Of a stretch of DNA of 64,000 bases, positions 1 to 64,000 are shown in pieces. The notes beneath the pieces are model-generated. The model had not been told where the DNA came from, did not search any database, and worked only from the letters and a program-made list of their open reading frames with translations. The position numbers were made by a program, and so were the translations under genes. The stretch is from NCBI RefSeq assembly GCF_017163705.1, contig NZ_JAFIWB010000001.1, forward strand, positions 434,001-498,000, read 5' to 3'. Origin of the DNA: Xanthomonas bonasiae (lineage in GTDB: Bacteria > Pseudomonadota > Gammaproteobacteria > Xanthomonadales > Xanthomonadaceae). Each line of letters starts with the position of its first letter. Position 1 is the stretch's first letter.

Positions 1-1001
<1,001 letters not shown>

Positions 1002-1096
1002 GGCGATCACGGCAAGTAGGACAGGCCTGCACTTTAGCGCACGCGTCGCCCGGCAAAAACCGATAAAGTCTGAGCATACCCGTCAGGAAATCTCAC
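1002..1096. promoter_or_regulatory. Divergent trpB / LysR-regulator control region
   Basis: These 95 bp separate two divergent start codons and must hold both promoters. LysR-type regulators next to trpB (TrpI in Pseudomonas) classically bind such a region and respond to indoleglycerol phosphate. The LysR gene has an AGGA ribosome site 9 nt before its ATG. No operator was assigned with confidence. Confidence 0.5.
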
Positions 1097-1999
1097 ATGT
1101 CCAATCTGCGCCGCCTGCCTTCGCTGAACGCCCTGCGCGCGTTCGAGGCCGCCGCGCGGCTGCGCAGCGTCGGCGGCGCGGCGGCCGAACTGCACGTCAC
1201 CCACGGCGCGGTCAGCCGCCAGATCCGGCTGCTGGAGGAGGAACTGGGGCTGGCGCTGCTGCAGCGCGAGGGCCGCGGCATCCGCCCGACCGCGGCCGGC
1301 GAGCGGCTGCGCGACGCGGCCGGCGGCGCCTTCGCCCAGTTGCAGGACGCGGTGGCGGAACTGCGCCGGCCGGCACGGCCCAGCGCCCTGGTGCTCGGCT
1401 GCCCGGGCAGCATCCTGGCGCGCTGGATGATTCCGCGACTGCAGGCGCTGCAGCGCGACCTGCCCGCGCTGACCCTGCATCTGTCCGCGCACGAAGGCGA
1501 GTTCGGCGCCGACCTGGACGGGCTGGACGCGGCGCTGCTGCTCGGCCAGGCGCCATGGCCGGAGAGCTGGCAGGTGTACGTGCTGGCGCCGGAGCGGATC
1601 GGCCCGGTGCTCAGCCCGGCGCTGCCGCAGGCGCAGACGCTGGCGGCCGGCCCGCCCTCGGCGCTGCTGCAGCAACCGCTGCTGCACACCGCCTCGCGCC
1701 CGCAGGCGTGGCCGTCCTGGGCGCAGGCGCATGGCGTGGACCCTGCGGCGCTGCGCTACGGCACCGGTTTCGAACACCTGTACTACCTGCTCGAAGCGGC
1801 GCTGGCCGGCATCGGCGTGGCGATCGCGCCGCAGCCGCTGGTCGCCGACGACCTGGCCAACGGACGCCTGCTGGCGCCGTGGGGCTTCGCCGAGACCGGC
1901 GGCGAGTGGGCGCTGTGCACGCGCCGGGAAACGCAGGACCCGCGGGTGCAGGCATTGGCGCGCTGGCTGGCTGGCGAGTTGCGGCTGTGCGGCGGCTAA
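1097..1999 (+). CDS. LysR-family transcriptional regulator (TrpI/GcvA-like)
   Basis: A 300-residue LysR-type regulator. The N-terminal winged helix-turn-helix covers roughly residues 8-66, with the typical LNALRAFEAAARL and THGAVSRQIRLLEEELG motifs. A type-2 periplasmic-binding-like effector domain follows from about residue 90. HTH wording such as AAAELHVTHGAVS is typical of the GcvA/TrpI/AmpR subgroup. Its position divergent from trpB suggests that it activates the trp genes, as TrpI does in pseudomonads; this is inference from context. The ATG at 1097 follows an AGGA site at good spacing. Confidence 0.88.
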   Translation: MSNLRRLPSLNALRAFEAAARLRSVGGAAAELHVTHGAVSRQIRLLEEELGLALLQREGRGIRPTAAGERLRDAAGGAFAQLQDAVAELRRPARPSALVLGCPGSILARWMIPRLQALQRDLPALTLHLSAHEGEFGADLDGLDAALLLGQAPWPESWQVYVLAPERIGPVLSPALPQAQTLAAGPPSALLQQPLLHTASRPQAWPSWAQAHGVDPAALRYGTGFEHLYYLLEAALAGIGVAIAPQPLVADDLANGRLLAPWGFAETGGEWALCTRRETQDPRVQALARWLAGELRLCGG

Positions 2000-2094
2000 G
2001 CGCTTTCTTTCGCCTGGTTGCCGGCGGCCCGCGTTGCGGAGACGCTACCGGAAACGCGAAGCCGCGACGGCCTAGCGAGCGACGCGTTTTCGGA

Positions 2095-2126
2095 TGTCTG
2101 TCGCGGCTGAAGCCGCTCCTACAGGG
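2095..2126. repeat. REP-like palindromic element, copy 1
   Basis: The core GCGGCT-GA-AGCCGC (2103-2116) forms a 6-bp stem with a 2-nt loop and is followed by CCTAC. The same sequence in reverse orientation occurs at 26281-26304. Elements of this kind are abundant between genes in Xanthomonas and Stenotrophomonas and are usually linked to REP-associated tyrosine transposases. None is encoded here. Confidence 0.75.
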
Positions 2127-2148
2127 GCTCGCCGGCTGGCGAAAGACA

Positions 2149-2169
2149 TCGGCCGCTGTGCGCGGCCGA
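2149..2169 (-). terminator. Hairpin downstream of telA (possible terminator)
   Basis: TCGGCCGC and GCGGCCGA form an 8-bp perfect stem with a 5-nt loop, 10 nt past the telA stop. In the minus-strand direction it is followed only by a short T-containing stretch (TGTCTTTC), so terminator function is uncertain. Confidence 0.4.
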
Positions 2170-2179
2170 CGCTAGCGCC

Positions 2180-3277
2180 TCAGCCGGCCGGGGTCGGCGC
2201 CGCCAGGCGCTGCTGCAGCTCGTCGCGCAACCGCGCCAGTTCGACCTCGGCCGCACGCCGTTGCTGCATGCCGTCGCGGTGGATCTCGCGCACCTCTTCC
2301 ACCGTGGCGATCAGTTGCTCGTGCACGTGGCGCAGCGTGTCCATGTCGATCACCGCGCGCTGGTTGGCGCGCGCGGTGTCCACCGAGGTCTGCCGCATCA
2401 GTTCTGCGTTGCGCCGCATGATGTCGTTGGTGGCGTCGTCGATGGCGTTGGACAGGGCCGCGGCGTTCTGCTGCTCGCTCAGCGACAGCTGGATCGCGAA
2501 CTGGCGCTTCCACGACGGGATGGTGATGTCGCGCACCGTGTTGAACTTCTCGATCAACTGCAATGCGTTGGCCTGGATCAGGCGGATCATCGGCAGCGCC
2601 TGGTCGGCCGCATGCTGCATCACCTGCAGGTCGCCGACGCGCTTGTCGAGCAGGCGGATGGCGGTGTCGATCTCGGCGCGCTGGCCGCGCGCCTGCGGAT
2701 CGTCCTGCCCCGCCAGCGCCAGATGCTGCTGCTGCAATTCGGCCAGCCGCAGCTTGCCGGCAGCCACGTGCAGGCCCAGCTCGCGGCGTTCGGCCTGCAC
2801 CATCTGGTGCATGCGGTCGAACTCGCCCACGCGCTGGCTCAGATTCGCCTGCTGCGCGCCGACATCGCGCAGCAACTGCTCGATCTGGCGGTTGGTGTCG
2901 CTGAACTTCTGCACCAGCTCGCCCTTGGAGGCGCGCAGCCGGTCGATCAGGCCGCCGATCAGCGGCACCCGCGAGCGTTCGCCGAGCTGGTCCAGCTTCA
3001 GCGCGCGGGCGATCCGCACCACCTCGCCGAGCTTGTCGCCGGTGGCTTCGAGATCGCGGTTGCGCACCTGGTCCAGCAACTGGCTGGAAAACGCGGCGGT
3101 ATGCGCGGCGACCTCGCTGCCGAACAGGTGCAGGCTGCCCGGGGCCAGGTCGCGCAGCCCCTGCGCCAGGGCGACGATCTGCTCGCGGTCGTCGGCCACC
3201 AGGCCCAGGGCCTTGAGCTCGGCCGCGTCGGGCGTGGCCGGCGCAGCCTGCGGCAGCAGCGGATTTTCCTGGGTCAT
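2180..3277 (-). CDS. TelA/KlaA-family toxic anion resistance protein
   Basis: A 365-residue, mostly helical cytoplasmic protein of the TelA family, linked to tellurite and toxic-anion resistance and often found in Ter-type stress clusters. Recognisable family stretches include VPLIGGLIDRLRASKGELVQ, RLLDKRVGDLQVMQ, RLIQANALQLIEKFNTV and ITIPSWKRQF. It has no membrane segment and no nucleotide-binding motif. The start has a strong GGAG Shine-Dalgarno site. It is the last gene of the five-gene minus-strand operon, 47 nt after a shorter TelA-like protein. The biochemical role of TelA is not established; a part in envelope stress is inferred from the flotillin and AAA+ partners upstream. Confidence 0.9.
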   Translation of the reverse strand: MTQENPLLPQAAPATPDAAELKALGLVADDREQIVALAQGLRDLAPGSLHLFGSEVAAHTAAFSSQLLDQVRNRDLEATGDKLGEVVRIARALKLDQLGERSRVPLIGGLIDRLRASKGELVQKFSDTNRQIEQLLRDVGAQQANLSQRVGEFDRMHQMVQAERRELGLHVAAGKLRLAELQQQHLALAGQDDPQARGQRAEIDTAIRLLDKRVGDLQVMQHAADQALPMIRLIQANALQLIEKFNTVRDITIPSWKRQFAIQLSLSEQQNAAALSNAIDDATNDIMRRNAELMRQTSVDTARANQRAVIDMDTLRHVHEQLIATVEEVREIHRDGMQQRRAAEVELARLRDELQQRLAAPTPAG

Positions 3278-3324
3278 CGTGCTTCTCTCCTTCGATAGCG
3301 GGACGCGGCGGCTCGGGCGCAGGC

Positions 3325-4053
3325 TCAGCGCAGTCTAGCCCGCATCGCCTGGACTTCGGCCAGGATGCGCTGCTGCGCCTGCGCGGCGCGGGTGGCGTGG
3401 GCCGCGCCATGCGCCGCCTGCACCGCCGACTCGGCCTGGCGCCATGCCGGCAGCAGCACCTCGCGGATATGCCGATAGCGCTGCAGCAGCTCGTTGCCCT
3501 GCTGTTGCAGCAGGCGCCACTGCGCGGCCTCCAGTTGCCAGGCGGCGGCGACGCGCTGCAGGTGATCGAGACGCCGGCTCCAGGCTTCGGTCAGCTGCGC
3601 AGCACTGGCCGCCGCCGCACCTGCGGCGGCCGCGGCGATCCAGCGTTCGAGCGCGGCGACGCCGGCATCCGCAGCGGCCGCCATCGCGCCATGGTCATCG
3701 AGACGCTGCTGCAGTCCGAGCGCCTGCTGGTCGGCGCGCAGCAGCACCACGCCCATCTGCGAACTCAGGGTCTCGGCCTCGGCCTGCGCTTCCAGGTCGC
3801 GTCCGAGCAGGCGCCCGAGCACGCCGCTGGCGCGGCGGATGCGGTGCGGATCGCGCGCCTGCAGCGCCTGCTGGATGTGCTCCAGCTCGCGGACCAGCGC
3901 AGCGCCGCTATCGGGGGTCGTGTCACGCTGCGCCAGCGCCTGGCCGACGGCCTCCAGCAACGGCGCCGCGTAGCCTGCCGCAGCCTGTGCGTCGCCCATC
4001 TCCAGCGGCGAGGCAGGCGGCTGCGGCAGCGCCGGGACGATGTCCGCGCTCAC
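3325..4053 (-). CDS. Divergent, shortened TelA-like coiled-coil protein
   Basis: A 242-residue, Ala/Gln-rich, helical protein with no signal peptide or membrane segment. It would usually be called hypothetical, but its C-terminal half lines up with the neighbouring TelA. RRLDHLQRVAAAW and RLLQQQGNELLQRY match the TelA blocks around KRVGDLQVMQ and RLIQANALQLIEKF, and IREVLLPAWRQ matches TelA VRDITIPSWKRQ. It is therefore probably a degenerate paralogue of TelA that lacks part of the N-terminal region. Its ATG overlaps the stop of the upstream ATPase gene as ATGA, implying translational coupling. A role as a partner of TelA is inference. Confidence 0.75.
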   Translation of the reverse strand: MSADIVPALPQPPASPLEMGDAQAAAGYAAPLLEAVGQALAQRDTTPDSGAALVRELEHIQQALQARDPHRIRRASGVLGRLLGRDLEAQAEAETLSSQMGVVLLRADQQALGLQQRLDDHGAMAAAADAGVAALERWIAAAAAGAAAASAAQLTEAWSRRLDHLQRVAAAWQLEAAQWRLLQQQGNELLQRYRHIREVLLPAWRQAESAVQAAHGAAHATRAAQAQQRILAEVQAMRARLR

Positions 4054-7000
4054 GCCGGGCCGGGCTCCGGATCGTCGCCGCGCGCGGCCCCGGCTTCGCC
4101 GTAGAAATGCCGCGCCAGCGCTTCGTCGAGTTGGCGTTCGGCCAGCGTGCGCGGACGGCGCTCGCGCGGCGCGACCGCGGACGGCGTCGCCGGCTCGCGC
4201 AGATAGGCGCGGACCGCCTCGGCCAGGCCCGCCAGCGCCTGCCCGGCCTGGGCGTGGCCCTCGTGCGAGCGCGCCAACGCGTCCAGCAAGGGCTGCAGTT
4301 CCGGTGTGGCTGGAGCAACAGGCGGCGGCGCCGAACTGGGTTCGGAAACGGCTGGTGCCGCCGGCGCACGCTCACGCTCGGCCAGCACCTGCTGCAGCAG
4401 CGCCAGCATCTGCTCCCAGCGCTGCTGCGCCGATGCCGGTTCGGCGCGCAGCACCTGCAGGCCGCTGGCGATATCGGCCAGCTGCGCCACCATGCGTCCG
4501 CCGACGTCGGCCTCGTCCGCGCCCATCGCCTTGTTGCGCAGGAAATCGCGCTTGATCTGCTCCCAGCGCGCCAGCTCCTCGGCCCCCATCGTGCCGCGCA
4601 GTTCGGCCAGCTTGAGCAGGTTTTCCTCGGCGCCGCTGGTCAGCAATTGCGCCTCGCCCAGGTAGTGGTCGGAGATCAGCTGCTGCAGCTCGGCCTCGTT
4701 CATCACCGGCGAGATCTTCTCCGCCAGCTTGTTCATGTTGCGGTAGCTGCCCTGCAGCCGGAACGGCGGCTCGCTGCGGTAGCGATCGTCCTGCGCGGCG
4801 CTGGCGATGTACTGCTGGTTGACCCGGTAGACCACGTCGCGCACGCGCAGCATGCGCTGCAGGGTGGCGACGATCTCGTTGATCTCCGCGCCGCTGTAGG
4901 CGTGGCTCAGGGCATTGGTGGACATCTCCTTGCCGCGCGCGCGCTCGACCAGCAGGTACAGATCGGCCAGCTCGCGGGTGGCCAGCGGCGCCAGCACCGG
5001 ATTGGAGGTCAGGCTGTTCTCGATGTAGCTGAGCACGAACGCGTCCTCCATGCCGCCGAGCACGTCGCCCAGGTTGTAGACGTCGGCGCGGTTGGCGAGC
5101 ATGTCCGGAATCTTGAACACCTCGCCGGACTCGGTGTACGGATTGCCGGCCATCACCACGCAGAACTTCTTGCCGCGCATGTCGTAGGTGCGGGTGCGCC
5201 CCTTCCACACGCCCTCGATGCGGCGGGTGCCGTCGCACAGCGAAATGAACTTCTGCAGGAATTCCGGATTGGTGTGCTGGATGTCGTCGACATACAGCAT
5301 GGTGTTGTTGCCCATCTCCAGCGCCAGGTTGAGCTTGAGCAGTTCCTGCCGCGCGGTGGCGTCCGGCGCCTGCGCCGGATCCAGCGAGCGCACCGCATGC
5401 CCCAGCGCCGGACCGTTGATCTTCATGAAGACCAGGCCGAGGCGGCTGGCCACGTATTCCATCAGCGTGGTCTTGCCGTAGCCCGGCGGCGAGATCATCA
5501 GCAACAGGCCCATCAGGTCGCTGCGCTTGTTCTCGCCGACGGTGCCCATCTGCTTGGCCAGGTTGTCGCCGATCACGCCAAGATAGACCTCGTTGATCAG
5601 CTTGTTGCGCACGAACGAGGACAGCGGCCGCGCCTTGAACTCGGACAGGCGCAGCTGCTCGCGTTCGCGCACGATGACCTGTTGGCGCAAGGACTGGTAG
5701 TGGCGGAAGCCCGGCACGAACGTCTGTTCGTGGCGGTGCAGGCGCGCCAGGAAATCGTCGATGGCGATGGTCAGGCGGCCGCCCTCGATGCGCGGATGTT
5801 CGCCGAGCAGGCCATCCACCGTGGTCATCAGCAGCACCTCGCTGTGCTGGCTGCGCAGCCGCGACGCCAGCAGCACGATCGCCACCGCTTCCGGCACGTA
5901 GCCGGAATAGGCGACGAAGCGCGGATCCTGGCATAGGCCCTGCAGCCAGTGGCTGGCCAGGGCCCAGCCGGCGGCGAGCTGGCCGCGCACGCGCTCCAGC
6001 GAGCGCTCGAACTCCTCGCGCAGGCCGGCCTCGCCCAGCCGCGCATGCAAGGCGTCGAGCAGTTCGCGCGCATGGCGGCTGAGCGGGAAGGTCGGCTCGC
6101 CCAGCGCCAGCTCGGCGGCCAGGTAGGCAGCCGCGGCGGCGGCGTGGCCGGCGTCGAACGGCAGCAGGCTGTCGTCGAGGAACCGCTGCAACGCCTGCTG
6201 CATCTCGGCCTGCAGCGCCTGGCGGCCCTCGTCTGCGCCGAACAGGCGGAAGATCGCATCGGCGCCGGCCTGGCGCGCGACCCACGCCGCGACCGCGTCG
6301 TCGCGCTGGCGCTCGGCCCAGAACGCCATCGCCAGCGCGCGCGCGGCCGGCGCATGCACCAGCGTGCCGGCCGCCTGATGCAGCGGCAGCAGCGCCTGCA
6401 GAATGCGCGTGGCGTCGTGGTCGTGGATGCCGCGCTCGTAGCCTTCGCGATAGCGCGGCGCGGCGAAATCGCGCACGCTGCGGGCCAGCGCGTCGGGCGT
6501 GGCCGCCTGTTGCAGCAGGCCAGGCAGGTCGAGTCCGTCGCGGCCGGCCAGCGCGGATTCCAGCAGGCTGCCGGCCAGGTATTCGCCGCGGTACAGGTCC
6601 GGCGATTCCGAATCCAGCGTCACCTGCCAGTAGGCGCGCGTCGCGTCGAGCGCGGCGTCGTGCAGCGGCTCCAGATAGTCGGTGCCGGTGAGGTGCAGGG
6701 CCAGTCCGTCCTCGCGCGGCAACAGGGTCAGATCCAGCGCCTGGGTGTTGACGCTGAAGCGGTGCCGCGGGCCGAGCCGGACCACGTTGCCGCCGGACTC
6801 GAACAGCTCGCTGCGGTCGCGCAAGGCGCGTACCGCCTGGTCGCGCACGCCCTTCAGGCGCGCCTCGACATCGTCGGCCTTGACGCTGTCGCGGTAGCCG
6901 CGCAGGCGTTCGGCCAGTTCGCGCAGCTTGAGGATCAGCGGATCGCCGGCGAAGAAGGCGTTGAGTTCGTCCGCCGTGGCGAAGCGTTCGGTGCGCCTGG

Positions 7001-9395
7001 GCAGCCCGTCGAGGATGCGCGTGGCGGCATCGAGCAGCGAGCGCGCCTTGCGCTGGCGCTCGTCGAGCAGGGCCTGCTTGTGGGTGTCGAAGGCCTCGAT
7101 CAGCTCCTCGCGCTTGCTGAGGATGTCGCCGAGGAACTGCTCGTGCTCGCCGAACTGGCTCTCCAGTTCCTCCAGCTGCAGCAGCAGCCGCGACAGCTGC
7201 TCGTCGGCGCGCTCGGGATCGGTGGACAGGGACAGCGCGCTGGTGATGGCCTGGCCGAACAGCGCGAACTGCGCCGCGAACTGGGCCACGGTCTCGGCCG
7301 AGCCCAGGGTCTTGCGCCGCTGCTGGGCGCGCGCACGCGCCTGGTTGAGCCGCGCATAGACTTCGGACAAGGTTTCGACCACGCGGGTACGTTCGGTGGC
7401 GTCGTCGACCTTGAGCCCGGCCATCAGCTCGGAGAGCAGATCCAGGTCGTTCGACAGCGCCTGCATCGCCTGCAACTGCTCGGACAGCGCGCGCGCGGTG
7501 ACCGCCGCTTGCGCCGCCGCGTCCAGTTCGGCCAGGCGCGCGTTCAACGGCGCCAGCGCGGTCTCGCTGCCGAGGAAGCGGCCGGTGGCCGCACCGACCG
7601 TCTCGTGCGCCTGCTGCAGCGCCGCGCCCATCGCATCGATCGCCGCGGTATCGATGTAACGGTATTCGCGGATCGTCAACAGATGCCCGCGCTGGGCGGC
7701 GATGGCATTGAGCGGCTCGACGAATTCCTGGATGCCGGTCCAGTTCTCCGGCTGCAACCGCGCCAGCAGCGCCTTGTGCGCGGCGACGGCGTCGGCCATC
7801 GCCTGCTCGGACTGCTGGCGGATCGACAGCACCTTCTCGTATTCGTCCAGCACCGCTTCGCCTGTGGCGCTGATGCCGCGCAGCACGCCGCCGAGACCGC
7901 CGCAATGCGCGTCGTCCAGCCAGTGGTGGGCGTCGAACAGGCGCCGCGCGTCCTCGACCAGCAATTCGTAACGCTGCACCGAGACCTCGTCGTGCTCGAT
8001 CGCGCGCGCCAGCCCGAACAGGTTGGAGATGCCGCGCACCAGTTCGGCGTTGCCGATGCGGCCGAGGAAGCTGTTCCCCGGCGCGCGCCTGGCGGCGAAT
8101 TCGTCGCTGCTGAACGGGGTCTGCCAGACCTGCATCGGATGGATCCGGGTCGGTTCGGTGCCTTCGGCATGGAACAGCACCATGCGCCCGTCCTGCAGCA
8201 GCGCATAGCCGTGGCCGAACACCGGGTTCTGCAGCGCGCGGCGAATGGTGTTGTAGACGAACAGCGCCGACTTGCCGCATTCGCGCTCGTAGAAGATGTA
8301 CAGCACGTCCTCGCCGTTGGGCGAGCGGATCGCGCGCTTGAACTGCATGCCGTCCATCGCCGCGTCGAACGCCTTGTGGTCGCCGTTCTGCAGGTAATAG
8401 CCGCCGGGGAAGATGATGCCGTGGTCCTCGGGCAGCTGCACGCAGGCCTGCACGATGGCGTCGTTGCGCACGATGCGGCCGCTGAGCGTGTTGTAGATCA
8501 GCCCGCGCCATTGCGTCTCGCGGTACGGCAGCACCTTGAGCAGGACCAGCGTGCCGACCCGCGCGAAATCGAACTGCGCATCGTCCAGCGACTGGGTCTT
8601 GTCCTCGACCGGCTCGCTGTAGATGCCCTGCCCGGTCTCGGTGTTGTTCTCGACCTTGATGGTCAGGTCGCCGCCGATGGTTTCCACGAACAGGGTGTCG
8701 AGGATGTTCAGGTGCGAGTGGCGGCCGTTCACCGCCATCTCGCGGGTGGCGCGGGTCCATTCGAAATCGAACGGCGGCGGCAGCGCGATGTCGCGCTCGC
8801 CGCGCGCGTCGATGTAGCTCAGCTCGCCGGCGCTGTCGATCGCCCAACGGAACACGCGCACGTCGGCGCTGCGCTCGCCGATCTGGAACGACGCCAGCAG
8901 CTTGCCGCCGATGACGATCAGCTGCAGCAGCCGCGCGTGCTTGTAGTAGGCGTACAGCTCGCCGAAATCGTGCACGAAGCCGGGCTGGCCGAGGAAACTG
9001 CCGGCCAGGTCGATCGGGCTGACGTCGTAGCCGTCGGCGCCCTCGACCAGCCGGTACAGGCCGAACACGTCCTCGATCCGGGTCTGGTTCTTGAGCCCGA
9101 GGAACACGTTGTAGCCGAACAGCAGCATGTCCTGGCCGACCTGCACGATGTCGCGGCCGACGCAATTGTTCTCGGTGCGGATGCGGAAGCGCCCGACCAC
9201 CTCGAGCCGGCTGTCGCCGAATTCCTGCAGCCGCTGCGCGTTGAGCGCCTCGACCGCTTCGTGCAGGCGCGCGCCCTGCTCGACCAGGCGCCGGCGCAGC
9301 ACGTCGTAGGCGCCGCCCTGGGCGACGGCCTGGTCGACCTGGGACGGATTGGCGCCCTCGGGCTGCGGATCGGTCGGGGATTGGGTTGCTGCCAT
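4050..9395 (-). CDS. Giant AAA+ ATPase of the DUF3686 'DNA repair ATPase' type
   Basis: A 1781-residue cytoplasmic protein. The N-terminal half resembles the DUF3686 family, annotated as ATPases involved in DNA repair. The central part is rich in coiled coil. A AAA+ module near residues 1298-1400 has a Walker A motif (SPPGYGKTT), a Walker B motif (MLYVDDIQH), and a sensor-like MAGNPYTESGEVF. The C-terminus is a low-complexity Ala/Pro tail. The ATG at 9395 was chosen because a GGAG site precedes it; the frame stays open to 9473, but that extension crosses a GC hairpin. Substrate and function are unknown. The link to yqiJ/yqiK and telA suggests membrane stress remodelling rather than classical DNA repair (inference). 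Confidence 0.85.
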   Translation of the reverse strand: MAATQSPTDPQPEGANPSQVDQAVAQGGAYDVLRRRLVEQGARLHEAVEALNAQRLQEFGDSRLEVVGRFRIRTENNCVGRDIVQVGQDMLLFGYNVFLGLKNQTRIEDVFGLYRLVEGADGYDVSPIDLAGSFLGQPGFVHDFGELYAYYKHARLLQLIVIGGKLLASFQIGERSADVRVFRWAIDSAGELSYIDARGERDIALPPPFDFEWTRATREMAVNGRHSHLNILDTLFVETIGGDLTIKVENNTETGQGIYSEPVEDKTQSLDDAQFDFARVGTLVLLKVLPYRETQWRGLIYNTLSGRIVRNDAIVQACVQLPEDHGIIFPGGYYLQNGDHKAFDAAMDGMQFKRAIRSPNGEDVLYIFYERECGKSALFVYNTIRRALQNPVFGHGYALLQDGRMVLFHAEGTEPTRIHPMQVWQTPFSSDEFAARRAPGNSFLGRIGNAELVRGISNLFGLARAIEHDEVSVQRYELLVEDARRLFDAHHWLDDAHCGGLGGVLRGISATGEAVLDEYEKVLSIRQQSEQAMADAVAAHKALLARLQPENWTGIQEFVEPLNAIAAQRGHLLTIREYRYIDTAAIDAMGAALQQAHETVGAATGRFLGSETALAPLNARLAELDAAAQAAVTARALSEQLQAMQALSNDLDLLSELMAGLKVDDATERTRVVETLSEVYARLNQARARAQQRRKTLGSAETVAQFAAQFALFGQAITSALSLSTDPERADEQLSRLLLQLEELESQFGEHEQFLGDILSKREELIEAFDTHKQALLDERQRKARSLLDAATRILDGLPRRTERFATADELNAFFAGDPLILKLRELAERLRGYRDSVKADDVEARLKGVRDQAVRALRDRSELFESGGNVVRLGPRHRFSVNTQALDLTLLPREDGLALHLTGTDYLEPLHDAALDATRAYWQVTLDSESPDLYRGEYLAGSLLESALAGRDGLDLPGLLQQAATPDALARSVRDFAAPRYREGYERGIHDHDATRILQALLPLHQAAGTLVHAPAARALAMAFWAERQRDDAVAAWVARQAGADAIFRLFGADEGRQALQAEMQQALQRFLDDSLLPFDAGHAAAAAAYLAAELALGEPTFPLSRHARELLDALHARLGEAGLREEFERSLERVRGQLAAGWALASHWLQGLCQDPRFVAYSGYVPEAVAIVLLASRLRSQHSEVLLMTTVDGLLGEHPRIEGGRLTIAIDDFLARLHRHEQTFVPGFRHYQSLRQQVIVREREQLRLSEFKARPLSSFVRNKLINEVYLGVIGDNLAKQMGTVGENKRSDLMGLLLMISPPGYGKTTLMEYVASRLGLVFMKINGPALGHAVRSLDPAQAPDATARQELLKLNLALEMGNNTMLYVDDIQHTNPEFLQKFISLCDGTRRIEGVWKGRTRTYDMRGKKFCVVMAGNPYTESGEVFKIPDMLANRADVYNLGDVLGGMEDAFVLSYIENSLTSNPVLAPLATRELADLYLLVERARGKEMSTNALSHAYSGAEINEIVATLQRMLRVRDVVYRVNQQYIASAAQDDRYRSEPPFRLQGSYRNMNKLAEKISPVMNEAELQQLISDHYLGEAQLLTSGAEENLLKLAELRGTMGAEELARWEQIKRDFLRNKAMGADEADVGGRMVAQLADIASGLQVLRAEPASAQQRWEQMLALLQQVLAERERAPAAPAVSEPSSAPPPVAPATPELQPLLDALARSHEGHAQAGQALAGLAEAVRAYLREPATPSAVAPRERRPRTLAERQLDEALARHFYGEAGAARGDDPEPGPA

Positions 9396-9424
9396 CGTCA
9401 ACGGCTCCTGCCGGCTTGCATACG

Positions 9425-9450
9425 GCCGGCGCGCGTCGCCGCGCGCCGGC
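9425..9450 (-). other. Strong hairpin between yqiK and the ATPase gene
   Basis: GCCGGCGCGCG (9425-9435) and CGCGCGCCGGC (9440-9450) pair perfectly over 11 bp with a TCGC loop. It lies 30 nt upstream of the ATPase start codon on the transcript and has no T-run. It could be an RNA-processing site, a partial terminator or a translation-control structure. Confidence 0.6.
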
Positions 9451-9490
9451 TTCTCAACGGGGTCCGGCGGCACGCGGCCGCCGGCGGGCC

Positions 9491-9508
9491 GATCCGCGCG
9501 CGCGGATC
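9491..9508. other. Perfect 18-bp palindrome just after yqiK
   Basis: GATCCGCGCGCGCGGATC is fully self-complementary and begins 15 nt past the yqiK stop in transcript direction. Together with the hairpin at 9425-9450 it fills the 128-nt gap between yqiK and the ATPase gene, the only long gap in this operon. Confidence 0.6.
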
Positions 9509-9523
9509 AGCCCAGCTCCAGGA

Positions 9524-11512
9524 TCACGGCTGCGCAACGGGCAGCGCGCCAGCCGCATCGGCGGCCACCGGCTTGTGGCGCTCCACGCCCAGGTAGCGCT
9601 GCATCAGGTCCTGCACGATCGGGCTCTTGTCGGCCAGGCCTTCGATCGACTTGCCGAGTGAGACCGCCTTGATCAGGTTCTCGAACATGCCGCCGTCGCC
9701 GCCGACCAGGTCGATATCGGCATTGCGCAACGCACTGGCGATGACCTCGGCGTTTTCCTTGGACACTTCCTTGCCGGCTTCGATCGAGGCCAGCGCCTGC
9801 TTGAGGCTGTTGTCGAGCATCATGCGGAACTCTTCGTGGCCGCGCGCGGTGTCGCTGAGCGCACCGATCGCCTCGAACTTGCGGGTCAGGCCGTCGGCTT
9901 CGGCGAACAGGCGCTTCTCCACCACCGCCGCCTCGGCCATGCCGATCGACTCGGCCGCGCTGGCCTTGGCCTTGCCCATCTGCTCCTCGCCCTGCGCCTT
10001 GGCCTGCAGCGTCTCGGCCAGCACGCGCGCATCGTTGCTGCCCTGCTTGAGGCTGGCGTCGGCCTTGGCCTCGATCACCCGCGCCTCGGCGATGCCCACC
10101 TTCTCGATCGCCAGCGCCGAGGCTTCCTTGACCTGCGCGTCGGCCAGGCCGGGCGCGGCCTTTTCGGCACGCATGCCGTCGGCGAGCAGTTTCTTGGCTT
10201 CGGCCTGCTTGCCTGCGGCCTCGTGCTCGGCCTGGGCCAGGGTGGTGAGTTCGACCGCGCGGTGCTTGGCCGCGGTCTCGCGCGCCTGCGCTTCCTTGAC
10301 CTGGCGCACCAGCTGTTCCTGCGCCTTGGCCTCGGCTTCCAGGATCGTCACCTGCTTGTGCCGGTCGGCCTCGGCGACTTCGCGCACTTCCTTGATCCGC
10401 TCCTCTTCCTGGGCCACGGTCTTGTCGATGGCGATGCGCTCGCGGGTGATGTTGGCCACGTCCATCTTGCCGTTCTCGACCACCTTGTCGCGCTCCACGC
10501 CCTGCAGCTGCACCTCGCGATCGGTGGTGACCTGCTCCAGCTGGCGCGCGCGCGCCACCCGCTCGACCTCGATGGCGACCGCGCGCTGGCGGTTCTGCTC
10601 GGCGACCTCGACCTCGCGCAGGCGGTTCTGCTCGCGGATGTCGATCAGCTGCTGCGCCTCGATGCGCGCGTTCTCCGACAGCTGGCGCTGTTCTTCCTGC
10701 ACCTTCAGCGTCTCGGCCTGCTCGCGCGCGCGGATCGTGTCGACCTCGCGCTTCTGCCGCGCCTCGGCCTCGGCCTGCTGCCGCTCCAGCGCCAGCAGCG
10801 CCTCGCGCGCTTCCACGTTCTTCTTGGTGATCGCCAGCTTCTCGTTCTGCTCCAGCTCGTTGGTCACCACGTTCTGGGTGGCGGTCAGCTCGGTGATCTT
10901 GCGGATGCCCTCGGCGTCGAGGATGTTGTGCGGATCCAGCAGCGACTTGGGGGTCTGCTCCAGATAGTCGATCGCCACGTCCTCGAGCACGTAGCCGTTG
11001 AGGTCGTTGCCGATCACCGCGATGATCTCGTCGCGGAATTCCTGGCGCTTCTCGAACAGTTCGGTGAAGTGGAACTTCTTGCCGACCGTCTTCAGCGCCT
11101 CGGAGAACTTGGCGTTGAACAGTTCGTCGACCGCATGCTTGTCCGAAGCGCGGTCGGCGCCGATCGCCTTGGCCACGCGCAGCACGTCGGCCTGGGTCTC
11201 GTTGACCCGCAGATAGAACGCGACGGCGATGTCGGCGCGCATGTTGTCGCGGCAGATCAGGCCTTCCTTGCCGCGGCGATCGACCTGCAGGGTGATCAGG
11301 CTGATCCGCATCAGCTCGGCGCGGTACAGCACCGGCACGATCAGCGCGCCGGTGAAATGCACCTTCGGCGTCGAACTCATGTCGTTGACGATCAACGCCA
11401 CGCCCTGGTCCACCTTGCGGTAGAACGCCTTGAACAGGCCGGCCAGTCCCAGCAGCAGCACCAGCAGGATGCCGACGCCGATCAGAAACGGCGCCATCGT
11501 CGCAAAACTCAT
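9524..11512 (-). CDS. yqiK: Flotillin-family inner-membrane protein YqiK
   Basis: A 662-residue flotillin-type SPFH protein, expected to scaffold membrane microdomains. One N-terminal membrane helix lies at about residues 6-27 (FLIGVGILLVLLLGLAGLF). A band-7/SPFH domain runs to about residue 200, and a long charged coiled coil rich in Glu-Ala-Arg covers roughly 210-510. A flotillin C-terminal region follows, ending with MLDNSLKQALASIEAGKE and nearby blocks. The length and order fit YqiK. Its ATG overlaps the stop of yqiJ as ATGA, and an AAGGAG site lies inside the end of yqiJ, so the pair is translationally coupled. Confidence 0.93.
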   Translation of the reverse strand: MSFATMAPFLIGVGILLVLLLGLAGLFKAFYRKVDQGVALIVNDMSSTPKVHFTGALIVPVLYRAELMRISLITLQVDRRGKEGLICRDNMRADIAVAFYLRVNETQADVLRVAKAIGADRASDKHAVDELFNAKFSEALKTVGKKFHFTELFEKRQEFRDEIIAVIGNDLNGYVLEDVAIDYLEQTPKSLLDPHNILDAEGIRKITELTATQNVVTNELEQNEKLAITKKNVEAREALLALERQQAEAEARQKREVDTIRAREQAETLKVQEEQRQLSENARIEAQQLIDIREQNRLREVEVAEQNRQRAVAIEVERVARARQLEQVTTDREVQLQGVERDKVVENGKMDVANITRERIAIDKTVAQEEERIKEVREVAEADRHKQVTILEAEAKAQEQLVRQVKEAQARETAAKHRAVELTTLAQAEHEAAGKQAEAKKLLADGMRAEKAAPGLADAQVKEASALAIEKVGIAEARVIEAKADASLKQGSNDARVLAETLQAKAQGEEQMGKAKASAAESIGMAEAAVVEKRLFAEADGLTRKFEAIGALSDTARGHEEFRMMLDNSLKQALASIEAGKEVSKENAEVIASALRNADIDLVGGDGGMFENLIKAVSLGKSIEGLADKSPIVQDLMQRYLGVERHKPVAADAAGALPVAQP

Positions 11513-12204
11513 CGGTGGATCTCCTTATCGCCCGCAATCAGGCTATGGGGTAACGGCGAACCCGGCTGATCCTGCTCGCGGGCCACCAGGTAATGGTTGT
11601 GCGCATGCACGTAGTCGACCAGCACGACACGCTCGCCGCGCAGGTAGTGGCTGCCGGCCGGCGCGCGCACCTGCAGCACCAGTCCGGCGCCGCCGTCGTC
11701 GACATTGGCGTAGCCGCTGCCGGCATCGGCGCGCGGCGAGGCGATCACCCCGACCTTGCCGAGCAGCGACTGCTGCGCGACCGGACGCAGCTTCAGCAGC
11801 AGCCGGCGCAGCGGCCGCAGCATCCACGAGGTCAGCGGCACCGCCGGCACCAGCGCCAACAGCGCGACCACGCTGCCCAGGCCCCAGCGCACCCCGTCCG
11901 GCAACGCCTGCAGCAGGAACAGATGCGCGAAATAGGTGCCGGTCCAGGCCCAGAACGCCAGCAGGGCCACGACCAGCATCAGCGGCGCGCCGCCCAGGCC
12001 GAGCCGCGCGAAGATGCCGGAAATGCCATGCAGGCCGTGCTCGGCGCCGTGCGCGCCGTCCACATGCAGATGCAGATGCCCGTCGGCGAGGTGGTGATCG
12101 GCAATGCCGGTCGCGGCCAGCAGCCAGTAGATCGCCGAGAATCCCAGCAAAATGCTGTACGGCAGCGTGGGAAACCCCAGTGCGACGCTCAAGAACTCGG
12201 CCAT
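11509..12204 (-). CDS. yqiJ: OB-fold-containing membrane protein YqiJ
   Basis: A 231-residue integral membrane protein of the YqiJ/NfeD-related group, which accompanies flotillins. It has hydrophobic helices near residues 16-34, 75-100 and 107-128. A His-rich loop (ADHHLADGHLHLHVDGAHG) follows the first helix. The C-terminal OB-fold domain spans about residues 140-231 (SLLGKVGVIASPRADAGSG, GERVVLVDY). The His-rich loop could bind metal, but that is speculation. It is the first gene of the flotillin/ATPase/TelA operon, so the operon promoter should lie in the 276 bp before it. Confidence 0.88.
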   Translation of the reverse strand: MAEFLSVALGFPTLPYSILLGFSAIYWLLAATGIADHHLADGHLHLHVDGAHGAEHGLHGISGIFARLGLGGAPLMLVVALLAFWAWTGTYFAHLFLLQALPDGVRWGLGSVVALLALVPAVPLTSWMLRPLRRLLLKLRPVAQQSLLGKVGVIASPRADAGSGYANVDDGGAGLVLQVRAPAGSHYLRGERVVLVDYVHAHNHYLVAREQDQPGSPLPHSLIAGDKEIHR

Positions 12205-12480
12205 TCCCTCTATCCATCCCTGTGCGGGCAGCGCACACCGCCATCGGGCGCGTACGCTGTCGCTTCATCCTCATCGGCCGGCAACGCGCATCACGCGCGG
12301 CGCGGCATTGCCGACCGACCCCTGGCCCGGATCATACGATAAAGGCGTGACTGCACCCAGCGCGGCGCAAGCGCCATGGCGGTGGCGCGTCTGGATCTGG
12401 CGGCGCGCGGAGCGGTCGATTGCGCAGCCATACTGCTGCGTACGCGGCCTTGGCGACCTGGCGTGGCGGCGCAGTCCGCT
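12205..12480. promoter_or_regulatory. Region upstream of yqiJ, after trpF
   Basis: These 276 bp separate the trpF stop from the yqiJ start, both on the minus strand. No convincing small gene, terminator or repeat is visible. The promoter of the yqiJ-telA operon is expected near 12205-12330, but no -35/-10 pair could be assigned. Confidence 0.35.
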
Positions 12481-13143
12481 CTAGCAGTTGGTGTTCAACT
12501 CGTGGCAATCGGCGCGGCGCACTTCCTCGACGAACTTGCGCATCTTGTGCCCGTCCTTGATGCCCGGCTGGCTCTCGATGCCGCTGGACACGTCCACGCC
12601 CCACGGCAAGGTGGCGATGATCGCGTCGAACACGTTGTCGGAGGTGATGCCGCCGGCGAGCAGGAACGGCCGGTGCAGGCCGGTGGGCAGGCGCGTCCAG
12701 TCGAAGGTCTTGCCGGAACCGCCGCTCTCGCCCGGGGCGTGGCTGTCGAACAGGAAGCCCGCCGCGTTCGGGTACTGCAACTGCAGGGTGCGCGCGTTGA
12801 TGTCGCTGCCGCCCATCGGTACCGCTTTCAGGTACGGCAGGTTGAAACCGCGGCAGAAGCCGTCGTCCTCGTCGCCATGGAACTGCAGCAGGGTCGGCCG
12901 CACCGTGCGCAGCACTTCGCGCACCTCGTCCTTGGGGTTGTCGCGGAACAGCGCGACCACGTCGACCATCGGCGAGGCGGCCTGGCGCATCGCGCGGGCT
13001 TCGGCCGGCGCCACCCGCCGCGGGCTGCCGTGGGCGAACACGAATCCCACCGAATCCACCCCAAGTTCGCCCGCCAGGCGGATGTCGCCGGCACGGGTCA
13101 TGCCGCAGAACTTGATGCGGGTGCGATACAGGGTTCGATTCAT
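12481..13143 (-). CDS. trpF: Phosphoribosylanthranilate isomerase
   Basis: A 220-residue monofunctional TrpF, catalysing the Amadori rearrangement of phosphoribosylanthranilate in tryptophan synthesis. The (beta/alpha)8 signature is clear: KFCGMT with catalytic Cys13, [14 protein letters not shown] with the catalytic Asp, GGSGKTFDW, and the phosphate-binding [10 protein letters not shown]. The ATG overlaps the truA stop as ATGA (13140-13143), so trpF is coupled to truA. The frame stays open upstream, but that part is truA read in another frame. Confidence 0.97.
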
Positions 13144-13913
13144 AGGGTGACCTCGGCCGGTAGCTTCCAGATATCGGGGTAGAGAGGACCGACGAAGACC
13201 AGTCCCTGCGGCGGCGCCGTCGGGCCGGCGACGCTGCGGTCGCGCCCGGCAAGCAGTTCGCCGATCCAGGAAACCGGCTTCTCGCCCGTTCCTACCATGA
13301 TTAAGGAGCCTACGATATTGCGCACCATGTGATGAAGGAATGCATTGGCCTGGACCTGGACCTCGACGACCTCGCCGATCCGGGTCACCGCGATCGCCTG
13401 CAGCTCGCGCCGCGCATGCAGCGCCTGGCACTGGATGCTGCGGAACGCGCTGAAATCCTGCTCGCCCAGCAACGCCTGCGCGGCGGCATGCATCGCCTCG
13501 GCCTGCAGCGGCCGCCGCTCCCAGCTCAACGTCTGCCGGTACAGCGCCGGGCGTACCTGGCGGTTGAGCAGGCGGTAGCGGTAGCGCCGCGCGCGCGCCG
13601 AGAAGCGCGCGTGGAAATCGTCCGCGGCCGGCACGCACCAGCGCACGCACACCGACGCCGGCAAGCGCGCGGTGGCGCCGAGCATCCAGCCGCGCGGCGC
13701 GCGCGGCGCATCGCAATCGAAATGCACGACCTGGCATTCGCCGTGCACGCCGGCGTCGGTGCGCCCGGCGCAGACCACGCTCACCGGCGTATCGGCCACT
13801 GACGACAGCGCCGCCTGCAGCGTCGCCTGCACGCTCGGCCCGCCGGATTCGCCCAGCTGTTGCCAGCCCTGGAACTCGCTGCCGTCGTATTCCACGCCCA
13901 GCGCATAACGCAT
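13140..13913 (-). CDS. truA: tRNA pseudouridine(38-40) synthase
   Basis: A 257-residue TruA that isomerises uridines 38-40 in the tRNA anticodon arm. The family start [16 protein letters not shown], the catalytic motif AGRTDAGVH with Asp53, and the [13 protein letters not shown] motif near the end are all present. It sits between fimV and trpF, the same fimV-truA-trpF order known from Pseudomonas. It overlaps trpF by four bases. Confidence 0.97.
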
Positions 13914-13984
13914 CGCGCCCTACTCCGTCACAACGCGCACTGCGGGCTGCAGCGGCCACGGCGCTGCGCTGCGGCACGCGCGCA

Positions 13985-15988
13985 TCAGCTCAAGCGGGCC
14001 AGCAGCTGCTGGGCTTCGGCACGCGCCGCCGGATCGCCGCCGGCCGCCACTTCGCTCAGCAGGGTCCGCGCGGTTTCGTTGTCGCCCAGGTCCATGTAGG
14101 CCACGGCCAGTTCCAGGCGCTCGCGGCCGATCGGCGGATACGCGGGCGCCGGTTCGACGCTCGGCTCGGCGGCGGCAGGCAGATCGCCCTGGTGCCAGGT
14201 CGGCTCCTGGCGTTCCGCAAGCACCGGCGCGACCGGCGTCGGCGCCAGCACCGGCGGCTGCCGCCATGGTTCGTCGGCATCGAGCGGCGCCTGCGGCGCC
14301 GGCGCGATCTCGGCGTCGGGCCGTAGCGCGAACTGCGGATGCTCCGCGGCAGGCGCAACGTCGGCGTCGGCGTGATGCTGCGCCTGCGCGGCCAGCTCGC
14401 GCTCGAATGCGTGGTCCTGGTAGGCCCGGTCTTCGTCGGCCGCGTCCTCGGCCACTTCGCGCTCGTGTTCGTCCAGCGGCGGCAGGTCCGGTGCGTCCAC
14501 CTCGCGATGCGCCACCACCGGCACCGCCGCGGCCAGTTCCGCCGCGTCGTAGCCGTGCCGCGGCAGCGGCGGCAACGGCGACGGCTTGCGCCGGCGCGAC
14601 AACAGCAGCGCGCCGATGCCCAGCACCAGCAGCGCCAATCCGCCCCACAGCCACAGCGGCCAGCCGCCGGAGGCCGCGGCCGGCGCCGGTTGCGCCTGTG
14701 CCTGGGTCTGCCCGGATTGCGCCAGGCGCTTCTGCGCCGCGGCCAGGTCGCTGTCCTTCAGCGCGATCAGTTGCTGCTGCTGGGCCTTGAGCTTTTCCAG
14801 CTGTTCGACCCGCGAGCGCAGCTCCTGGACCTCGGCATCGCGTGCCGCGAGATCTTCGCGCGCCTGCTGCAATTGTTGAGTCGCCACCATGTCTCCCTCG
14901 TCGCCGGCACCGGTGCCGGACTTGGTTCCTGCGTTGTCGCGCTGCGCCGGCACCGCCGGCGCGATTTCCAGGCGTGCGCCCGACGTCGCCGCGGTCGCGG
15001 CGGCGGGCTTGGCGGCGGCCGGCGCAACCGCAGCGGCCTGCTGCGCCTGTGCCGGTTGCGGCACCGGCGCGCGCGCCTGGCGCCATTGCGCGGCCTGTTC
15101 GCGGACGATGGCGGTGGCCGCAGCGGCATCGATGCTGGCCAGCTCTTCCTGGCGCGGCGTGCGCAACACCACGCCCTGCTTGAGCAGGTTGACGTTGCCG
15201 CGGATGAACGCATCCGGGTTGGCGCGCAGCAGCGCGACCATGGTCTGGTCCAGCGAATGGCCGCTGCCGCGCGCCAGCTGCCCGGCGATCTGCGACAGGG
15301 TCTGCCCGCGCTGCACCGGCGCCAGCGCATCGCCGCGCGCCGCGGTGGGCGCCGGGGCGCTGCGCACCGGCGCGGCGGGTGCGGCCGACACCGCGGGCGG
15401 CGGTGTGGGGGCGACCGGCGCCGGAGCCGTTGCCGGCGCCGGCAACGGCTCGCTGCGGACGATGCGGTCGGACGGCGCGGCGGCGGCCGGGGCATCGATC
15501 GCCGGCGCGTCGATCGCCGCGGCGGTGTTGGGCGCGTCGAGCAAGGCCGAATATTCGCGGATCAACCGGCCCTGGCCCCAATCGACTTCGATCAGGAAGC
15601 TCAGCGACGGCACCTCCACCGGCATCTGGCTGCTGACGCGGATCACCGCGCGGCCCTGGTTGGTCTGCGCGAAGCGGAACTGCAGGTTGCCGACCAGGCC
15701 GTCCGGGCGCTCCAGCCCGACCCGGGCGAAGGTGGCCGGCGAGGCCAGCGCGACGCGTGCGTTTTCCAGTTCGCCCGGTTCGTTGGAGATCACCGGGATC
15801 TCGGCCAGGAACGGCTGCCCGGGTTTGGACAGGACGCGGATGTCGCCCAGCCCCAGCGCCAGCGCGGCCTGGCTGCAGGCCAGCAACAGCAGCGCGCACG
15901 CCGCACGCCAGCCGCGGCTCGGAGCGAGCGCAATGGAAATGCCGTCGCCGCCATGGCGGCGGCGGAAGAAGCGTGGTTGTAGGCGCAT
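13985..15988 (-). CDS. fimV: FimV/HubP-family polar hub protein with LysM domain
   Basis: A 667-residue inner-membrane, peptidoglycan-binding protein of the FimV/HubP family, which organises the cell pole and type IV pilus/twitching functions. A signal segment ([15 protein letters not shown]) is followed by the FimV N-terminal domain ([20 protein letters not shown]). A LysM-like domain lies at about residues 219-280, then a coiled coil, one membrane helix at about 440-465, an acidic Ala-rich region and the C-terminal TPR-like FimV motif ([20 protein letters not shown]). The ATG at 15988 follows AGGGG. The frame stays open to 16258, but there it reads through repeat elements, so that start is rejected. 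Confidence 0.92.
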
Positions 15989-16098
15989 CACGCCCCTGCC
16001 CTTGGTGTCATGGCGTGCAATATAGCCGTTGCCCTTCGCATTGTGGCGTTCGTCTACGCGGCCGTGCGACGGAGCCTGCACAGGTTCGCGCGGCCTTA

Positions 16099-16230
16099 CC
16101 CCCTTCTCCCATCGGGAGAAGGTGCCCCGAAGGGGCGGATGAGGGTACGGGCGAAGCCTCGTGGGATCGAACAGCGCGAGGGCTTCGCCCCGTACCCTCA
16201 CCCCCGGCCCCTCTCCCGAGGGGAGAGGGG
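16099..16230. repeat. Intergenic palindromic repeat, unit 1
   Basis: It starts with TTCTCCCATCGGGAGAA. An inverted pair GGGTACGGGCGAAGCC / GGCTTCGCCCCGTACCC follows, and it ends with CCTCTCCCGAGGGGAGAGG. Nearly the whole unit recurs immediately after it at 16272-16403. It is of the non-coding type common between proteobacterial genes and lies between asd and fimV. Confidence 0.85.
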
Positions 16231-16271
16231 CGTCTTGGCTTCGCTTGTTGTGTTGCACGCTCGGGCAGCCC

Positions 16272-16403
16272 TTCCTTCTCCCATCGGGAGAAGGTGCCCC
16301 GAAGGGGCGGATGAGGGTACGGGCGAAGCCTCATGGGATCGAAACAGTGCGAGGGCTTCGCGCCGCACCCTCATCCCCGTCCCCTCTCCCGAGGGGAGAG
16401 GGG
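16272..16403. repeat. Intergenic palindromic repeat, unit 2
   Basis: A second, near-identical copy of the element at 16099-16230, in the same orientation, ending 9 bp before the asd stop codon. Its last hairpin (CCCCTCTCCCGAGGGGAGAGGGG) could serve as a transcript end for asd on the minus strand, though it has no T-run. Confidence 0.85.
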
Positions 16404-16412
16404 AGATATCGC

Positions 16413-17438
16413 TCAGCCTTCCTGCGCCACCAGCTCGGCCAGCTGCACCGCATTGAGCGCGGCGCCCTTGCGGATGTTGTCGGAGACGATCCACAGGTTC
16501 AGGCCGCGCGGATGCGAGATGTCCTCGCGGATGCGGCCGACGTAGACCGCGTCGTTGCCCGAGGCGTGGGTGACCGGGGTCGGATAGCCGCCGGCCTTGC
16601 GCTCGTCGACGACTTCCACGCCCGGCGACGCGGCCAGCAGCGCGCGCGCCTGCTCGGCGCTGACCTTGCGCGTGGTCTCGATCGCGACCGCTTCGGAGTG
16701 GCCGTAGAACACCGGCACGCGCACCGCGGTCGGGTTCACCTGGATGTTGTCGTCGCCGAGGATCTTGCGCGTCTCCCAGACCAGCTTCATCTCTTCCTTG
16801 GTGAAGCCGTTCTCGAGGAAGTCGTCGATGTGCGGGATCAGGTTGAAGGCGATCTGCACCTGGAACTTCTTCGGCTCGATGTCCTGGAACGCCAGCAACT
16901 GCGCGGTCTGCTTGCCCAGTTCCTCCATGCCCGAACGGCCGCCGCCGGACACCGACTGGTAGGTGGCCACGTTGATGCGCTCGATGTTGTATTCGCGGTG
17001 CAGCGGCGCCAGCGCCACCAGCATCTGCATGGTCGAGCAGTTGGGGTTGGCGATGATGCCGCGCGGGCGCTGCTTCAGCGCCTCCGGGTTCACTTCCGAC
17101 ACCACCAGCGGCACGTCGTCGTCGTAGCGGAACGACGAGGAGTTGTCGATCACCACCGCGCCGGCGGCGGCGAACTTCGGCGCGTATTCCTTGGAGATGC
17201 CGCCACCGGCGGAGAACAGCGCGATGTCCACGCCGGTCGGATCGAAGGTGGCCAGGTCGAGCACGGTGACCTTCTGGCCCTTGAACTCGATCTGGCCGCC
17301 GGCGGAGCGCTCGGAGGCCAGCGGGTACAGCGTGGCGATGGGGAAGTCGCGCTCGGCGAGGATGGCCAGCATGGTTTCGCCGACAGCGCCGGTGGCGCCG
17401 ACGACGGCGACGTTGAAACGACGGGATTCGTTGCTCAT
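16413..17438 (-). CDS. asd: Aspartate-semialdehyde dehydrogenase
   Basis: A 341-residue NADPH-dependent enzyme that reduces aspartyl phosphate to aspartate semialdehyde, the branch point to lysine, threonine, methionine and diaminopimelate. The Rossmann motif VVGATGAVGE is at the start, the catalytic cysteine is in NPNCST (about residue 134), and the substrate motif GHSEAV is present. The length is normal. It lies upstream of fimV-truA-trpF, as in Pseudomonas, but is separated from fimV by about 420 bp of repeats, so separate transcription is likely. Confidence 0.97.
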   Translation of the reverse strand: MSNESRRFNVAVVGATGAVGETMLAILAERDFPIATLYPLASERSAGGQIEFKGQKVTVLDLATFDPTGVDIALFSAGGGISKEYAPKFAAAGAVVIDNSSSFRYDDDVPLVVSEVNPEALKQRPRGIIANPNCSTMQMLVALAPLHREYNIERINVATYQSVSGGGRSGMEELGKQTAQLLAFQDIEPKKFQVQIAFNLIPHIDDFLENGFTKEEMKLVWETRKILGDDNIQVNPTAVRVPVFYGHSEAVAIETTRKVSAEQARALLAASPGVEVVDERKAGGYPTPVTHASGNDAVYVGRIREDISHPRGLNLWIVSDNIRKGAALNAVQLAELVAQEG

Positions 17439-17497
17439 GGGAGATTGTTCGATCGGGTAGGAGAAAGGGGGAACAGCCGCACTGCCAGCTGGATTCG

Positions 17498-17539
17498 GGG
17501 AACCTCCCGAGCGCGCCGCTCAGGTCGCCGGAGGTTCCC
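17498..17539. other. Inverted repeat between the hydroxyacid dehydrogenase gene and asd
   Basis: GGGAACCTCC (17498-17507) and GGAGGTTCCC (17530-17539) are perfect 10-bp complements around a 22-nt loop that begins at the stop codon of the upstream gene. There is no T-run. It could be a weak terminator or a control element ahead of asd. Confidence 0.5.
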
Positions 17540-18579
17540 TATCGTTTTTTGCTCGCGATGCTGCCGTCGCCATTGCCGGCGCCAGCGGCGATCGCATCCA
17601 GGTTCAACGCATTCGGCGGACGCCCGGCGTCGGCACCGAAGCCCAGCGCGGCCAGCAGGTTGTCCACCGCCAGCGCCACCATCGCGCGGCGGGTCGCGGC
17701 GCTGGCGCTGCCGATATGCGGGGTCAGCACCACGTTACGCAGCGCCAGCAGCTCCGGGCGCACCGCCGGCTCGCCCTCGTACACGTCCAGCCCGGCCGCG
17801 GCCAGGCGCCCGTGCGCGAGCGCATCGGCCAGCGCCAGTTCGTCGACCAGGCCGCCGCGGGCGATGTTCACCAGCGTGGCGCCCGGCTTCATCCGCGCCA
17901 GCGCGGCGGCATCCAGGATGTGGTGCGACTGCGTCGAATACGGCAGCACCAACAGCAGGTGATCGGCGCGCGCCAGCAGTGCGTCGAAGCCGACGTACTC
18001 GGCGGCGTGCGCACGCTCCACCTCGGCCGGCAGGCGGCTGCGGTTGTGGTACAGCACGCGCATCGAGAAGCCCGCGGCGCGGCGCGCGATGGCCTGGCCG
18101 ATGCGGCCCATGCCGAGGATGCCCAGGGTGCTGCCGTGCACGTCGGCGCCGAGCATGGTCTGGAACGACCATTGCTGCCACTGCCCCTCGCGCAGCCAGC
18201 GCTCGGATTCGGTGATGCGCCGCGCGGCGGCCATCAGCAGCGCGAAACCGAGGTCGGCGGTGGTTTCGGTGAGCACGTCCGGCGTGTTGCTGGCGACGAT
18301 GCCGGCCGCGCTGAGCGCGTCCAGATCGAGATTGTTGTAGCCGACGCCGACGTTGGCGATGGCGCGCAGCCGCGGCGCGGCAGCGATCTCGGCCGCGCCG
18401 ATACGCTCGTTGAGGGTCACCAGCGCGCCGTCCAGCGGCGCCAGCGCCGCGGCCAGGTCTTGCTGCGAGTACTTGGTCACGTCCGCGGTGGTGGTCAGCG
18501 CGCAATGTTCGCCGAGCCGTGCGACGACATCGTCGAACAGCGGTTGGCTGACCCACACCCGTGGCCGCGACTCAGCCAT
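17539..18579 (-). CDS. D-isomer 2-hydroxyacid dehydrogenase (GhrB-like)
   Basis: A 346-residue NAD(P)H-dependent dehydrogenase, probably a glyoxylate/hydroxypyruvate or 2-ketogluconate reductase. The NAD-binding motif [17 protein letters not shown], the catalytic Arg region [11 protein letters not shown], the Glu region DVYEGEP and the His motif LTPHIGSA are all present in family order. The ATG at 18579 overlaps the aroC stop by 8 nt; a GTG six bases upstream is an alternative start. Overlap with aroC indicates co-transcription with prmB-aroC. The exact substrate cannot be told from sequence alone. Confidence 0.88.
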
Positions 18580-19675
18580 CGCCACCGCCGGGGATGCGCG
18601 GGGCGACGCTGCCGACGTCGCCGCACTGCGCGCGGTGGCGCAGCGCCTGGTCCATCAGCACCAGCGCCATCATCGCCTCGGCGATCGGGGTGGCGCGGAT
18701 GCCGACGCAGGGGTCGTGGCGGCCGGTGGTGATGACGTCCACCGCCTGCCCGTCCACGTCCACCGTGGCGCCGGGCAGGCGCAGGCTGGAGGTGGGCTTG
18801 AACGCCAGCGAGGCGACGATCGGCTGGCCGGTGGCGATGCCGCCGAGCACGCCGCCGGCATGGTTGGACTGGAAGCCATCCGGCGCGATCAGGTCGCGGT
18901 GCTCGGTGCCCTTCTGCGCCACCACGGCGAAGCCGTCGCCGATCTCCACGCCCTTGACCGCATTGATGCTCATCAGCGCCGCGGCCAGTTCGCCGTCCAG
19001 CTTGCCGTAGATCGGCTCGCCCCAGCCCGGCGGCACGCCGTCGGCGACCACGGTGACCTTGGCGCCGATCGAATCGCCGGACTTGCGCAGCGCGTCCATG
19101 TAACTTTCCAGCTCCGGCACCTGCGCCGCATGCGGCCAGAAGAACGCGTTGTCCTCCACCGCATCCCAGGCGAAGCCCTGCGGCACGACCGGCCCGAGCT
19201 GCGACAGGTAGCCGCGCACGCGCACGCCGTAACGCTGCGCCAGCCACTTCTTGGCGACGACGCCGGCGGCCACGCGCATCGTGGTCTCGCGCGCCGAGGA
19301 GCGGCCGCCGCCGCGCGGATCGCGGATGCCGTACTTCTGCCAGTAGCTGTAGTCGGCATGGCCCGGACGGAACTGGCGGGCGATGTCGGTGTAGTCCTTG
19401 CTGCGCTGGTCGGTGTTGCGGATCAGCAGGCCGATCGGGGTGCCGGTGGTGCGGCCCTCGTAGACCCCGGACAGGATCTCCACTTCGTCGGCCTCGCGCC
19501 GCGCCGAGGTGTGGCGGCTCTTGCCGGTGGCGCGGCGCTGCAGGTCGTGGGCGAATTCGGCCGCGTCCAGCTCCAGTCCCGGCGGGCAGCCGTCGATCAC
19601 GCAGCCGATCGCCGGCCCGTGCGATTCGCCGAAGGTGGTGACGGTCAGCAGGGTGCCGAAGCTGTTCGCGCTCAT
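18572..19675 (-). CDS. aroC: Chorismate synthase
   Basis: A 367-residue FMN-dependent enzyme converting EPSP to chorismate, the last step of the shikimate pathway. The N-terminal [10 protein letters not shown], the middle [11 protein letters not shown] and the C-terminal [17 protein letters not shown] signatures are intact. The ATG at 19675 gives the conserved N-terminus [20 protein letters not shown]. An in-frame extension upstream matches nothing in the family. It follows prmB by 10 nt and overlaps the dehydrogenase gene, forming a prmB-aroC-dehydrogenase operon. Confidence 0.97.
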
Positions 19676-19685
19676 GGCCGCCGGC

Positions 19686-20612
19686 TCACCGGCTCGCGGC
19701 CAGGTCGGCGATGCGCGCGTGGTGCGCGACCAGTTCGCTGGTTTCCACCGCGAAGATGCCCATCTGCCCGACCTTGAACTCGACCCAGGCAAACTCGACT
19801 TCCGGCAGCAGCTGCACCAGCGCGCGCTCGGATTCGCCGACTTCGCAGATCAGCAGGCCGTCCTCGCTCAGGTGCGCCGGCGCGTCGCGCAGGATCTTCA
19901 GCGCCAGGTCCAGGCCGTCGTCGCCGGCGCGCAGGCCCAGTTCCGGCTCGTGCGCGTATTCGGGCGGCAGCGCGTCGGTCTCGGCATGGGTGACGTAGGG
20001 CGGATTGGTGACGATCAGTTCGTAGCGGCGCCCGCCCAGCCCGGCGAACAGGTCGGACTTGACCAGCTCGACGTTGTCGGCCAGCAGCCGCGCCTTGTTC
20101 TCCGCGGCCAGGGCCAGCGCGTCGTCGCTGATGTCGACCGCGTCCACCTGCCAGTTCGGGTTGTAGTGGCCCATCGCGATGGCGATGCAGCCCGAGCCGG
20201 TGCACAGGTCGAGCGCGCGGTTGACCTCGCGCCCGGCCAGCCACGGCTCGAAGCCGGCCTCGATCAGCTCGGCGATCGGCGAGCGCGGCACCAGCGCGCG
20301 CGCGTCGCTCTTGAAGCTGAGCCCGGCGAACCAGGCCTCGCCGGTCAGGTAGGCGGCGGGGATGCGCTCGGCGATGCGGCGCTCAAACAGCGCCAGCACC
20401 TGCGCCTTTTCCGGCGTGGTGACGCGCGCGCCGCCGTAGGCCGGGCCCAGATCGTGCGGCAGGTGCAGCGCGTGCAGCACCAGTTGCGTGGCTTCGTCCA
20501 GGGCGTTGTCGTAGCTGTGGCCGAAGCTCAGTTCGGCGGCATTGAAACGGCTGGTGCCGTAGCGGATCAGGTCGATGATCGTGTGGAGTTCGGCGGCCGC
20601 GTCGGCAGTCAT
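19686..20612 (-). CDS. prmB: 50S ribosomal protein L3 glutamine N5-methyltransferase
   Basis: A 308-residue SAM-dependent methyltransferase of the HemK/PrmB family, which methylates the conserved glutamine of ribosomal protein L3. The SAM motif [14 protein letters not shown], the acidic [11 protein letters not shown] and the catalytic NPPY (in [10 protein letters not shown]) are present. The N-terminal helical region around [20 protein letters not shown] distinguishes PrmB from PrmC. It is the first gene of an operon with aroC, a usual gammaproteobacterial arrangement. The gene is divergent from the SCO gene. Confidence 0.95.
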
Positions 20613-20691
20613 GGCAACAGGCAAGGCAATTCGGCCCCCGATTATAGAGGCCCGGCCGCTATCATGAGCGTTCGTTGCAAGGGAAATCAGT

Positions 20692-21339
20692 ATGTTCAAC
20701 CGCAACTTCGGCATCGTCCTGGTGGTCGCCCTGGCCGCCGGCCTGGGCCTGCTGCTGGCCCAGAAGTACTTCGGCGGCAGCGCTTCGGCGTGGCCCGAGA
20801 CCCGCAGCGTGCGCCTGTACCCGCAGCCGCGCGCCCTGCCCGACTTCCACCTGCGCCAGTCCGACGGCACCCCGCTGATCCCGGGCGAGCTGAAAGGCCA
20901 CTGGACGCTGGTGTTCCTGGGCTTCACCGCCTGCCCGGACGTGTGCCCGACCACTCTGGCCGACCTGGCCCGCGCGCAGAAGCAGTGGGAATCGATCCCT
21001 GACACGCTGCGCCCGCGGGTGCTGTTCGTCTCGGTCGATCCGGAGCGCGACACCCCGGCGCGGCTGGGCGCCTACGCGCACGGCTTCCACAAGGACACCC
21101 TGGCCGCCACCGCCGACGTGCCGGAGCTGGAACGCTTCGCCACCGCGCTGGGCTTCGTGTTCCAGAAGGTGCCCGGCAAGCATTTCCAGGAAAACCCCAA
21201 CGACTACAGCATGGACCACTCCGCCGCGATCGCCGTGCTCGACCCTCAGGGCCGCCAGGCCGGGCTGATCCGCCCGCCGTTCGAGCCGGCGGCGATCGCC
21301 GCCGACCTGCAGGCGCTGACCAAGGCGACCGCGCCATGA
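20692..21339 (+). CDS. SCO1/SenC-family copper/thioredoxin-like protein
   Basis: A 215-residue membrane-anchored periplasmic protein. An N-terminal hydrophobic anchor ([18 protein letters not shown]) is followed by a thioredoxin-like fold with the metal-binding pair CPDVCP (Cys81, Cys85) and the third ligand His176 in MDHSAA. SCO proteins deliver copper to the CuA site of cytochrome oxidase or act as thiol reductants. The stop overlaps the psd start as ATGA, so the two genes are coupled. No oxidase genes are nearby, so the partner is not shown here. Confidence 0.92.
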
Positions 21340-22184
21340 GCCTGCTGACCACGCTGACCTACGTGCTGCCGCACCGGCTGCTGTCCTCGCTGGCGCGGCG
21401 CCTGGCGTATTCGTCGCGGCCGGGCCTGAAGCAATGGCTGATCGACACCGTGGTGCGCCGCTTCGGGGTGAACCTGGCCGAGGCCGCCGAACCCGATCCG
21501 CGCGCCTACCCGACCTTCAATGCGTTCTTCACCCGCGCGCTGAAGCCCGGCGCGCGCGTCGCCGATCCCGACCCGCAGGCGCTGCTGATGCCGGCCGACG
21601 GCCGCATCAGCCAGCTCGGCCCGATCCAGGACGGGCGCATCTTCCAGGCCAAGGGCCAGGCGTTCACCGCCGCCGAACTGCTCGGCGACGCCACCGCCGC
21701 GGCGCCGTTCGCCAACGGCCTGTACGCCACCGTGTACCTGTCGCCGCGCGACTACCACCGCGTGCACATGCCCTGGACCGGCACCCTGCGCGAGACCGTG
21801 CACGTGCCCGGACGCCTGTTCAGCGTCGGCCCGGACGCGGTGCGCAACGTGCCGCGGCTGTTCGCGCGCAACGAGCGGCTGGTCTGCCATTTCGACACCG
21901 AGTTCGGCCCGATGGCCTCGGTGATGGTCGGCGCGCTGCTGGTCAGCGGCGTGGAAACGGTGTGGAGCGGCGTGGAAATCCCGCGCTACGGCGACCGCAT
22001 CACCCGCAAGGACTGGCGCGGCAAGGGCATCGTGCTGGAGCGGTTCGCGGAGATGGCACGCTTCAACTACGGCTCCACCGTCATCGTGCTGTTGCCGCCC
22101 GGCATGGCACAACTCGATCCGACGCTGGCGGCGGAAACGCCGGTACGGCTCGGCCAGGCCCTGGCACGGCGGTTGGATCGCTGA
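21336..22184 (+). CDS. psd: Phosphatidylserine decarboxylase proenzyme
   Basis: A 282-residue membrane enzyme that makes phosphatidylethanolamine. It is a pyruvoyl enzyme that cleaves itself at the Ser of a GST motif. Here that is Ser247 in YGSTVIVL, so the alpha chain is only the last 36 residues. Other family motifs are [14 protein letters not shown] and [13 protein letters not shown]. It is coupled to the SCO gene by a 4-nt overlap. Its 3' end is repeated downstream in a tandem array, an unusual feature described separately. Confidence 0.96.
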
Positions 22185-22515
22185 CGCGCGGCGGCGCGCC
22201 AACCTGCCGGGCGCACCGCATCCACTGCGGCGCGGCGCGCTACAACTACGGCTCCACCGTCATAGTGCTGCTGCCGCCCGGCGTGGCGCAGCTTGATCCG
22301 ACGCTGGCGGCGGAAACGCCGGTGCGGCTCGGCCAGGCCCTGGCAGGGCGGCTGGATCGCTGACGCGCGGCGGCGCGCCAACCTGCCGGGCGCACCGCAT
22401 CCACTGCGGTGCGGCGCGCTACAACTACGGCTCAACGGTGATCGTGCCTGCGGCCAGCCATGGCGACGCTCGATCCGGCGCTGGCAGCGGAAGCGCCGGT
22501 CCGGCTCGGTTGAAC
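22059..22515 (+). repeat. psd: 179-bp tandem repeat built from the psd 3' end
   Basis: Unit 1 (22059-22237) is the psd 3' end, from just before the autocleavage motif, plus about 55 bp of flank. Unit 2 (22238-22416) is a nearly identical copy. Unit 3 (22417 to about 22515) is partial and diverged. The marker GGCTCCACCG starts at 22071 and 22250, and its diverged form GGCTCAACGG at 22429, an exact step of 179 bp each time. Unit 2 still encodes the alpha-chain end with its own stop but has no start codon. Confidence 0.93.
22238..22363 (+). pseudogene. Duplicated psd alpha-chain fragment (unit 2)
   Basis: The frame reads [20 protein letters not shown] and onward to GRLDR and a TGA at 22361-22363. 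It matches the psd C-terminus with few changes (Met to Val, Arg to Gly). There is no initiation codon or ribosome site, and translation from psd stops at 22184, so this is a fragment rather than a gene. Confidence 0.85.
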
Positions 22516-22604
22516 GCTGGGCAGACAGGCACTGCCTGCAACGCCGCGCGGGTATCGGGGCGGCAACAGCGCGCCCTGGCGGCCTTGCATTCCCGGTGCT
22601 GCCG

Positions 22605-22750
22605 TACCCTCGCCCCTACCCCTCTCCCGACGGGAGAGGGACATCATGGCTTAGCGTTTGATGTGAGCCGCGGCTGGACCATCACCGCGCGTTGCGCCCC
22701 CCCTTCTCCCATCGGGAGAAGGTGCCCGAAGGGCGGATGAGGGTACGGCG
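22605..22750. repeat. Intergenic palindromic repeats, rearranged relative to units 1 and 2
   Basis: CCTCTCCCGACGGGAGAGG (22620-22638) and TTCTCCCATCGGGAGAAGG (22703-22721), with flanking TACCCTC and GAGGGTACGG, are the same building blocks as at 16099-16403 but in reverse order. They lie between the psd repeats and the transglycosylase gene. Confidence 0.75.
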
Positions 22751-22892
22751 CGGCAACCAGGCGGGCGACGCTCCCGCTAGCAAGGGTAGAAAGCCCCTCC
22801 CAAGCAATTGCTTGCGGACGCCCCCCTCATCCGGCGCTGCGCGCCACCTTCCCCCGAAAAAGGGGCCTTGGTCCCGGCGGGAAAACGAAGGC
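22751..22892. other. Non-coding stretch with a perfect 14-bp palindrome
   Basis: CAAGCAATTGCTTG (22801-22814) is fully self-complementary. Around 22820-22880 lies another degenerate CCCTCATCCGG/CACCTTCCCCCG repeat fragment. No gene was seen. Confidence 0.5.
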
Positions 22893-24491
22893 CTACTTGT
22901 CGCAGCCGGTCATCTTCAGCGATTGCCCCGGCTTCAATGCATAGCCCGGCGCGCGCAGGCCATTGGCCTTGGCCAGCTGCTTGAGATCGCAGCTGTAGCG
23001 GTCGGCGATGCGGCCCAGCGTGTCGCCCTTGGCCACGCGGTAGCTGCGCACCTGCTTGGGCTTGGGCTTGACCGGCGCCGGGCGCCCGGTGGCGACGGTG
23101 GTGGGCACGCCGGCCACCGGCGTCACGTCGCCCACCGCCACGTTGCCGGTGGGATCGGCGACCACGGGCGTGTTGCTGCGGATCGCGGCGTTGACGTCGG
23201 CGGTGATCAGCGCGCGCGCCAGATCGGCGCGCGGACCGCTGACGCAGTAGCGGTTGTACAGGCCGACGATCTTGGTGGTGGCGTTGATGGTGACCCCGGC
23301 CGGGATCCAGCCATCGGGTTCGTAGCGCGGATTGAGGTTGCGCAGCGCGCGCATGTAGCCGTCGCGGGTGCCGTCGCTGCCCAGGCAGATGGTCAGCTCG
23401 TAGATCGTGGTGGACTTGGCCAGGCGCAGCGTCGCCGGCTGCGCGTTGATCTTCGGGAACGCCACGCCGTACTGCTGCGGGTGCAGGAAGATCCACGCCG
23501 CGGCGATCACCATCGGCACGTAGTCCTTGGTCTCGGCCGGGAACTGGTTGTACACCGAGGCGTCCCAGAAGCTGCGCCCCTGCATCTGGTTGTACACGCG
23601 CGCGGCGCGGCCCTCGCCGCCGTTGTAGCCGGCCAGCGACAGTTCGATGCTGCGGTTGAGCTCGGCCATGCGCTCGTTGATGTACACCGCGCTGGCCTCG
23701 GCGGCGCTGCGCGCGTCGTAGCGGGTGTCGAAGCCGGTGCCGTCCGGGCCCAGCCCGAAGCGGCGCCCGGTGGCCGGCATGAACTGCATCAGCCCGGCGG
23801 CGCCGACCCGCGAATTGGCGTGCACGCGGCCGTTGGATTCCTTGGCGATGATGCCGAACAGCAGCGCCTCCGGCAGCCCGCGCTTTTCCCATTCCGGCCA
23901 CATGATCGCGCGCAGGTTCTGGTAGTTCTCGTAGCTGTTCATCAGCGACGGGCGCATGTCGGTGAGCCAGCGGCGGATGCCGGCCTGCACCGCCGGGTTG
24001 TATTCGACCATCGCGTCGAAGGCATGGCGCTGGTCGTTGAGCAGGCTCGCCGCGCGCGCCGCTTCCGGCACGTTGGCGGCCAGCGGACTGATGTGGTCGG
24101 GATCGGCCTGCAGCGGCACGGCGTCGTCGTCGCTCGCATCGGCATCGGTCGCCGCGCCCTGCGCGTCGGCCTTGGCCTTGAGCAGGCGCTTGTACGCGCC
24201 CAGGTAGGTGCCGACCTGGCAGCCGCGCTGCTTGATGCAGGCATCGACCACGTCCTCGATGTCCTCCAGCGCCGCGTCGCTTTCCTGGGTGCCCTTGGGG
24301 TCACTGTTGCCGACCAGCACCATCGCGTCGTTGTAGCGCTTCTCGGCCGCCGCCAGGCGCTGGTCGAGGACGGCGATGGCGGCCTTGTCGCGCGCGGAGA
24401 CGCGTTCGGCGTGGGCAGAAGGCGCGGCGCAAGCCAGCGCCAAGGCAGCCACGGCGGGCCATCCATGGGTGATACGGAACGAAAGGGGCAT
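22893..24491 (-). CDS. Lytic transglycosylase with C-terminal LysM domain (MltD-like)
   Basis: A 532-residue exported peptidoglycan hydrolase. A signal peptide (residues 1-28, ending ACAAPSAHA) precedes a helical region. An SLT domain covers about residues 200-345, with the catalytic Glu in IIAKESNGR followed by GAAGLMQFMPATGRRFGL and LAGYNGGEGRAARVY. A LysM domain closes the protein (SYRVAKGDTLGRIADRYSC, from about residue 482). MltD normally has two or more LysM repeats and a lipobox; here there is one LysM and no lipobox. The ATG at 24491 gives the signal peptide directly. Divergent from the HerA-like gene. Confidence 0.9.
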   Translation of the reverse strand: MPLSFRITHGWPAVAALALACAAPSAHAERVSARDKAAIAVLDQRLAAAEKRYNDAMVLVGNSDPKGTQESDAALEDIEDVVDACIKQRGCQVGTYLGAYKRLLKAKADAQGAATDADASDDDAVPLQADPDHISPLAANVPEAARAASLLNDQRHAFDAMVEYNPAVQAGIRRWLTDMRPSLMNSYENYQNLRAIMWPEWEKRGLPEALLFGIIAKESNGRVHANSRVGAAGLMQFMPATGRRFGLGPDGTGFDTRYDARSAAEASAVYINERMAELNRSIELSLAGYNGGEGRAARVYNQMQGRSFWDASVYNQFPAETKDYVPMVIAAAWIFLHPQQYGVAFPKINAQPATLRLAKSTTIYELTICLGSDGTRDGYMRALRNLNPRYEPDGWIPAGVTINATTKIVGLYNRYCVSGPRADLARALITADVNAAIRSNTPVVADPTGNVAVGDVTPVAGVPTTVATGRPAPVKPKPKQVRSYRVAKGDTLGRIADRYSCDLKQLAKANGLRAPGYALKPGQSLKMTGCDK

Positions 24492-24688
24492 GATGGGACG
24501 CGACGACGGAAAGGCCGCAGGGTAGCCGCCGCTGTCACATCGCGGCAAGGTCGGGCATGCGCCGGCACCGCGCCGGCGGGGCATTCGTTCATCGCCCAGG
24601 CCAGGCGAACCGCGGCCCCTGCGCCCTCGCGGCGAGCGGGCGCCGGCGCGAACGCCTAGAATCCGCCCACCTCACCGCGGAGCTGTTC

Positions 24689-26194
24689 ATGGACCCGATC
24701 CTGCTGGGCAAAGGCCTGACCGACGACATCGCGGTGCTGCTGCAGCCGCGCCTGGGCAATCGCCACGGCCTGGTCGCCGGGGCCACCGGCACCGGCAAGA
24801 CCGTGACCCTGATGACCCTGGCCGAGGGCTTCTCGCGGATCGGCGTGCCGGTGTTCATGGCCGACGTGAAGGGCGACGTGGCCGGGCTGGCGGTGGCCGG
24901 CGACGGCAGCGAGAAAGTGCTGCAGCGCGCCAGGGACATCGGTGTGGCCGACTACGCCCCGGCCGCCAACCCGGTGGTGTTCTGGGACCTGTACGGCCAG
25001 CTCGGGCACCCGGTGCGCACCACCGTCAGCGAGATGGGGCCGACCCTGCTGGCGCGGATCCTGGAACTCAACGACACCCAGGCCGGCGTGCTCGACATCG
25101 TGTTCAAGCTGGCCGACGACCGCGGCCTGCTGCTGCTCGACCTGGACGACCTGCGCGCGCTGCTGGCGCTGGTGGTGGAACAGCGCAAGGACATCTCCAC
25201 CGAATACGGCCTGGTCAGCGCGCCGTCGGTGGCGGCGATCCAGCGCGCGCTGCTGCGCCTGGCGCAGGACGGCGGCGAAGGCTTCTTCGGCGAGCCGGCG
25301 CTGGACCTGGCCGAGCTGATGCGGGTCGGCAGCGACGGCCGCGGCGTGATCGGCATCCTCGCCGCCGCGCAACTGGTGCTCAAGCCGCGCCTGTACTCGA
25401 CCTTCCTGCTGTGGCTGCTGTCGGAACTGTTCGAGCGGCTGCCGGAGGTGGGCGACCTGGACAAGCCCAAGCTGGTGTTCGTGTTCGACGAGGCGCACCT
25501 GCTGTTCGACGACGCGCCGCCGGCGCTGGTGCAGCGCATCGAGCAGGTGGTACGGCTGATCCGCTCCAAGGGCGTGGGCGTGTACTTCTGCTCGCAGTTC
25601 CCCGACGACGTGCCGGACAACATTCTCGGCCAGCTCGGCAACCGCGTGCAGCACGCGCTGCGCGCCTACACCCCGCGCGACCAGAAGGCGGTGCGCACCG
25701 CCGCCGAGACCTTCGTCGCCAACCCCAAGCTGGACGTGGCCAAGGCCATTTCCCAGCTCGGCACCGGCGAAGCCCTGGTCTCCACGCTGCAGGACAAGGG
25801 CGTGCCGTCGCCGGTGCAGCAGACCCTGATCGCGCCGCCGCGCTGCCGGATGGGTGCGATCTCCGACGCCGAGCGCGCGCAGGTGCGCGCCGGCAGCGTG
25901 GTCGGCAACCGCTACGACAGCCCGGTCAATCGCGACTCGGCGGCGGAAATGCTGGCGCGCCGGGTCGAGCAGGTGGCCGAGAAGACGGCGGCACCGGCGG
26001 CGCGCACGCGCGAGCAGGACGACGCCCAGGACAGCGGCTTCGGCCAGGCGGTCAAGGACGCGGTATTCGGCACCAAGCGCCGCCAGGGCATGCTCGAGAC
26101 GATGGCCAAGCAGACCTCGCGCACCGTCGGCAACCGCATCGGCCAGCAGATCGTGCGCGGCATCTTCGGCAGCATCTTCGGCGGCAAGCGCTGA
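24689..26194 (+). CDS. HerA-like DUF853-family P-loop ATPase (YjgR type)
   Basis: A 501-residue cytoplasmic ATPase of the HerA/FtsK superfamily, DUF853 branch. Walker A is GATGTGKT (residues 31-38), followed by VFMADVKGDVAGLA. Walker B is LVFVFDEAHLLF, and an FCSQFPDDVP sensor-like block follows. The C-terminus is Ala/Arg-rich and ends with TVGNRIGQQIVRGIFGSIFG. The ATG at 24689 follows GGAG; the open frame upstream has no family match. The function of YjgR-type proteins is not known; a DNA-translocase-like role is only suggested by the fold. Confidence 0.9.
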   Translation: MDPILLGKGLTDDIAVLLQPRLGNRHGLVAGATGTGKTVTLMTLAEGFSRIGVPVFMADVKGDVAGLAVAGDGSEKVLQRARDIGVADYAPAANPVVFWDLYGQLGHPVRTTVSEMGPTLLARILELNDTQAGVLDIVFKLADDRGLLLLDLDDLRALLALVVEQRKDISTEYGLVSAPSVAAIQRALLRLAQDGGEGFFGEPALDLAELMRVGSDGRGVIGILAAAQLVLKPRLYSTFLLWLLSELFERLPEVGDLDKPKLVFVFDEAHLLFDDAPPALVQRIEQVVRLIRSKGVGVYFCSQFPDDVPDNILGQLGNRVQHALRAYTPRDQKAVRTAAETFVANPKLDVAKAISQLGTGEALVSTLQDKGVPSPVQQTLIAPPRCRMGAISDAERAQVRAGSVVGNRYDSPVNRDSAAEMLARRVEQVAEKTAAPAARTREQDDAQDSGFGQAVKDAVFGTKRRQGMLETMAKQTSRTVGNRIGQQIVRGIFGSIFGGKR

Positions 26195-26280
26195 GCGCGG
26201 TGGGCCGCAAGATCAATGCCGCGGGCGATGCGCACACCTTGCGCGCATCGCCAGTGCATTTCAGATCCCGATACACCACC

Positions 26281-26324
26281 TGTAGGAGCGGCTTCAGCCG
26301 CGACGGGCTTCACCGAGGAAGCCC
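26281..26324. repeat. REP-like palindromic element, copy 2, with adjoining stem
   Basis: GTAGGAGCGGCTTCAGCCGC (26282-26301) is the reverse complement of the element at 2103-2122. Next to it GGGCTTC (26305-26311) and GAAGCCC (26318-26324) form a second stem. It lies between two convergent genes. Confidence 0.8.
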
Positions 26325-26392
26325 TTCGCGACCGATAGTCCGAGGCTGACCGCAGCCAACCCCAAACACGTACAGAACCGCTAAAAAACGCC

Positions 26393-27004
26393 CTACCCCA
26401 ACACCCCATGCAGCTTGGCGTACTGCAACAGCATGATCGTCTTGCCGTCGGCGATCTCGCCCGTCTCGATCATCGCCAACGCGGCGTCGAGCGGCAGTTC
26501 CAGCACCTCGATCTCCTCGCCCTCGGCCGCGACCCCGCCGCCCGCGCCGACCTTGTCGCGATCGAAATACTCGCCCACGAAGAAATACAGCTTTTCGGTG
26601 ACCGAGCCCGGACTCATGAACGCCTCGAATACCTTGCGCACGTTCTCGATCCGGTAGCCGGTTTCCTCTTCGGTCTCCTTGCGGATGCAGGTCTGCGCAT
26701 CGTGCTGGTCGAGCAGCCCGGCGCAGGCTTCGATCAGCATGCCGTCGGGATTGCCGTTGAGCAGCGTCGGCAACCGGAACTGCCGGGTCAGCATCACCGT
26801 CTGCCTGGCGCGGCTGTAGAGCAGAATGGTGGCGCCGTTGCCGCGGTCGTAGGCCTCGCGCGACAGCGTCTGCCAGTTGCCGTCGCTGCGCTGGAAATCG
26901 AAGGTGACCTTGCGCAGCACGTACCAGTTGTCGGACAGCACCTCGACCTTTTCGATACGCACACGCGGATTGCCTGGGGCGGATGGGTTCAAACGACACT
27001 CCAT
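26393..27004 (-). CDS. nudK: Nudix hydrolase, GDP-mannose pyrophosphatase NudK-like
   Basis: A 203-residue Nudix protein, close in length and wording to E. coli NudK, which hydrolyses GDP-mannose and related nucleotide sugars. Shared blocks are EAYDRGNGATILLYS, RQFRLPTLLNGN, IEACAGLLD, and the Nudix box ending CIRKETEEETGY. The end (GEIADGKTIMLLQYAK) also matches. The ATG at 27004 gives a normal length; the open frame upstream does not resemble the family. Convergent with the HerA-like gene. Confidence 0.9.
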   Translation of the reverse strand: MECRLNPSAPGNPRVRIEKVEVLSDNWYVLRKVTFDFQRSDGNWQTLSREAYDRGNGATILLYSRARQTVMLTRQFRLPTLLNGNPDGMLIEACAGLLDQHDAQTCIRKETEEETGYRIENVRKVFEAFMSPGSVTEKLYFFVGEYFDRDKVGAGGGVAAEGEEIEVLELPLDAALAMIETGEIADGKTIMLLQYAKLHGVLG

Positions 27005-27353
27005 GCGATGAGCTGGCAGTGCCGGCGCCCGCAGCGGATTGCCGCCGGGGAATGCCGGCATTCGCCGTGGAACGGCCATTCTAGCCGCCGTCCCGCAGGT
27101 CGCGGCGACGCCACCCAGGACCCGCCGCAACGCCCGGCCCAGTGAACCTTGCACGCCGCGAACCGATCCCGCCCGGCTCGCGCTGCCCGCCTGCGCGCGC
27201 ACCGCAAGCATCGGCGCCACGAGCGCGATGCGCGGAGGGACTAGAGGCGCCCTGCCCGGCACGGCTCGCCCGGGCCAAGCGCGCGAGCGCATCCCGATTG
27301 CACACCCGCCCGGCGCGTCGCACAATCGGCGCACATTGAACGCAGGGGGCGTC
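27005..27353. other. Intergenic region between nudK and the DUF4013-like gene
   Basis: 349 bp between divergent genes. No small ORF with a ribosome site, hairpin terminator or repeat was recognised. It presumably carries both promoters. Confidence 0.4.
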
Positions 27354-28634
27354 ATGGAAGACCGTCATCGCGCCGGCTCAGGCCGCGCGCGCCGCAGCAC
27401 ACCCGAACCTTTCTGGGCGCGCACCCGCGCCATCGCGCTGTATCCGCTGCGCGGCGGCGCGCTGTTCGCCCTGATCGCGCTGACCCTGTGCCGCCTGCTG
27501 GGAATGCTGCCGGGCATCGGCTGGATCATCGGCATCGTCACCACGCTGGCGATCTACAAATACGCCTTCGAGATCCTGCGGCATACCGCCGACGGACACA
27601 TGGATGCGCCCGAACGCGGCTTCGACATCGGCGACGGGGTGGTGCTGCGGCTGCTGGCGCTGATGATCGTTCTCGGCGCGGTGGTCGCCGCCGCGGCGCT
27701 GCTCGCCGGCCCGGTCGTCGGCCTGCTGATGCTGCTGGCGGTGGTGCTGCTGCAGCCCGGCTTCCTGATCTCGCTGGCCATCGACGGCAGCCTGCGCCGC
27801 GCCCTGAATCCGGCCGTGTCGATCGGCCTGGCGCTGCGCATCGGCTGGCCGTACCTGGCCGCGTTCGGCCTGCTGTTCGTGATCCAGGCCAGCGCGCTGA
27901 CCGCGGCCAGATGGCTGCAGCACTACCTGCCGCCGCTGGCCAGCGACCTGGCGATCGGCGTGGTGACGATCTGGGGCCTGTTCGCCGCCTTCCACCTGAT
28001 GGGCTATCTGGTCTACCAGTACCACGAAGTGCTGGGCTACGAACCGGCCGCGGGCAACGACGATGCGTATCGCCGCCACGATCCGGACCAGCGCGTGCTC
28101 GACGAAGCCGAACAGTTCGTGCGCGACGGGCATGCGCCCGAGGCGCTGCAGTTGCTGCGCGGCGAAGTGCGCACGCGCGCGGTGAGCCTGGCGGTGCACG
28201 AGCTGTACCAGCGCCTGCTGCGCACCGGCGGGCGCGCCGACGAGCGCCGCGATCACACCCGCCAGTACATCAATCGCCTGCTGCAGGAAAAGCAGGAGCG
28301 GCGCGCACTGGCGCTGCTGCGCGAGGCCCTCGACGCCGATCCCGACTTCGTGCCGCTGCTGCCGGAACAGGCTTCGCTGCTGGCCGAGCGCGCGCAGCTG
28401 GCCGGTCAGTTCAAGCTTTCGCTCGACGGCCTGCTCGCCGCGCTGCGCGCCTGGCCCAAGGCGGCGGAATTCGGCGCCTGGTCGCTGAGCGCGGCGCTGT
28501 TGCTGGCCGAGCGTTTCGGCGACGACGCGCAGGCGCGCGCGCTGCTGCAGGACGCGCTCGCGCGCTGCGAGGACGAGGCGCAACGCGGCAAGCTGCTGGC
28601 GGCGCTGAAGGCGCTGACCATCGCGCCGGTCTAG
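27354..28634 (+). CDS. Multi-pass membrane protein (DUF4013-like) with C-terminal TPR-like region
   Basis: A 426-residue inner-membrane protein. Hydrophobic helices lie within about residues 30-225 (for example ALFALIALTLCRLLGMLPG, LMIVLGAVVAAAALLAGPVV, AFGLLFVIQASALT). This resembles DUF4013-type proteins. A cytoplasmic helical region follows, with repeat-like pairs such as QRVLDEAEQFVRDGHAPEAL and ERRALALLREALDADPDF, suggesting TPR folds. The ATG at 27354 follows a GGGGG site. Function unknown. Confidence 0.8.
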   Translation: MEDRHRAGSGRARRSTPEPFWARTRAIALYPLRGGALFALIALTLCRLLGMLPGIGWIIGIVTTLAIYKYAFEILRHTADGHMDAPERGFDIGDGVVLRLLALMIVLGAVVAAAALLAGPVVGLLMLLAVVLLQPGFLISLAIDGSLRRALNPAVSIGLALRIGWPYLAAFGLLFVIQASALTAARWLQHYLPPLASDLAIGVVTIWGLFAAFHLMGYLVYQYHEVLGYEPAAGNDDAYRRHDPDQRVLDEAEQFVRDGHAPEALQLLRGEVRTRAVSLAVHELYQRLLRTGGRADERRDHTRQYINRLLQEKQERRALALLREALDADPDFVPLLPEQASLLAERAQLAGQFKLSLDGLLAALRAWPKAAEFGAWSLSAALLLAERFGDDAQARALLQDALARCEDEAQRGKLLAALKALTIAPV

Positions 28635-28677
28635 CAACGGCGCACGACCGGGCGGCCATGCCGGCCTCCAACGGCAC

Positions 28678-30132
28678 TCACGCGTTGGCGAGCAGGAACC
28701 GCGCCTTGTCCGCCTGCGGCAGATCCGGATAGCGCTCGATCACCGCGAGCAGCAGGCGGTGCCATTCGGCAGCGGCCTGTCGCTCGCCGTGGCCCAGCGC
28801 GAGCCGGAACCAGTGCTGCGCCTGTTCGGCGCGCGGCACCGCCGCGGCATCCTGCGCCAGCAGCGCTTCGGCATCGTGCAGCCGGCCCAGCGCCAGCCAG
28901 CGATCGAACAGCAGCGCACGCGTCGCCGCATCCACGGCGATGGCGCCGGCAGTGCAGTCGCCGAGCAACGCCGCCTGCGCTTGCGCTTCCTGCGCGGTGG
29001 TCGCCGGCAGGCGCAGCAGTTCGATCGCGCGCGCCTGCGCGGCACGCGCATCGCCGGCATTGCGTGCGACCCGGTAGCGCGCCTGCGCCACGTCGAAGCG
29101 GCGTGGCTGCTCGGCGGCGAGTTCGTCGAGCAGGAACGCGGCCTCGCGGTTCTCCAGCCGCCCCAGATGCCGCTGCGCGCGCTCCCAGCGATCGTCCATG
29201 GCGGCCACGGCCTCGTCGCGCATGAACGCCTCGCGGGTCTGCCGCATCGCCACCAGCGCCGCGCCGAGCAGCGCGCCGACGACAAGGCCGCCGGCATGCG
29301 CATCGAAGCCGATCCCGGCATCGCCGTTGGCCAGCAGGTTGTACAGCTCCCAGCCCAGCCACAGCGGCAGCAACGCGATCGCCGGCCCGCGCACGTAGTC
29401 GAACACCACCGCGAACCAGTAGAAGAAGCGCACCGGCCGCCGCCCCCAGACCACGCAGAACGCACCCATCAGCGCGGCGATGGCGCCGGACGCGCCCAGC
29501 CCGCCACCGGCCTCGCCCCAACGCCACCACAGGCTGACCGCGCTGGACCCGAACGCGCCGAGCAGGTAGACCAGCAGGAACCGCCAGCGCCCGATCGCCC
29601 CTTCCAGCAAGGTGCCGAGCACGACCAGGAACAGCATGTTGCCGAACAGATGCAACGCGTCGGCATGCAGGAACGCCGCGGACAGCATCCGTGCCGGCGA
29701 CCATTCGGAGCTGCGCTGCAGGTGGCGCAAGGTGAACACGCGATCCAGCAACGCGTCGTAGCGGGCGCGCAGCGGCGTCCACGCCTGCCACGCCGCCGCA
29801 TCCTCGAACGCCGCGCCGCTGCGCAACGCCTGCACGAAGCGCACGTCGCTGACCGTCGCGGCGCCGACGAACTGCGCCTGCTCCGTCGGCGGCATGCGCT
29901 CGAACTCGGCCAGCGCTTCCTTGCTTCCGCTGCGCTGCAGGTAGCGCGCATAGGCCGGCGCTTCGTGGGCGCCGAGCCCAGAGTCGAGGTAGTAGCGCTG
30001 CGCCTGCTGCAGCGGCACGGTGTCCTGGCGCTGCCAGCCGAAGTAGATCGCCGCGTTGAGCAGCACCAGCAGCAGCGTGACCAGCGGAACATTCTCCCGC
30101 GACAGCGGCTTGTGCAACGGCAGGATCAGCAT
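28678..30132 (-). CDS. Rhomboid intramembrane serine protease with C-terminal helical extension
   Basis: A 484-residue membrane protease. The catalytic dyad is visible: Ser215 in [10 protein letters not shown] and His279 in [11 protein letters not shown]. The [18 protein letters not shown] block matches the rhomboid HxxxN segment. A large loop sits between the first helix and that block (about residues 40-150). After the last helix comes about 170 residues of soluble TPR-like sequence. This is about twice the size of a minimal rhomboid; substrates are unknown. A second, minimal rhomboid lies at 51474-52130. Confidence 0.9.
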
Positions 30133-30242
30133 CGAACAACGTCCGTGTGGATGGCCGCGCCAGCTTCGGCCATCGCCCGCGCGTGCGCAAGGCGCACGTA
30201 CGGGCTAGCATCGTGCCCCGCTCCACCGCAGTCCCGACCCCG

Positions 30243-30749
30243 ATGAGCCGCTGGCGCCCCCCTGCCGAAAAGAGCACCGCCCTGATCACCGCCGAAGGCC
30301 ACGCCCGGCTCAAGGCCGAGCTGGAGGAACTGTGGCGCGTGCGCCGCCCGGAGGTGGTCAAGGCACTGGCCGCGGCCGCGGCCGAGGGCGACCGCTCGGA
30401 AAATGCCGAGTACACCTACCGCAAGAAGCAGCTGGGCGAGATCGACCGCCGCGTGCGCTACCTGAGCAAGCGTCTGGAAGCGCTGCGCGTGGTGGATACC
30501 GCGCCGTCCGATCCGCAGGCGGTGTTCTTCGGCGCCGTGGTCGAACTGGAGGACGCCGACAGCGGCGAGCTGCTGCGCTACCGCATCGTCGGCCCGGACG
30601 AGACCGATGCCGGCCGCGGCTGGATCAGCATCGACTCGCCGCTGGCGCGGGCGCTGCTGAAGAAGCGCATCGACGACGAGATCGAGGCGCAGCTGCCCGG
30701 CGGCCGCCACAGCTTCGTGGTGGTGTCGGTGGACTACGCCGCGCGCTGA
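30243..30749 (+). CDS. greB: Transcription elongation factor GreB
   Basis: A 168-residue GreA/GreB factor that rescues backtracked RNA polymerase by stimulating RNA cleavage. The N-terminal coiled coil contains the acidic tip [23 protein letters not shown], broken here for length. The C-terminal FKBP-like domain holds YRIVGPDE and [12 protein letters not shown]. Wording and basic residues favour GreB over GreA. The ATG at 30243 fits the family N-terminus ([18 protein letters not shown]). Confidence 0.95.
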
Positions 30750-30798
30750 GCGCCGCGCCGTCCACACCGGGGCGCGCCGGCACGGCCGGCGGCCTCGC

Positions 30799-32196
30799 TC
30801 ACAGCACCCGCAGGTCCAACGCGCGCGGCTGCGCAGTGCACGCCGGCAACGCCTCGCCGAACAGGTCGTGTTCGTCGCTGTCGGTGATCTCCACATCGAC
30901 CAGATCGCCCGGCTGCAGGCCGCGCTCGGCGCCGTTCTGGATGTGCACCAGGCCGTCGATTTCCGGCGCATCGGCCTTCGAGCGCGCCACCGCGATGCCG
31001 TCCTCGAGCAGATCGACCAGGCATTGCTGCACGCTGCCGATCTTGGCCTCCAGGCGCGCCGCGGAGATGTCGGCCTGCCTGGCCATGAAGCGCGCCAGCC
31101 GCTCCTGCTTGACCTCTTCCGGTACCGGATCGGGCAGCGCGTTGGCGCTGGCGCCCTCGACCGGCGAATAGGCGAACGCGCCGACGCGGTCGAGCTGGGC
31201 GGCGTCGAGGAACTCCAGCAATTGCTCGAACTCGGCCTCGGTCTCGCCGGGGAAGCCCACGATGAAGGTCGAGCGCAAGGTGATGTCCGGACACAGCGCG
31301 CGCCAGCGCTGCACCCGCTCCAGGGTCCGCTCGACCGCGCCCGGCCGCTTCATCAGCCGCAGGATGCGCGGGCTGGCATGCTGGAACGGGATGTCCAGGT
31401 ACGGCAGCAGCTTGCCCTCGGCCATCAGCGGGATCACCTCGTCCACGTGCGGGTACGGATACACGTAGTGCAGCCGCGTCCACACGCCCAGTTCCGACAA
31501 CCCCTCGCATAGCGCCTTCATCCGCGTCTGGTAGCGGCGGCCGCGCCATTCGCGCTCGGCGTATTTCAGGTCCACGCCGTAGGCCGAGGTGTCCTGCGAC
31601 ACCACCAGCAGTTCGCGCACCCCGCCCTTGACCAGCCGCTCGGCCTCGCGCAGCACCTCGTCGACCGGGCGCGAATCCAGGTCGCCGCGCATCGAGGGAA
31701 TGATGCAGAAACTGCAGCGGTGATTGCAGCCCTCGGAGATCTTCAGGTACGCGTAGTGGCGCGGGGTCAGCTTGACCCCGACGCCGTCCTCGTCGCGCAC
31801 GCCGTGGCGCCCGCGCGGCAGCAGGTCCACGAACGGGTCGTGGCGCGGCGGCAACGCCGCATGCACCGCTTCCATCACGCTCTGATAGTCCTGCGGACCG
31901 GACACCGCCAGCACGTCCGGGTAGGCCGCGCGGATCTGCTCCGAGCGCTTGCCCAGGCAACCGGTGACGATGACCTTGCCGTTCTCGGCCATGGCCTCGC
32001 CGATCGCCTCCATCGATTCGGCCACGGCCGAGTCGATGAAGCCGCAGGTATTGACCACCACCACGTCGGCCGCATCGTAGCTGGGCACGATCGCGTAACC
32101 CTCCACGCGCAGTTGGGTGAGGATGCGTTCGGAGTCGACCAGCGCCTTCGGGCAGCCGAGGCTGACGAAGCCGACTTTGGGGTTCGCGAGGGACAT
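30799..32196 (-). CDS. rimO: Ribosomal protein S12 methylthiotransferase RimO
   Basis: A 465-residue radical-SAM enzyme that methylthiolates an Asp of ribosomal protein S12. Three N-terminal cysteines (Cys15 in [12 protein letters not shown], Cys51 in VNTCGFID, Cys80 in TGCLGKR) bind one cluster. The SAM cluster motif is GCNHRCSFC near residues 155-163. The RimO-specific [13 protein letters not shown] and a C-terminal TRAM domain ([20 protein letters not shown]) are present. The ATG at 32196 gives the family start [17 protein letters not shown]. Convergent with greB. Confidence 0.97.
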
Positions 32197-32389
32197 GGAG
32201 GGCCTGGGTCCAAGGGGCCTGGGAGAAAAAACCGCGCGGATTATACCGGGCAGGAGCCGCCACGCGGCCGGATTGCGCGACGGGCACGCAAGCCGCCGCG
32301 CATGGCACACCCCATCCCAATCGCGTTGACAGCCGCCTAGCCGCCGGCATGGATAATCCTCGTCTCTCTCCCCGCCACAGGAACGCACC

Positions 32390-33052
32390 ATGGGCCACTG
32401 GACTACCCTCGATACCCCGCACGGCCAGGTCGCCGCCTGGCACGCCGTGCCGGAAGGCGCTCCGCGCGGCGGCCTGGTGCTGATCCAGGAGATCTTCGGC
32501 GTCACCGCCTACATCCGCGAGGTCGCCGACTATTACGCCGCGCAAGGCTACGAAGTGCTGGCACCGGGCCTGTTCGATCCGGTGGAGAAGGACATGCAGC
32601 TGAACTACGACCAGGACGGCGTGCAAAAGGGCCTGGAACTGGTCGGCGCGCTCGGCTTCGACAAGGCGCTGGACATCGTGCAGGCCGCGGCGCAGGCGCT
32701 GACGCCGGCCGGCAAGGTGGGCACTGTCGGCTACTGCTGGGGCGGCAGCGTCGCGCTGCTGGCCGCGCTGCGGCTGGGCCTGCCTGCGGTGAGCTACTAC
32801 GGCGGGCGCAACACCCAGTTCCTCGACGAGACGCCGAAGGCGCCGGTGCTGTTCCACTTCGGCGCGCAGGACAGCAGCATTCCGCCGGACTCGGTGCAGC
32901 AGCATCGCGAGAAATTGCCGCAGATGCAGACCTACGTGTATCCGGCCGGGCACGGCTTCGACCGCCATGTCGACCCGAACCACTACGAGGCCGACAGTTC
33001 CGAAAGCGCGCGCCAACGCAGCCTCGCGTTCCTCGCCGAACACCTGCGCTGA
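32390..33052 (+). CDS. Dienelactone hydrolase family protein
   Basis: A 220-residue alpha/beta hydrolase of the carboxymethylenebutenolidase family. The nucleophile elbow GYCWGG has Cys116 in place of serine, the hallmark of this family. The acid (GAQDSSIP) and His (PAGHGFDR) motifs follow in order. There is no signal peptide. No aromatic-degradation genes surround it, so the substrate is unknown; in such contexts these are often general esterases. A HIT protein gene follows 9 nt later, suggesting co-transcription. Confidence 0.92.
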
Positions 33053-33061
33053 GCCGCGCCC

Positions 33062-33469
33062 ATGGCCGATTTCGCACTCGACCCGCGGCTGCAGGCCGAC
33101 AGCGCGTTCGTCGCCGACGGCCCGCTGTCGCAGGTGCGGCTGATGGACGACGCGCGCTTCCCATGGCTGCTGCTGGTGCCGCGCGTGGCCGGCGCCAGCG
33201 AATGGATCGACCTGGACGGCGCCCAGCAGCGCCTGCTGCTGGCAGAGATCAACCAGCTCTCGCAGTTGCTGCGCGGCGAGCCGGGCGTGCACAAACTCAA
33301 CATCGGCGCTCTGGGCAATATCGTGCGCCAATTGCACGTGCACCTGATCGGGCGCCACGAAGGCGACGCAGCCTGGCCCGGGCCGGTATGGGGCAGCGGC
33401 ACGGCGCAGCGGCTGGACGCCGATGTCCTGCAGACCCGTGTTGCGACGTGGCGGCAACGGCTACGATAG
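33062..33469 (+). CDS. HIT-family nucleotide-binding hydrolase
   Basis: A 135-residue HIT-superfamily protein. The histidine triad reads QLHVHLI, so the first His of the H-x-H-x-H pattern is Gln; the AWPGPVWG tail after it is typical of one bacterial HIT subgroup. Members hydrolyse dinucleoside polyphosphates or nucleotide conjugates, but no substrate can be assigned here. It follows the dienelactone hydrolase gene by 9 nt and precedes a small membrane protein. Confidence 0.88.
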   Translation: MADFALDPRLQADSAFVADGPLSQVRLMDDARFPWLLLVPRVAGASEWIDLDGAQQRLLLAEINQLSQLLRGEPGVHKLNIGALGNIVRQLHVHLIGRHEGDAAWPGPVWGSGTAQRLDADVLQTRVATWRQRLR

Positions 33470-33497
33470 GCGCCCTTTTAGCGGAAGCCGCGCCTCC

Positions 33498-33665
33498 ATG
33501 AAATCCAATGTGATCGCCGCCATCGTGCTGATCGTGATCGGCCTGGTGTTCCTGGCCAACAACCTGGGCTGGACCAATCTCAGCCTGGGCCGGCTGATCG
33601 CCACCTGGTGGCCGGCGATCCTGGTCGCGGTCGGCGTGGGCATGCTGTTCGGGCGCGGCAAGTAG
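33498..33665 (+). CDS. Small membrane protein, LiaF-TM/DUF5668-like
   Basis: A 55-residue protein with two hydrophobic segments: IAAIVLIVIGLVFLANN (about residues 6-22) and WPAILVAVGVGMLF (about 38-51). A short NLGW-containing loop separates them. This matches the small LiaI/LiaF transmembrane-type domain. The ATG at 33498 is preceded by AAGCCGCGCC with no strong ribosome site. It lies 28 nt after the HIT gene, so all three genes may share a transcript. Function unknown. Confidence 0.75.
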   Translation: MKSNVIAAIVLIVIGLVFLANNLGWTNLSLGRLIATWWPAILVAVGVGMLFGRGK

Positions 33666-33673
33666 TAGATGCC

Positions 33674-33694
33674 GGGATTGGGGATTGGGGATTC
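33674..33694. repeat. Three tandem heptamers GGGATTG/GGGATTC
   Basis: GGGATTG, GGGATTG and GGGATTC stand head to tail directly after the small membrane protein gene, between convergent genes. Short arrays of this heptamer are familiar from Xanthomonas intergenic DNA. No function is known. Confidence 0.7.
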
Positions 33695-33756
33695 GATCCG
33701 GCGATCTCCATCCTCCTGGCTGCCGGCCGCCGATGCGCGGCGGCCGGCACGCCGCC

Positions 33757-34284
33757 TCAACGGCGGACGTTGACCACCTGGGTACCGGCGATCAGGTCGT
33801 GCAGGCAGCGCTTGTCCTTGCGGAAGATGAACAGCGCATCCACCAGCGCATAGAAATTGCCTACGATCGGCACCAACGCCAGCAGTTGGGTCGGCAGGTA
33901 GCGCAGCGCGATCAGCCGCCACAGCGGCGGTTGCCCGCCCTCCAGATCGGCGATACGGATCCACAGCAGCTTCTTGCCCCAGGTCTGCCCGGTCTTGGCC
34001 AGCGGATAGCCCTGCACCACCAGGAACACCACGAACGACAGCACCGCGTATCCGGCCATGGTCAGCCACGGCATCGGCTCGCCACCGCGCGCCGCGTCCA
34101 TGACCCTGCCGAAATAGCCGGTGAGCGCGGCCAGCGGCAAAAAGGTCGCCAGCGAAATCACGCCGTCGATCAGCGCCGCGCCGAAGCGCTCGCCGCGGCC
34201 GGCCAGCACCTCGGTGCCGTCCAGCGCCAGCGGCGCCGACGGCAGCGGCGCCTCGGGCGCCTGGTAGGGATTGGGATCGTTCAT
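33757..34284 (-). CDS. RDD-family membrane protein
   Basis: A 175-residue inner-membrane protein. The RDD signature is RFGAALIDGVI (Arg then Asp) at the first helix, with KTGQTWGKKLLWIRI and KRCLHDLIAGTQVV further on. Three or four hydrophobic segments are present. The N-terminus YQAPEAPLPSAP is a Pro-rich cytoplasmic tail. Some RDD proteins act in sodium transport, but most are uncharacterised. It follows dcd by 28 nt on the same strand. Confidence 0.88.
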   Translation of the reverse strand: MNDPNPYQAPEAPLPSAPLALDGTEVLAGRGERFGAALIDGVISLATFLPLAALTGYFGRVMDAARGGEPMPWLTMAGYAVLSFVVFLVVQGYPLAKTGQTWGKKLLWIRIADLEGGQPPLWRLIALRYLPTQLLALVPIVGNFYALVDALFIFRKDKRCLHDLIAGTQVVNVRR

Positions 34285-34312
34285 TGCGCGCTCCTTGTGC
34301 TGTTGGGAAAAC

Positions 34313-34885
34313 TCAGGTCTTGGGCAGGGTCACGCCGGTCTGGCCCTGGTACTTGCCGCCGCGGTCCTTGTAGCTGGTCTCGCAGACGTCGTCGGCATCG
34401 GACTGGAAGAACAGCATCTGCGCCACGCCTTCGTTGGCGTAGATGCGCGCCGGCAGCGGCGTGGTGTTGCTGAATTCCAGGGTGACGTGCCCTTCCCACT
34501 CCGGCTCCAGCGGCGTGACATTGACGATGATGCCGCAGCGCGCGTAAGTGCTCTTGCCCAGGCACACCACCAGCGTGTCGCGCGGGATGCGGAAGAATTC
34601 CACCGTGCGCGCCAGGGCGAAGCTGTTGGGCGGGATGATGCATTCGTCGGCCTCGATGTCCACGAAGCTCTTCGGATCGAAGCGCTTGGGATCGACGATG
34701 GTCGAGTTGATGTTGGTGAACACCTTGAACTCGCGCGAGCAGCGCACGTCGTAGCCGTAGCTGGAGGTGCCGTAGCTGACGATGCGCTCGCCGTTGAGCT
34801 GCTTCACCTGGCCCGGCTCGTAGGGCGCGATCATGCCGTGCTGCTCGGACATGCGGCGGATCCAGCGGTCGCTCTTGATGCTCAT
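34313..34885 (-). CDS. dcd: dCTP deaminase
   Basis: A 190-residue trimeric enzyme that deaminates dCTP to dUTP, feeding dTTP synthesis. Family blocks are [44 protein letters not shown] and the catalytic Glu in NEGVAQ. The length is normal for the monofunctional enzyme. The ATG at 34885 gives the family N-terminus [12 protein letters not shown]. The frame stays open far upstream across apbC antisense sequence, which is not coding. Confidence 0.96.
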
Positions 34886-35013
34886 ACGTCTTCCTGATGC
34901 CTGTGGCGGCAGGCCGGAACCTGCCCGCCGGGAGCGCGGCCGACGCCGGAGCGGGCCGCAGTGACCGGCGATTCTAGCCGGTCGCGGCGCGTTCGCGGCG
35001 GCCGCGGCGGCGC

Positions 35014-35865
35014 TCAGAGCAGCGAGGCGGCGATCGGGATCGAGGCGCGCGGCCGCTTGCGCAGTTCCTCGGTCAGGCGCTGCGCGGTCGCCAGATAGGC
35101 CAGCGCGGCGGCCGAGTCCGGGGCCGCGGCGACGATCGGGGTGCCGGCGTCGCCCTGCTCGCGGATCGCGATCGCCAGCGGCAGCGAACCCAGCAGCGGC
35201 ACGCCGTACTGCTGCGCCATGCGCTGGCCGCCGCCTTCGCCGAACAGGTGCTCGACATGGCCGCACTGCGTGCAGGTATGCACCGCCATGTTCTCGACGA
35301 TGCCCAGCACCGGCACCTCGACCTTCTCGAACATCTTCAGCGCCTTCTTCGCATCCAGCGTGGCGATGTCCTGCGGCGTGGTCACGATCACCGCGCCGGC
35401 GACCGGGATCTTCTGCGCCAGGGTCAGCTGGATGTCGCCGGTGCCCGGCGGCAGGTCGATCAGCAGGTAGTCCAGGTCGTCCCACAGCGTATCGGTGAAC
35501 AGCTGGGTCAGCGCCGAGGTCGCCATCGGCCCGCGCCAGATCATCGGCGTGTCCTGGTCCACCAGCAGGCCGATCGACATCGCCTCGATGCCGAACGCGC
35601 GCATCGGTTCGATCGACTTGTTGTCGGGGCTGTCCGGGCGGCCGCTCAGGCCGAGCATGGCCGGCACGCTGGGGCCATAGACATCGGCATCCAGCACCCC
35701 GACCCGCGCGCCCTGGCGCTGCAGCGCCAGCGCCAGGTTCACCGCAGTGGTCGACTTGCCCACCCCGCCCTTGCCGGAACCGATGGCGATGACGTTGCGG
35801 ACCCGCGGCAGCGGCGCGAGGTTGGGCTGGACGGCGTGGGCGGGAATGCGGGGACGGTCGGTCAT
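35014..35865 (-). CDS. apbC: Iron-sulfur cluster carrier protein ApbC/Mrp
   Basis: A 283-residue P-loop ATPase of the Mrp/NBP35 family that carries Fe-S clusters. The deviant Walker A is [11 protein letters not shown] (residues 29-39). The switch [10 protein letters not shown], the DLPPGTGD motif and the cluster-binding pair CTQCGH (about residues 197-200) are all present. Many gammaproteobacterial homologues begin with a MIP18 (DUF59) domain; here the protein starts just before the P-loop and lacks it. The ATG at 35865 is supported by the GGAG-like region upstream. Confidence 0.94.
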
Positions 35866-36549
35866 GGGAAAACTCGCGGAGGTGATGCCGGCCTGCGCGC
35901 AGTGCGCTGCGGCTGGCGAAAAGAAAGGAAGGGTGACACAGGGCGGGCGTCTTGCGTATCGGGCCGGACGCGGCGCGCGATCGCCGCGGCCGGTCGCGCG
36001 CCGCGCGCATTTGCGCGTTCGAACCCGCGATCGCCGAGCGCACGGGGTAATGCAACCGCCGCTACCTCATTTGCTGTGCCCGCTTGCGGCAGCGATCAAC
36101 AACGCATCCATGGCAGCGGCGCGACTCGCCATCGCCATCCATTCCCCATTATGGCGAAACGCCTCACCGCATTGGTGCATGCCGCGCGTGCAGACGATCG
36201 GGTTCGCAGCGATGTCCCTTCCCTGCACAGACCCGACTTTTCAGGCTTTCTGAAACGCGCCGAAAACGCCCCGAACCCCATTCATCTACCTGTCTCGTCC
36301 AGGCCCCGAATTGGTGCAAAGCAGCGCGAGCGATGCCGCACCCGACACCTACAGCCACATTTGCCGGGCGTTTGCCGCCCGATCGCTGCAGATGCAACTG
36401 CTAGCACCAAAACGTGACGGACCTGTACAAACCGCGTTAAGTTCGTGTTACGTTTGGGTCGCTCGCATGGATGCGACCCCAATTCAAGGCATATGCCGTG
36501 GCACGACGCCACCCGCCTTTTCTTTATTGATTTCCGGGGATAGAGAGAA
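35866..36549. promoter_or_regulatory. Long control region between apbC and the first TonB-dependent receptor
   Basis: 684 bp between divergent genes. No gene was recognised. Near the receptor gene it holds TTACGTTTGGGT (36448-36459), also found before the second receptor gene, and a small GTGGC/GCCAC hairpin at 36498-36512. Promoters for both genes should be here. Confidence 0.5.
36448..36459 (+). promoter_or_regulatory. Shared 12-mer upstream of receptor 1
   Basis: TTACGTTTGGGT ends 90 nt before the receptor start codon. The identical 12-mer occurs at 41690-41701 upstream of the second receptor. It could be part of a promoter or an operator. Confidence 0.5.
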
Positions 36550-39360
36550 ATGACTGCTCGTCAGACACGTAGTTTCAAGCACAGCCGCCTGAGCGCGGCG
36601 CTGGTGACCGCCATGGTCGTGCCGGCCGCGTTCAGCGCCTTCGCGCAGGACAGCACCGACACCAAGGCCACCGACCTGGAGCGGGTTACCGTTACCGGCT
36701 CGCTGATCCCGCAGAGCGAGATCGAGACCGCCACGCCGGTCACCACCATCACCGCCGAAGACATCAAGGCCCGTGGCTTCAATTCGGTGGCCGATGTGCT
36801 GCAGAAGAGCTCGTTCGCGACCGGCGCGGTCCAGGGCGGCCAGACCTCTGGCTCCTTCACCCAGGGCGCGAAGACGGTCAGCCTGTTCGGCCTGTCGCCG
36901 GGCTACGTGAAGTACCTGATCGACGGCCGGCCGATGTCGAACTACCCGGCGCTGTACAACGGCAGCGACACCTTCAACAACATCAGCGGCATTCCGATCG
37001 ACCTGGTCGACCGCATCGAGATCCTGCCGGGCGGCCAGTCGTCGCTGTACGGCTCGGACGCGATCGCCGGCGTGATCAACGTCATCCTCAAGAAGAAGAT
37101 GGACGGCGCGGTGTTCAGCATCCGCGGCGGCGGCTACTCCGAAGGCGGCGGCAGCAACTTCCGCGCGACCTTCGCCGACGGCTGGACCTCCGCCGACGGC
37201 CGCACCTCCGTGCTCGGCGGCGTGCAGTACGAAGAGAAGGACCCGATCTGGGCCTACGACCGCAGCCTGACCAAGCAGTACAACACGCAGGGCTACACCG
37301 CGCCGCTGATCAGCCGCGACTTCCTGGTGTACAGCCCGTTCACCAGCTACAAGTTCCTCGACCCGGCCAACTGCGGCAATGTTTCCGGCCTGTTCGGCGG
37401 CACCATGTCCCTGCAGCAGCGTCCGGGCTTCGGCGACGAATACTACTGCGGCTCCAAGTACACCCCGGGCTACCGCACCCTGGACAACGGCCAGAAGTCG
37501 CTGCAGGCGTACGTGCACGGCACCTTCGACCTCAACGACAACGTGCAGCTGTACGGCGACGTCCTCTACAGCAAGGACCAGGTCAAGTACAACTCCGGCG
37601 GCAACTATCTGTGGTGGGGTACCAGCGCCGACTTCGGCTACTACTACGACCCGAACCTGGACGACCTGGTCAACCTGCAGCGCTCGTTCGCGCCTGAGGA
37701 AGTCGGTCCGAACGGCTTCAACGACACGATGAGCCGCGACACCAGCGAGTCGGTCCGCGTCACCTTCGGCGCGCAGGGCACGCTCGGCCAGTCGAGCTGG
37801 GACTACGACGCCGGCGTCACCTACACCCAGTACAAGCTGGAAGAGCGCAACTTCGTCCGCTTCAAGGACCCGATCGACCAGTTCTTCATCAACAAGGTGC
37901 TGGGACCGCAGCAGGGCCTGGATCCGTACTACAACGCCTATCCGGTCTATACGCCCAACTACGCGGCGTTCTACTCGCCGATCACGCCGGAAGAATTCGC
38001 CAGCTTCACCGGCCACGCGACCAACAAGAGCAAGACCTCCGACAGCATGCTGCGCCTGCAGCTGACCAACGCCAAGCTGTTCGCCCTGCCCGGCGGCGAC
38101 GCGGGCCTGGCCGTGGTCGGCGAATACGGCAAGCAGAAGTGGGACTACGATCCGGCACCGGAAATTCTCAACGGCGAAGTGTGGGGCCTGACCTCGGTGG
38201 CCGGCGGCGGCGACCGCGACCGCTACGCGCTGACCTCGGAACTGCGCATGCCGGTGTTCGATCCGCTGACCATCACCCTGGCCGGCCGCTACGACGCGTT
38301 CAAGGCCAGCGGCACCACCGTCGACAAGCCGACCTACAGCATCGCGCTGGAATACCGTCCGTTCCAGTCGCTGCTGCTGCGCGGCAAGTACGGCACCGCG
38401 TTCCGCGCGCCGACCCTGTCCGACCAGTACCAGGGCGAGAGCGGCTACTACAACAGCGTGATCGACTACTACCAGTGCGCACAGCGCGGCTACCTGCCGG
38501 GCAACACCGACAGCTGCCCGGCCGCCTATTCCAGCCGCCAGTTCCGGGGCACGCAGTCCGGCAACCTCGGCCTGAAGCCGATCAATGCCGACGTGTGGAG
38601 CGCAGGCTTCGTGTGGTCGCCGGTCGACCGCATGGCGCTGACCTTCGACTACCTCAACTGGGACATCAGCGATGAAGTCACCCAGCAGAGCGCCGATGCG
38701 CTGAGCCTGCAGGACTACCGTTGCCGCGCCGGCATCGACGACATCAGCTCGGCGCTGTGCACCAGCGCGATGGCGCAGGTCACCCGCAACGCGGCCGGCC
38801 AGATCACGGCAATCTACACGCCGAAGATCAACGTCTCCAACCAGAAGCTGGAAATGGCCGTCGCCTCGTTCCGCTACGGCTACGACTTCGGACGTTGGGG
38901 CGACCTCAGCACCGTGGTCAGCTATACGCAGAAGATCAGCCACGAGTACACGCAGTACGCGGGTGACGAACCGGTCGACCTGCTCAACAACCCGTACTGG
39001 AGCACGGACCCGAAGCGCAAGGCCGACGCCTCGCTGACCTGGGAGATTGGCGACTTCTCGACCACCTGGTACGCCAGCTGGTTCGACAAGACCCCGAACT
39101 ACGCGGCAAATCTCAGCACCGCCGGCTACGCCGCGCCGCGCGCCGGCAAGCTGCCGTCGCACATCACCCACAACGCCAGCGTCACCTACACGGCGTTCGA
39201 GGGCATGGAGCTGTCGCTGATGGTCACCAACGTGTTCAACAAGATGCCGCCCTTCGACGCGTCCTACCCGGGCAGTTCGAGCTCGCCGTACAACTCGTAC
39301 AACTACGATGTGTACGGTCGCGCGTACCTTATGGAAATGCGTTATTCGTTCGGCAAGTAA
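36550..39360 (+). CDS. TonB-dependent outer-membrane receptor 1
   Basis: A 936-residue outer-membrane receptor. A signal peptide ends near AFSAFAQD, followed by a TonB-box-like stretch (LERVTVTGS). The plug domain (TPVTTITAEDIKARGFNSV, DRIEILPGGQSSLYGSDAIAG) and a 22-strand-type barrel follow, ending with the terminal Phe-rich strand YLMEMRYSFGK. Cys pairs in loops (such as CAQRGY and DSCPAAY; CRAGIDD and ALCTSA) suggest disulfides. These proteins import large substrates with TonB energy; no ligand can be read from sequence. A strong terminator follows. The TPR-sulfotransferase gene is convergent. Confidence 0.95.
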   Translation: MTARQTRSFKHSRLSAALVTAMVVPAAFSAFAQDSTDTKATDLERVTVTGSLIPQSEIETATPVTTITAEDIKARGFNSVADVLQKSSFATGAVQGGQTSGSFTQGAKTVSLFGLSPGYVKYLIDGRPMSNYPALYNGSDTFNNISGIPIDLVDRIEILPGGQSSLYGSDAIAGVINVILKKKMDGAVFSIRGGGYSEGGGSNFRATFADGWTSADGRTSVLGGVQYEEKDPIWAYDRSLTKQYNTQGYTAPLISRDFLVYSPFTSYKFLDPANCGNVSGLFGGTMSLQQRPGFGDEYYCGSKYTPGYRTLDNGQKSLQAYVHGTFDLNDNVQLYGDVLYSKDQVKYNSGGNYLWWGTSADFGYYYDPNLDDLVNLQRSFAPEEVGPNGFNDTMSRDTSESVRVTFGAQGTLGQSSWDYDAGVTYTQYKLEERNFVRFKDPIDQFFINKVLGPQQGLDPYYNAYPVYTPNYAAFYSPITPEEFASFTGHATNKSKTSDSMLRLQLTNAKLFALPGGDAGLAVVGEYGKQKWDYDPAPEILNGEVWGLTSVAGGGDRDRYALTSELRMPVFDPLTITLAGRYDAFKASGTTVDKPTYSIALEYRPFQSLLLRGKYGTAFRAPTLSDQYQGESGYYNSVIDYYQCAQRGYLPGNTDSCPAAYSSRQFRGTQSGNLGLKPINADVWSAGFVWSPVDRMALTFDYLNWDISDEVTQQSADALSLQDYRCRAGIDDISSALCTSAMAQVTRNAAGQITAIYTPKINVSNQKLEMAVASFRYGYDFGRWGDLSTVVSYTQKISHEYTQYAGDEPVDLLNNPYWSTDPKRKADASLTWEIGDFSTTWYASWFDKTPNYAANLSTAGYAAPRAGKLPSHITHNASVTYTAFEGMELSLMVTNVFNKMPPFDASYPGSSSSPYNSYNYDVYGRAYLMEMRYSFGK

Positions 39361-39380
39361 TCGCGCCTGAAGCGACACCA

Positions 39381-39410
39381 AAGCCCACCCGCGAGGGTGG
39401 GCTTTTTTTA
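39381..39410 (+). terminator. Rho-independent terminator of receptor 1
   Basis: AAGCCCACCC (39381-39390) and GGGTGGGCTT (39395-39404) form a 10-bp stem with a GCGA loop. The T-run continues to 39409. It begins 20 bp after the stop codon. Confidence 0.93.
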
Positions 39411-39547
39411 TGCGTGGCGCCTGCTGGCGGAATATGCGCGACAGCGACTGCAAGCGTCCGCTTTGACGCCCGCAATGACCCACGGCCGCACGCGCGATGG
39501 CGCGGCCTTTTCGTTCGGTCGGTGGTTACCGTAAGGGGCGTGCCGCC

Positions 39548-41137
39548 TCAGCGGCTGCCTTGCCCCGCCGCTTCGAGCGATTGCGTCTCGAGCAACTGCT
39601 TCAGCTCGGCAAGATCCTCACCGTAACGTTGCCAACGCCCCATGTAGGCACGGGTCATCGACGTGCGCACCTGCACCACGCTGGCGGTGGCCACCGGCGC
39701 CTGATTCTGCTCGAAGCGCAGGCAGGCGTCGTCCCACGGCAATCCGCAGAACTCCAGCAGGCGGCGCGTGGTCGGCTCCTGCTCCAGCACCAGGTCTTCG
39801 TAGTCGATCTCCATGAACCGCTGCGGGAACAGCGCGCGCCAGTGCGCCATCAACCGTTCGAACATCAGGTAGTAGCGACCGACATCCATCAGGTCGAAGG
39901 AATAGTCGTAGTACGGCGAAGACAAGGCGAACAGCTGGCGGAAGTTGCTCAGGCAGGTGTCCATCGGATCGCGCCTTAGGCAGACGATGCGCGCGTTCGG
40001 CAACGCCCGCGCGATGTGCCCCACGTATAGGAAATTGTGCGGCAGCTTGTCCACGAAGCGCGGCTTGGCGGCGGTGCCGGGACGAGTGGATTCGACGTAG
40101 GCACGGCCGAGTTCGCGCCAGTCCAGCCCCTGCAGCTGGGTCAGCGTGGCCACGTCCAGGATCGCCGGCGATGGCGTGCGCACCAGGCGCTTGAGCGCCA
40201 CCGAGAAATTCTGCAGCTCGCCGGCCGAGTGCACCTGCGGATGGCTGGACAGGATCCGGTCCACCAGGGTGGTGCCGCTGCGCGGCATGCCGACCACGAA
40301 GATCGGCTCCTGGCTGTCGAAGCCTGACGTGGGCGCAGCGTCGGCGCGGAAGGCCCGCTGCAACGCCTCGAACAGCACCGCATCGTGCTCGGACGTGTAG
40401 CCGCGCGCGCGCTTCTGTACCGCCTTGCCCTGCACGTAGCCACGGAACGCGGCATGGTAGTCGCCGAGATCCTCGTGCTCCTTGGCCAGCGCCAGGTTGA
40501 GGTACAGCACCGCTTCCGGCGCCTCGCCGGCCGAAGCCAGCGCCTGCTCCAGCAAGGCCAGGTTGTTTTCGTCCTCGCTCCACTTGCGCAACTGCGACAG
40601 CGACAGATAGACCTTCCAGTAGCGCGGCTCCAGGGCCAGGCAGGCCCGGTATTCCTGCTCGGCTTCCTGCAGGCGCCCGGAGAACAGCAGCGAGGTGCCG
40701 AGGTTGTAGCGGAAGCTGGCCTGCTGCGGCGCGAGTTGCACCGCCTGGGTGAACGCCTGCAGCGCGGCGACGTGCTCGTTGACCTGGGTATAGACCACAC
40801 CCAGCGTGTCCAGCGTATGCGCGTCGGTCGGCCGCAACGCCATCGCCTGGTCGGCGAAGCGCTGCGCCTCCTGCATGAAGCGTCCCATCGCCAGCACCTT
40901 GGCCAGCTGCGTCGCGTAGTCCGCACGCTGCGGATTCAACGTCGTCGCCTGATACAGGTGCGCCGCGGCGGGTTGCATCTGTTTCAACTCCAACGCCGCC
41001 ACGCCGGCCACGAAATGCACGCCGGGGTGTTGCGGCAACGCGCGCAGAAGCTGCTGCGCGAGCCGCTGCGCCTGGCCCCAGTCGCGCTGGTTGAGCGCGG
41101 CGACGGCCTGGTTGTAGAGCTGAACCTGTTCGGTCAT
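39548..41137 (-). CDS. TPR-repeat sulfotransferase
   Basis: A 529-residue protein with TPR repeats over about residues 1-240 (for example LLRALPQHPGVHFVAGVAAL and TLDTLGVVYTQVNEHVAAL). A PAPS-dependent sulfotransferase domain starts near residue 280. The 5'-phosphosulfate-binding loop VVGMPRSGTTLVDRILSSHP and the ARIVCLRRDPMDTCLSNF region are intact. It is expected to transfer sulfate to a peptide or other small acceptor in the cytoplasm. It lies between two TonB-dependent receptor genes and is convergent with the first. The acceptor is unknown. Confidence 0.9.
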   Translation of the reverse strand: MTEQVQLYNQAVAALNQRDWGQAQRLAQQLLRALPQHPGVHFVAGVAALELKQMQPAAAHLYQATTLNPQRADYATQLAKVLAMGRFMQEAQRFADQAMALRPTDAHTLDTLGVVYTQVNEHVAALQAFTQAVQLAPQQASFRYNLGTSLLFSGRLQEAEQEYRACLALEPRYWKVYLSLSQLRKWSEDENNLALLEQALASAGEAPEAVLYLNLALAKEHEDLGDYHAAFRGYVQGKAVQKRARGYTSEHDAVLFEALQRAFRADAAPTSGFDSQEPIFVVGMPRSGTTLVDRILSSHPQVHSAGELQNFSVALKRLVRTPSPAILDVATLTQLQGLDWRELGRAYVESTRPGTAAKPRFVDKLPHNFLYVGHIARALPNARIVCLRRDPMDTCLSNFRQLFALSSPYYDYSFDLMDVGRYYLMFERLMAHWRALFPQRFMEIDYEDLVLEQEPTTRRLLEFCGLPWDDACLRFEQNQAPVATASVVQVRTSMTRAYMGRWQRYGEDLAELKQLLETQSLEAAGQGSR

Positions 41138-41750
41138 GGATGCGCCTGATAGTCCCCCGGGAAGCCGGCAACGCCACGACACGAGCCGCGGTGCACCGAA
41201 CCGACATTATGCCCGGCACCACAAACCGTGGCCGATGCGTGCATCCGCTCAGCCTTCACACGCAACCGGGCCACGCGAATGTCTGCGCCTGCCGGCGCGA
41301 CCGGGAGGAGAAGCACAGGGGCGACAATCGGATATTCGGCGCTGCTCCCGCGTTAGCCACAGCCTTACCGGTTGCGGAGCAATGCATAAAAATATGCCGA
41401 ATTCGTCATTTCAAATGACTCACCTCGACTGCATCATGGATGCATGAATCCCGCCATGGCCAGGCGAAAACCAATTGATTTTCATGGTTTTTATCACATT
41501 ATTTTAATGAATGGCAAGAAAAGTCACAATGTACGGATTCTTATCCATAGTGCCATAGGCACTGGTGATTTGCGCATTTTTGTGATTCGAGGCTCATCGA
41601 GTACCCGCGATTTATACACATTGCCGCATTTTTGATGCGGATGACGGCAGATCCGGCCCCAACCCGTTGCACGCGGTAGCACGCCGTTATTACGTTTGGG
41701 TTAAGGCCGTTCAGGGACGGCCTGCCACCCCACTTCATCGAAGGTAAGCA
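41138..41750. promoter_or_regulatory. AT-rich control region upstream of receptor 2
   Basis: 613 bp between divergent genes. From about 41380 to 41640 the sequence is much richer in A and T than anything else in the window. It holds TGCATC-ATG-GATGCA (41430-41444), AGTGCC-ATA-GGCACT (41549-41563) and the hairpin CCGCAT/ATGCGG (41624-41640). TTACGTTTGGGT (41690-41701) follows 49 nt before the receptor start. A short open frame (41444-41635) is discussed in the findings. Confidence 0.6.
41690..41701 (+). promoter_or_regulatory. Shared 12-mer upstream of receptor 2
   Basis: An exact copy of the 12-mer at 36448-36459, ending 49 nt before the second receptor gene. Confidence 0.5.
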
Positions 41751-44700
41751 ATGAGCAATCGCCCCGATCGAAAGGCATTCAAGCGCACCGCCCTGGCCAT
41801 CATCCTCAGCACTTCGCTGGCCCAAGGCGCGGTGCATGCGCAAAGCACCACCGGCAGCATTTACGGTTCCGCGCCGGCCACCGGGACCAGCATCACCATC
41901 CAGAGCGACACCGGGTTGAGCCGTACCGTGCCGGTCGACGGCAATGGCCGCTACACCCTCGGCTCGCTGCCGATCGGCAGCTACACCGTGATCCTGCGGC
42001 GTGGCGAAGAAACCATCGACACGCGCAAGAACGTCCTGCTGCGCGTCGGATCGGGTACGGAAGTCTCGTTCGCAGCGGCCGACGCCACCACACTGGAAGC
42101 ACTGACCGTCACCGCCGCCAGCGTGCCGAAGATCGACGTCAGCAGCACCGCATCGCGATCGGTGATCACTTCCGAACAACTGGACACGCTGCCGCTGGGT
42201 CGCAGCGCCGAAGCGATCGCGCTGCTCGCGCCGGGCACCGTCTCCGGCAGCGGCGCATTCACCAACGGCAGCCGCTCGGTGGTGTCCTTCGGCGGTTCCG
42301 GAGTGACCGAGAATGCGTATTACATCAACGGATTCAACGTCAGCAATCCGCTGAACAACCTCGGCGGCCTGAGCCTGCCTTACGGCGCGATCGACCAGCA
42401 GGAAACCTACACCGGCGGCTACAGTTCCAAGTACGGGCGCTCCACCGGCGGCGTGATCAACCAAGTCGGCAAGCGCGGCACCAACGAGTGGCACTTCGGT
42501 TTCCAGACCACCTGGGCGCCGGATTCGCTGGCCAGCTCGCCGCGCGATGTCTGGTACCCGAGCGCTAGCCTGGCCAGCGACTACGCCTACGAAAACCCCG
42601 ACCTCGCCGGCACCCTGTATCGCCGGCGCAAGGGCGACACCAGCAGCAACACCACCTACAGCGCCTATGCCGGCGGCCCGTTGATCGAGGATCGCCTGTT
42701 CGTCTTCGTCGCCGGCGAATCCAACAAGACCGATGGCATCGACACCAACAACAGCGCCGACAGCATCCAGGCGCGCAACCACTACAACTACAGCGCGCCG
42801 AAGTTCTACGGCAAGATCGACTGGAACATCAACGACAGCAACATCCTGGAATACACCCGCATCCAGAACACCGACCGCCGCGCCGGCTACTACACGTCCT
42901 ACGACTACGACACCCTCAGCGAAGGCGACCGCACCGGCACCTATCCGGACACCTACAAGCTCACCGACACCTACGACATCTTCAAGTACACCGGCTACCT
43001 GACCGACAACCTGACCTTGAACGCGACCTGGGGCCGCAGCCTGGAACGGGATTACCAGGCCAATCCGGTGTCCTCGGACCTGCCCTACATCAGCGGCGTC
43101 ACCAACCAGGATCCGTCGATCACCGGCGGCACCGCGATCACCAACAACCAGGCCTCGACCACGGTCAAGAACGCCAACGCGCAGAACAAGACCCGCGGCC
43201 TGCGCGTGGAACTGGAATACCGCATCGGCAACCACGACCTGACCGCCGGCGTGGACAACATGTACTTCAACGCCTACAACGAAGGCGTCGACACCAGCGG
43301 TCCGGGCTATCGCTGGATCTACAGCAAGGCGTCCAACCCGAACGTGGCCATCGATCCCAACCTCGGGGTCGGCGCTGCCGGCGGCGACGGCTATTACGTG
43401 CAGAAGTACATCTTCACCACCGCCACCAGCATGGCGGTGGAGCAGAAGGCCTACTACCTGGAAGATCGCTGGCAGGTGAGCGACAACTGGCTGCTGACCC
43501 TGGGCGTGCGCAATGACAAGTTCACCAACTTCAACAGCAGCCACGTGGCCTACGTGGACAGCGGCGACCAGTGGGCCCCGCGCGCGGGCGTGAGCTGGGA
43601 CGTGTTCGGCGACGCCTCGTTCAAGCTGTTCGCCAACCTCGGCCGCTACTATCTTGCGTTGCCCAACAGCGTCGCCATCCGCGGCGCCTCGGCCTCGACC
43701 TACACCCGCGAGTACTTCACCTACACCGGCATCGATGCGAACGGCGAGCCCACCGGCCTGACCGCGCTGGGACCGGGCCCGGTGTCCAGCAACGGCGAAT
43801 ACGGCGAAGCGCCGGACCCGAATTCGTTCACGCCCAGCGACCTGAAGTCGCAGTATCAGGACGAGCTCATCGTCGGCTTCGAGAAGACCATCGGCGACAA
43901 GTGGAACTCCGGCGCCAAGGTCACCTATCGCAAGCTGCAGTCGGCGATCGACGATGTCTGCGACAGCGACAAGATGTCGAGCAAGCTCACCGCGCTCGGC
44001 ATCGATCCGGATTCGGTCACGATCCCCGGCTGCGTGCTGTTCAACCCTGGCGAGAGCAACACCTACAAGCTCGCCAACGTGGACGGCTCCGGCTACACCA
44101 CCTTGAAGATGTCGCGCTCGGACTGGGGCTTCACCGATTCTGCCAAGCGCAACTACGCCGCCGTCGACCTGTTCCTGGAGCATCCGTTCGATCAGAAGTG
44201 GTACGGCCGCGTCGACTACACCTGGTCGCACAGCTACGGCAACACCGAAGGCCAGGTAAAGTCGGACATCGGCCAGACCGACGTGTCCAAGACCCAGGAC
44301 TGGGATTCGGCGCCGCTGATGTACTACGCGGGCGGCGATCTGGCCAACGATCGCCGGCACCAGCTGAAGGCCTTCGGCGCCTATCAATTCACGCCGGAGT
44401 GGATGGTGTCGGCCACGCTGAAGGTCGCTTCGGGCATGCCGAAGTCCTGCCTGGGCTACTTCGGCAGCGACGAATCGGATCCGATCAGCTACGGCTCGGC
44501 GTACCACTACTGCGGCGGCAGCCCGTCCAGCCCGGGCCAGTCCGGTCGCCTGCCCTGGACCAAGCTGGTGGACCTGGGCGTGACCTATCGGCCGGCCTTT
44601 GCCGACCACAAGCTGGCGTTCGGGCTGCAGGCGTTCAACGTGTTCAACGAGCGCAAGCCGGTACAGATCGACGCGACCTACGAAACCGACCCCTACACCG

Positions 44701-44777
44701 TGTCCAACACCTATGGGATCGGCACCTACTACACCCAGCCGCGTTACGTGCGCCTGTCGGCGTCCTACGACTTCTGA
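41751..44777 (+). CDS. TonB-dependent receptor 2, Oar-like with carboxypeptidase-regulatory domain
   Basis: A 1008-residue outer-membrane receptor. The signal peptide ends near AVHAQ. A carboxypeptidase-regulatory/Ig-like domain covers about residues 33-100 (VDGNGRYTLGSLPIGSYTV), typical of the Oar subgroup. The plug follows (LDTLPLGRSAEAIALLAPGT, GSRSVVSFGGSG), then a barrel ending RYVRLSASYDF. Cys pairs occur in late loops. The ATG follows AAGGTAAGCA, with AAGG as ribosome site. Ligand unknown; Oar-type receptors have been linked to protein or peptide handling in other bacteria. A strong terminator lies downstream. Confidence 0.94.
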   Translation: MSNRPDRKAFKRTALAIILSTSLAQGAVHAQSTTGSIYGSAPATGTSITIQSDTGLSRTVPVDGNGRYTLGSLPIGSYTVILRRGEETIDTRKNVLLRVGSGTEVSFAAADATTLEALTVTAASVPKIDVSSTASRSVITSEQLDTLPLGRSAEAIALLAPGTVSGSGAFTNGSRSVVSFGGSGVTENAYYINGFNVSNPLNNLGGLSLPYGAIDQQETYTGGYSSKYGRSTGGVINQVGKRGTNEWHFGFQTTWAPDSLASSPRDVWYPSASLASDYAYENPDLAGTLYRRRKGDTSSNTTYSAYAGGPLIEDRLFVFVAGESNKTDGIDTNNSADSIQARNHYNYSAPKFYGKIDWNINDSNILEYTRIQNTDRRAGYYTSYDYDTLSEGDRTGTYPDTYKLTDTYDIFKYTGYLTDNLTLNATWGRSLERDYQANPVSSDLPYISGVTNQDPSITGGTAITNNQASTTVKNANAQNKTRGLRVELEYRIGNHDLTAGVDNMYFNAYNEGVDTSGPGYRWIYSKASNPNVAIDPNLGVGAAGGDGYYVQKYIFTTATSMAVEQKAYYLEDRWQVSDNWLLTLGVRNDKFTNFNSSHVAYVDSGDQWAPRAGVSWDVFGDASFKLFANLGRYYLALPNSVAIRGASASTYTREYFTYTGIDANGEPTGLTALGPGPVSSNGEYGEAPDPNSFTPSDLKSQYQDELIVGFEKTIGDKWNSGAKVTYRKLQSAIDDVCDSDKMSSKLTALGIDPDSVTIPGCVLFNPGESNTYKLANVDGSGYTTLKMSRSDWGFTDSAKRNYAAVDLFLEHPFDQKWYGRVDYTWSHSYGNTEGQVKSDIGQTDVSKTQDWDSAPLMYYAGGDLANDRRHQLKAFGAYQFTPEWMVSATLKVASGMPKSCLGYFGSDESDPISYGSAYHYCGGSPSSPGQSGRLPWTKLVDLGVTYRPAFADHKLAFGLQAFNVFNERKPVQIDATYETDPYTVSNTYGIGTYYTQPRYVRLSASYDF

Positions 44778-44837
44778 CCATCTGCGGCGGGACGTCCGCC
44801 CAGGACGTTCCGCCGCAACGCAGCGCCTCTCTCTCCT

Positions 44838-44863
44838 GCCCCGGCTCCGCCGGGGCTTTTTTT
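44838..44863 (+). terminator. Rho-independent terminator of receptor 2
   Basis: GCCCCGGC (44838-44845) and GCCGGGGC (44849-44856) with a 3-nt loop, followed by seven T. It lies 60 bp past the receptor stop. Confidence 0.93.
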
Positions 44864-44897
44864 GCGCGTGGCGCCGGCAGGCATCGCCGGCAATGCC

Positions 44898-46490
44898 TCA
44901 GCGGCCCAGCAGCGCCATCGCCGCATTGTGCCCGGGCGCGCCGGTCACGCCGCCGCCCGGATGGGTACCGGAACCGCACAGGTAAAGGCCGGGAATCGCG
45001 CCGCGGTAGTTGGCCTGGCCGAGCATCGGGCGCGCGCTGAACAACTGGTTGAGGCTCAGCGCGCCATGGAAGATGTCGCCGCCGATCAGGCCGAAGGTGC
45101 GCTCCAGGTCCAGCGGGGTCAGCGCCTGCCGGCCCAGCACCGAGTCGGCGAAGCCCGGCGCGTAGCGCTCGACGGTGGCGATCATCAGCTCGGCCACCTC
45201 GTCGCGGTGCGCGTCCCAGCTGCGCCCGTCCGCCAGTTGCGGCGCCACGTGCTGGCAGAACAGGCTGGCCACGTGCTGGCCGGGCGGCGCGAGCGAATCG
45301 TCCAGCGTACTGGGAATCAGCAGTTCGACGATGGGCTCGCGCGACCAGCCATGCGCGCGCGCATCGCGGTAGGCGCGATCCATGTAGTCCAGGCTCGGCG
45401 CCAGGATGATGCCGGCGGTAAGGTGGTCGCCCTGCCCCGGCAACGCACGGAACTGCGGCAAGCGCGACAGCGCCACGTTCATCCGGAACGTGCCCGAACC
45501 GCAGCGCCAGTTGGCCATGCGTTCGCGGGTGGCGGCCGGCACCTGCGCCGGGTCGAGCAGGCGCTCGTACAGCAGCTTGGGATTGACGTTGGCGACGACG
45601 CGGCGCGCATGCAGGCGCTCGCCGTGTTCGGTGACCACGCCGACCGCGCGCCCGTCCTCGACCAGGATCTCGCGCACGCCGGCGTCGGTGCGGATCTGCG
45701 CGCCGGCGGCGATCGCCGCCTTGGCCATCGCCTGGGTGATCGCGCCCATGCCGCCGAGCGCATGGCCCCACGCGCCCTTGGCCCCGTTGCTCTCGCCGAA
45801 CACGTGGTGCAGCAGCACGTAGGCCGAGCCCGGCGTGTACGGGCTGGCGTAGTTGCCGACGATGCCGTCGAAGCCGAACAAGGCCTTGACCGGGTCGCTC
45901 TCGAACCAGCGCTCCAGGTACTCGGCGGCGGAGATGGTGAACAGGTCCAGCAGCTCCTGGCGCAGGCCGGGATCGAGCGCATGCAGGCGGCGGCCGAGGC
46001 GGCCGGCACGCAGCAGTTCCGGCAGCGCCTGCACCCAGCCGCCATCGGTGACGTTCGGCGGCGGCTGCAGCGCCAGCGCACGCAGCACGTCGGCGATGCG
46101 TTCCAGCCGCGCTTCGTAGGCCGGCAGGCGCTCGGCGTCGCGAGCGGAGAACTTCGCCACCTGCGCCTGGGTGATGCCGGCGCCGGCCAGCAGGTAGCGG
46201 TCGTCGGGCAGCGGCACGAAGTTGTTGCAGCGGCGCGGCACGATACGCAGGCCGTGTGCGGCCAGGTCGAGATCGGCGATCACCTTCGGCTGCAACAGCG
46301 ACACCGTGTAGGACGCCACCGAATTGCGGAAGCCCGGATGGAATTCCTCGGTGACCGCAGCGCCGCCGACCACGCCGCGCCGCTCCAGCACGGTGACCTT
46401 CCAGCCGGCGCGCGCCAGGTAGGCGGCGCAGACCAGGCCGTTGTGGCCGGCGCCGACGATCAGGGCATCGCAGGACGGTTCGCGCTTCAT
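44898..46490 (-). CDS. FAD-dependent oxidoreductase, phytoene-desaturase/PYROXD2-like
   Basis: A 530-residue flavoprotein of the CrtI-like amine-oxidase/desaturase superfamily. The N-terminal dinucleotide motif IVGAGHNGLVCAAYLA and ERRGVVGGAAVTEE match. The substrate/FAD region (GGMGAITQAMAKAAIAAGAQ) and the C-terminal FAD motif (LYLCGSGTHPGGGVTGAPG) are present. It resembles PYROXD2 proteins more than carotenoid enzymes, and no carotenoid genes adjoin. The ATG at 46490 was preferred; an ATG at 46502 adds four residues, and neither has a strong ribosome site. Divergent from the M13 peptidase. Confidence 0.87.
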   Translation of the reverse strand: MKREPSCDALIVGAGHNGLVCAAYLARAGWKVTVLERRGVVGGAAVTEEFHPGFRNSVASYTVSLLQPKVIADLDLAAHGLRIVPRRCNNFVPLPDDRYLLAGAGITQAQVAKFSARDAERLPAYEARLERIADVLRALALQPPPNVTDGGWVQALPELLRAGRLGRRLHALDPGLRQELLDLFTISAAEYLERWFESDPVKALFGFDGIVGNYASPYTPGSAYVLLHHVFGESNGAKGAWGHALGGMGAITQAMAKAAIAAGAQIRTDAGVREILVEDGRAVGVVTEHGERLHARRVVANVNPKLLYERLLDPAQVPAATRERMANWRCGSGTFRMNVALSRLPQFRALPGQGDHLTAGIILAPSLDYMDRAYRDARAHGWSREPIVELLIPSTLDDSLAPPGQHVASLFCQHVAPQLADGRSWDAHRDEVAELMIATVERYAPGFADSVLGRQALTPLDLERTFGLIGGDIFHGALSLNQLFSARPMLGQANYRGAIPGLYLCGSGTHPGGGVTGAPGHNAAMALLGR

Positions 46491-46657
46491 CCCGGGGATC
46501 ATACCGGCCCGCCGGCCTCACGCCTGCTGAGCGAGGCCCGCTGAGCGCGGGCGCCCGGCCCATGACCTTCGACACCCCTGAAACCCCGGGCAGCGGCGTA
46601 CAGTCTCGCCACGGCCCCTAGGGCCATTCCGTATCCACGCTGGCTTGGAGCTTCCTT

Positions 46658-48781
46658 GTGACCTTTCGCAATCCCCAGATGCTGTTGTTGACCCTGGCCG
46701 TGAGCGCCGCCCTGAGCGGCTGCAACAAGCCCGACGCGGCAGCGCCTGCCGCCGACACCGCCAAGACCGAGGCCGCCGCGCCGGCGCCTGCCGCCGCGCC
46801 GGCCGAGCTGAAGCTCGACACCAGCAAGCTGCCGCCCTACAACGCGTTCAGCGCCAACGACCTGGACCCGACCAAGGAGGCCTGCAGCGACTTCGCCGGC
46901 TACGTCAACGGCAAGTGGCTGGCCGCCAACGAAATCCCCAAGGACCGCAGCAGCTGGGGCGCGTTCTCGATCCTGGACGAGCGCTCGGTCGCCGTGCAGC
47001 ACCAGTTGGCCGAGCAGGCCGCCGCTGCGGCCAACGCGCAGGGCGTGGACAAGATCGTCGGCGATTTCTGGTCCTCGGGCATGGACGAAGCCAAGGTCAA
47101 CGCGCAGGGCATAGAGCCGCTGAAGGCCGACCTGGCCGCGATCGACAGCCTCAAGGACGGCCCGGCGGTGGCCGAGTACCTGCGCCAGAGCGCGGCCAAG
47201 GGCGAGAACGGCCTGTTCGGCTTCGGCGCCGAGGCCGATTTCAAGAACTCCTCGATGAACATGGCCTACGCGATGCAGGGCGGCCTGGGCCTGCCCGACC
47301 GCGGCTATTACTTCGATGCCGACAAGAAGGACAAGCTCAACGCCTACCAGGCGCACGTGGCCAAGGTGCTGGAGCTGTCCGGAGTGCCGGCCGCCGATGC
47401 GGCCAAGCAGGCCAAGGACGTGGTGGCGCTGGAAACGCGCCTGGCCAAGGTCTCCAAGTCCAGCGAGCAGATGTCGCGCGACGCCGAGCTGTCCTACAAC
47501 CCGGTGACCCCGGCCGAAGCCGACAAGCTGGCCCCGAACTTCCCGTGGACCAAGTTCTTCGAATCGCAGGGCGTGGCGGTGCCGGAGAAGTTCTCGCTGG
47601 CGATCCCGGCGTTCCACCAGGAAGTGAGCAAGGCGCTGGGCGACACCGACCCGTCGGTGTGGCGCGCCTACCTGCGCTTCCACACCGTCGACAGCGCTTC
47701 GCCGTACCTGAGCGATGCGTTCGCACAGGAGAGCTTCGCGTTCTACGGCAAGGAGCTCAACGGCCAGGCCGAGATGAAGCCGCGCTGGAAGCGCGTGCTC
47801 GGCAGCATCGAGGACGGCGCCGGCGAGGCGATGGGCCAGATGTACGTCAAGGTGGCGTTCTCGCCCGACGCCAAGAGCAAGATGCAGCAGCTGGTGGACA
47901 ACCTGCGCCAGGCGCTGAAGGCGCGCATCGAGAACGTCACCTGGATGAGCCCGGAGACCAAGGCCAAGGCGATCGCCAAGTGGGAGACCTTCACCCCGAA
48001 GATCGGCTACCCGGACAAGTGGCGCGACTACAGCGGCCTGAGCACCCAGCGCGACAGCTACCTGGACAACGTGCGCGCCGCCACCGCGTTCAACTACAAG
48101 TACAACCTGAGCAAGATCGGCAAGCCGGTGGACAAGACCGAATGGGGCATGACCCCGCAGACGGTCAATGCCTACTACAACCCGCTGCAGAACGAGATCG
48201 TGTTCCCGGCCGCGATCCTGCAGCCGCCGTTCTTCGATCCCACTGCCGACGACGCGTTCAACTATGGCGGCATCGGCGCGGTGATCGGCCACGAGATGAC
48301 CCACGGCTACGACGACCAGGGCGCGCGCTTCGGGCCGACCGGCAACTTCGAGAACTGGTGGACGCCGGCCGACGCCAAGAACTTCGCCGGGCTCACCGGC
48401 AAGCTGGTCAAGCAGTTCGACGAGTACAAGGTGGACGGCAAGCCGGTCAACGGCAAGCTGACCCTGGGCGAGAACATCGCCGACCTGGGCGGCCTGTCCA
48501 CCGCCTACGACGCGATGAAGAAGGCCACCGAGGGCAAGGACGATCCGAAGGTCGGCGGCATGACCCGCGACCAGAACTTCTTCCTCAACTGGGCCACCGT
48601 GTGGCGCACCAAGTACACCCCGCAGAACGCGGCGGTGCGCCTGACCACCGACCCGCACGCCCCGGCGCAGTTCCGCGCGATGGGCGCGCCGTCGAACCTG
48701 CCGGCCTTCGCCGCCGCGTTCCAGTGCAAGCCCGGATCGCCGATGGTGCGCGCCGGCGACAAGCAGGTCGTGATCTGGTAA
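46658..48781 (+). CDS. pepO: M13-family zinc metallopeptidase, lipoprotein (PepO-like)
   Basis: A 707-residue neprilysin-type peptidase exported as a lipoprotein (lipobox LSGC near residue 22). The zinc site is complete: HEMTH with His545, Glu546 and His549, and Glu605 in GENIADLGG. The substrate-binding NAYYNP and the LPAFAAAFQCK C-terminal block are present. M13 enzymes cut oligopeptides. The start is GTG at 46658 with a GGAG site 9 nt before it. It is followed by a terminator and by a second M13 gene lacking the zinc site. Confidence 0.95.
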   Translation: MTFRNPQMLLLTLAVSAALSGCNKPDAAAPAADTAKTEAAAPAPAAAPAELKLDTSKLPPYNAFSANDLDPTKEACSDFAGYVNGKWLAANEIPKDRSSWGAFSILDERSVAVQHQLAEQAAAAANAQGVDKIVGDFWSSGMDEAKVNAQGIEPLKADLAAIDSLKDGPAVAEYLRQSAAKGENGLFGFGAEADFKNSSMNMAYAMQGGLGLPDRGYYFDADKKDKLNAYQAHVAKVLELSGVPAADAAKQAKDVVALETRLAKVSKSSEQMSRDAELSYNPVTPAEADKLAPNFPWTKFFESQGVAVPEKFSLAIPAFHQEVSKALGDTDPSVWRAYLRFHTVDSASPYLSDAFAQESFAFYGKELNGQAEMKPRWKRVLGSIEDGAGEAMGQMYVKVAFSPDAKSKMQQLVDNLRQALKARIENVTWMSPETKAKAIAKWETFTPKIGYPDKWRDYSGLSTQRDSYLDNVRAATAFNYKYNLSKIGKPVDKTEWGMTPQTVNAYYNPLQNEIVFPAAILQPPFFDPTADDAFNYGGIGAVIGHEMTHGYDDQGARFGPTGNFENWWTPADAKNFAGLTGKLVKQFDEYKVDGKPVNGKLTLGENIADLGGLSTAYDAMKKATEGKDDPKVGGMTRDQNFFLNWATVWRTKYTPQNAAVRLTTDPHAPAQFRAMGAPSNLPAFAAAFQCKPGSPMVRAGDKQVVIW

Positions 48782-48804
48782 GTCTGGCGATCCGCTGCAA
48801 CCCG

Positions 48805-48836
48805 AAAAGGCCCGGCATGTCCGGGCCTTTTCTTTG
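48805..48836 (+). terminator. Rho-independent terminator after pepO
   Basis: AAAAGGCCCGG (48805-48815) and CCGGGCCTTTT (48821-48831) pair over 11 bp with a 5-nt loop. The T-run is TTTTCTTT. It begins 24 bp after the stop codon. Confidence 0.92.
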
Positions 48837-49063
48837 CGCGCTGCGCGCCATGCCGCGGAAGCCCGCGCTGGCGCGGAAGCGGCCGGCGCCGCACGCCTGG
48901 ATGCGTGTGCGACAGCGCGCCGGCGACACCCGCACGACGGCCCTGTACCCACACGCACATCCATCTGAACCGGTTAGGCAAAGCCGCGCCGCAGCATGGA
49001 CACAGCTGCGGGCCGCAGCTTGTTAAACTCCGCCGACTTTAATCCTGACCGGATTCGCTCCCG

Positions 49064-51073
49064 ATGCTCAATGCCCGTCCGCTTGCCCTCGCTGTCGCCC
49101 TCGGCCTGATCGCCCTGGCGTCCACCGCCGATGCCGCGCCCAAGAAGAAGCGCGCCGCCGCCAAGGCGCCCGTCGTCAGCGCCGCCTGCACCGATTTCTA
49201 CGACTACGCCAACGCCGACTGGCTGAAGAGCAACCCGCTGCCGCAGACCGGCGCGGTCACCGCCCTGGGCCAGCTGTCCGCGCGCGCGCAGCAACAGCAG
49301 CGCGACCTGCTCGACGCGTCGATGCAGTCGCCGCAGAACGACGTGCAGAAGGCGCTGGGCGATTTCTGGGCCAGCGGCCTGGACGAAGCGGCGGTGGAGA
49401 AGGACGGTTCCAACCCGATCGCACCGCTGCTCAGCCGCATCGACGCGATCAAGAAGGCCAAGGAGGTCCCGGCCTCGATCGCCGCGCTGCACCAGATCGG
49501 CATCCCGGTGGCGTTCAACTTCGGCGCCGACGTCGACCTGAAGGCGCTGGACCGCCACATCGGCTACTTCATGCAGGGCGGCATGGGCCTGCCCGACCCG
49601 GCCTTCTACACCCGCACCGACGCCGACACCGTGGCGCTGATGGGCCGCTACCGCGCCTACGTCAAGCAGATCCTGACCCTGACCGGCACCCCGGCGGCCA
49701 AGCTCGAGGCCGACACCCAGTCGGTGCTGCAGATCGAGACCGCGCTGGCGCGCAGCGCCAAGTCGCTGGCCGGCATCAACAACCCGTTCAACAACTACGC
49801 GCCGATCTCCACCAAGGAGTTGAACAAGCAGTACCGCAACCTGCAGCTGGACGCGTTCCTGAAGGCGCAGGGCGTCAACGACGACCTGGTGTCGATGGCC
49901 GATCCGGACATGTTCAAGCAGCTCGACGGCATGATCGTCAGCATCAAGCCCGATCAATGGAAGGCCTACCTGCGCTGGCGCGTCGGCGACGCGATGGCGC
50001 CGTACCTGTCCAAGAGCTTCCGCGACGCCAGCTTCGAGTTCCGCGGCCGCGTGCTGGAAGGCCAGACCCTGCCGCCGCAGCGCTGGTCGCAGGTGCTGGA
50101 CGCGATCAACGTCGCCGCCGGCCCGATGCTGGGCCGCGAGTACGTCGGCCGCTACCTCAACGCCGACACCCGCCGCCAGGCCGAGAGCATCGCCGACCAG
50201 GTGCGCGACACCGAGATCGCCGCGATCAAGCGCAACACCTGGCTCAGCGAGTCGGCGCGCGCCGAAGCGCAGGCCAAGCTGGCCGCGCTGAAGATCGAAG
50301 TCGGCGCGCCGCGCCGCGACCTGGACTACAGCGTGCAGCCGATGGGCCGCGGCAGCTTCGGCGGCAACATGCTGATCGCCTCCACCTGGCGCCACCGCGA
50401 GGAAATGAAGCGCATCGGCAAGGGCAACGCCGACCGCCGCTGGGACGTGCTGCCGCAGCAGCCGGCGCTGACCTACGACCTCGCCCAGAACCGCCTGATC
50501 GTCACCGCCGCGGTGCTGCAGCCGCCGGTGTTCGTCGCCGGTGGCGATGCCGCCGCGTTGTACGGCGGCTACGGCGCGCTGGTCGCGCACGAACTGATCG
50601 GCGCGATCGACAGCAAGGGCAGCCAGGTCGACGCCAAGGGCGAACTGCGCAGCTGGTGGACCCCGGAAGACAAGAGCGCGTGGACCGCACTGAGCGCGCG
50701 CGCCGCCGCGCAGTACGGCGCCTACGACTTCCCCGGCGTGAAGGGCGCCAAGGTCAACGGCCAGCTGACCCAGGAACAGGACCTGACCGACATCGGCAGC
50801 GTCGAACTGGCCTGGCAGGCGTATGCCGCCGCCCAGCCGGCCGCCGGCGACACCGGCAAGCAGGCGTTCTACAAGGCCTGGGCCGGCCTGTGGGCGCAGC
50901 AGCTGTCGCCGAACGAGGCAGTGCAACGCGTCACCGCCGACGTGCACGCGCCGGGCCGCTGGCGCGCCAACGGCCCGCTGGCCAACCTGCCGTCCTTCGC
51001 CGCCGCCTTCACCTGCAAGGCCGGCCAGCCGATGGTGCGCAGCGACGCCGAGCAGATCCGCGTCTGGCCGTAA
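49064..51073 (+). CDS. M13-family metallopeptidase paralogue without zinc ligands
   Basis: A 669-residue M13 protein with a signal peptide (LALASTADA-like cleavage before APKKKR). It aligns along its length with the upstream peptidase: MQGGMGLPDPAFY, LSKSFRDASFEF, YGGYGALVAHE and LPSFAAAFTCKAGQPMVR. The HEMTH motif is HELIG here (His509, Glu510, Gly513), so the second His ligand is lost. The third ligand Glu is Gln572 (EQDLTDIGS for GENIADLGG). The NAYY substrate motif is missing. It is probably not an active zinc peptidase, but the reading frame is intact, so it may have a binding or regulatory role. Confidence 0.92.
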   Translation: MLNARPLALAVALGLIALASTADAAPKKKRAAAKAPVVSAACTDFYDYANADWLKSNPLPQTGAVTALGQLSARAQQQQRDLLDASMQSPQNDVQKALGDFWASGLDEAAVEKDGSNPIAPLLSRIDAIKKAKEVPASIAALHQIGIPVAFNFGADVDLKALDRHIGYFMQGGMGLPDPAFYTRTDADTVALMGRYRAYVKQILTLTGTPAAKLEADTQSVLQIETALARSAKSLAGINNPFNNYAPISTKELNKQYRNLQLDAFLKAQGVNDDLVSMADPDMFKQLDGMIVSIKPDQWKAYLRWRVGDAMAPYLSKSFRDASFEFRGRVLEGQTLPPQRWSQVLDAINVAAGPMLGREYVGRYLNADTRRQAESIADQVRDTEIAAIKRNTWLSESARAEAQAKLAALKIEVGAPRRDLDYSVQPMGRGSFGGNMLIASTWRHREEMKRIGKGNADRRWDVLPQQPALTYDLAQNRLIVTAAVLQPPVFVAGGDAAALYGGYGALVAHELIGAIDSKGSQVDAKGELRSWWTPEDKSAWTALSARAAAQYGAYDFPGVKGAKVNGQLTQEQDLTDIGSVELAWQAYAAAQPAAGDTGKQAFYKAWAGLWAQQLSPNEAVQRVTADVHAPGRWRANGPLANLPSFAAAFTCKAGQPMVRSDAEQIRVWP

Positions 51074-51473
51074 CCGCAATTCGCCAGGCAGTGCATGCAC
51101 GACGGCGCGGGCAACCGCGCCGTCGTGCGTTGTGGGGATGGCGATCGGCACAACCCGCCAACGTCTCGGCGTTTGGCAACGGCCGCCGGCGCGACGCAGC
51201 CAGCGCGCCGCGCCATCAGCCGATGGCGTCTCGCAAAGCCATTCCAGCTGCGACGATACGTGCCCGATGCGCTCGAACGCACGCTCGGTCGGTTGCGGCG
51301 GTGCGCATGCACCCACCCCCGAAATGCGCCAAGAGCGCGTCGCAAAACATCGCCGCCGAAGTGGACAGTGGCCGCGTTGCATGCGGCCATGTCGGATCGC
51401 CGCTCAGGAGCGTTCGCGGCGCACGCCGGACCAACTCACCACAGCGGCGCTCGTCGCTGCGGGCCGACGTCCC
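51074..51473. other. 400-bp intergenic region between convergent genes
   Basis: Contains a strong hairpin at 51097-51128. Beyond it no gene, repeat or regulatory site was recognised. Confidence 0.5.
51097..51128 (+). terminator. Perfect 14-bp hairpin after the second M13 gene
   Basis: GCACGACGGCGCGG (51097-51110) and CCGCGCCGTCGTGC (51115-51128) pair completely around a GCAA tetraloop. It starts 23 bp after the stop codon. No T-run follows, so it may be a transcript-end stabiliser rather than an intrinsic terminator. Confidence 0.65.
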
Positions 51474-52130
51474 TCAGCGCACGATCCGCGGCCGCGGCGG
51501 CTTGCGCTTGCCGAACGGCGGCTGGCCGCGCCAGTAGCGGATCAGCAGCCAGCCGAACAGCATGCCGCCCAGGTGCGCGAAATGCGCCACGCCCGGCTGC
51601 CAGCCGGTGAAGCCCATGATCAGCTCCAGCGCGCCGAACACGATCACGAAGGTCCGCGCCTTCATCGGGATCGGCGGGAACAGCAGCATCACCCGCTGGT
51701 TCGGGAACAGCATGCCGAACGCCAACAGCAGGCCGAAGACGCCGCCGGACGCGCCCAGGGTCCGGTACGGATCGCCGCCGTTGCTCACCGTCCACCAGCC
51801 CACCAGCAGCTGGCACAGGCCGGCGCCGGCCACGCATACCAGGTAATAGGTCAGGAAACGCTTGTTGCCCCAGGTCTGCTCCAGCGGCCCGCCGAACATG
51901 TACAGCGCCAGCATGTTGAACAGCAGGTGCGGGAAGTTGCCGTGCAGGAAGCCATAGGTCAATAGCTGCCAGATCTGGAAGTTCTGCCCCGGCGAGAACG
52001 CATCGAAGTCGGTGAGCGGCCACAGCATGAACGGCGCGAAGGTGTCGTCGCCCAGCAGCAGCTGCAGCAGGAACACCACCACATTGCCGATCAGCAGGGC
52101 TTGGGTAACAGGCGGAAGTCTGGGAAACAT
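51474..52130 (-). CDS. Rhomboid-family intramembrane serine protease, minimal type
   Basis: A 218-residue six-helix rhomboid. The catalytic Ser128 is in LGASGGVFG and His186 in VAHFAHLGG. The HGNFPHLLFNMLALYMFG block carries the conserved His and Asn. The basic C-terminus (KRKPPRPRIVR) faces the cytoplasm. It cleaves membrane-embedded substrates; none can be named. It is much smaller than the other rhomboid in this window. Confidence 0.94.
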   Translation of the reverse strand: MFPRLPPVTQALLIGNVVVFLLQLLLGDDTFAPFMLWPLTDFDAFSPGQNFQIWQLLTYGFLHGNFPHLLFNMLALYMFGGPLEQTWGNKRFLTYYLVCVAGAGLCQLLVGWWTVSNGGDPYRTLGASGGVFGLLLAFGMLFPNQRVMLLFPPIPMKARTFVIVFGALELIMGFTGWQPGVAHFAHLGGMLFGWLLIRYWRGQPPFGKRKPPRPRIVR

Positions 52131-52170
52131 GGTCGTGTCCGTGGCAACTGCCGACCATCATAGCCGCTCG

Positions 52171-52536
52171 CTATTGCGGCCCCCATAACGCCGCGTCGAG
52201 GTCGCGCGCCGGCGTTGGGGCACGCTTCACCCGTCCGCCCTGCACCGCCACGCCTTCGGCGCGCAGCCGCTGGCACTGTTCGCGAAAGCCGCGCGAGCCT
52301 TCCGGGAAGGCGATGCGCCCGTCGCTGCGCAGCACCCGGTGCCAGGGCAGCGCCGGATCGGTGTTGCCGCCGAGCACCCGCGCAACCAGGCGCGCGCGGC
52401 CGGGCAAGCCGGCCAGCATCGCCACCTCGCCATAGCCGCGCACCTGGCCGGACGGGATCGCGCGGATCGTCGCCAGGATCCGTGCCTGGGCCGCCGCCGA
52501 GGCGTCGGCAGCCGACGTGGAACCCTGCCCGCTCAT
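52171..52536 (-). CDS. Alkyltransferase-like protein (ATL, MGMT-related)
   Basis: A 121-residue protein with the MGMT DNA-binding fold (IPSGQVRGYGEVAMLAGLPGR). The usual methyl-accepting PCHR motif is PWHRV, so the cysteine is replaced by Trp65. Such ATL proteins cannot transfer alkyl groups but bind O6-alkylguanine and recruit nucleotide excision repair. Its ATG overlaps the stop of the EamA transporter gene as ATGA. The C-terminal half is Arg-rich. Confidence 0.9.
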   Translation of the reverse strand: MSGQGSTSAADASAAAQARILATIRAIPSGQVRGYGEVAMLAGLPGRARLVARVLGGNTDPALPWHRVLRSDGRIAFPEGSRGFREQCQRLRAEGVAVQGGRVKRAPTPARDLDAALWGPQ

Positions 52537-53468
52537 GCCGGCACCGTCCGTGCCGGCCGCGACACCGTCAGCACCCCGCCCAGCACCAGCAGCGTGCCGG
52601 CGATCTGCCACGGTCCCATCGCCTCGCCCAGCAACAGCACGCTGAGCACGATGGTCGAGACCGGGCCGAGCATGCCGATCTGCGACGCCAGGCCCGAGCC
52701 GATCCGCCGCACCGCCAGCATCGTCGCCAGCACCGGCACCGCCGTGCACAAGGTGCCGTTGAGCAGCGACAGCGCGTACACCGGCGTGGGCAGCAGCAAG
52801 GCCTGCAGCGGTCGCAGCAGCAGGAACTGGGCGATGCACAGCACGCAGGCGACCAGACTGGCGTAGGCGGTCAGCCGCACCGCGCCGATCCGCGCCACCA
52901 TCTGCCCGCTGCCGACCAGGTACAGCGCATAGGCCAGCGCGCTGCCGAACACCAGCAGGCTGCCCCAGGCGGTGCGCGCGCCGCCGACCTGCAGGTCGTG
53001 GCCGAAGGCGAGCAGCACGCCGAGATAGCTCAGCGCCAGCGCCCACAGCTGACGGCGTTGCGGCCGGCGGCGGAACGCGAGCACGCCGATCAGCAACACC
53101 AGGGTCGGGGTCAGATACAGGATCAGCCGCTCGAGCGTCGCGGTGATGTAGGCCAGGCCGAGGAAATCCAGGTAGCTGGCCAGGTAGTAGCCGAGCACGC
53201 CGAGCGCGCCGATGCGCCAGCGGTCGCCGCGCTGCAGCGGCGGTGCCCGGCGCGCGGCCCACAACGCCATCGCCGCGAAACACGGCAAGGCCACCAGCAT
53301 GCGCAGCGCCAGCAGGGTCACCGCGTCCACCCCGTAGCGATAGCCGAGCTTGACGATGATCGCCTTGCCGGAAAACGCGATCGCGCCGCCGGCGGCCAGC
53401 AGTACGCCGCCCAGGTCGGCATGCGCCGTCGCCAGCGGAGCGGCGGTCGAGCGCTCGGAGGCGCTCAT
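52533..53468 (-). CDS. EamA/DMT-family transporter
   Basis: A 311-residue inner-membrane protein with ten predicted hydrophobic segments in two EamA halves. Typical pieces are GGAIAFSGKAIIVKLGY, ITATLERLILYLTPTLVLL and LGPVSTIVLSVLLLGEAMG. Members export amino acids, nucleotide sugars or metabolites; the substrate is unknown. Translationally coupled to the ATL gene downstream. Confidence 0.92.
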   Translation of the reverse strand: MSASERSTAAPLATAHADLGGVLLAAGGAIAFSGKAIIVKLGYRYGVDAVTLLALRMLVALPCFAAMALWAARRAPPLQRGDRWRIGALGVLGYYLASYLDFLGLAYITATLERLILYLTPTLVLLIGVLAFRRRPQRRQLWALALSYLGVLLAFGHDLQVGGARTAWGSLLVFGSALAYALYLVGSGQMVARIGAVRLTAYASLVACVLCIAQFLLLRPLQALLLPTPVYALSLLNGTLCTAVPVLATMLAVRRIGSGLASQIGMLGPVSTIVLSVLLLGEAMGPWQIAGTLLVLGGVLTVSRPARTVPA

Positions 53469-53720
53469 CGCGGACCGGCGCCGAAGCGGAAACGAACATC
53501 GTGCATGCCGCCCATTCTACGGCCGCTGCCCGCTGCAGCAGCGCTACGATGCGGCAGAGCGGAGCGCATCGGCGCGAACCACCCGCAACCAGCGTGCATA
53601 ACGCCGGCGCCGCAACGCACTGCACTAAGGCGGATGACCGCACCGCTCGAACGTCGCCTTGCCCGCGCCCTCCCTGGTTTCGGCGCCACCACATGCAGCA
53701 GCACCGCGACGGCGCGCGCC

Positions 53721-55079
53721 TCAGCGCATCAGCACCACTTCCTCGGCCGAGGTCGGATGGATCGCCACCGTGTCTTCCAGCTGGCGCTTGGTCACGCCCA
53801 GCTTCAGCGCCACCGCGAAACCCTGCAGGATCTCGTCGGCGCCGTCGCCGAGCAGATGGAAACCGACCACCCGTTCGTCCTCGCCGGCGCAGACCAGCTT
53901 GAACAGGCTGCGCTGCGGCGCGTCGGCCAGCGCATGCAGCATCGGCCGGAAATTGCTGCGATACACCGTCACCGCGTCGCCGTAGCGTGCCCGCGCCTGC
54001 TCCTCGCCCAGGCCGACCTGGCCCAGCGGCGGATGCGAGAACACCACACTGGGCACGTTGTCGTAGTCCAGCCGCGCCTGCGGCTGGTCGCCGAACAGGC
54101 GATCCATCAGCTTGCGTCCGGCCGCGATCGCCACCGGGGTCAGGCCGACCTTGCCGGCCACGTCGCCGATCGCGTACAGCCCCGGCACGTCGGTGTTCTG
54201 GTAATCGTCGACCACGATCTCGCACTTGTCGCCGATGCGCACGCCCAGCGCTTCCAGGCCGATGTCCTTACTGTTCGGACGCCGCCCGATCGCGAAGAAC
54301 ACCTGGTCCACGGGCTCGCTCGGCTGCCCGTCGCCGTCGTGCAGGTGCAGGCCCTGCTCGCCGCGGCGCAGGGCCGTGGCGCGATAGCCGAAATGCAGGC
54401 GCACGCCCTGATGGCGCAGGTTCTCGCCGAGCTGCCGCGCCAGTTCCGCATCGAAACGCTCCAGCAGGCGCTCGCCCTGCACGAACAGATCGACGCGGCT
54501 GCCCAGCGCCTGCAGCAGGCCGGCCAGCTCCACCGCGATATAGCCGCCGCCGACGATGGCCACGCGCGGCGGCGCCTCGCACAGATTGAAGAAATCGTCC
54601 GACACCAGGCCCAGCTCGGCGCCCTCGATCGGCGGCCGCAGCGCATGCGCGCCGGTGGCGATCACCACGTGGCCGGCGCTGACCCGCACGCCGTCGCCGC
54701 ATTCCACCGTATGCGCGTCCAGCAGCCGGCCGCGCTGCGGAATCAGCACCACGCCGTCGGCATCCAGGCGCCGCCGGTAGCTGCCGTGGATGTTGCCGAT
54801 ATAGCCCTGGCGATGCGCCACCAGTTCCGGCCACGACAAGGTGGAACTGGGGATGGAAAAACCGATGGCGCGGGCCAGGTCGATGCGCCCGACCAGGTCG
54901 GCGGCCAGCCACATCGCCTTCTTCGGCACGCACCCGATGTTGACGCAGGTGCCGCCGAGCGCGCCCGACTCCAGAATCGCCACGCGCGCGCCGAGGCCGG
55001 CGGCGCGGAACGCGGTGGCCAGGCCGCCGGAACCGCCGCCGAGCACCAGCAGGTCGTAGTCGTAGACGGCATCGGTCAC
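53721..55079 (-). CDS. gor: Glutathione-disulfide reductase
   Basis: A 452-residue FAD/NADPH flavoprotein that reduces GSSG. The FAD motif LLVLGGGSGGLATAFRA, the redox-active GGTCVNIGCVPKK with Cys45 and Cys50, the NAD(P) motif AIVGGGYIAVELAGLL, the second FAD motif LYAIGDV, and the C-terminal HPTSAEEVVLMR are all in place. The start is GTG at 55079, 10 nt after GGGGAG; the reading frame upstream has no family match. It stands alone on the minus strand. Confidence 0.95.
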   Translation of the reverse strand: MTDAVYDYDLLVLGGGSGGLATAFRAAGLGARVAILESGALGGTCVNIGCVPKKAMWLAADLVGRIDLARAIGFSIPSSTLSWPELVAHRQGYIGNIHGSYRRRLDADGVVLIPQRGRLLDAHTVECGDGVRVSAGHVVIATGAHALRPPIEGAELGLVSDDFFNLCEAPPRVAIVGGGYIAVELAGLLQALGSRVDLFVQGERLLERFDAELARQLGENLRHQGVRLHFGYRATALRRGEQGLHLHDGDGQPSEPVDQVFFAIGRRPNSKDIGLEALGVRIGDKCEIVVDDYQNTDVPGLYAIGDVAGKVGLTPVAIAAGRKLMDRLFGDQPQARLDYDNVPSVVFSHPPLGQVGLGEEQARARYGDAVTVYRSNFRPMLHALADAPQRSLFKLVCAGEDERVVGFHLLGDGADEILQGFAVALKLGVTKRQLEDTVAIHPTSAEEVVLMR

Positions 55080-55264
55080 TGCACACGCTCCCCGCGGTAC
55101 GGCGTGGGGTCGATCGCGGGCGACTGCCCGCCTCTCTGGTCGGCCATCGGTTGTCCTGTCGTGTGGCTCATGCTGATTCCGAGCATGCCACGCGCGGTGG
55201 CGAGCCACGCGTGAGGATGCCGCGGCATACACGGAATCGGCGCATCGTCATGGGCAGTCGCGTT

Positions 55265-56542
55265 TCAGGCAGTGCCATGACGGCGCATCGGTTGCCAACG
55301 CAGATAGCTTGCCGAACGCCACAGCCATTCCGCCGGACCGAAGCGGAAATGGCGCAGCCACAGCTGCGACGCCACCACCTGCAGCGCGAACAGCGCGAAC
55401 GCGAACGGGATCTGCCAGATGCGTGGCAGGCGCTCGAAATAGCCCAGGCCATAGCCATAGAACAGCGTGGTGCACAGCAGCGACTGCAGCAGGTAGTTGC
55501 TCAGCGCCATGCGCCCGGCCGGTGCCAGCCAGCGCAGCGCCGGGGCGAAGCGCAGCAACCAGGCCGCATAGCCCAGCGCCATCATCCCGCTGGCCACGGT
55601 GGCCAAGGCGAACGCGCTGGCCAGGCGCAGGTCCAGGCGCGCCGGATCCATCCACGGTTCCAGCCGGAAGCTCAGCAGCATCAGCGCCATGCCCGCCGGC
55701 AGCACGCCCCAGCGCAACGCCGCCAGCAGCCGCGGACGCCGCTGCGGCTGCTGCGCCAGGCCGCTGCGCACGCACCATGCGCCGAGCAGGAACATGCCGA
55801 AGATGGTCGGCGCATTGAACACCAGCGTACCCAGCGCATCGATCAGGTCGCGCAGGCGCTGCGCGGTCGCCTGCGCGTAGCTGCCGTGGCCGAACACCTG
55901 GCGCTGCTGTTCCAGCGCCGCCGCCGCGCGCTGCGCCTGCTCGGCCATGATCTGCCCCCACTGCACGGCGCCGTGCGGATCGGCCTGCGCCGCCGAGCCG
56001 ACCGCGCCGGTCAGCAGCGACAGCAGCGGCGAGCACAGATAGACCGCCAGCGCCATCCACGGCAGCCAGCGCGTCGGCGCCTCGCGAAAGGCCAGCAGCA
56101 TGAACGCCAGCAGCGCATAGCTGACCAGGATGTCGCCGGACCACAGCAGCACCGCATGCAGCACGCCGATCAGCAGCAGCACCGCGCTGCGGCGCACGAA
56201 GAAGCCGCCGAACTCGCGCCGCGCCGCCTCGGCACGCTGCGCCATCACCGCAAAGCCCATGCCGAACAACAGCGAGAACAAGGTGTAGAACTTGCCCTGC
56301 ACCAGCAGGTAGACCGCCGCATCGGCGACGCGGTCGGCACCGCGCAACAGCGGATCCAGCCCGGTCATCGCCGTATCCAGCGGACCGACGAAGCCCTCGA
56401 TGTTCATCAGCAGGATGCCGAGCAGCGCGAAACCGCGCAGCACGTCCAGGGTGACGATGCGTTCGGCGGGCGCGACGGGCTGCAGCACGGGAGCGGAGGA
56501 AGCCAAGGCGTGGCACCGGACGAAAGACCGGCGATTATCCAT
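55265..56542 (-). CDS. DUF418-type multi-pass membrane protein
   Basis: A 425-residue inner-membrane protein. The N-terminal motif RIVTLDVLRGFALLGILLMNI and the C-terminal block (GRMALSNYLLQSLLCTTLFYGYGLG) are DUF418 hallmarks. About ten hydrophobic helices are present. These proteins are thought to be related to acyltransferases, but no function is proven. The start is uncertain: ATG at 56542 is used, and an ATG at 56557 is also possible; neither has a clear ribosome site. Confidence 0.85.
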   Translation of the reverse strand: MDNRRSFVRCHALASSAPVLQPVAPAERIVTLDVLRGFALLGILLMNIEGFVGPLDTAMTGLDPLLRGADRVADAAVYLLVQGKFYTLFSLLFGMGFAVMAQRAEAARREFGGFFVRRSAVLLLIGVLHAVLLWSGDILVSYALLAFMLLAFREAPTRWLPWMALAVYLCSPLLSLLTGAVGSAAQADPHGAVQWGQIMAEQAQRAAAALEQQRQVFGHGSYAQATAQRLRDLIDALGTLVFNAPTIFGMFLLGAWCVRSGLAQQPQRRPRLLAALRWGVLPAGMALMLLSFRLEPWMDPARLDLRLASAFALATVASGMMALGYAAWLLRFAPALRWLAPAGRMALSNYLLQSLLCTTLFYGYGLGYFERLPRIWQIPFAFALFALQVVASQLWLRHFRFGPAEWLWRSASYLRWQPMRRHGTA

Positions 56543-56698
56543 CGCCGCGGCGCGCATGCGCCAAGGCGCATCGCGAAGTACGTGAAGTGCGGAAGTGGCC
56601 GAGCGGCGAGCGCGGCCGCGCCGATCAGGCAGCGGCGGCGCAGCGCGCACCCGCACGACGGGAACGGATCCCGCGAACGGGACCCGCACCGCGCTCAC

Positions 56699-57178
56699 TC
56701 AATGGTGGTGACCGCCCTCGCCGTGCACGTGGCCGTGCTCGATCTCTTCCGGCTTGGCTTCGCGCACCTCGAGGATCTCCACGTCGAAATGCAGGTCCTT
56801 GCCCGCCATCGGATGGTTGAGGTCGACATCGACCACGCTCATGCCGACCTTCTGCACGGTCACCGCGCGCGGGCCGAAGTTGGTCTGCAGGACCACCTGG
56901 CTGCCCGGCTGCAGCTTGGTCGCGCCGAAATGCTTCTTCGGCACGCGCTGGGTCAGGCCCTCGCGGTAGTCGCCGTAAGCGTCCTTGGCGGCCACGTCGA
57001 CGCCGAAGCTGGCGCCGGCTTCCTGGTCCAGCATCGCGTTCTCCAGGCCCGGGATGATGTTGCCGTGGCCGATCAGGATCACCAGCGGATCGCGGTCCTT
57101 GGACGTCTCGATCGGCGCCTGGCCGGCTTCGGAGACGGTGTAGTGGAAACGGACGACGCGGTCTTTTTCGATCTTCAT
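56699..57178 (-). CDS. slyD: FKBP-type peptidyl-prolyl isomerase SlyD
   Basis: A 159-residue FKBP-type isomerase and metallochaperone. The FKBP core (KDRDPLVILIGHGNIIPGLE) has an inserted-flap chaperone domain around AYGDYREGLTQRVPKKHF, the SlyD signature. The C-terminal tail is His-rich (HGHVHGEGGHHH) but shorter than in E. coli, suggesting weaker metal binding. The ATG at 57178 gives the family N-terminus MKIEKDRVVRFHY. Confidence 0.95.
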   Translation of the reverse strand: MKIEKDRVVRFHYTVSEAGQAPIETSKDRDPLVILIGHGNIIPGLENAMLDQEAGASFGVDVAAKDAYGDYREGLTQRVPKKHFGATKLQPGSQVVLQTNFGPRAVTVQKVGMSVVDVDLNHPMAGKDLHFDVEILEVREAKPEEIEHGHVHGEGGHHH

Positions 57179-57288
57179 GTGCAACTCTGCGCTGTGGCTG
57201 CCGATGGCAGACGGTGTGGACGGCTTGTCGGCCGACGGGAGCGCCGCCATGATGGCGGCCATCTAAGGTTGCGCATTATCCCGGCTCC

Positions 57289-57834
57289 ATGCAGAACAAG
57301 CCAGTTGCAACGTCCACGCGGCGCCGTCTTCCCTGTGGGGCGGTCCTGCTGTGCATGGCCGTGCTGGCCGCCTGCGGCCGCCACGAGGTGCGCCCGTCGC
57401 GCCCGCCGCCGCCGGTGGCGGTGCGCAGCTGGCCGCAGGTGGCGCCGGCCGACCCGGCCGCGGCCAACGCGGTGCTGATGCGCGCGCTGGGCCTGGTCGG
57501 CACGCCCTACCGCTATGGCGGCAATACCCCCGATTCCGGCTTCGACTGCAGCGGCCTGGTCGCCTACGTCTACCGCGACATGCTCGACCTGCGGCTGCCG
57601 CGCACCTCGCGCGAACTGGCCGCGGTGCAGGGCCCGCGGATCGATCCGCAACGCCTGAGCACCGGCGATCTGGTGTTTTTCGGCAGCGGCGGCACGGTCA
57701 GCCATGTCGGCATCTATGTCGGCGAGGGCCGCTTCGTGCACGCCCCCAGCACCGGCGGAACGGTCCGCCTGGACTATCTGGACGGGACCTATTGGCGCGA
57801 CCACTACACCGGCGCCAAACGCGTCCTGCACTGA
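57289..57834 (+). CDS. NlpC/P60 peptidoglycan endopeptidase, lipoprotein
   Basis: A 181-residue lipoprotein with lipobox LAAC (about residue 29) and a single NlpC/P60 domain. Catalytic residues are visible: Cys87 in FDCSGLV, His139 in SHVGIYVG and a third His at 151 (HAPS). The domain cuts peptide crosslinks in peptidoglycan. It is followed after 107 nt by a longer paralogue on the same strand. Confidence 0.93.
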   Translation: MQNKPVATSTRRRLPCGAVLLCMAVLAACGRHEVRPSRPPPPVAVRSWPQVAPADPAAANAVLMRALGLVGTPYRYGGNTPDSGFDCSGLVAYVYRDMLDLRLPRTSRELAAVQGPRIDPQRLSTGDLVFFGSGGTVSHVGIYVGEGRFVHAPSTGGTVRLDYLDGTYWRDHYTGAKRVLH

Positions 57835-57837
57835 ACT

Positions 57838-57941
57838 GTGGTTTCGCTCACATTCATAATTACGAAATATTAACGCAATTTGAACTTCGTCTTGCTGTCT
57901 ACAGGGCATCATCGCCCATCGTTTGAATTTGTGATCGAAGC
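57838..57941 (+). promoter_or_regulatory. AT-rich region before the second NlpC/P60 gene
   Basis: About 100 bp that are clearly richer in A and T than the neighbours, with stretches such as CATTCATAATTACGAAATATTAACG. A promoter for the second gene is likely here; no exact -35/-10 was assigned. Confidence 0.5.
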
Positions 57942-58763
57942 GTGACGACCGAAGCCAAGACCTCTCCAGGCAAGACCTCCGTCCCCCGCCGGGCCGCCTT
58001 CCGCTTAATCTGCACCGCCTCGCTCTGCCTCTCGGCCGTTCCGGCCCTGGCCCAGTCGGCTCCGGCCGACACCGTGATCCCCGAAACGATCGCCCCCGTG
58101 GCACCGGCGCAGGTGACCGCCGCCGGCGCCACCAGCACCACTCCCACGATCTCCCAGCCCGCGACCGCCAAGCCGGTCGCCGCGCAGGCCCCGGCCACCG
58201 CACGCAGCAAGGCCGACGCCGCCGCCACCGCCACCCTGGCCGCCCTGCTCCCGCATCTGGCCGCCAACGACACCATTCCGCTGATGGACCGCTCGGCGAT
58301 GTTCGCCGGCGACATCAGCCGCCTGCTGGCCAACTACGACGTGTCCCAGGCGCCGCTGCGCGAGGGCGTGGTCCCGGGCGGCGACAAGGTGCAGTCGGTG
58401 CTCAAGCGCGCCATGGCGCTGCTCGGCACCCCGTACCGCTGGGGCGGCGAAGACACCGAAGGCTTCGATTGCAGCGGCCTGGTCGGCTACGTGTTCCGGA
58501 CCGCGCTGGGCATCGAGCTGCCGCGCGTGTCGCGCGAGATGGCGCGCGAGGCCAATGCCGAACTGATCAAGGACCGCGACGCGCTGGCGCCGGGCGACCT
58601 GGTGTTCTTCGGCCGCAAGGGCCGGGTCGACCATGTCGGCCTGTACGTCGGCGAAGGCCGCTTCCTGCACGCGCCTAGCCGCGGCAAGGACGTGCGCGTG
58701 GACACGCTGACCAGCGGCTACTGGAGCGAGAAGTTCGTGCAGGCGCGGCGCGTGGCGATGTAA
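57942..58763 (+). CDS. NlpC/P60 peptidoglycan endopeptidase, signal-peptide type
   Basis: A 273-residue exported protein. The signal peptide ends near AVPALAQ, and an Ala/Thr/Pro-rich linker covers about residues 40-90. The C-terminal NlpC/P60 domain has Cys177 in FDCSGLV, His231 in DHVGLYVG and His243 (HAPS). It is a paralogue of the preceding gene with a longer N-terminal part. The start is GTG at 57942 with a weak GAAG site. A strong terminator follows. Confidence 0.92.
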   Translation: MTTEAKTSPGKTSVPRRAAFRLICTASLCLSAVPALAQSAPADTVIPETIAPVAPAQVTAAGATSTTPTISQPATAKPVAAQAPATARSKADAAATATLAALLPHLAANDTIPLMDRSAMFAGDISRLLANYDVSQAPLREGVVPGGDKVQSVLKRAMALLGTPYRWGGEDTEGFDCSGLVGYVFRTALGIELPRVSREMAREANAELIKDRDALAPGDLVFFGRKGRVDHVGLYVGEGRFLHAPSRGKDVRVDTLTSGYWSEKFVQARRVAM

Positions 58764-58790
58764 GCGGCGCAGCACGCAGGCAAAAAAAGA

Positions 58791-58818
58791 AAGGCCGCTG
58801 GAGACAGCGGCCTTTTTC
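58791..58818 (+). terminator. Rho-independent terminator of the NlpC/P60 pair
   Basis: GGCCGCTG (58794-58801) and CAGCGGCC (58806-58813) with a GAGA tetraloop, followed by five T and preceded by an A-run that extends the stem. Confidence 0.93.
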
Positions 58819-59009
58819 GTTGTGGCGATCGTTCGCCATCCGGCGCCTGGCGCCTGGCTGCCCTGCTGGCGGCACGCTACGCTGGCCCGGCTCGATCATG
58901 CCCCCGGGACCACAATGACGCCACCGCCCTCGCCCGCAGCGCCGCCGCGCCGTGTCCACCGGCACCGTTGTTCCTCCATCCCTCCGCGGTGCCGGCAGGC
59001 GGCGCACTG

Positions 59010-59759
59010 ATGCCCGCCGCGCCCGTTCTGCCCACCCCCGCGCAAGCGCTGGCGATCGCGCAGGCGCTGCTGTCCAGCCGCTACGACGGGGCGGCCTTCG
59101 GCTTCGCCGCCGGCTCGATCCTGCGCGGCGAAGGCACCCACCTGTCCGATATCGATCTAGTGGTGGTCTACGAACGGTTGCCCGCGGCGCGGCGGGAATC
59201 GTTCCTGGCCGACGGCGTGCCGGTCGAAGCCTTCGTCCACGATCCGGGCACGCTGACCTGGTTTCTCGATGACGACGTGGCCCGCGGCCGCCCCAGTCTG
59301 CTGCACATGATCGCCGGGGGCTGCATCGTCGGCACCGCGAGCGAACCCGCGCGCACCCTGCAAGGCCAGATCGCCGCACGCCTGCAGGCCGGGCCGCCGC
59401 CGCTGTCGCCGGCGCAAGTGGACGCGCTGCGCTACCAGATCACCGACCTGATCGACGACCTGTGCGGAGAGCGCAGCGCCGCCGAGATCGTCGCGATCGG
59501 CGCCCTGTTGCACCCGCTCCTGACGGAACTGGCGCTGCGCGGGCGCGGCCGCTGGTCCGGCAGCGGCAAATGGGCGCCGCGCCTGCTCGCGCGGATCGAT
59601 CCCGCGCTGGGCCAGCGCTTCGAGCACGCCTTCGCCGCGCTGTTCGCCAGCGCGGACTGCGCGCCAGTGCTCGCGCTGGCGCAACGGGAACTGGTCGCGC
59701 ACGGCGGCCGCCTGTTCGATGGCGACTGCCGCACCGCGCCTGCGGACTGGCGCGCTTGA
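59010..59759 (+). CDS. Nucleotidyltransferase-domain protein
   Basis: A 249-residue protein with a minimal nucleotidyltransferase (NT) domain. The motif GSILRGEGTHLSDIDLVVVY holds the GS pair and the two catalytic Asp residues (Asp47, Asp49). The rest is a helical domain of unknown role. The ATG at 59010 is used because it follows a GGCAGGCGG stretch; the frame is open to a TTG at 58968. The nucleotide acceptor is unknown; this is not recognisably an antibiotic-modifying enzyme. Confidence 0.8.
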   Translation: MPAAPVLPTPAQALAIAQALLSSRYDGAAFGFAAGSILRGEGTHLSDIDLVVVYERLPAARRESFLADGVPVEAFVHDPGTLTWFLDDDVARGRPSLLHMIAGGCIVGTASEPARTLQGQIAARLQAGPPPLSPAQVDALRYQITDLIDDLCGERSAAEIVAIGALLHPLLTELALRGRGRWSGSGKWAPRLLARIDPALGQRFEHAFAALFASADCAPVLALAQRELVAHGGRLFDGDCRTAPADWRA

Positions 59760-59787
59760 GTCGCGGCGCGGCGTCTTGGCCGCGATA

Positions 59788-60267
59788 TCAGGCCTGGTAG
59801 TGGGAAATGGTGTCCTCGATGCCCTTGCTCAGCTCCATCACCTTCAACGCGTACTCGGACAGGCGATGGTCTTCCGGCGTGTCCGGCTGCCACGACGGCA
59901 CCGGGGTCGGCTTGCCCTCCACCCCGTCCAGGGCCACGAACACGATGATGCAGTGAGTGCACAGCCGCGAGTCGCCGCCCATCGGGTCGCGCGCACGCAC
60001 GTCGATCGCGAAATGCATGCTGGTACTGCCGGTGTAGACCAGCTTGGCGGTGACCGTGACCATGTCGCTGATCCGGATCGGCGAGACGAACCGGATGCCG
60101 CCGACCGCCACGGTCACGCTGTAACGTCCGCTCCAACCCACCGCGGCGGCGTAGCCGACCTGGTCGATCCACTTCATCACCACCCCGCCATGGACCTTGC
60201 CGCCGTAGTTGACGTCGATCGGCTCGGCCAGGAAGCGGAAGGTCAGTTCGCGTTGCGTGCCGCTCAT
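59788..60267 (-). CDS. Acyl-CoA thioesterase (hotdog fold, YciA/BFIT type)
   Basis: A 159-residue hotdog-fold thioesterase. The catalytic-helix signature GGKVHGGVVMKWIDQVGYAAA is broken here for length; the conserved pieces are NYGGKVHGG and MKWIDQVGY, with the Asp following Trp-Ile. The IRISDMVTVTAKLVYTG block and the ARDPMGGDSRLCTHC region match acyl-CoA thioesterases. It hydrolyses acyl-CoA; chain-length preference is unknown. Convergent with the nucleotidyltransferase gene. Confidence 0.9.
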   Translation of the reverse strand: MSGTQRELTFRFLAEPIDVNYGGKVHGGVVMKWIDQVGYAAAVGWSGRYSVTVAVGGIRFVSPIRISDMVTVTAKLVYTGSTSMHFAIDVRARDPMGGDSRLCTHCIIVFVALDGVEGKPTPVPSWQPDTPEDHRLSEYALKVMELSKGIEDTISHYQA

Positions 60268-60442
60268 CGGGGCTCCAGGGAAAGGAAGGAAGCGGAAGTC
60301 TGCCACGTACCGATGCTGCAGGCGCCGTGCCGCCGCATCGCGCGGATCAGCGGTTCAGGGCTGGCAACGGCGCCGCGCGGGAACCGCCAATGCCGTGCTC
60401 TCTTGCCTCGCCAGGGGCGCCCGCACGCGATCGCGACGGCAA

Positions 60443-61279
60443 TTAGCCAGCCGCCAATGCCGGGTTGTCGCGTTTGCGGATGCACAGCCACGGAAAGTGC
60501 GGCTGCGGCCGGCGCAGCGCGCGCAGGCAACGGGCACGCAGGCTGCGTGGATCGAACAGCACGCGCAGCGCGATGCCGTCGAGCGCGGCCCAGGTGTGCT
60601 GGTGATACTGGTCGGCCAGTTCCGCGCAGCCCAGCCCGCTGAAGTAGCGCAGGCTGCGCGCGGCGCTGGCCTGCGCCTGCGCGGCGTCGGCGTAGAACGG
60701 ACTGTCGATCACGTGCAGTTCGCCGTCGTGCTGCAACAGGCCGAGCAGGCGCGCGATCAGCGCGCGCGGGTCGGCGAAATACTGGATGCAGGCCGGCAGC
60801 ACGACCGCATCGAAGCGCTGCGGCGGCAGCGGCAGCGTGTGGATGTCGCCGGCGACGAAGCTCAGATGCGCACTGGCCGCGAACACGCGCGCGGCCTGCG
60901 CCAGCTCGGTGCGGTTGACGTCGACGCCGCAGACCTCGCGCTGCAGGCCCTCGGCCAGCCGCTGCGACAGCCAGCCGTTGCCGCAGCCCAGTTCGAGCAA
61001 CGGCCCGCTGCCGCCGCGCGCACGCAGGTGACGCAGCAGGCGCCGGCACGACTCGGCACGCACCCGCCACTCGTGGCTGGCGGCCAGCGCCCCGCCGGGA
61101 TGCGGCAGCGTGCGTACCTGCGCGTCGCTGTAGACGCGGCCTTCCTGCTGCCGGACCGCGAGGTACTGGCGCTCGAAGGGATCGGCGGCCAGCGCCTGCT
61201 GCACCAGCACCCCATCGATCGGCGTCAGCCCGGGAAGACGCAGCAACTGTTCGCGCAAGCGCGTCGCGGACGTGCTCAC
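60443..61279 (-). CDS. SAM-dependent methyltransferase
   Basis: A 278-residue class I methyltransferase. The SAM motif LLELGCGNGWLSQRLAEG, the acidic GVDVNRTELAQA, and the DAVVLPACIQYFADPRAL motif IV region are clear. The N-terminal 90 residues are not assigned. The start is GTG at 61279, 7 nt after the symporter gene, so the two are probably co-transcribed. The ribosome site is weak. Substrate unknown. Confidence 0.82.
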   Translation of the reverse strand: MSTSATRLREQLLRLPGLTPIDGVLVQQALAADPFERQYLAVRQQEGRVYSDAQVRTLPHPGGALAASHEWRVRAESCRRLLRHLRARGGSGPLLELGCGNGWLSQRLAEGLQREVCGVDVNRTELAQAARVFAASAHLSFVAGDIHTLPLPPQRFDAVVLPACIQYFADPRALIARLLGLLQHDGELHVIDSPFYADAAQAQASAARSLRYFSGLGCAELADQYHQHTWAALDGIALRVLFDPRSLRARCLRALRRPQPHFPWLCIRKRDNPALAAG

Positions 61280-61286
61280 CGCGGAA

Positions 61287-62627
61287 TCAACGCAGCTGGC
61301 CGGACCCGTCGGCCGGCGGATCTTCCAGGCCGACATTGCTCGAGGCCGCCTCGTACACGCTGCGGTCGAGCAGGCCGGTTTCCTTGGCCACCAGCACCGG
61401 CACCAGCATCTGCCCGGTGACGTTGGTCATGGTGCGCATCATGTCCAGCACGCGGTCGATCGCGTACAGGTAGCCGATCACCTCCAGCGGCAGGTTGGCC
61501 GCGCTCAGCACCACCGTGGCCATCACCACCGCGGTACCGGGCACGCCGGCGGTGCCGAAGCTGCCCAGCACCGAGGCGATCAGCACCACGAAATACTGGT
61601 TGGCGGTCAGCGGCACCCCGGTGTATTGGGCGATGAACACCGCGCACAGCGCCGGGAAGATCGCGCCGCAACCATCCATCTTGATGCTGGCGCCCAGCGG
61701 CACCGCGAACGCGGCGTAGTCCTTGTTGACGCCGAGGTTGTGGGTGATCGAGCGCAGCGCCACCGGCATCGCGGCGAAGCTGGAGGAACTGACGAAGGCC
61801 ACCTGCATGCCAGGCGCGGCGCCGCGGAAGAACTTCCACGGGTTCAGCCCGTGCGCCAGCAGCAGGCCGCTGTACACCACCAGGATGTGGATCGCGCAGG
61901 CCAGGTACAGCGCCAGCACGAAGTTGCCGAACGGCAGCAGCTTCTCGAAGCCGTAGCTGCCGACCAGCGAGGCGATCAGGCCGAAGGTGCCGAGCGGGGT
62001 CATCTCCAGCACGAAGCGGGTGACCTGGATCATGATCTCGCTCATCTGCCCGGTGAGCTTGCGCGCCTCGGCCACGCGCTCGCCCAGCTTGACCATCGCA
62101 AAGCCCAGCAGCGCGGCGAAGAAGATCACCGGCAGGATCGAGCCGCGCCCGGCCGCCAGCACCGTCTCGCCGGCGGCGTTGGTCCTGGTACCGATGCCGG
62201 TCAGCGCATAGAACGGATTGGACGGCACCACGTCCAGCAGCACCTGGATCGGGCTGGGCACGTCGCGCGGCTTCCATGCGCCATCCACGCTCAGGCCGAA
62301 GTGGCCGGCGCCCGGCTGCAGCAGCGTGCCCACGGCCAGGCCGACGCCGACCGCCAGCGCGGCGGTGACGACGAACCACAGGAAGGTGCGCCCGCCGAGC
62401 CTGGCCACCGATTGCTGGCCGTGCAGCGAGGAGATCGCGTTGATCACCGCGAAGAACACCAGCGGCACCGCGATCATCTTGATCAGGGTCACGTACAGAT
62501 CGCCCAGCGGCCCGAACCAGGTATCCGCCGCCGGCCCGAGCGCCCAGCCGGCCAACGCACCGAGCACGAAGCCGGCCACCACGCGCTGCCAGAACGGAAT
62601 GCGCAACCAGGCGGTCACCAATTTCAT
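61287..62627 (-). CDS. Dicarboxylate/amino acid:cation symporter (DAACS family)
   Basis: A 446-residue inner-membrane symporter of the GltP/DctA family. The family marks are the serine-rich re-entrant loop AFVSSSSFAAMP, the PLGASIKMDGCG motif (the family NMDG-type signature) and the C-terminal VLDMMRTMTNVTG. About eight membrane helices are present. It takes up glutamate, aspartate or C4-dicarboxylates with protons or sodium. The ATG at 62627 gives the usual N-terminus. Divergent from the alkaline phosphatase gene. Confidence 0.93.
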   Translation of the reverse strand: MKLVTAWLRIPFWQRVVAGFVLGALAGWALGPAADTWFGPLGDLYVTLIKMIAVPLVFFAVINAISSLHGQQSVARLGGRTFLWFVVTAALAVGVGLAVGTLLQPGAGHFGLSVDGAWKPRDVPSPIQVLLDVVPSNPFYALTGIGTRTNAAGETVLAAGRGSILPVIFFAALLGFAMVKLGERVAEARKLTGQMSEIMIQVTRFVLEMTPLGTFGLIASLVGSYGFEKLLPFGNFVLALYLACAIHILVVYSGLLLAHGLNPWKFFRGAAPGMQVAFVSSSSFAAMPVALRSITHNLGVNKDYAAFAVPLGASIKMDGCGAIFPALCAVFIAQYTGVPLTANQYFVVLIASVLGSFGTAGVPGTAVVMATVVLSAANLPLEVIGYLYAIDRVLDMMRTMTNVTGQMLVPVLVAKETGLLDRSVYEAASSNVGLEDPPADGSGQLR

Positions 62628-62778
62628 CGATGCTATCCAGGAAATCTCGGGGGTCCTGCACCATAGCGCAAGCCGGCGCGGGCGACGACGCCATGGCTGG
62701 AAAGGCGCGATGTCATCGGCGTGCCTTGTCGCAGCCGGCATAATGCGAAGGACTTCGTGCCCAGGGCCCGTTCCTCGT

Positions 62779-64000
62779 ATGCGCTACCTCGTTCCCGCCT
62801 TCGCCGCCGCCTCCACCCTGCTGCTGGCCGCCTGCGCCAGCGCCCCGCGCGCGCCGGCCAGCGCCGCCGTCGCGCCGATCCAGGTGCCCGCCGTCGCTCA
62901 TCCCGGCGGCGAGACGCCGGACTGGTGGTACCGCAGCGGCGCGGCCAAGGCGGCCAACAACGGCGCGATGCGCGGCAAGGCCAAGAACGTGATCCTGTTC
63001 CTCGGCGACGGCATGAGCCTGACCACGGTCGCCGCCGCGCGCATCCTCGACGGCCAGCGCAAGGGCGCCTCCGGCGAGGAGAACCAGCTGTCGTGGGAGG
63101 CGTTCCCGGCCACCGCGCTGAGCAAGACCTACAACACCGACTCGCAGACGCCGGACTCGGCCGGCACGATGACCTCGATCACCACCGGGGTGAAGACCCA
63201 CATGGGCGCGATCGGCGTGTCCGCCGGCAAGCGCGAAGCCTGCGCCGACAGCCTCGGCAAGCAGTTGCTGACCTGGCTGGAACTGGCCGACAGCGCCGGC
63301 CTGAACACCGGCATCGTCACCACCACCCGGCTGACCCACGCCACCCCCGCGGCGACCTACGCGCACACCCCCGAACGCAACTGGGAAAGCGACACCGACC
63401 TGCCCGAGAAGGCGGTGGCCGAAGGCTGCCGCGACATCGCCCAGCAGATGGTGAGCGCGCGCTACGGCCGCGGCCCGCAGGTGATGCTGGCCGGCGGCCG
63501 CAGCCAGTTCACCACGGTCGAGCAGCGCGACCCGGAATACGACGACAAGGTCGGCCTGCGCCTGGACGGCCGCGACCTGGTCGGCGAATGGCGCCAGCGC
63601 CACCCGCAGGGTGCCTATGTGTGGAACCGCGGACAGCTGGAAGCGGCGCAGAACGCGCCGGCGCTGCTGGGCCTGTTCGAGCCGGACCACATGCAGTTCG
63701 ACCACGACCGCGACCAGAGCGCGGCCGGCGACCCCAGCCTGGCCGAGATGACCCGCGCCGCGATCCGCACCCTGTCGCGCGGCAAGGACGGCTACGTGCT
63801 GATGGTCGAAGGCGGCCGCATCGACCACGCCCACCACGCCGGCAACGCCTACCGCGCGCTGGACGAGACCATCGCCCTGTCGCAGGCGGTGCAGGCCGCG
63901 GCGGAGGCGACCTCGGCCGAGGACACGCTGATCGTCGTCACCGCCGACCATTCGCACACGCTCAACTTCGTCGGCTACCCGCAGCGCGGCAACCCGATCC
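62779..64000 (+). CDS. phoA: Alkaline phosphatase (PhoA family), lipoprotein, 3' part outside window
   Basis: About 407 residues are visible. The lipobox LLLAACAS (Cys near residue 20) marks it as a lipoprotein. The metal-binding FLGDGMSL and the catalytic Ser in TPDSAGTMTSI match PhoA-type alkaline phosphatases. EGGRIDHAHHAGN and TADHSHT, which carry zinc ligands, are present near the right edge. It frees phosphate from phosphomonoesters in the periplasm. The gene is cut by the window end. Confidence 0.95.
   Translation, partial: MRYLVPAFAAASTLLLAACASAPRAPASAAVAPIQVPAVAHPGGETPDWWYRSGAAKAANNGAMRGKAKNVILFLGDGMSLTTVAAARILDGQRKGASGEENQLSWEAFPATALSKTYNTDSQTPDSAGTMTSITTGVKTHMGAIGVSAGKREACADSLGKQLLTWLELADSAGLNTGIVTTTRLTHATPAATYAHTPERNWESDTDLPEKAVAEGCRDIAQQMVSARYGRGPQVMLAGGRSQFTTVEQRDPEYDDKVGLRLDGRDLVGEWRQRHPQGAYVWNRGQLEAAQNAPALLGLFEPDHMQFDHDRDQSAAGDPSLAEMTRAAIRTLSRGKDGYVLMVEGGRIDHAHHAGNAYRALDETIALSQAVQAAAEATSAEDTLIVVTADHSHTLNFVGYPQRGNPI

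What the first reader, a model, noticed from the sequence alone, without database searches (positions are those of the whole stretch)
2180..12204. Five-gene flotillin/OB-fold/DUF3686 ATPase/TelA operon placed between trpF and trpB
yqiJ, yqiK, a 1781-residue AAA+ protein, a TelA-like protein and TelA lie on one strand with ATGA overlaps at two junctions. Each family is individually known, but their joint function is not. In Pseudomonas trpF lies next to truA and fimV, and trpB with trpI elsewhere; here the module separates trpF from the trpI-like/trpB pair. The combination suggests a membrane-microdomain stress machine in which the flotillin scaffold anchors a large ATPase and TelA proteins.
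Basis: partly seen in the sequence, partly recalled or inferred. Interest (0 to 1): 0.75.

Follow-up and report, generated by a model that had tools for sequence, protein, structure and literature searches.

The report
Membrane-stress operon with swapped partner genes
Five neighbouring bacterial genes form a membrane-stress operon of a recently described kind, but the usual membrane-remodelling protein PspA was not found in the genome and a pair of 'tellurite resistance' (TelA-type) genes sits in the operon instead, with living relatives that carry both.

Summary
The five genes are real, at the stated coordinates. YqiJ, YqiK (flotillin) and the DUF3686 AAA+ ATPase are a conserved trio: YqiK lies upstream of the ATPase in 94 of 94 rows and in 10 of 11 loci from evenly drawn genomes. 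The trio is published as part of a PspA-linked operon type (PMC11237479); a six-gene example, bacABCDEF of Pseudomonas aeruginosa, is one transcript (PMC10948618; that bacF is this ATPase is inferred from gene order). What appears new is the TelA pair. On a quick ATPase tree it joins the operon once, within Lysobacteraceae. Seven loci carry both DUF2170-PspA and the TelA pair; there PspA has diverged far more than its operon partners. In a derived subclade of 19 that holds the window, DUF2170 and PspA are gone from the operon and PspA_IM30 is undetected in 19 of 19 genomes. The trp position is a chromosomal site that is empty in 15 of 15 carrier-free congeners. Best reading: a PspA-less variant of the BAC-type flotillin/AAA+ operon in which two TelA-family proteins took PspA's place. 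The biochemistry is untested.

The parts
11509..12204 (-). YqiJ: small inner-membrane protein (about three hydrophobic segments), NfeD-type partner of flotillins, equivalent to BacC
   Evidence: Profile of relatives finds E. coli YqiJ at 1.6e-12; hydrophobic segments; found in 90 of 93 loci, the 3 misses lie at contig ends
9524..11512 (-). YqiK: flotillin/SPFH protein with one N-terminal hydrophobic segment, equivalent to BacD
   Evidence: PF01145 E=2.2e-7 over cut-off; E. coli YqiK BLASTP 1e-39; upstream of the ATPase on the same strand in 94 of 94 rows, gap median 83 nt, largest 3335 nt
4050..9395 (-). DUF3686 AAA+ ATPase, 1781 aa; S1302-PPGYGK-T1309 (Walker A), D1370-D1371 (Walker B), N1418 and R1436 invariant in nine aligned ATPases; probable BacF
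   Evidence: the motif names are recalled
3325..4053 (-). TelA-like protein, 242 aa, diverged relative of TelA, predicted all-helical with a long hairpin
   Evidence: Profile-profile with TelA E=3.9e-5 and 3.2e-4, reversed controls 0.5 and 0.63; its profile finds TelA proteins at 2.2e-6 and 6e-5 and 8e-6; model pLDDT 88.7
2180..3277 (-). TelA (PF05816), the only PF05816 match of the genome
12205..12480 (-). 276-nt gap between trpF and yqiJ; a CTTT..CGTATnAT block recurs in the five carriers of the genus; possibly the operon's promoter region
   Evidence: no sigma-70-type site at the scan's threshold
1985..12450 (.). Approximate extent of DNA without a match at the same site in 15 of 15 carrier-free congeners

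Best explanation
This is a PspA-less, TelA-bearing variant of the BAC-type (CesT/Tir-PspA-YqiJ-flotillin-AAA+) membrane-stress operon. SHOWN: the YqiJ-YqiK-ATPase core is conserved; by parsimony on an ATPase tree TelA-like and TelA joined it once, downstream of the ATPase, in an ancestor whose operon carried DUF2170 and PspA; those two are absent from the subclade that includes the window, whose genomes have no detectable PspA. INFERRED: YqiJ and YqiK build a flotillin assembly on the inner membrane; the soluble ATPase docks there and uses ATP to load, remodel or strip a helical membrane-bound partner, which is PspA (bacterial ESCRT-III) in the ancestral form and the TelA/TelA-like pair here; the result protects the membrane under envelope stress.
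For: Trio: YqiK upstream of the ATPase in 94 of 94 rows, YqiJ in 90 of 93 loci; both in 10 of 11 loci from evenly drawn class and phylum genomes. Ancestral partners: DUF2170 in 55 and PspA in 52 of 94 rows. Single gain of TelA: one change on a tree of 91 ATPases, branch support 100. Intermediates: 7 distinct loci carry both pairs. Loss: 19 TelA-only rows form one subclade (support 98); PspA_IM30 in 0 of 19 of their genomes (own; the other 18). PspA in the 7 intermediates scores 64-150 bits against 257-371 in 7 related PspA-only loci, with a profile trained outside the family; median ratio 0.29 against 0.74 (DUF2170), 0.88 (YqiJ), 0.83 (YqiK) and 0.95 (ATPase). TelA-like gene between ATPase and TelA in 27 of 27 distinct TelA loci. 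In an unrelated genome TelA lies beside XpaC and near a Band_7 gene (L130). An SPFH protein is required to localise PspA to the membrane in B. subtilis (PMC8581546, abstract). A Listeria telA mutant is more sensitive to nisin and tellurite (PMC12791056, passage citing Collins 2010).
Against: No experiment on a TelA-bearing operon of this kind was found. TelA proteins are not detectable homologues of PspA (hhalign E 0.24 and 0.56), and fold comparison did not place them with ESCRT-III (inconclusive). PspA absence is common in the genus anyway: 12 of 15 carrier-free congeners also lack it, so 0 of 19 is not independent evidence of exchange. PspA at the locus changes 10 times on the tree, so its loss is not tied to TelA elsewhere. 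BacE-type and PLD genes are absent from the TelA-only loci too, so general shrinkage is possible. Deleting the P. aeruginosa flotillin alone had little effect (about 20% less biofilm; PMC13086221, passages).
Confidence: 0.55

Rival explanations
1. Addition, not exchange: the TelA pair does a separate job (for example a flotillin-linked stress function of its own), and DUF2170/PspA were lost independently by ordinary genome streamlining; the trio can work without a helical polymer.
For: DUF2170, PspA, BacE-type and PLD genes are all missing from the TelA-only loci; PspA absence is common in the genus; of 16 tested genomes with neither pair at the locus, 2 have no PspA at all (G036 and G362), and G036 has no TelA either, so a trio alone may suffice.
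Against: PspA, far more than the other partners, diverged in loci that have TelA; 14 of those 16 genomes keep a PspA elsewhere.
Confidence: 0.3
2. Tellurite or toxic-anion resistance operon.
For: TelA's family name (PF05816); a Listeria telA mutant is twofold more tellurite-sensitive (PMC12791056, passage).
Against: No reductase or transporter among the five genes; most relatives of the operon have no TelA (65 of 92 distinct loci).
Confidence: 0.06
3. Anti-phage defence module acquired between the trp genes.
For: Patchy presence in the genus, 5 of 20, with a clean empty site.
Against: Only one weak PADLOC match (LmuB, E=0.0062, coiled-coil stretch); the same trp site is used in Stenotrophomonas-type loci (8 with trpF and lysR-trpB flanks plus L028, whose contig starts at yqiJ), and the ATPase tree groups by family.
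Confidence: 0.05
4. DNA-repair machine, as the Pfam label of DUF3686 says.
For: Pfam description 'ATPase involved in DNA repair'.
Against: The constant neighbours are a membrane protein and a flotillin; I found no paper that tests the label ('DUF3686' 0 papers; 'PF12458' 0 in the 8 listed of 13 papers).
Confidence: 0.04

Closest known systems
BAC operon bacABCDEF of Pseudomonas aeruginosa PA14 (PMC10948618; abstract and passages seen)
   Same: NfeD-type BacC, flotillin BacD (PaFlo3, PMC13086221 passages) and, by gene order in related Pseudomonas loci, the DUF3686 ATPase as BacF; one transcript by RT-PCR there
   Different: No BacA (DUF2170), no BacB (PspA), no BacE-type small protein here; TelA-like and TelA added; no convincing sigma-54 site found (a weak test)
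CesT/Tir-PspA + flotillin + AAA+/beta-propeller + YqiJ/YuaF operons, and their abbreviated PspA-less forms (PMC11237479; section 19 read)
   Same: Same three core families; PspA-less short forms and a phospholipase D variant are described there
   Different: TelA is not mentioned (0 occurrences); the suggestion that short forms may use a PspA encoded elsewhere does not fit 19 genomes without detectable PspA
E. coli K-12 yqiJ-yqiK
   Same: First two genes and their order
   Different: No ATPase or TelA gene annotated next to them
XpaC-TelA pairs (L129, L130)
   Same: TelA with a second protein; in L130 a Band_7 gene nearby
   Different: The partner here is a diverged TelA relative, not XpaC (PF10112)
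B. subtilis PspA-YdjGHI (PMC8581546; abstract and outline seen)
   Same: SPFH protein coupled to an envelope-stress effector
   Different: No DUF3686 ATPase or TelA in the abstract or section headings; the rest was not read

Membership tests
BAC-type flotillin/AAA+ operon | YqiJ/NfeD-type membrane protein followed by flotillin | tested here: met
BAC-type flotillin/AAA+ operon | DUF3686 AAA+ ATPase downstream | tested here: met
BAC-type flotillin/AAA+ operon | DUF2170 (CesT/Tir) and PspA upstream | tested here: not met
   Absent at the locus; PspA_IM30 undetected in the genome; hence a variant, not a full member
BAC-type flotillin/AAA+ operon | Single transcript | not testable with these tools
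   Overlaps and short gaps only; RT-PCR exists for P. aeruginosa (PMC10948618)
TelA family (PF05816) | Full-length match over the curated cut-off, for TelA | tested here: met
   231 bits against 30, profile 13-331 of 332
TelA family (PF05816) | Same, for the TelA-like protein | tested here: inconclusive
   No direct Pfam match over cut-off, but profile links to TelA proteins at 2.2e-6 to 3.2e-4; hhalign probability only 39-71%
PspA/ESCRT-III | Sequence homology of TelA or TelA-like to PspA | tested here: not met
   hhalign E 0.24 and 0.56, like the reversed controls 0.36-0.44; against the diverged PspA of the intermediates 0.017 over 31 columns for TelA-like and 0.65 for TelA
PspA/ESCRT-III | ESCRT-III fold of TelA or TelA-like | tested here: inconclusive
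   helical bundles, no strong match; TelA model only pLDDT 71
Known anti-phage systems (PADLOC) | Match to a defence profile | tested here: inconclusive
   Only LmuB E=0.0062 over a coiled-coil stretch

The most novel reading that the evidence does not exclude
Two TelA-family proteins are a non-homologous replacement for the bacterial ESCRT-III protein PspA as the client of a flotillin-anchored AAA+ ATPase, caught in the act: the ancestor (PspA), the overlap (both, with PspA diverging) and the end state (TelA only, PspA gone) all survive in one bacterial family. This would give the TelA family a defined machine and function.
Probability: 0.35. Interest if true: 0.75.

Novelty: new variant of a known kind. 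Interest (0 to 1): 0.5.

Why it matters
TelA proteins are named for a tellurite effect and, as far as I know, lack a mechanism; flotillin/AAA+ operons lack a biochemical role. A clade in which TelA and PspA overlap and then exchange makes a direct prediction: the same ATPase should act on both. Luteimonas and Lysobacter species with both pairs allow that test in one strain. It also bears on a published guess: short operons without PspA need not rely on a PspA elsewhere, since 19 such genomes have none that is detectable.

Tried and rejected
Trp linkage as function: not indicated; the site is empty in 15 of 15 carrier-free congeners, and 13 of 27 distinct TelA loci show no trp genes in the fetched flanks.

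A mistake found in checking: the 'TrpB' query was read in a wrong frame (Pfam gave 0 families). With the right frame (PALP) the flank counts were repeated and stand: 15 of 15 empty sites.

Sigma-54 promoter: a crude GG-N10-GC score did not set groups apart (18 TelA loci score 5-9, shuffled mean 6.57; 55 DUF2170-first loci up to 9, shuffled mean 5.55, 4 with no site; 15 others, 6 with no site, shuffled mean 2.25); left open. The promoter/terminator scan found no promoter and one terminator-like site, fewer than in shuffles.

The iterated HMM for TelA-like drifted into alanine-rich shadow frames (212 hits at the last round); I discarded those and used a single-sequence search and later the A3 profile, which also found the gene in L043, L047 and L051.

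Limits: L025-L027 have DUF2170 and a short ORF that Pfam does not call PspA, so their 'none' label is unsure. L019=L089 and L020=L044 are the same contigs; these two duplicates and L018 (split ATPase) were left out of the tree. One search also dropped L020 and L045 (near-copy of L015), and L018 for the ATPase row. L046 was labelled TelA-only in the tree, but its contig starts at YqiJ and its genome has a PspA at a contig end, so it is not among the 19. The tree is FastTree with local support; the order of the three lineages inside the TelA clade is unresolved.
Full report
OBSERVATION. The window is 69.3% G+C and lies in a 5.38 Mb genome of 89 contigs rated 100% complete. From the G+C and the neighbours in the tree I take it for a Xanthomonas-like species; that name is my inference and comes from no call. 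One of the two overlaps is GTGA rather than ATGA. Identities were tested: DUF3686, DUF7902 and AAA for the 1781-residue protein and PF05816 for TelA, Band_7 for the N-terminal part of YqiK, and the E. coli K-12 proteins for YqiK (1e-39) and YqiJ (6e-4 alone; 1.6e-12 with a profile). YqiJ and YqiK have hydrophobic segments; the ATPase, TelA-like and TelA have none by a simple scan. All five show purifying selection.

THE CORE. PF12458 is uncommon: 14 of 60 relatives, 7 of 274 genomes of the class and 8 of 398 of the phylum, the window's own genome counted in the last two. A scan of named genomes with an alignment of nine ATPases gave 573 confirmed relatives, of which the best 80 were kept. With 13 stretches from relatives these are 93 loci; with the window, 94 rows, 92 of them distinct. 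YqiK lies upstream of the ATPase on the same strand in 94 of 94 rows (gap median 83 nt, over 1.9 kb in L081, L051 and L082) and YqiJ was found in 90 of 93 loci, the three misses (L019, L058, L089) being at contig ends. In 11 loci from evenly drawn genomes both are there in 10.

THE ANCESTRAL PARTNERS. Clustering of neighbours and Pfam gave DUF2170 and PspA upstream, a small protein between YqiK and the ATPase (no family over cut-off), and rhomboid and PLD-type proteins downstream. In 94 rows DUF2170 is found in 55, PspA in 52, the small protein in 23, PLD in 38 and rhomboid in 29. The order DUF2170-PspA-YqiJ-YqiK-small-ATPase in Pseudomonas loci such as L054 and L061 matches the six genes bacA to bacF of P. 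aeruginosa PA14, where bacA is DUF2170, bacB PspA and bacD the flotillin PaFlo3, and RT-PCR shows one operon (PMC10948618, abstract and passages; PMC13086221, passages). That bacF is the DUF3686 ATPase is inferred from order; 'ATPase' has 0 occurrences in that paper's main text. Ravi et al. 2024 describe the operon type and its shorter forms (PMC11237479, section 19 read; other passages).

THE TELA PAIR. TelA is present in 28 of 94 rows, 27 of 92 distinct loci, and in 0 of 11 evenly drawn loci. A TelA-like gene lies between ATPase and TelA in 27 of 27. The TelA-like protein is probably a diverged relative of TelA: profile-profile E 3.9e-5 and 3.2e-4, reversed controls 0.5 and 0.63, and its profile finds TelA proteins of two other genomes and of L051. 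Neither protein shows sequence kinship with PspA.

HISTORY. On a FastTree of 91 ATPases the TelA label needs one change; the 27 TelA rows form one clade with support 100, near Lysobacteraceae loci that carry PspA. Seven TelA loci also carry DUF2170 and PspA. Nineteen TelA-only rows form a subclade with support 98; the twentieth, L046, groups with two loci that have both and is cut just upstream of YqiJ. So the simplest order is: PspA operon, gain of the TelA pair, loss of DUF2170 and PspA. The order of the three lineages inside the TelA clade is unresolved, and PspA comes or goes 10 times over the whole tree (L058 and L089 left out of that count), so its loss at this locus is not unusual in itself.

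PSPA. PspA_IM30 is undetected in the window's genome and in the 18 other genomes of the TelA-only subclade: 0 of 19. L046's genome has one. It is found in 7 of 7 genomes with both pairs, 10 of 10 tested genomes with DUF2170 at the locus and no TelA, and 14 of 16 genomes with neither pair at the locus (two of these 16 loci, in G032 and G366, lie on short contigs) (52 genomes in that call). Caution: 12 of 15 carrier-free congeners lack PspA too. In the three that have it, DUF2170-PspA stands without the trio in the 18-kb stretches taken. In the seven loci with both pairs PspA is far from the family norm (64-150 bits against 257-371 in seven related PspA-only loci), while DUF2170, YqiJ, YqiK and ATPase fall only to 0.74, 0.88, 0.83 and 0.95 of their controls. 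That is what relaxed or shifted constraint after displacement would look like.

SITE. trpF is present in 20 of 20 genomes of the genus examined; 5 have the ATPase, the flotillin and TelA, and the other 15 have none of them. In those 15 trpF is directly followed by divergent lysR and trpB (which repeats with the right TrpB frame), and the flanks align up to about 1917-1983 and from about 12452-12500 of the window. Eight Stenotrophomonas-type loci have trpF on one side and lysR-trpB on the other, and L028, whose contig starts at yqiJ, has lysR-trpB. So the place is old, and the operon was probably lost in most of the genus; independent transfer into the same site is not excluded. The other 13 distinct TelA loci show no trp genes in the fetched flanks.

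MECHANISM. Shown: gene content, order, history, intact ATPase motifs. Inferred: YqiJ and YqiK form a membrane scaffold, the ATPase docks on it and works on a helical partner. In PspA-bearing forms that partner would be the ESCRT-III protein PspA, as Vps4 works on ESCRT-III (recalled; the parallel for other AAA+ proteins is drawn in PMC11237479, passage). Here the TelA pair would take that place. An SPFH protein localises PspA to the membrane in B. subtilis (PMC8581546, abstract), TelA matters for nisin tolerance in Listeria (PMC12791056, passage), and in an unrelated genome TelA stands with XpaC near a Band_7 gene (L130). AlphaFold models are all-helical (TelA-like pLDDT 88.7; TelA 71.0) and do not decide the matter.

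NOVELTY. TelA with SPFH: 0 papers. YqiK, flotillin, TelA, any two: 106 papers, 25 listed; the listed papers on SPFH proteins hold no TelA, and one listed review on type VII secretion holds flotillin and TelA and was not opened. DUF3686: 0 papers. Further searches on TelA with PspA, with XpaC or with these genera showed no account of this operon in the titles and abstracts listed. Ravi 2024 has no TelA. Within that open-access library I did not find the TelA form described; most subscription papers are not held. I rate it a new variant of a known kind.

Noticed in passing
window 2095-2125: REP-like repeat (TGTAGGAGCGGCTTCAGCCGCGAC on the minus strand) between the end of telA and lysR; that it is a repeat family is recalled, not tested.
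   Followed up: no
window 36544-46517: Around a stretch of lower G+C (0.63-0.65 from 36 to 44 kb) lie two TonB-dependent receptors, a TPR-sulfotransferase and an amine oxidase-like flavoprotein.
   Followed up: partly
L029: Record titled Bacillus subtilis SK7B5 holds a locus that groups with Stenotrophomonas and has the same trp flanks, probably a contaminated assembly.
   Followed up: partly
L124, L125, L126: Three carrier-free congeners have a DUF2170-PspA pair elsewhere; in the 20 genomes of the genus PspA and the TelA operon never occur together.
   Followed up: partly
L142: A DUF3686 ATPase with no YqiJ or YqiK found in the 18-kb stretch: the only such case among the loci examined.
   Followed up: no
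L130:4597-8930: TelA, XpaC-type (PF10112), Band_7 and DUF6498 genes on one strand in an unrelated genome: another TelA-SPFH neighbourhood.
   Followed up: partly
L066:9572-9922, L065:9073-9336 and relatives: Small helical-looking acidic protein between YqiK and the ATPase (BacE position), upstream of DUF2170 in some Lysobacteraceae (L015, L017, L045, L048); no Pfam family over cut-off.
   Followed up: no
[not shown]
   Followed up: partly
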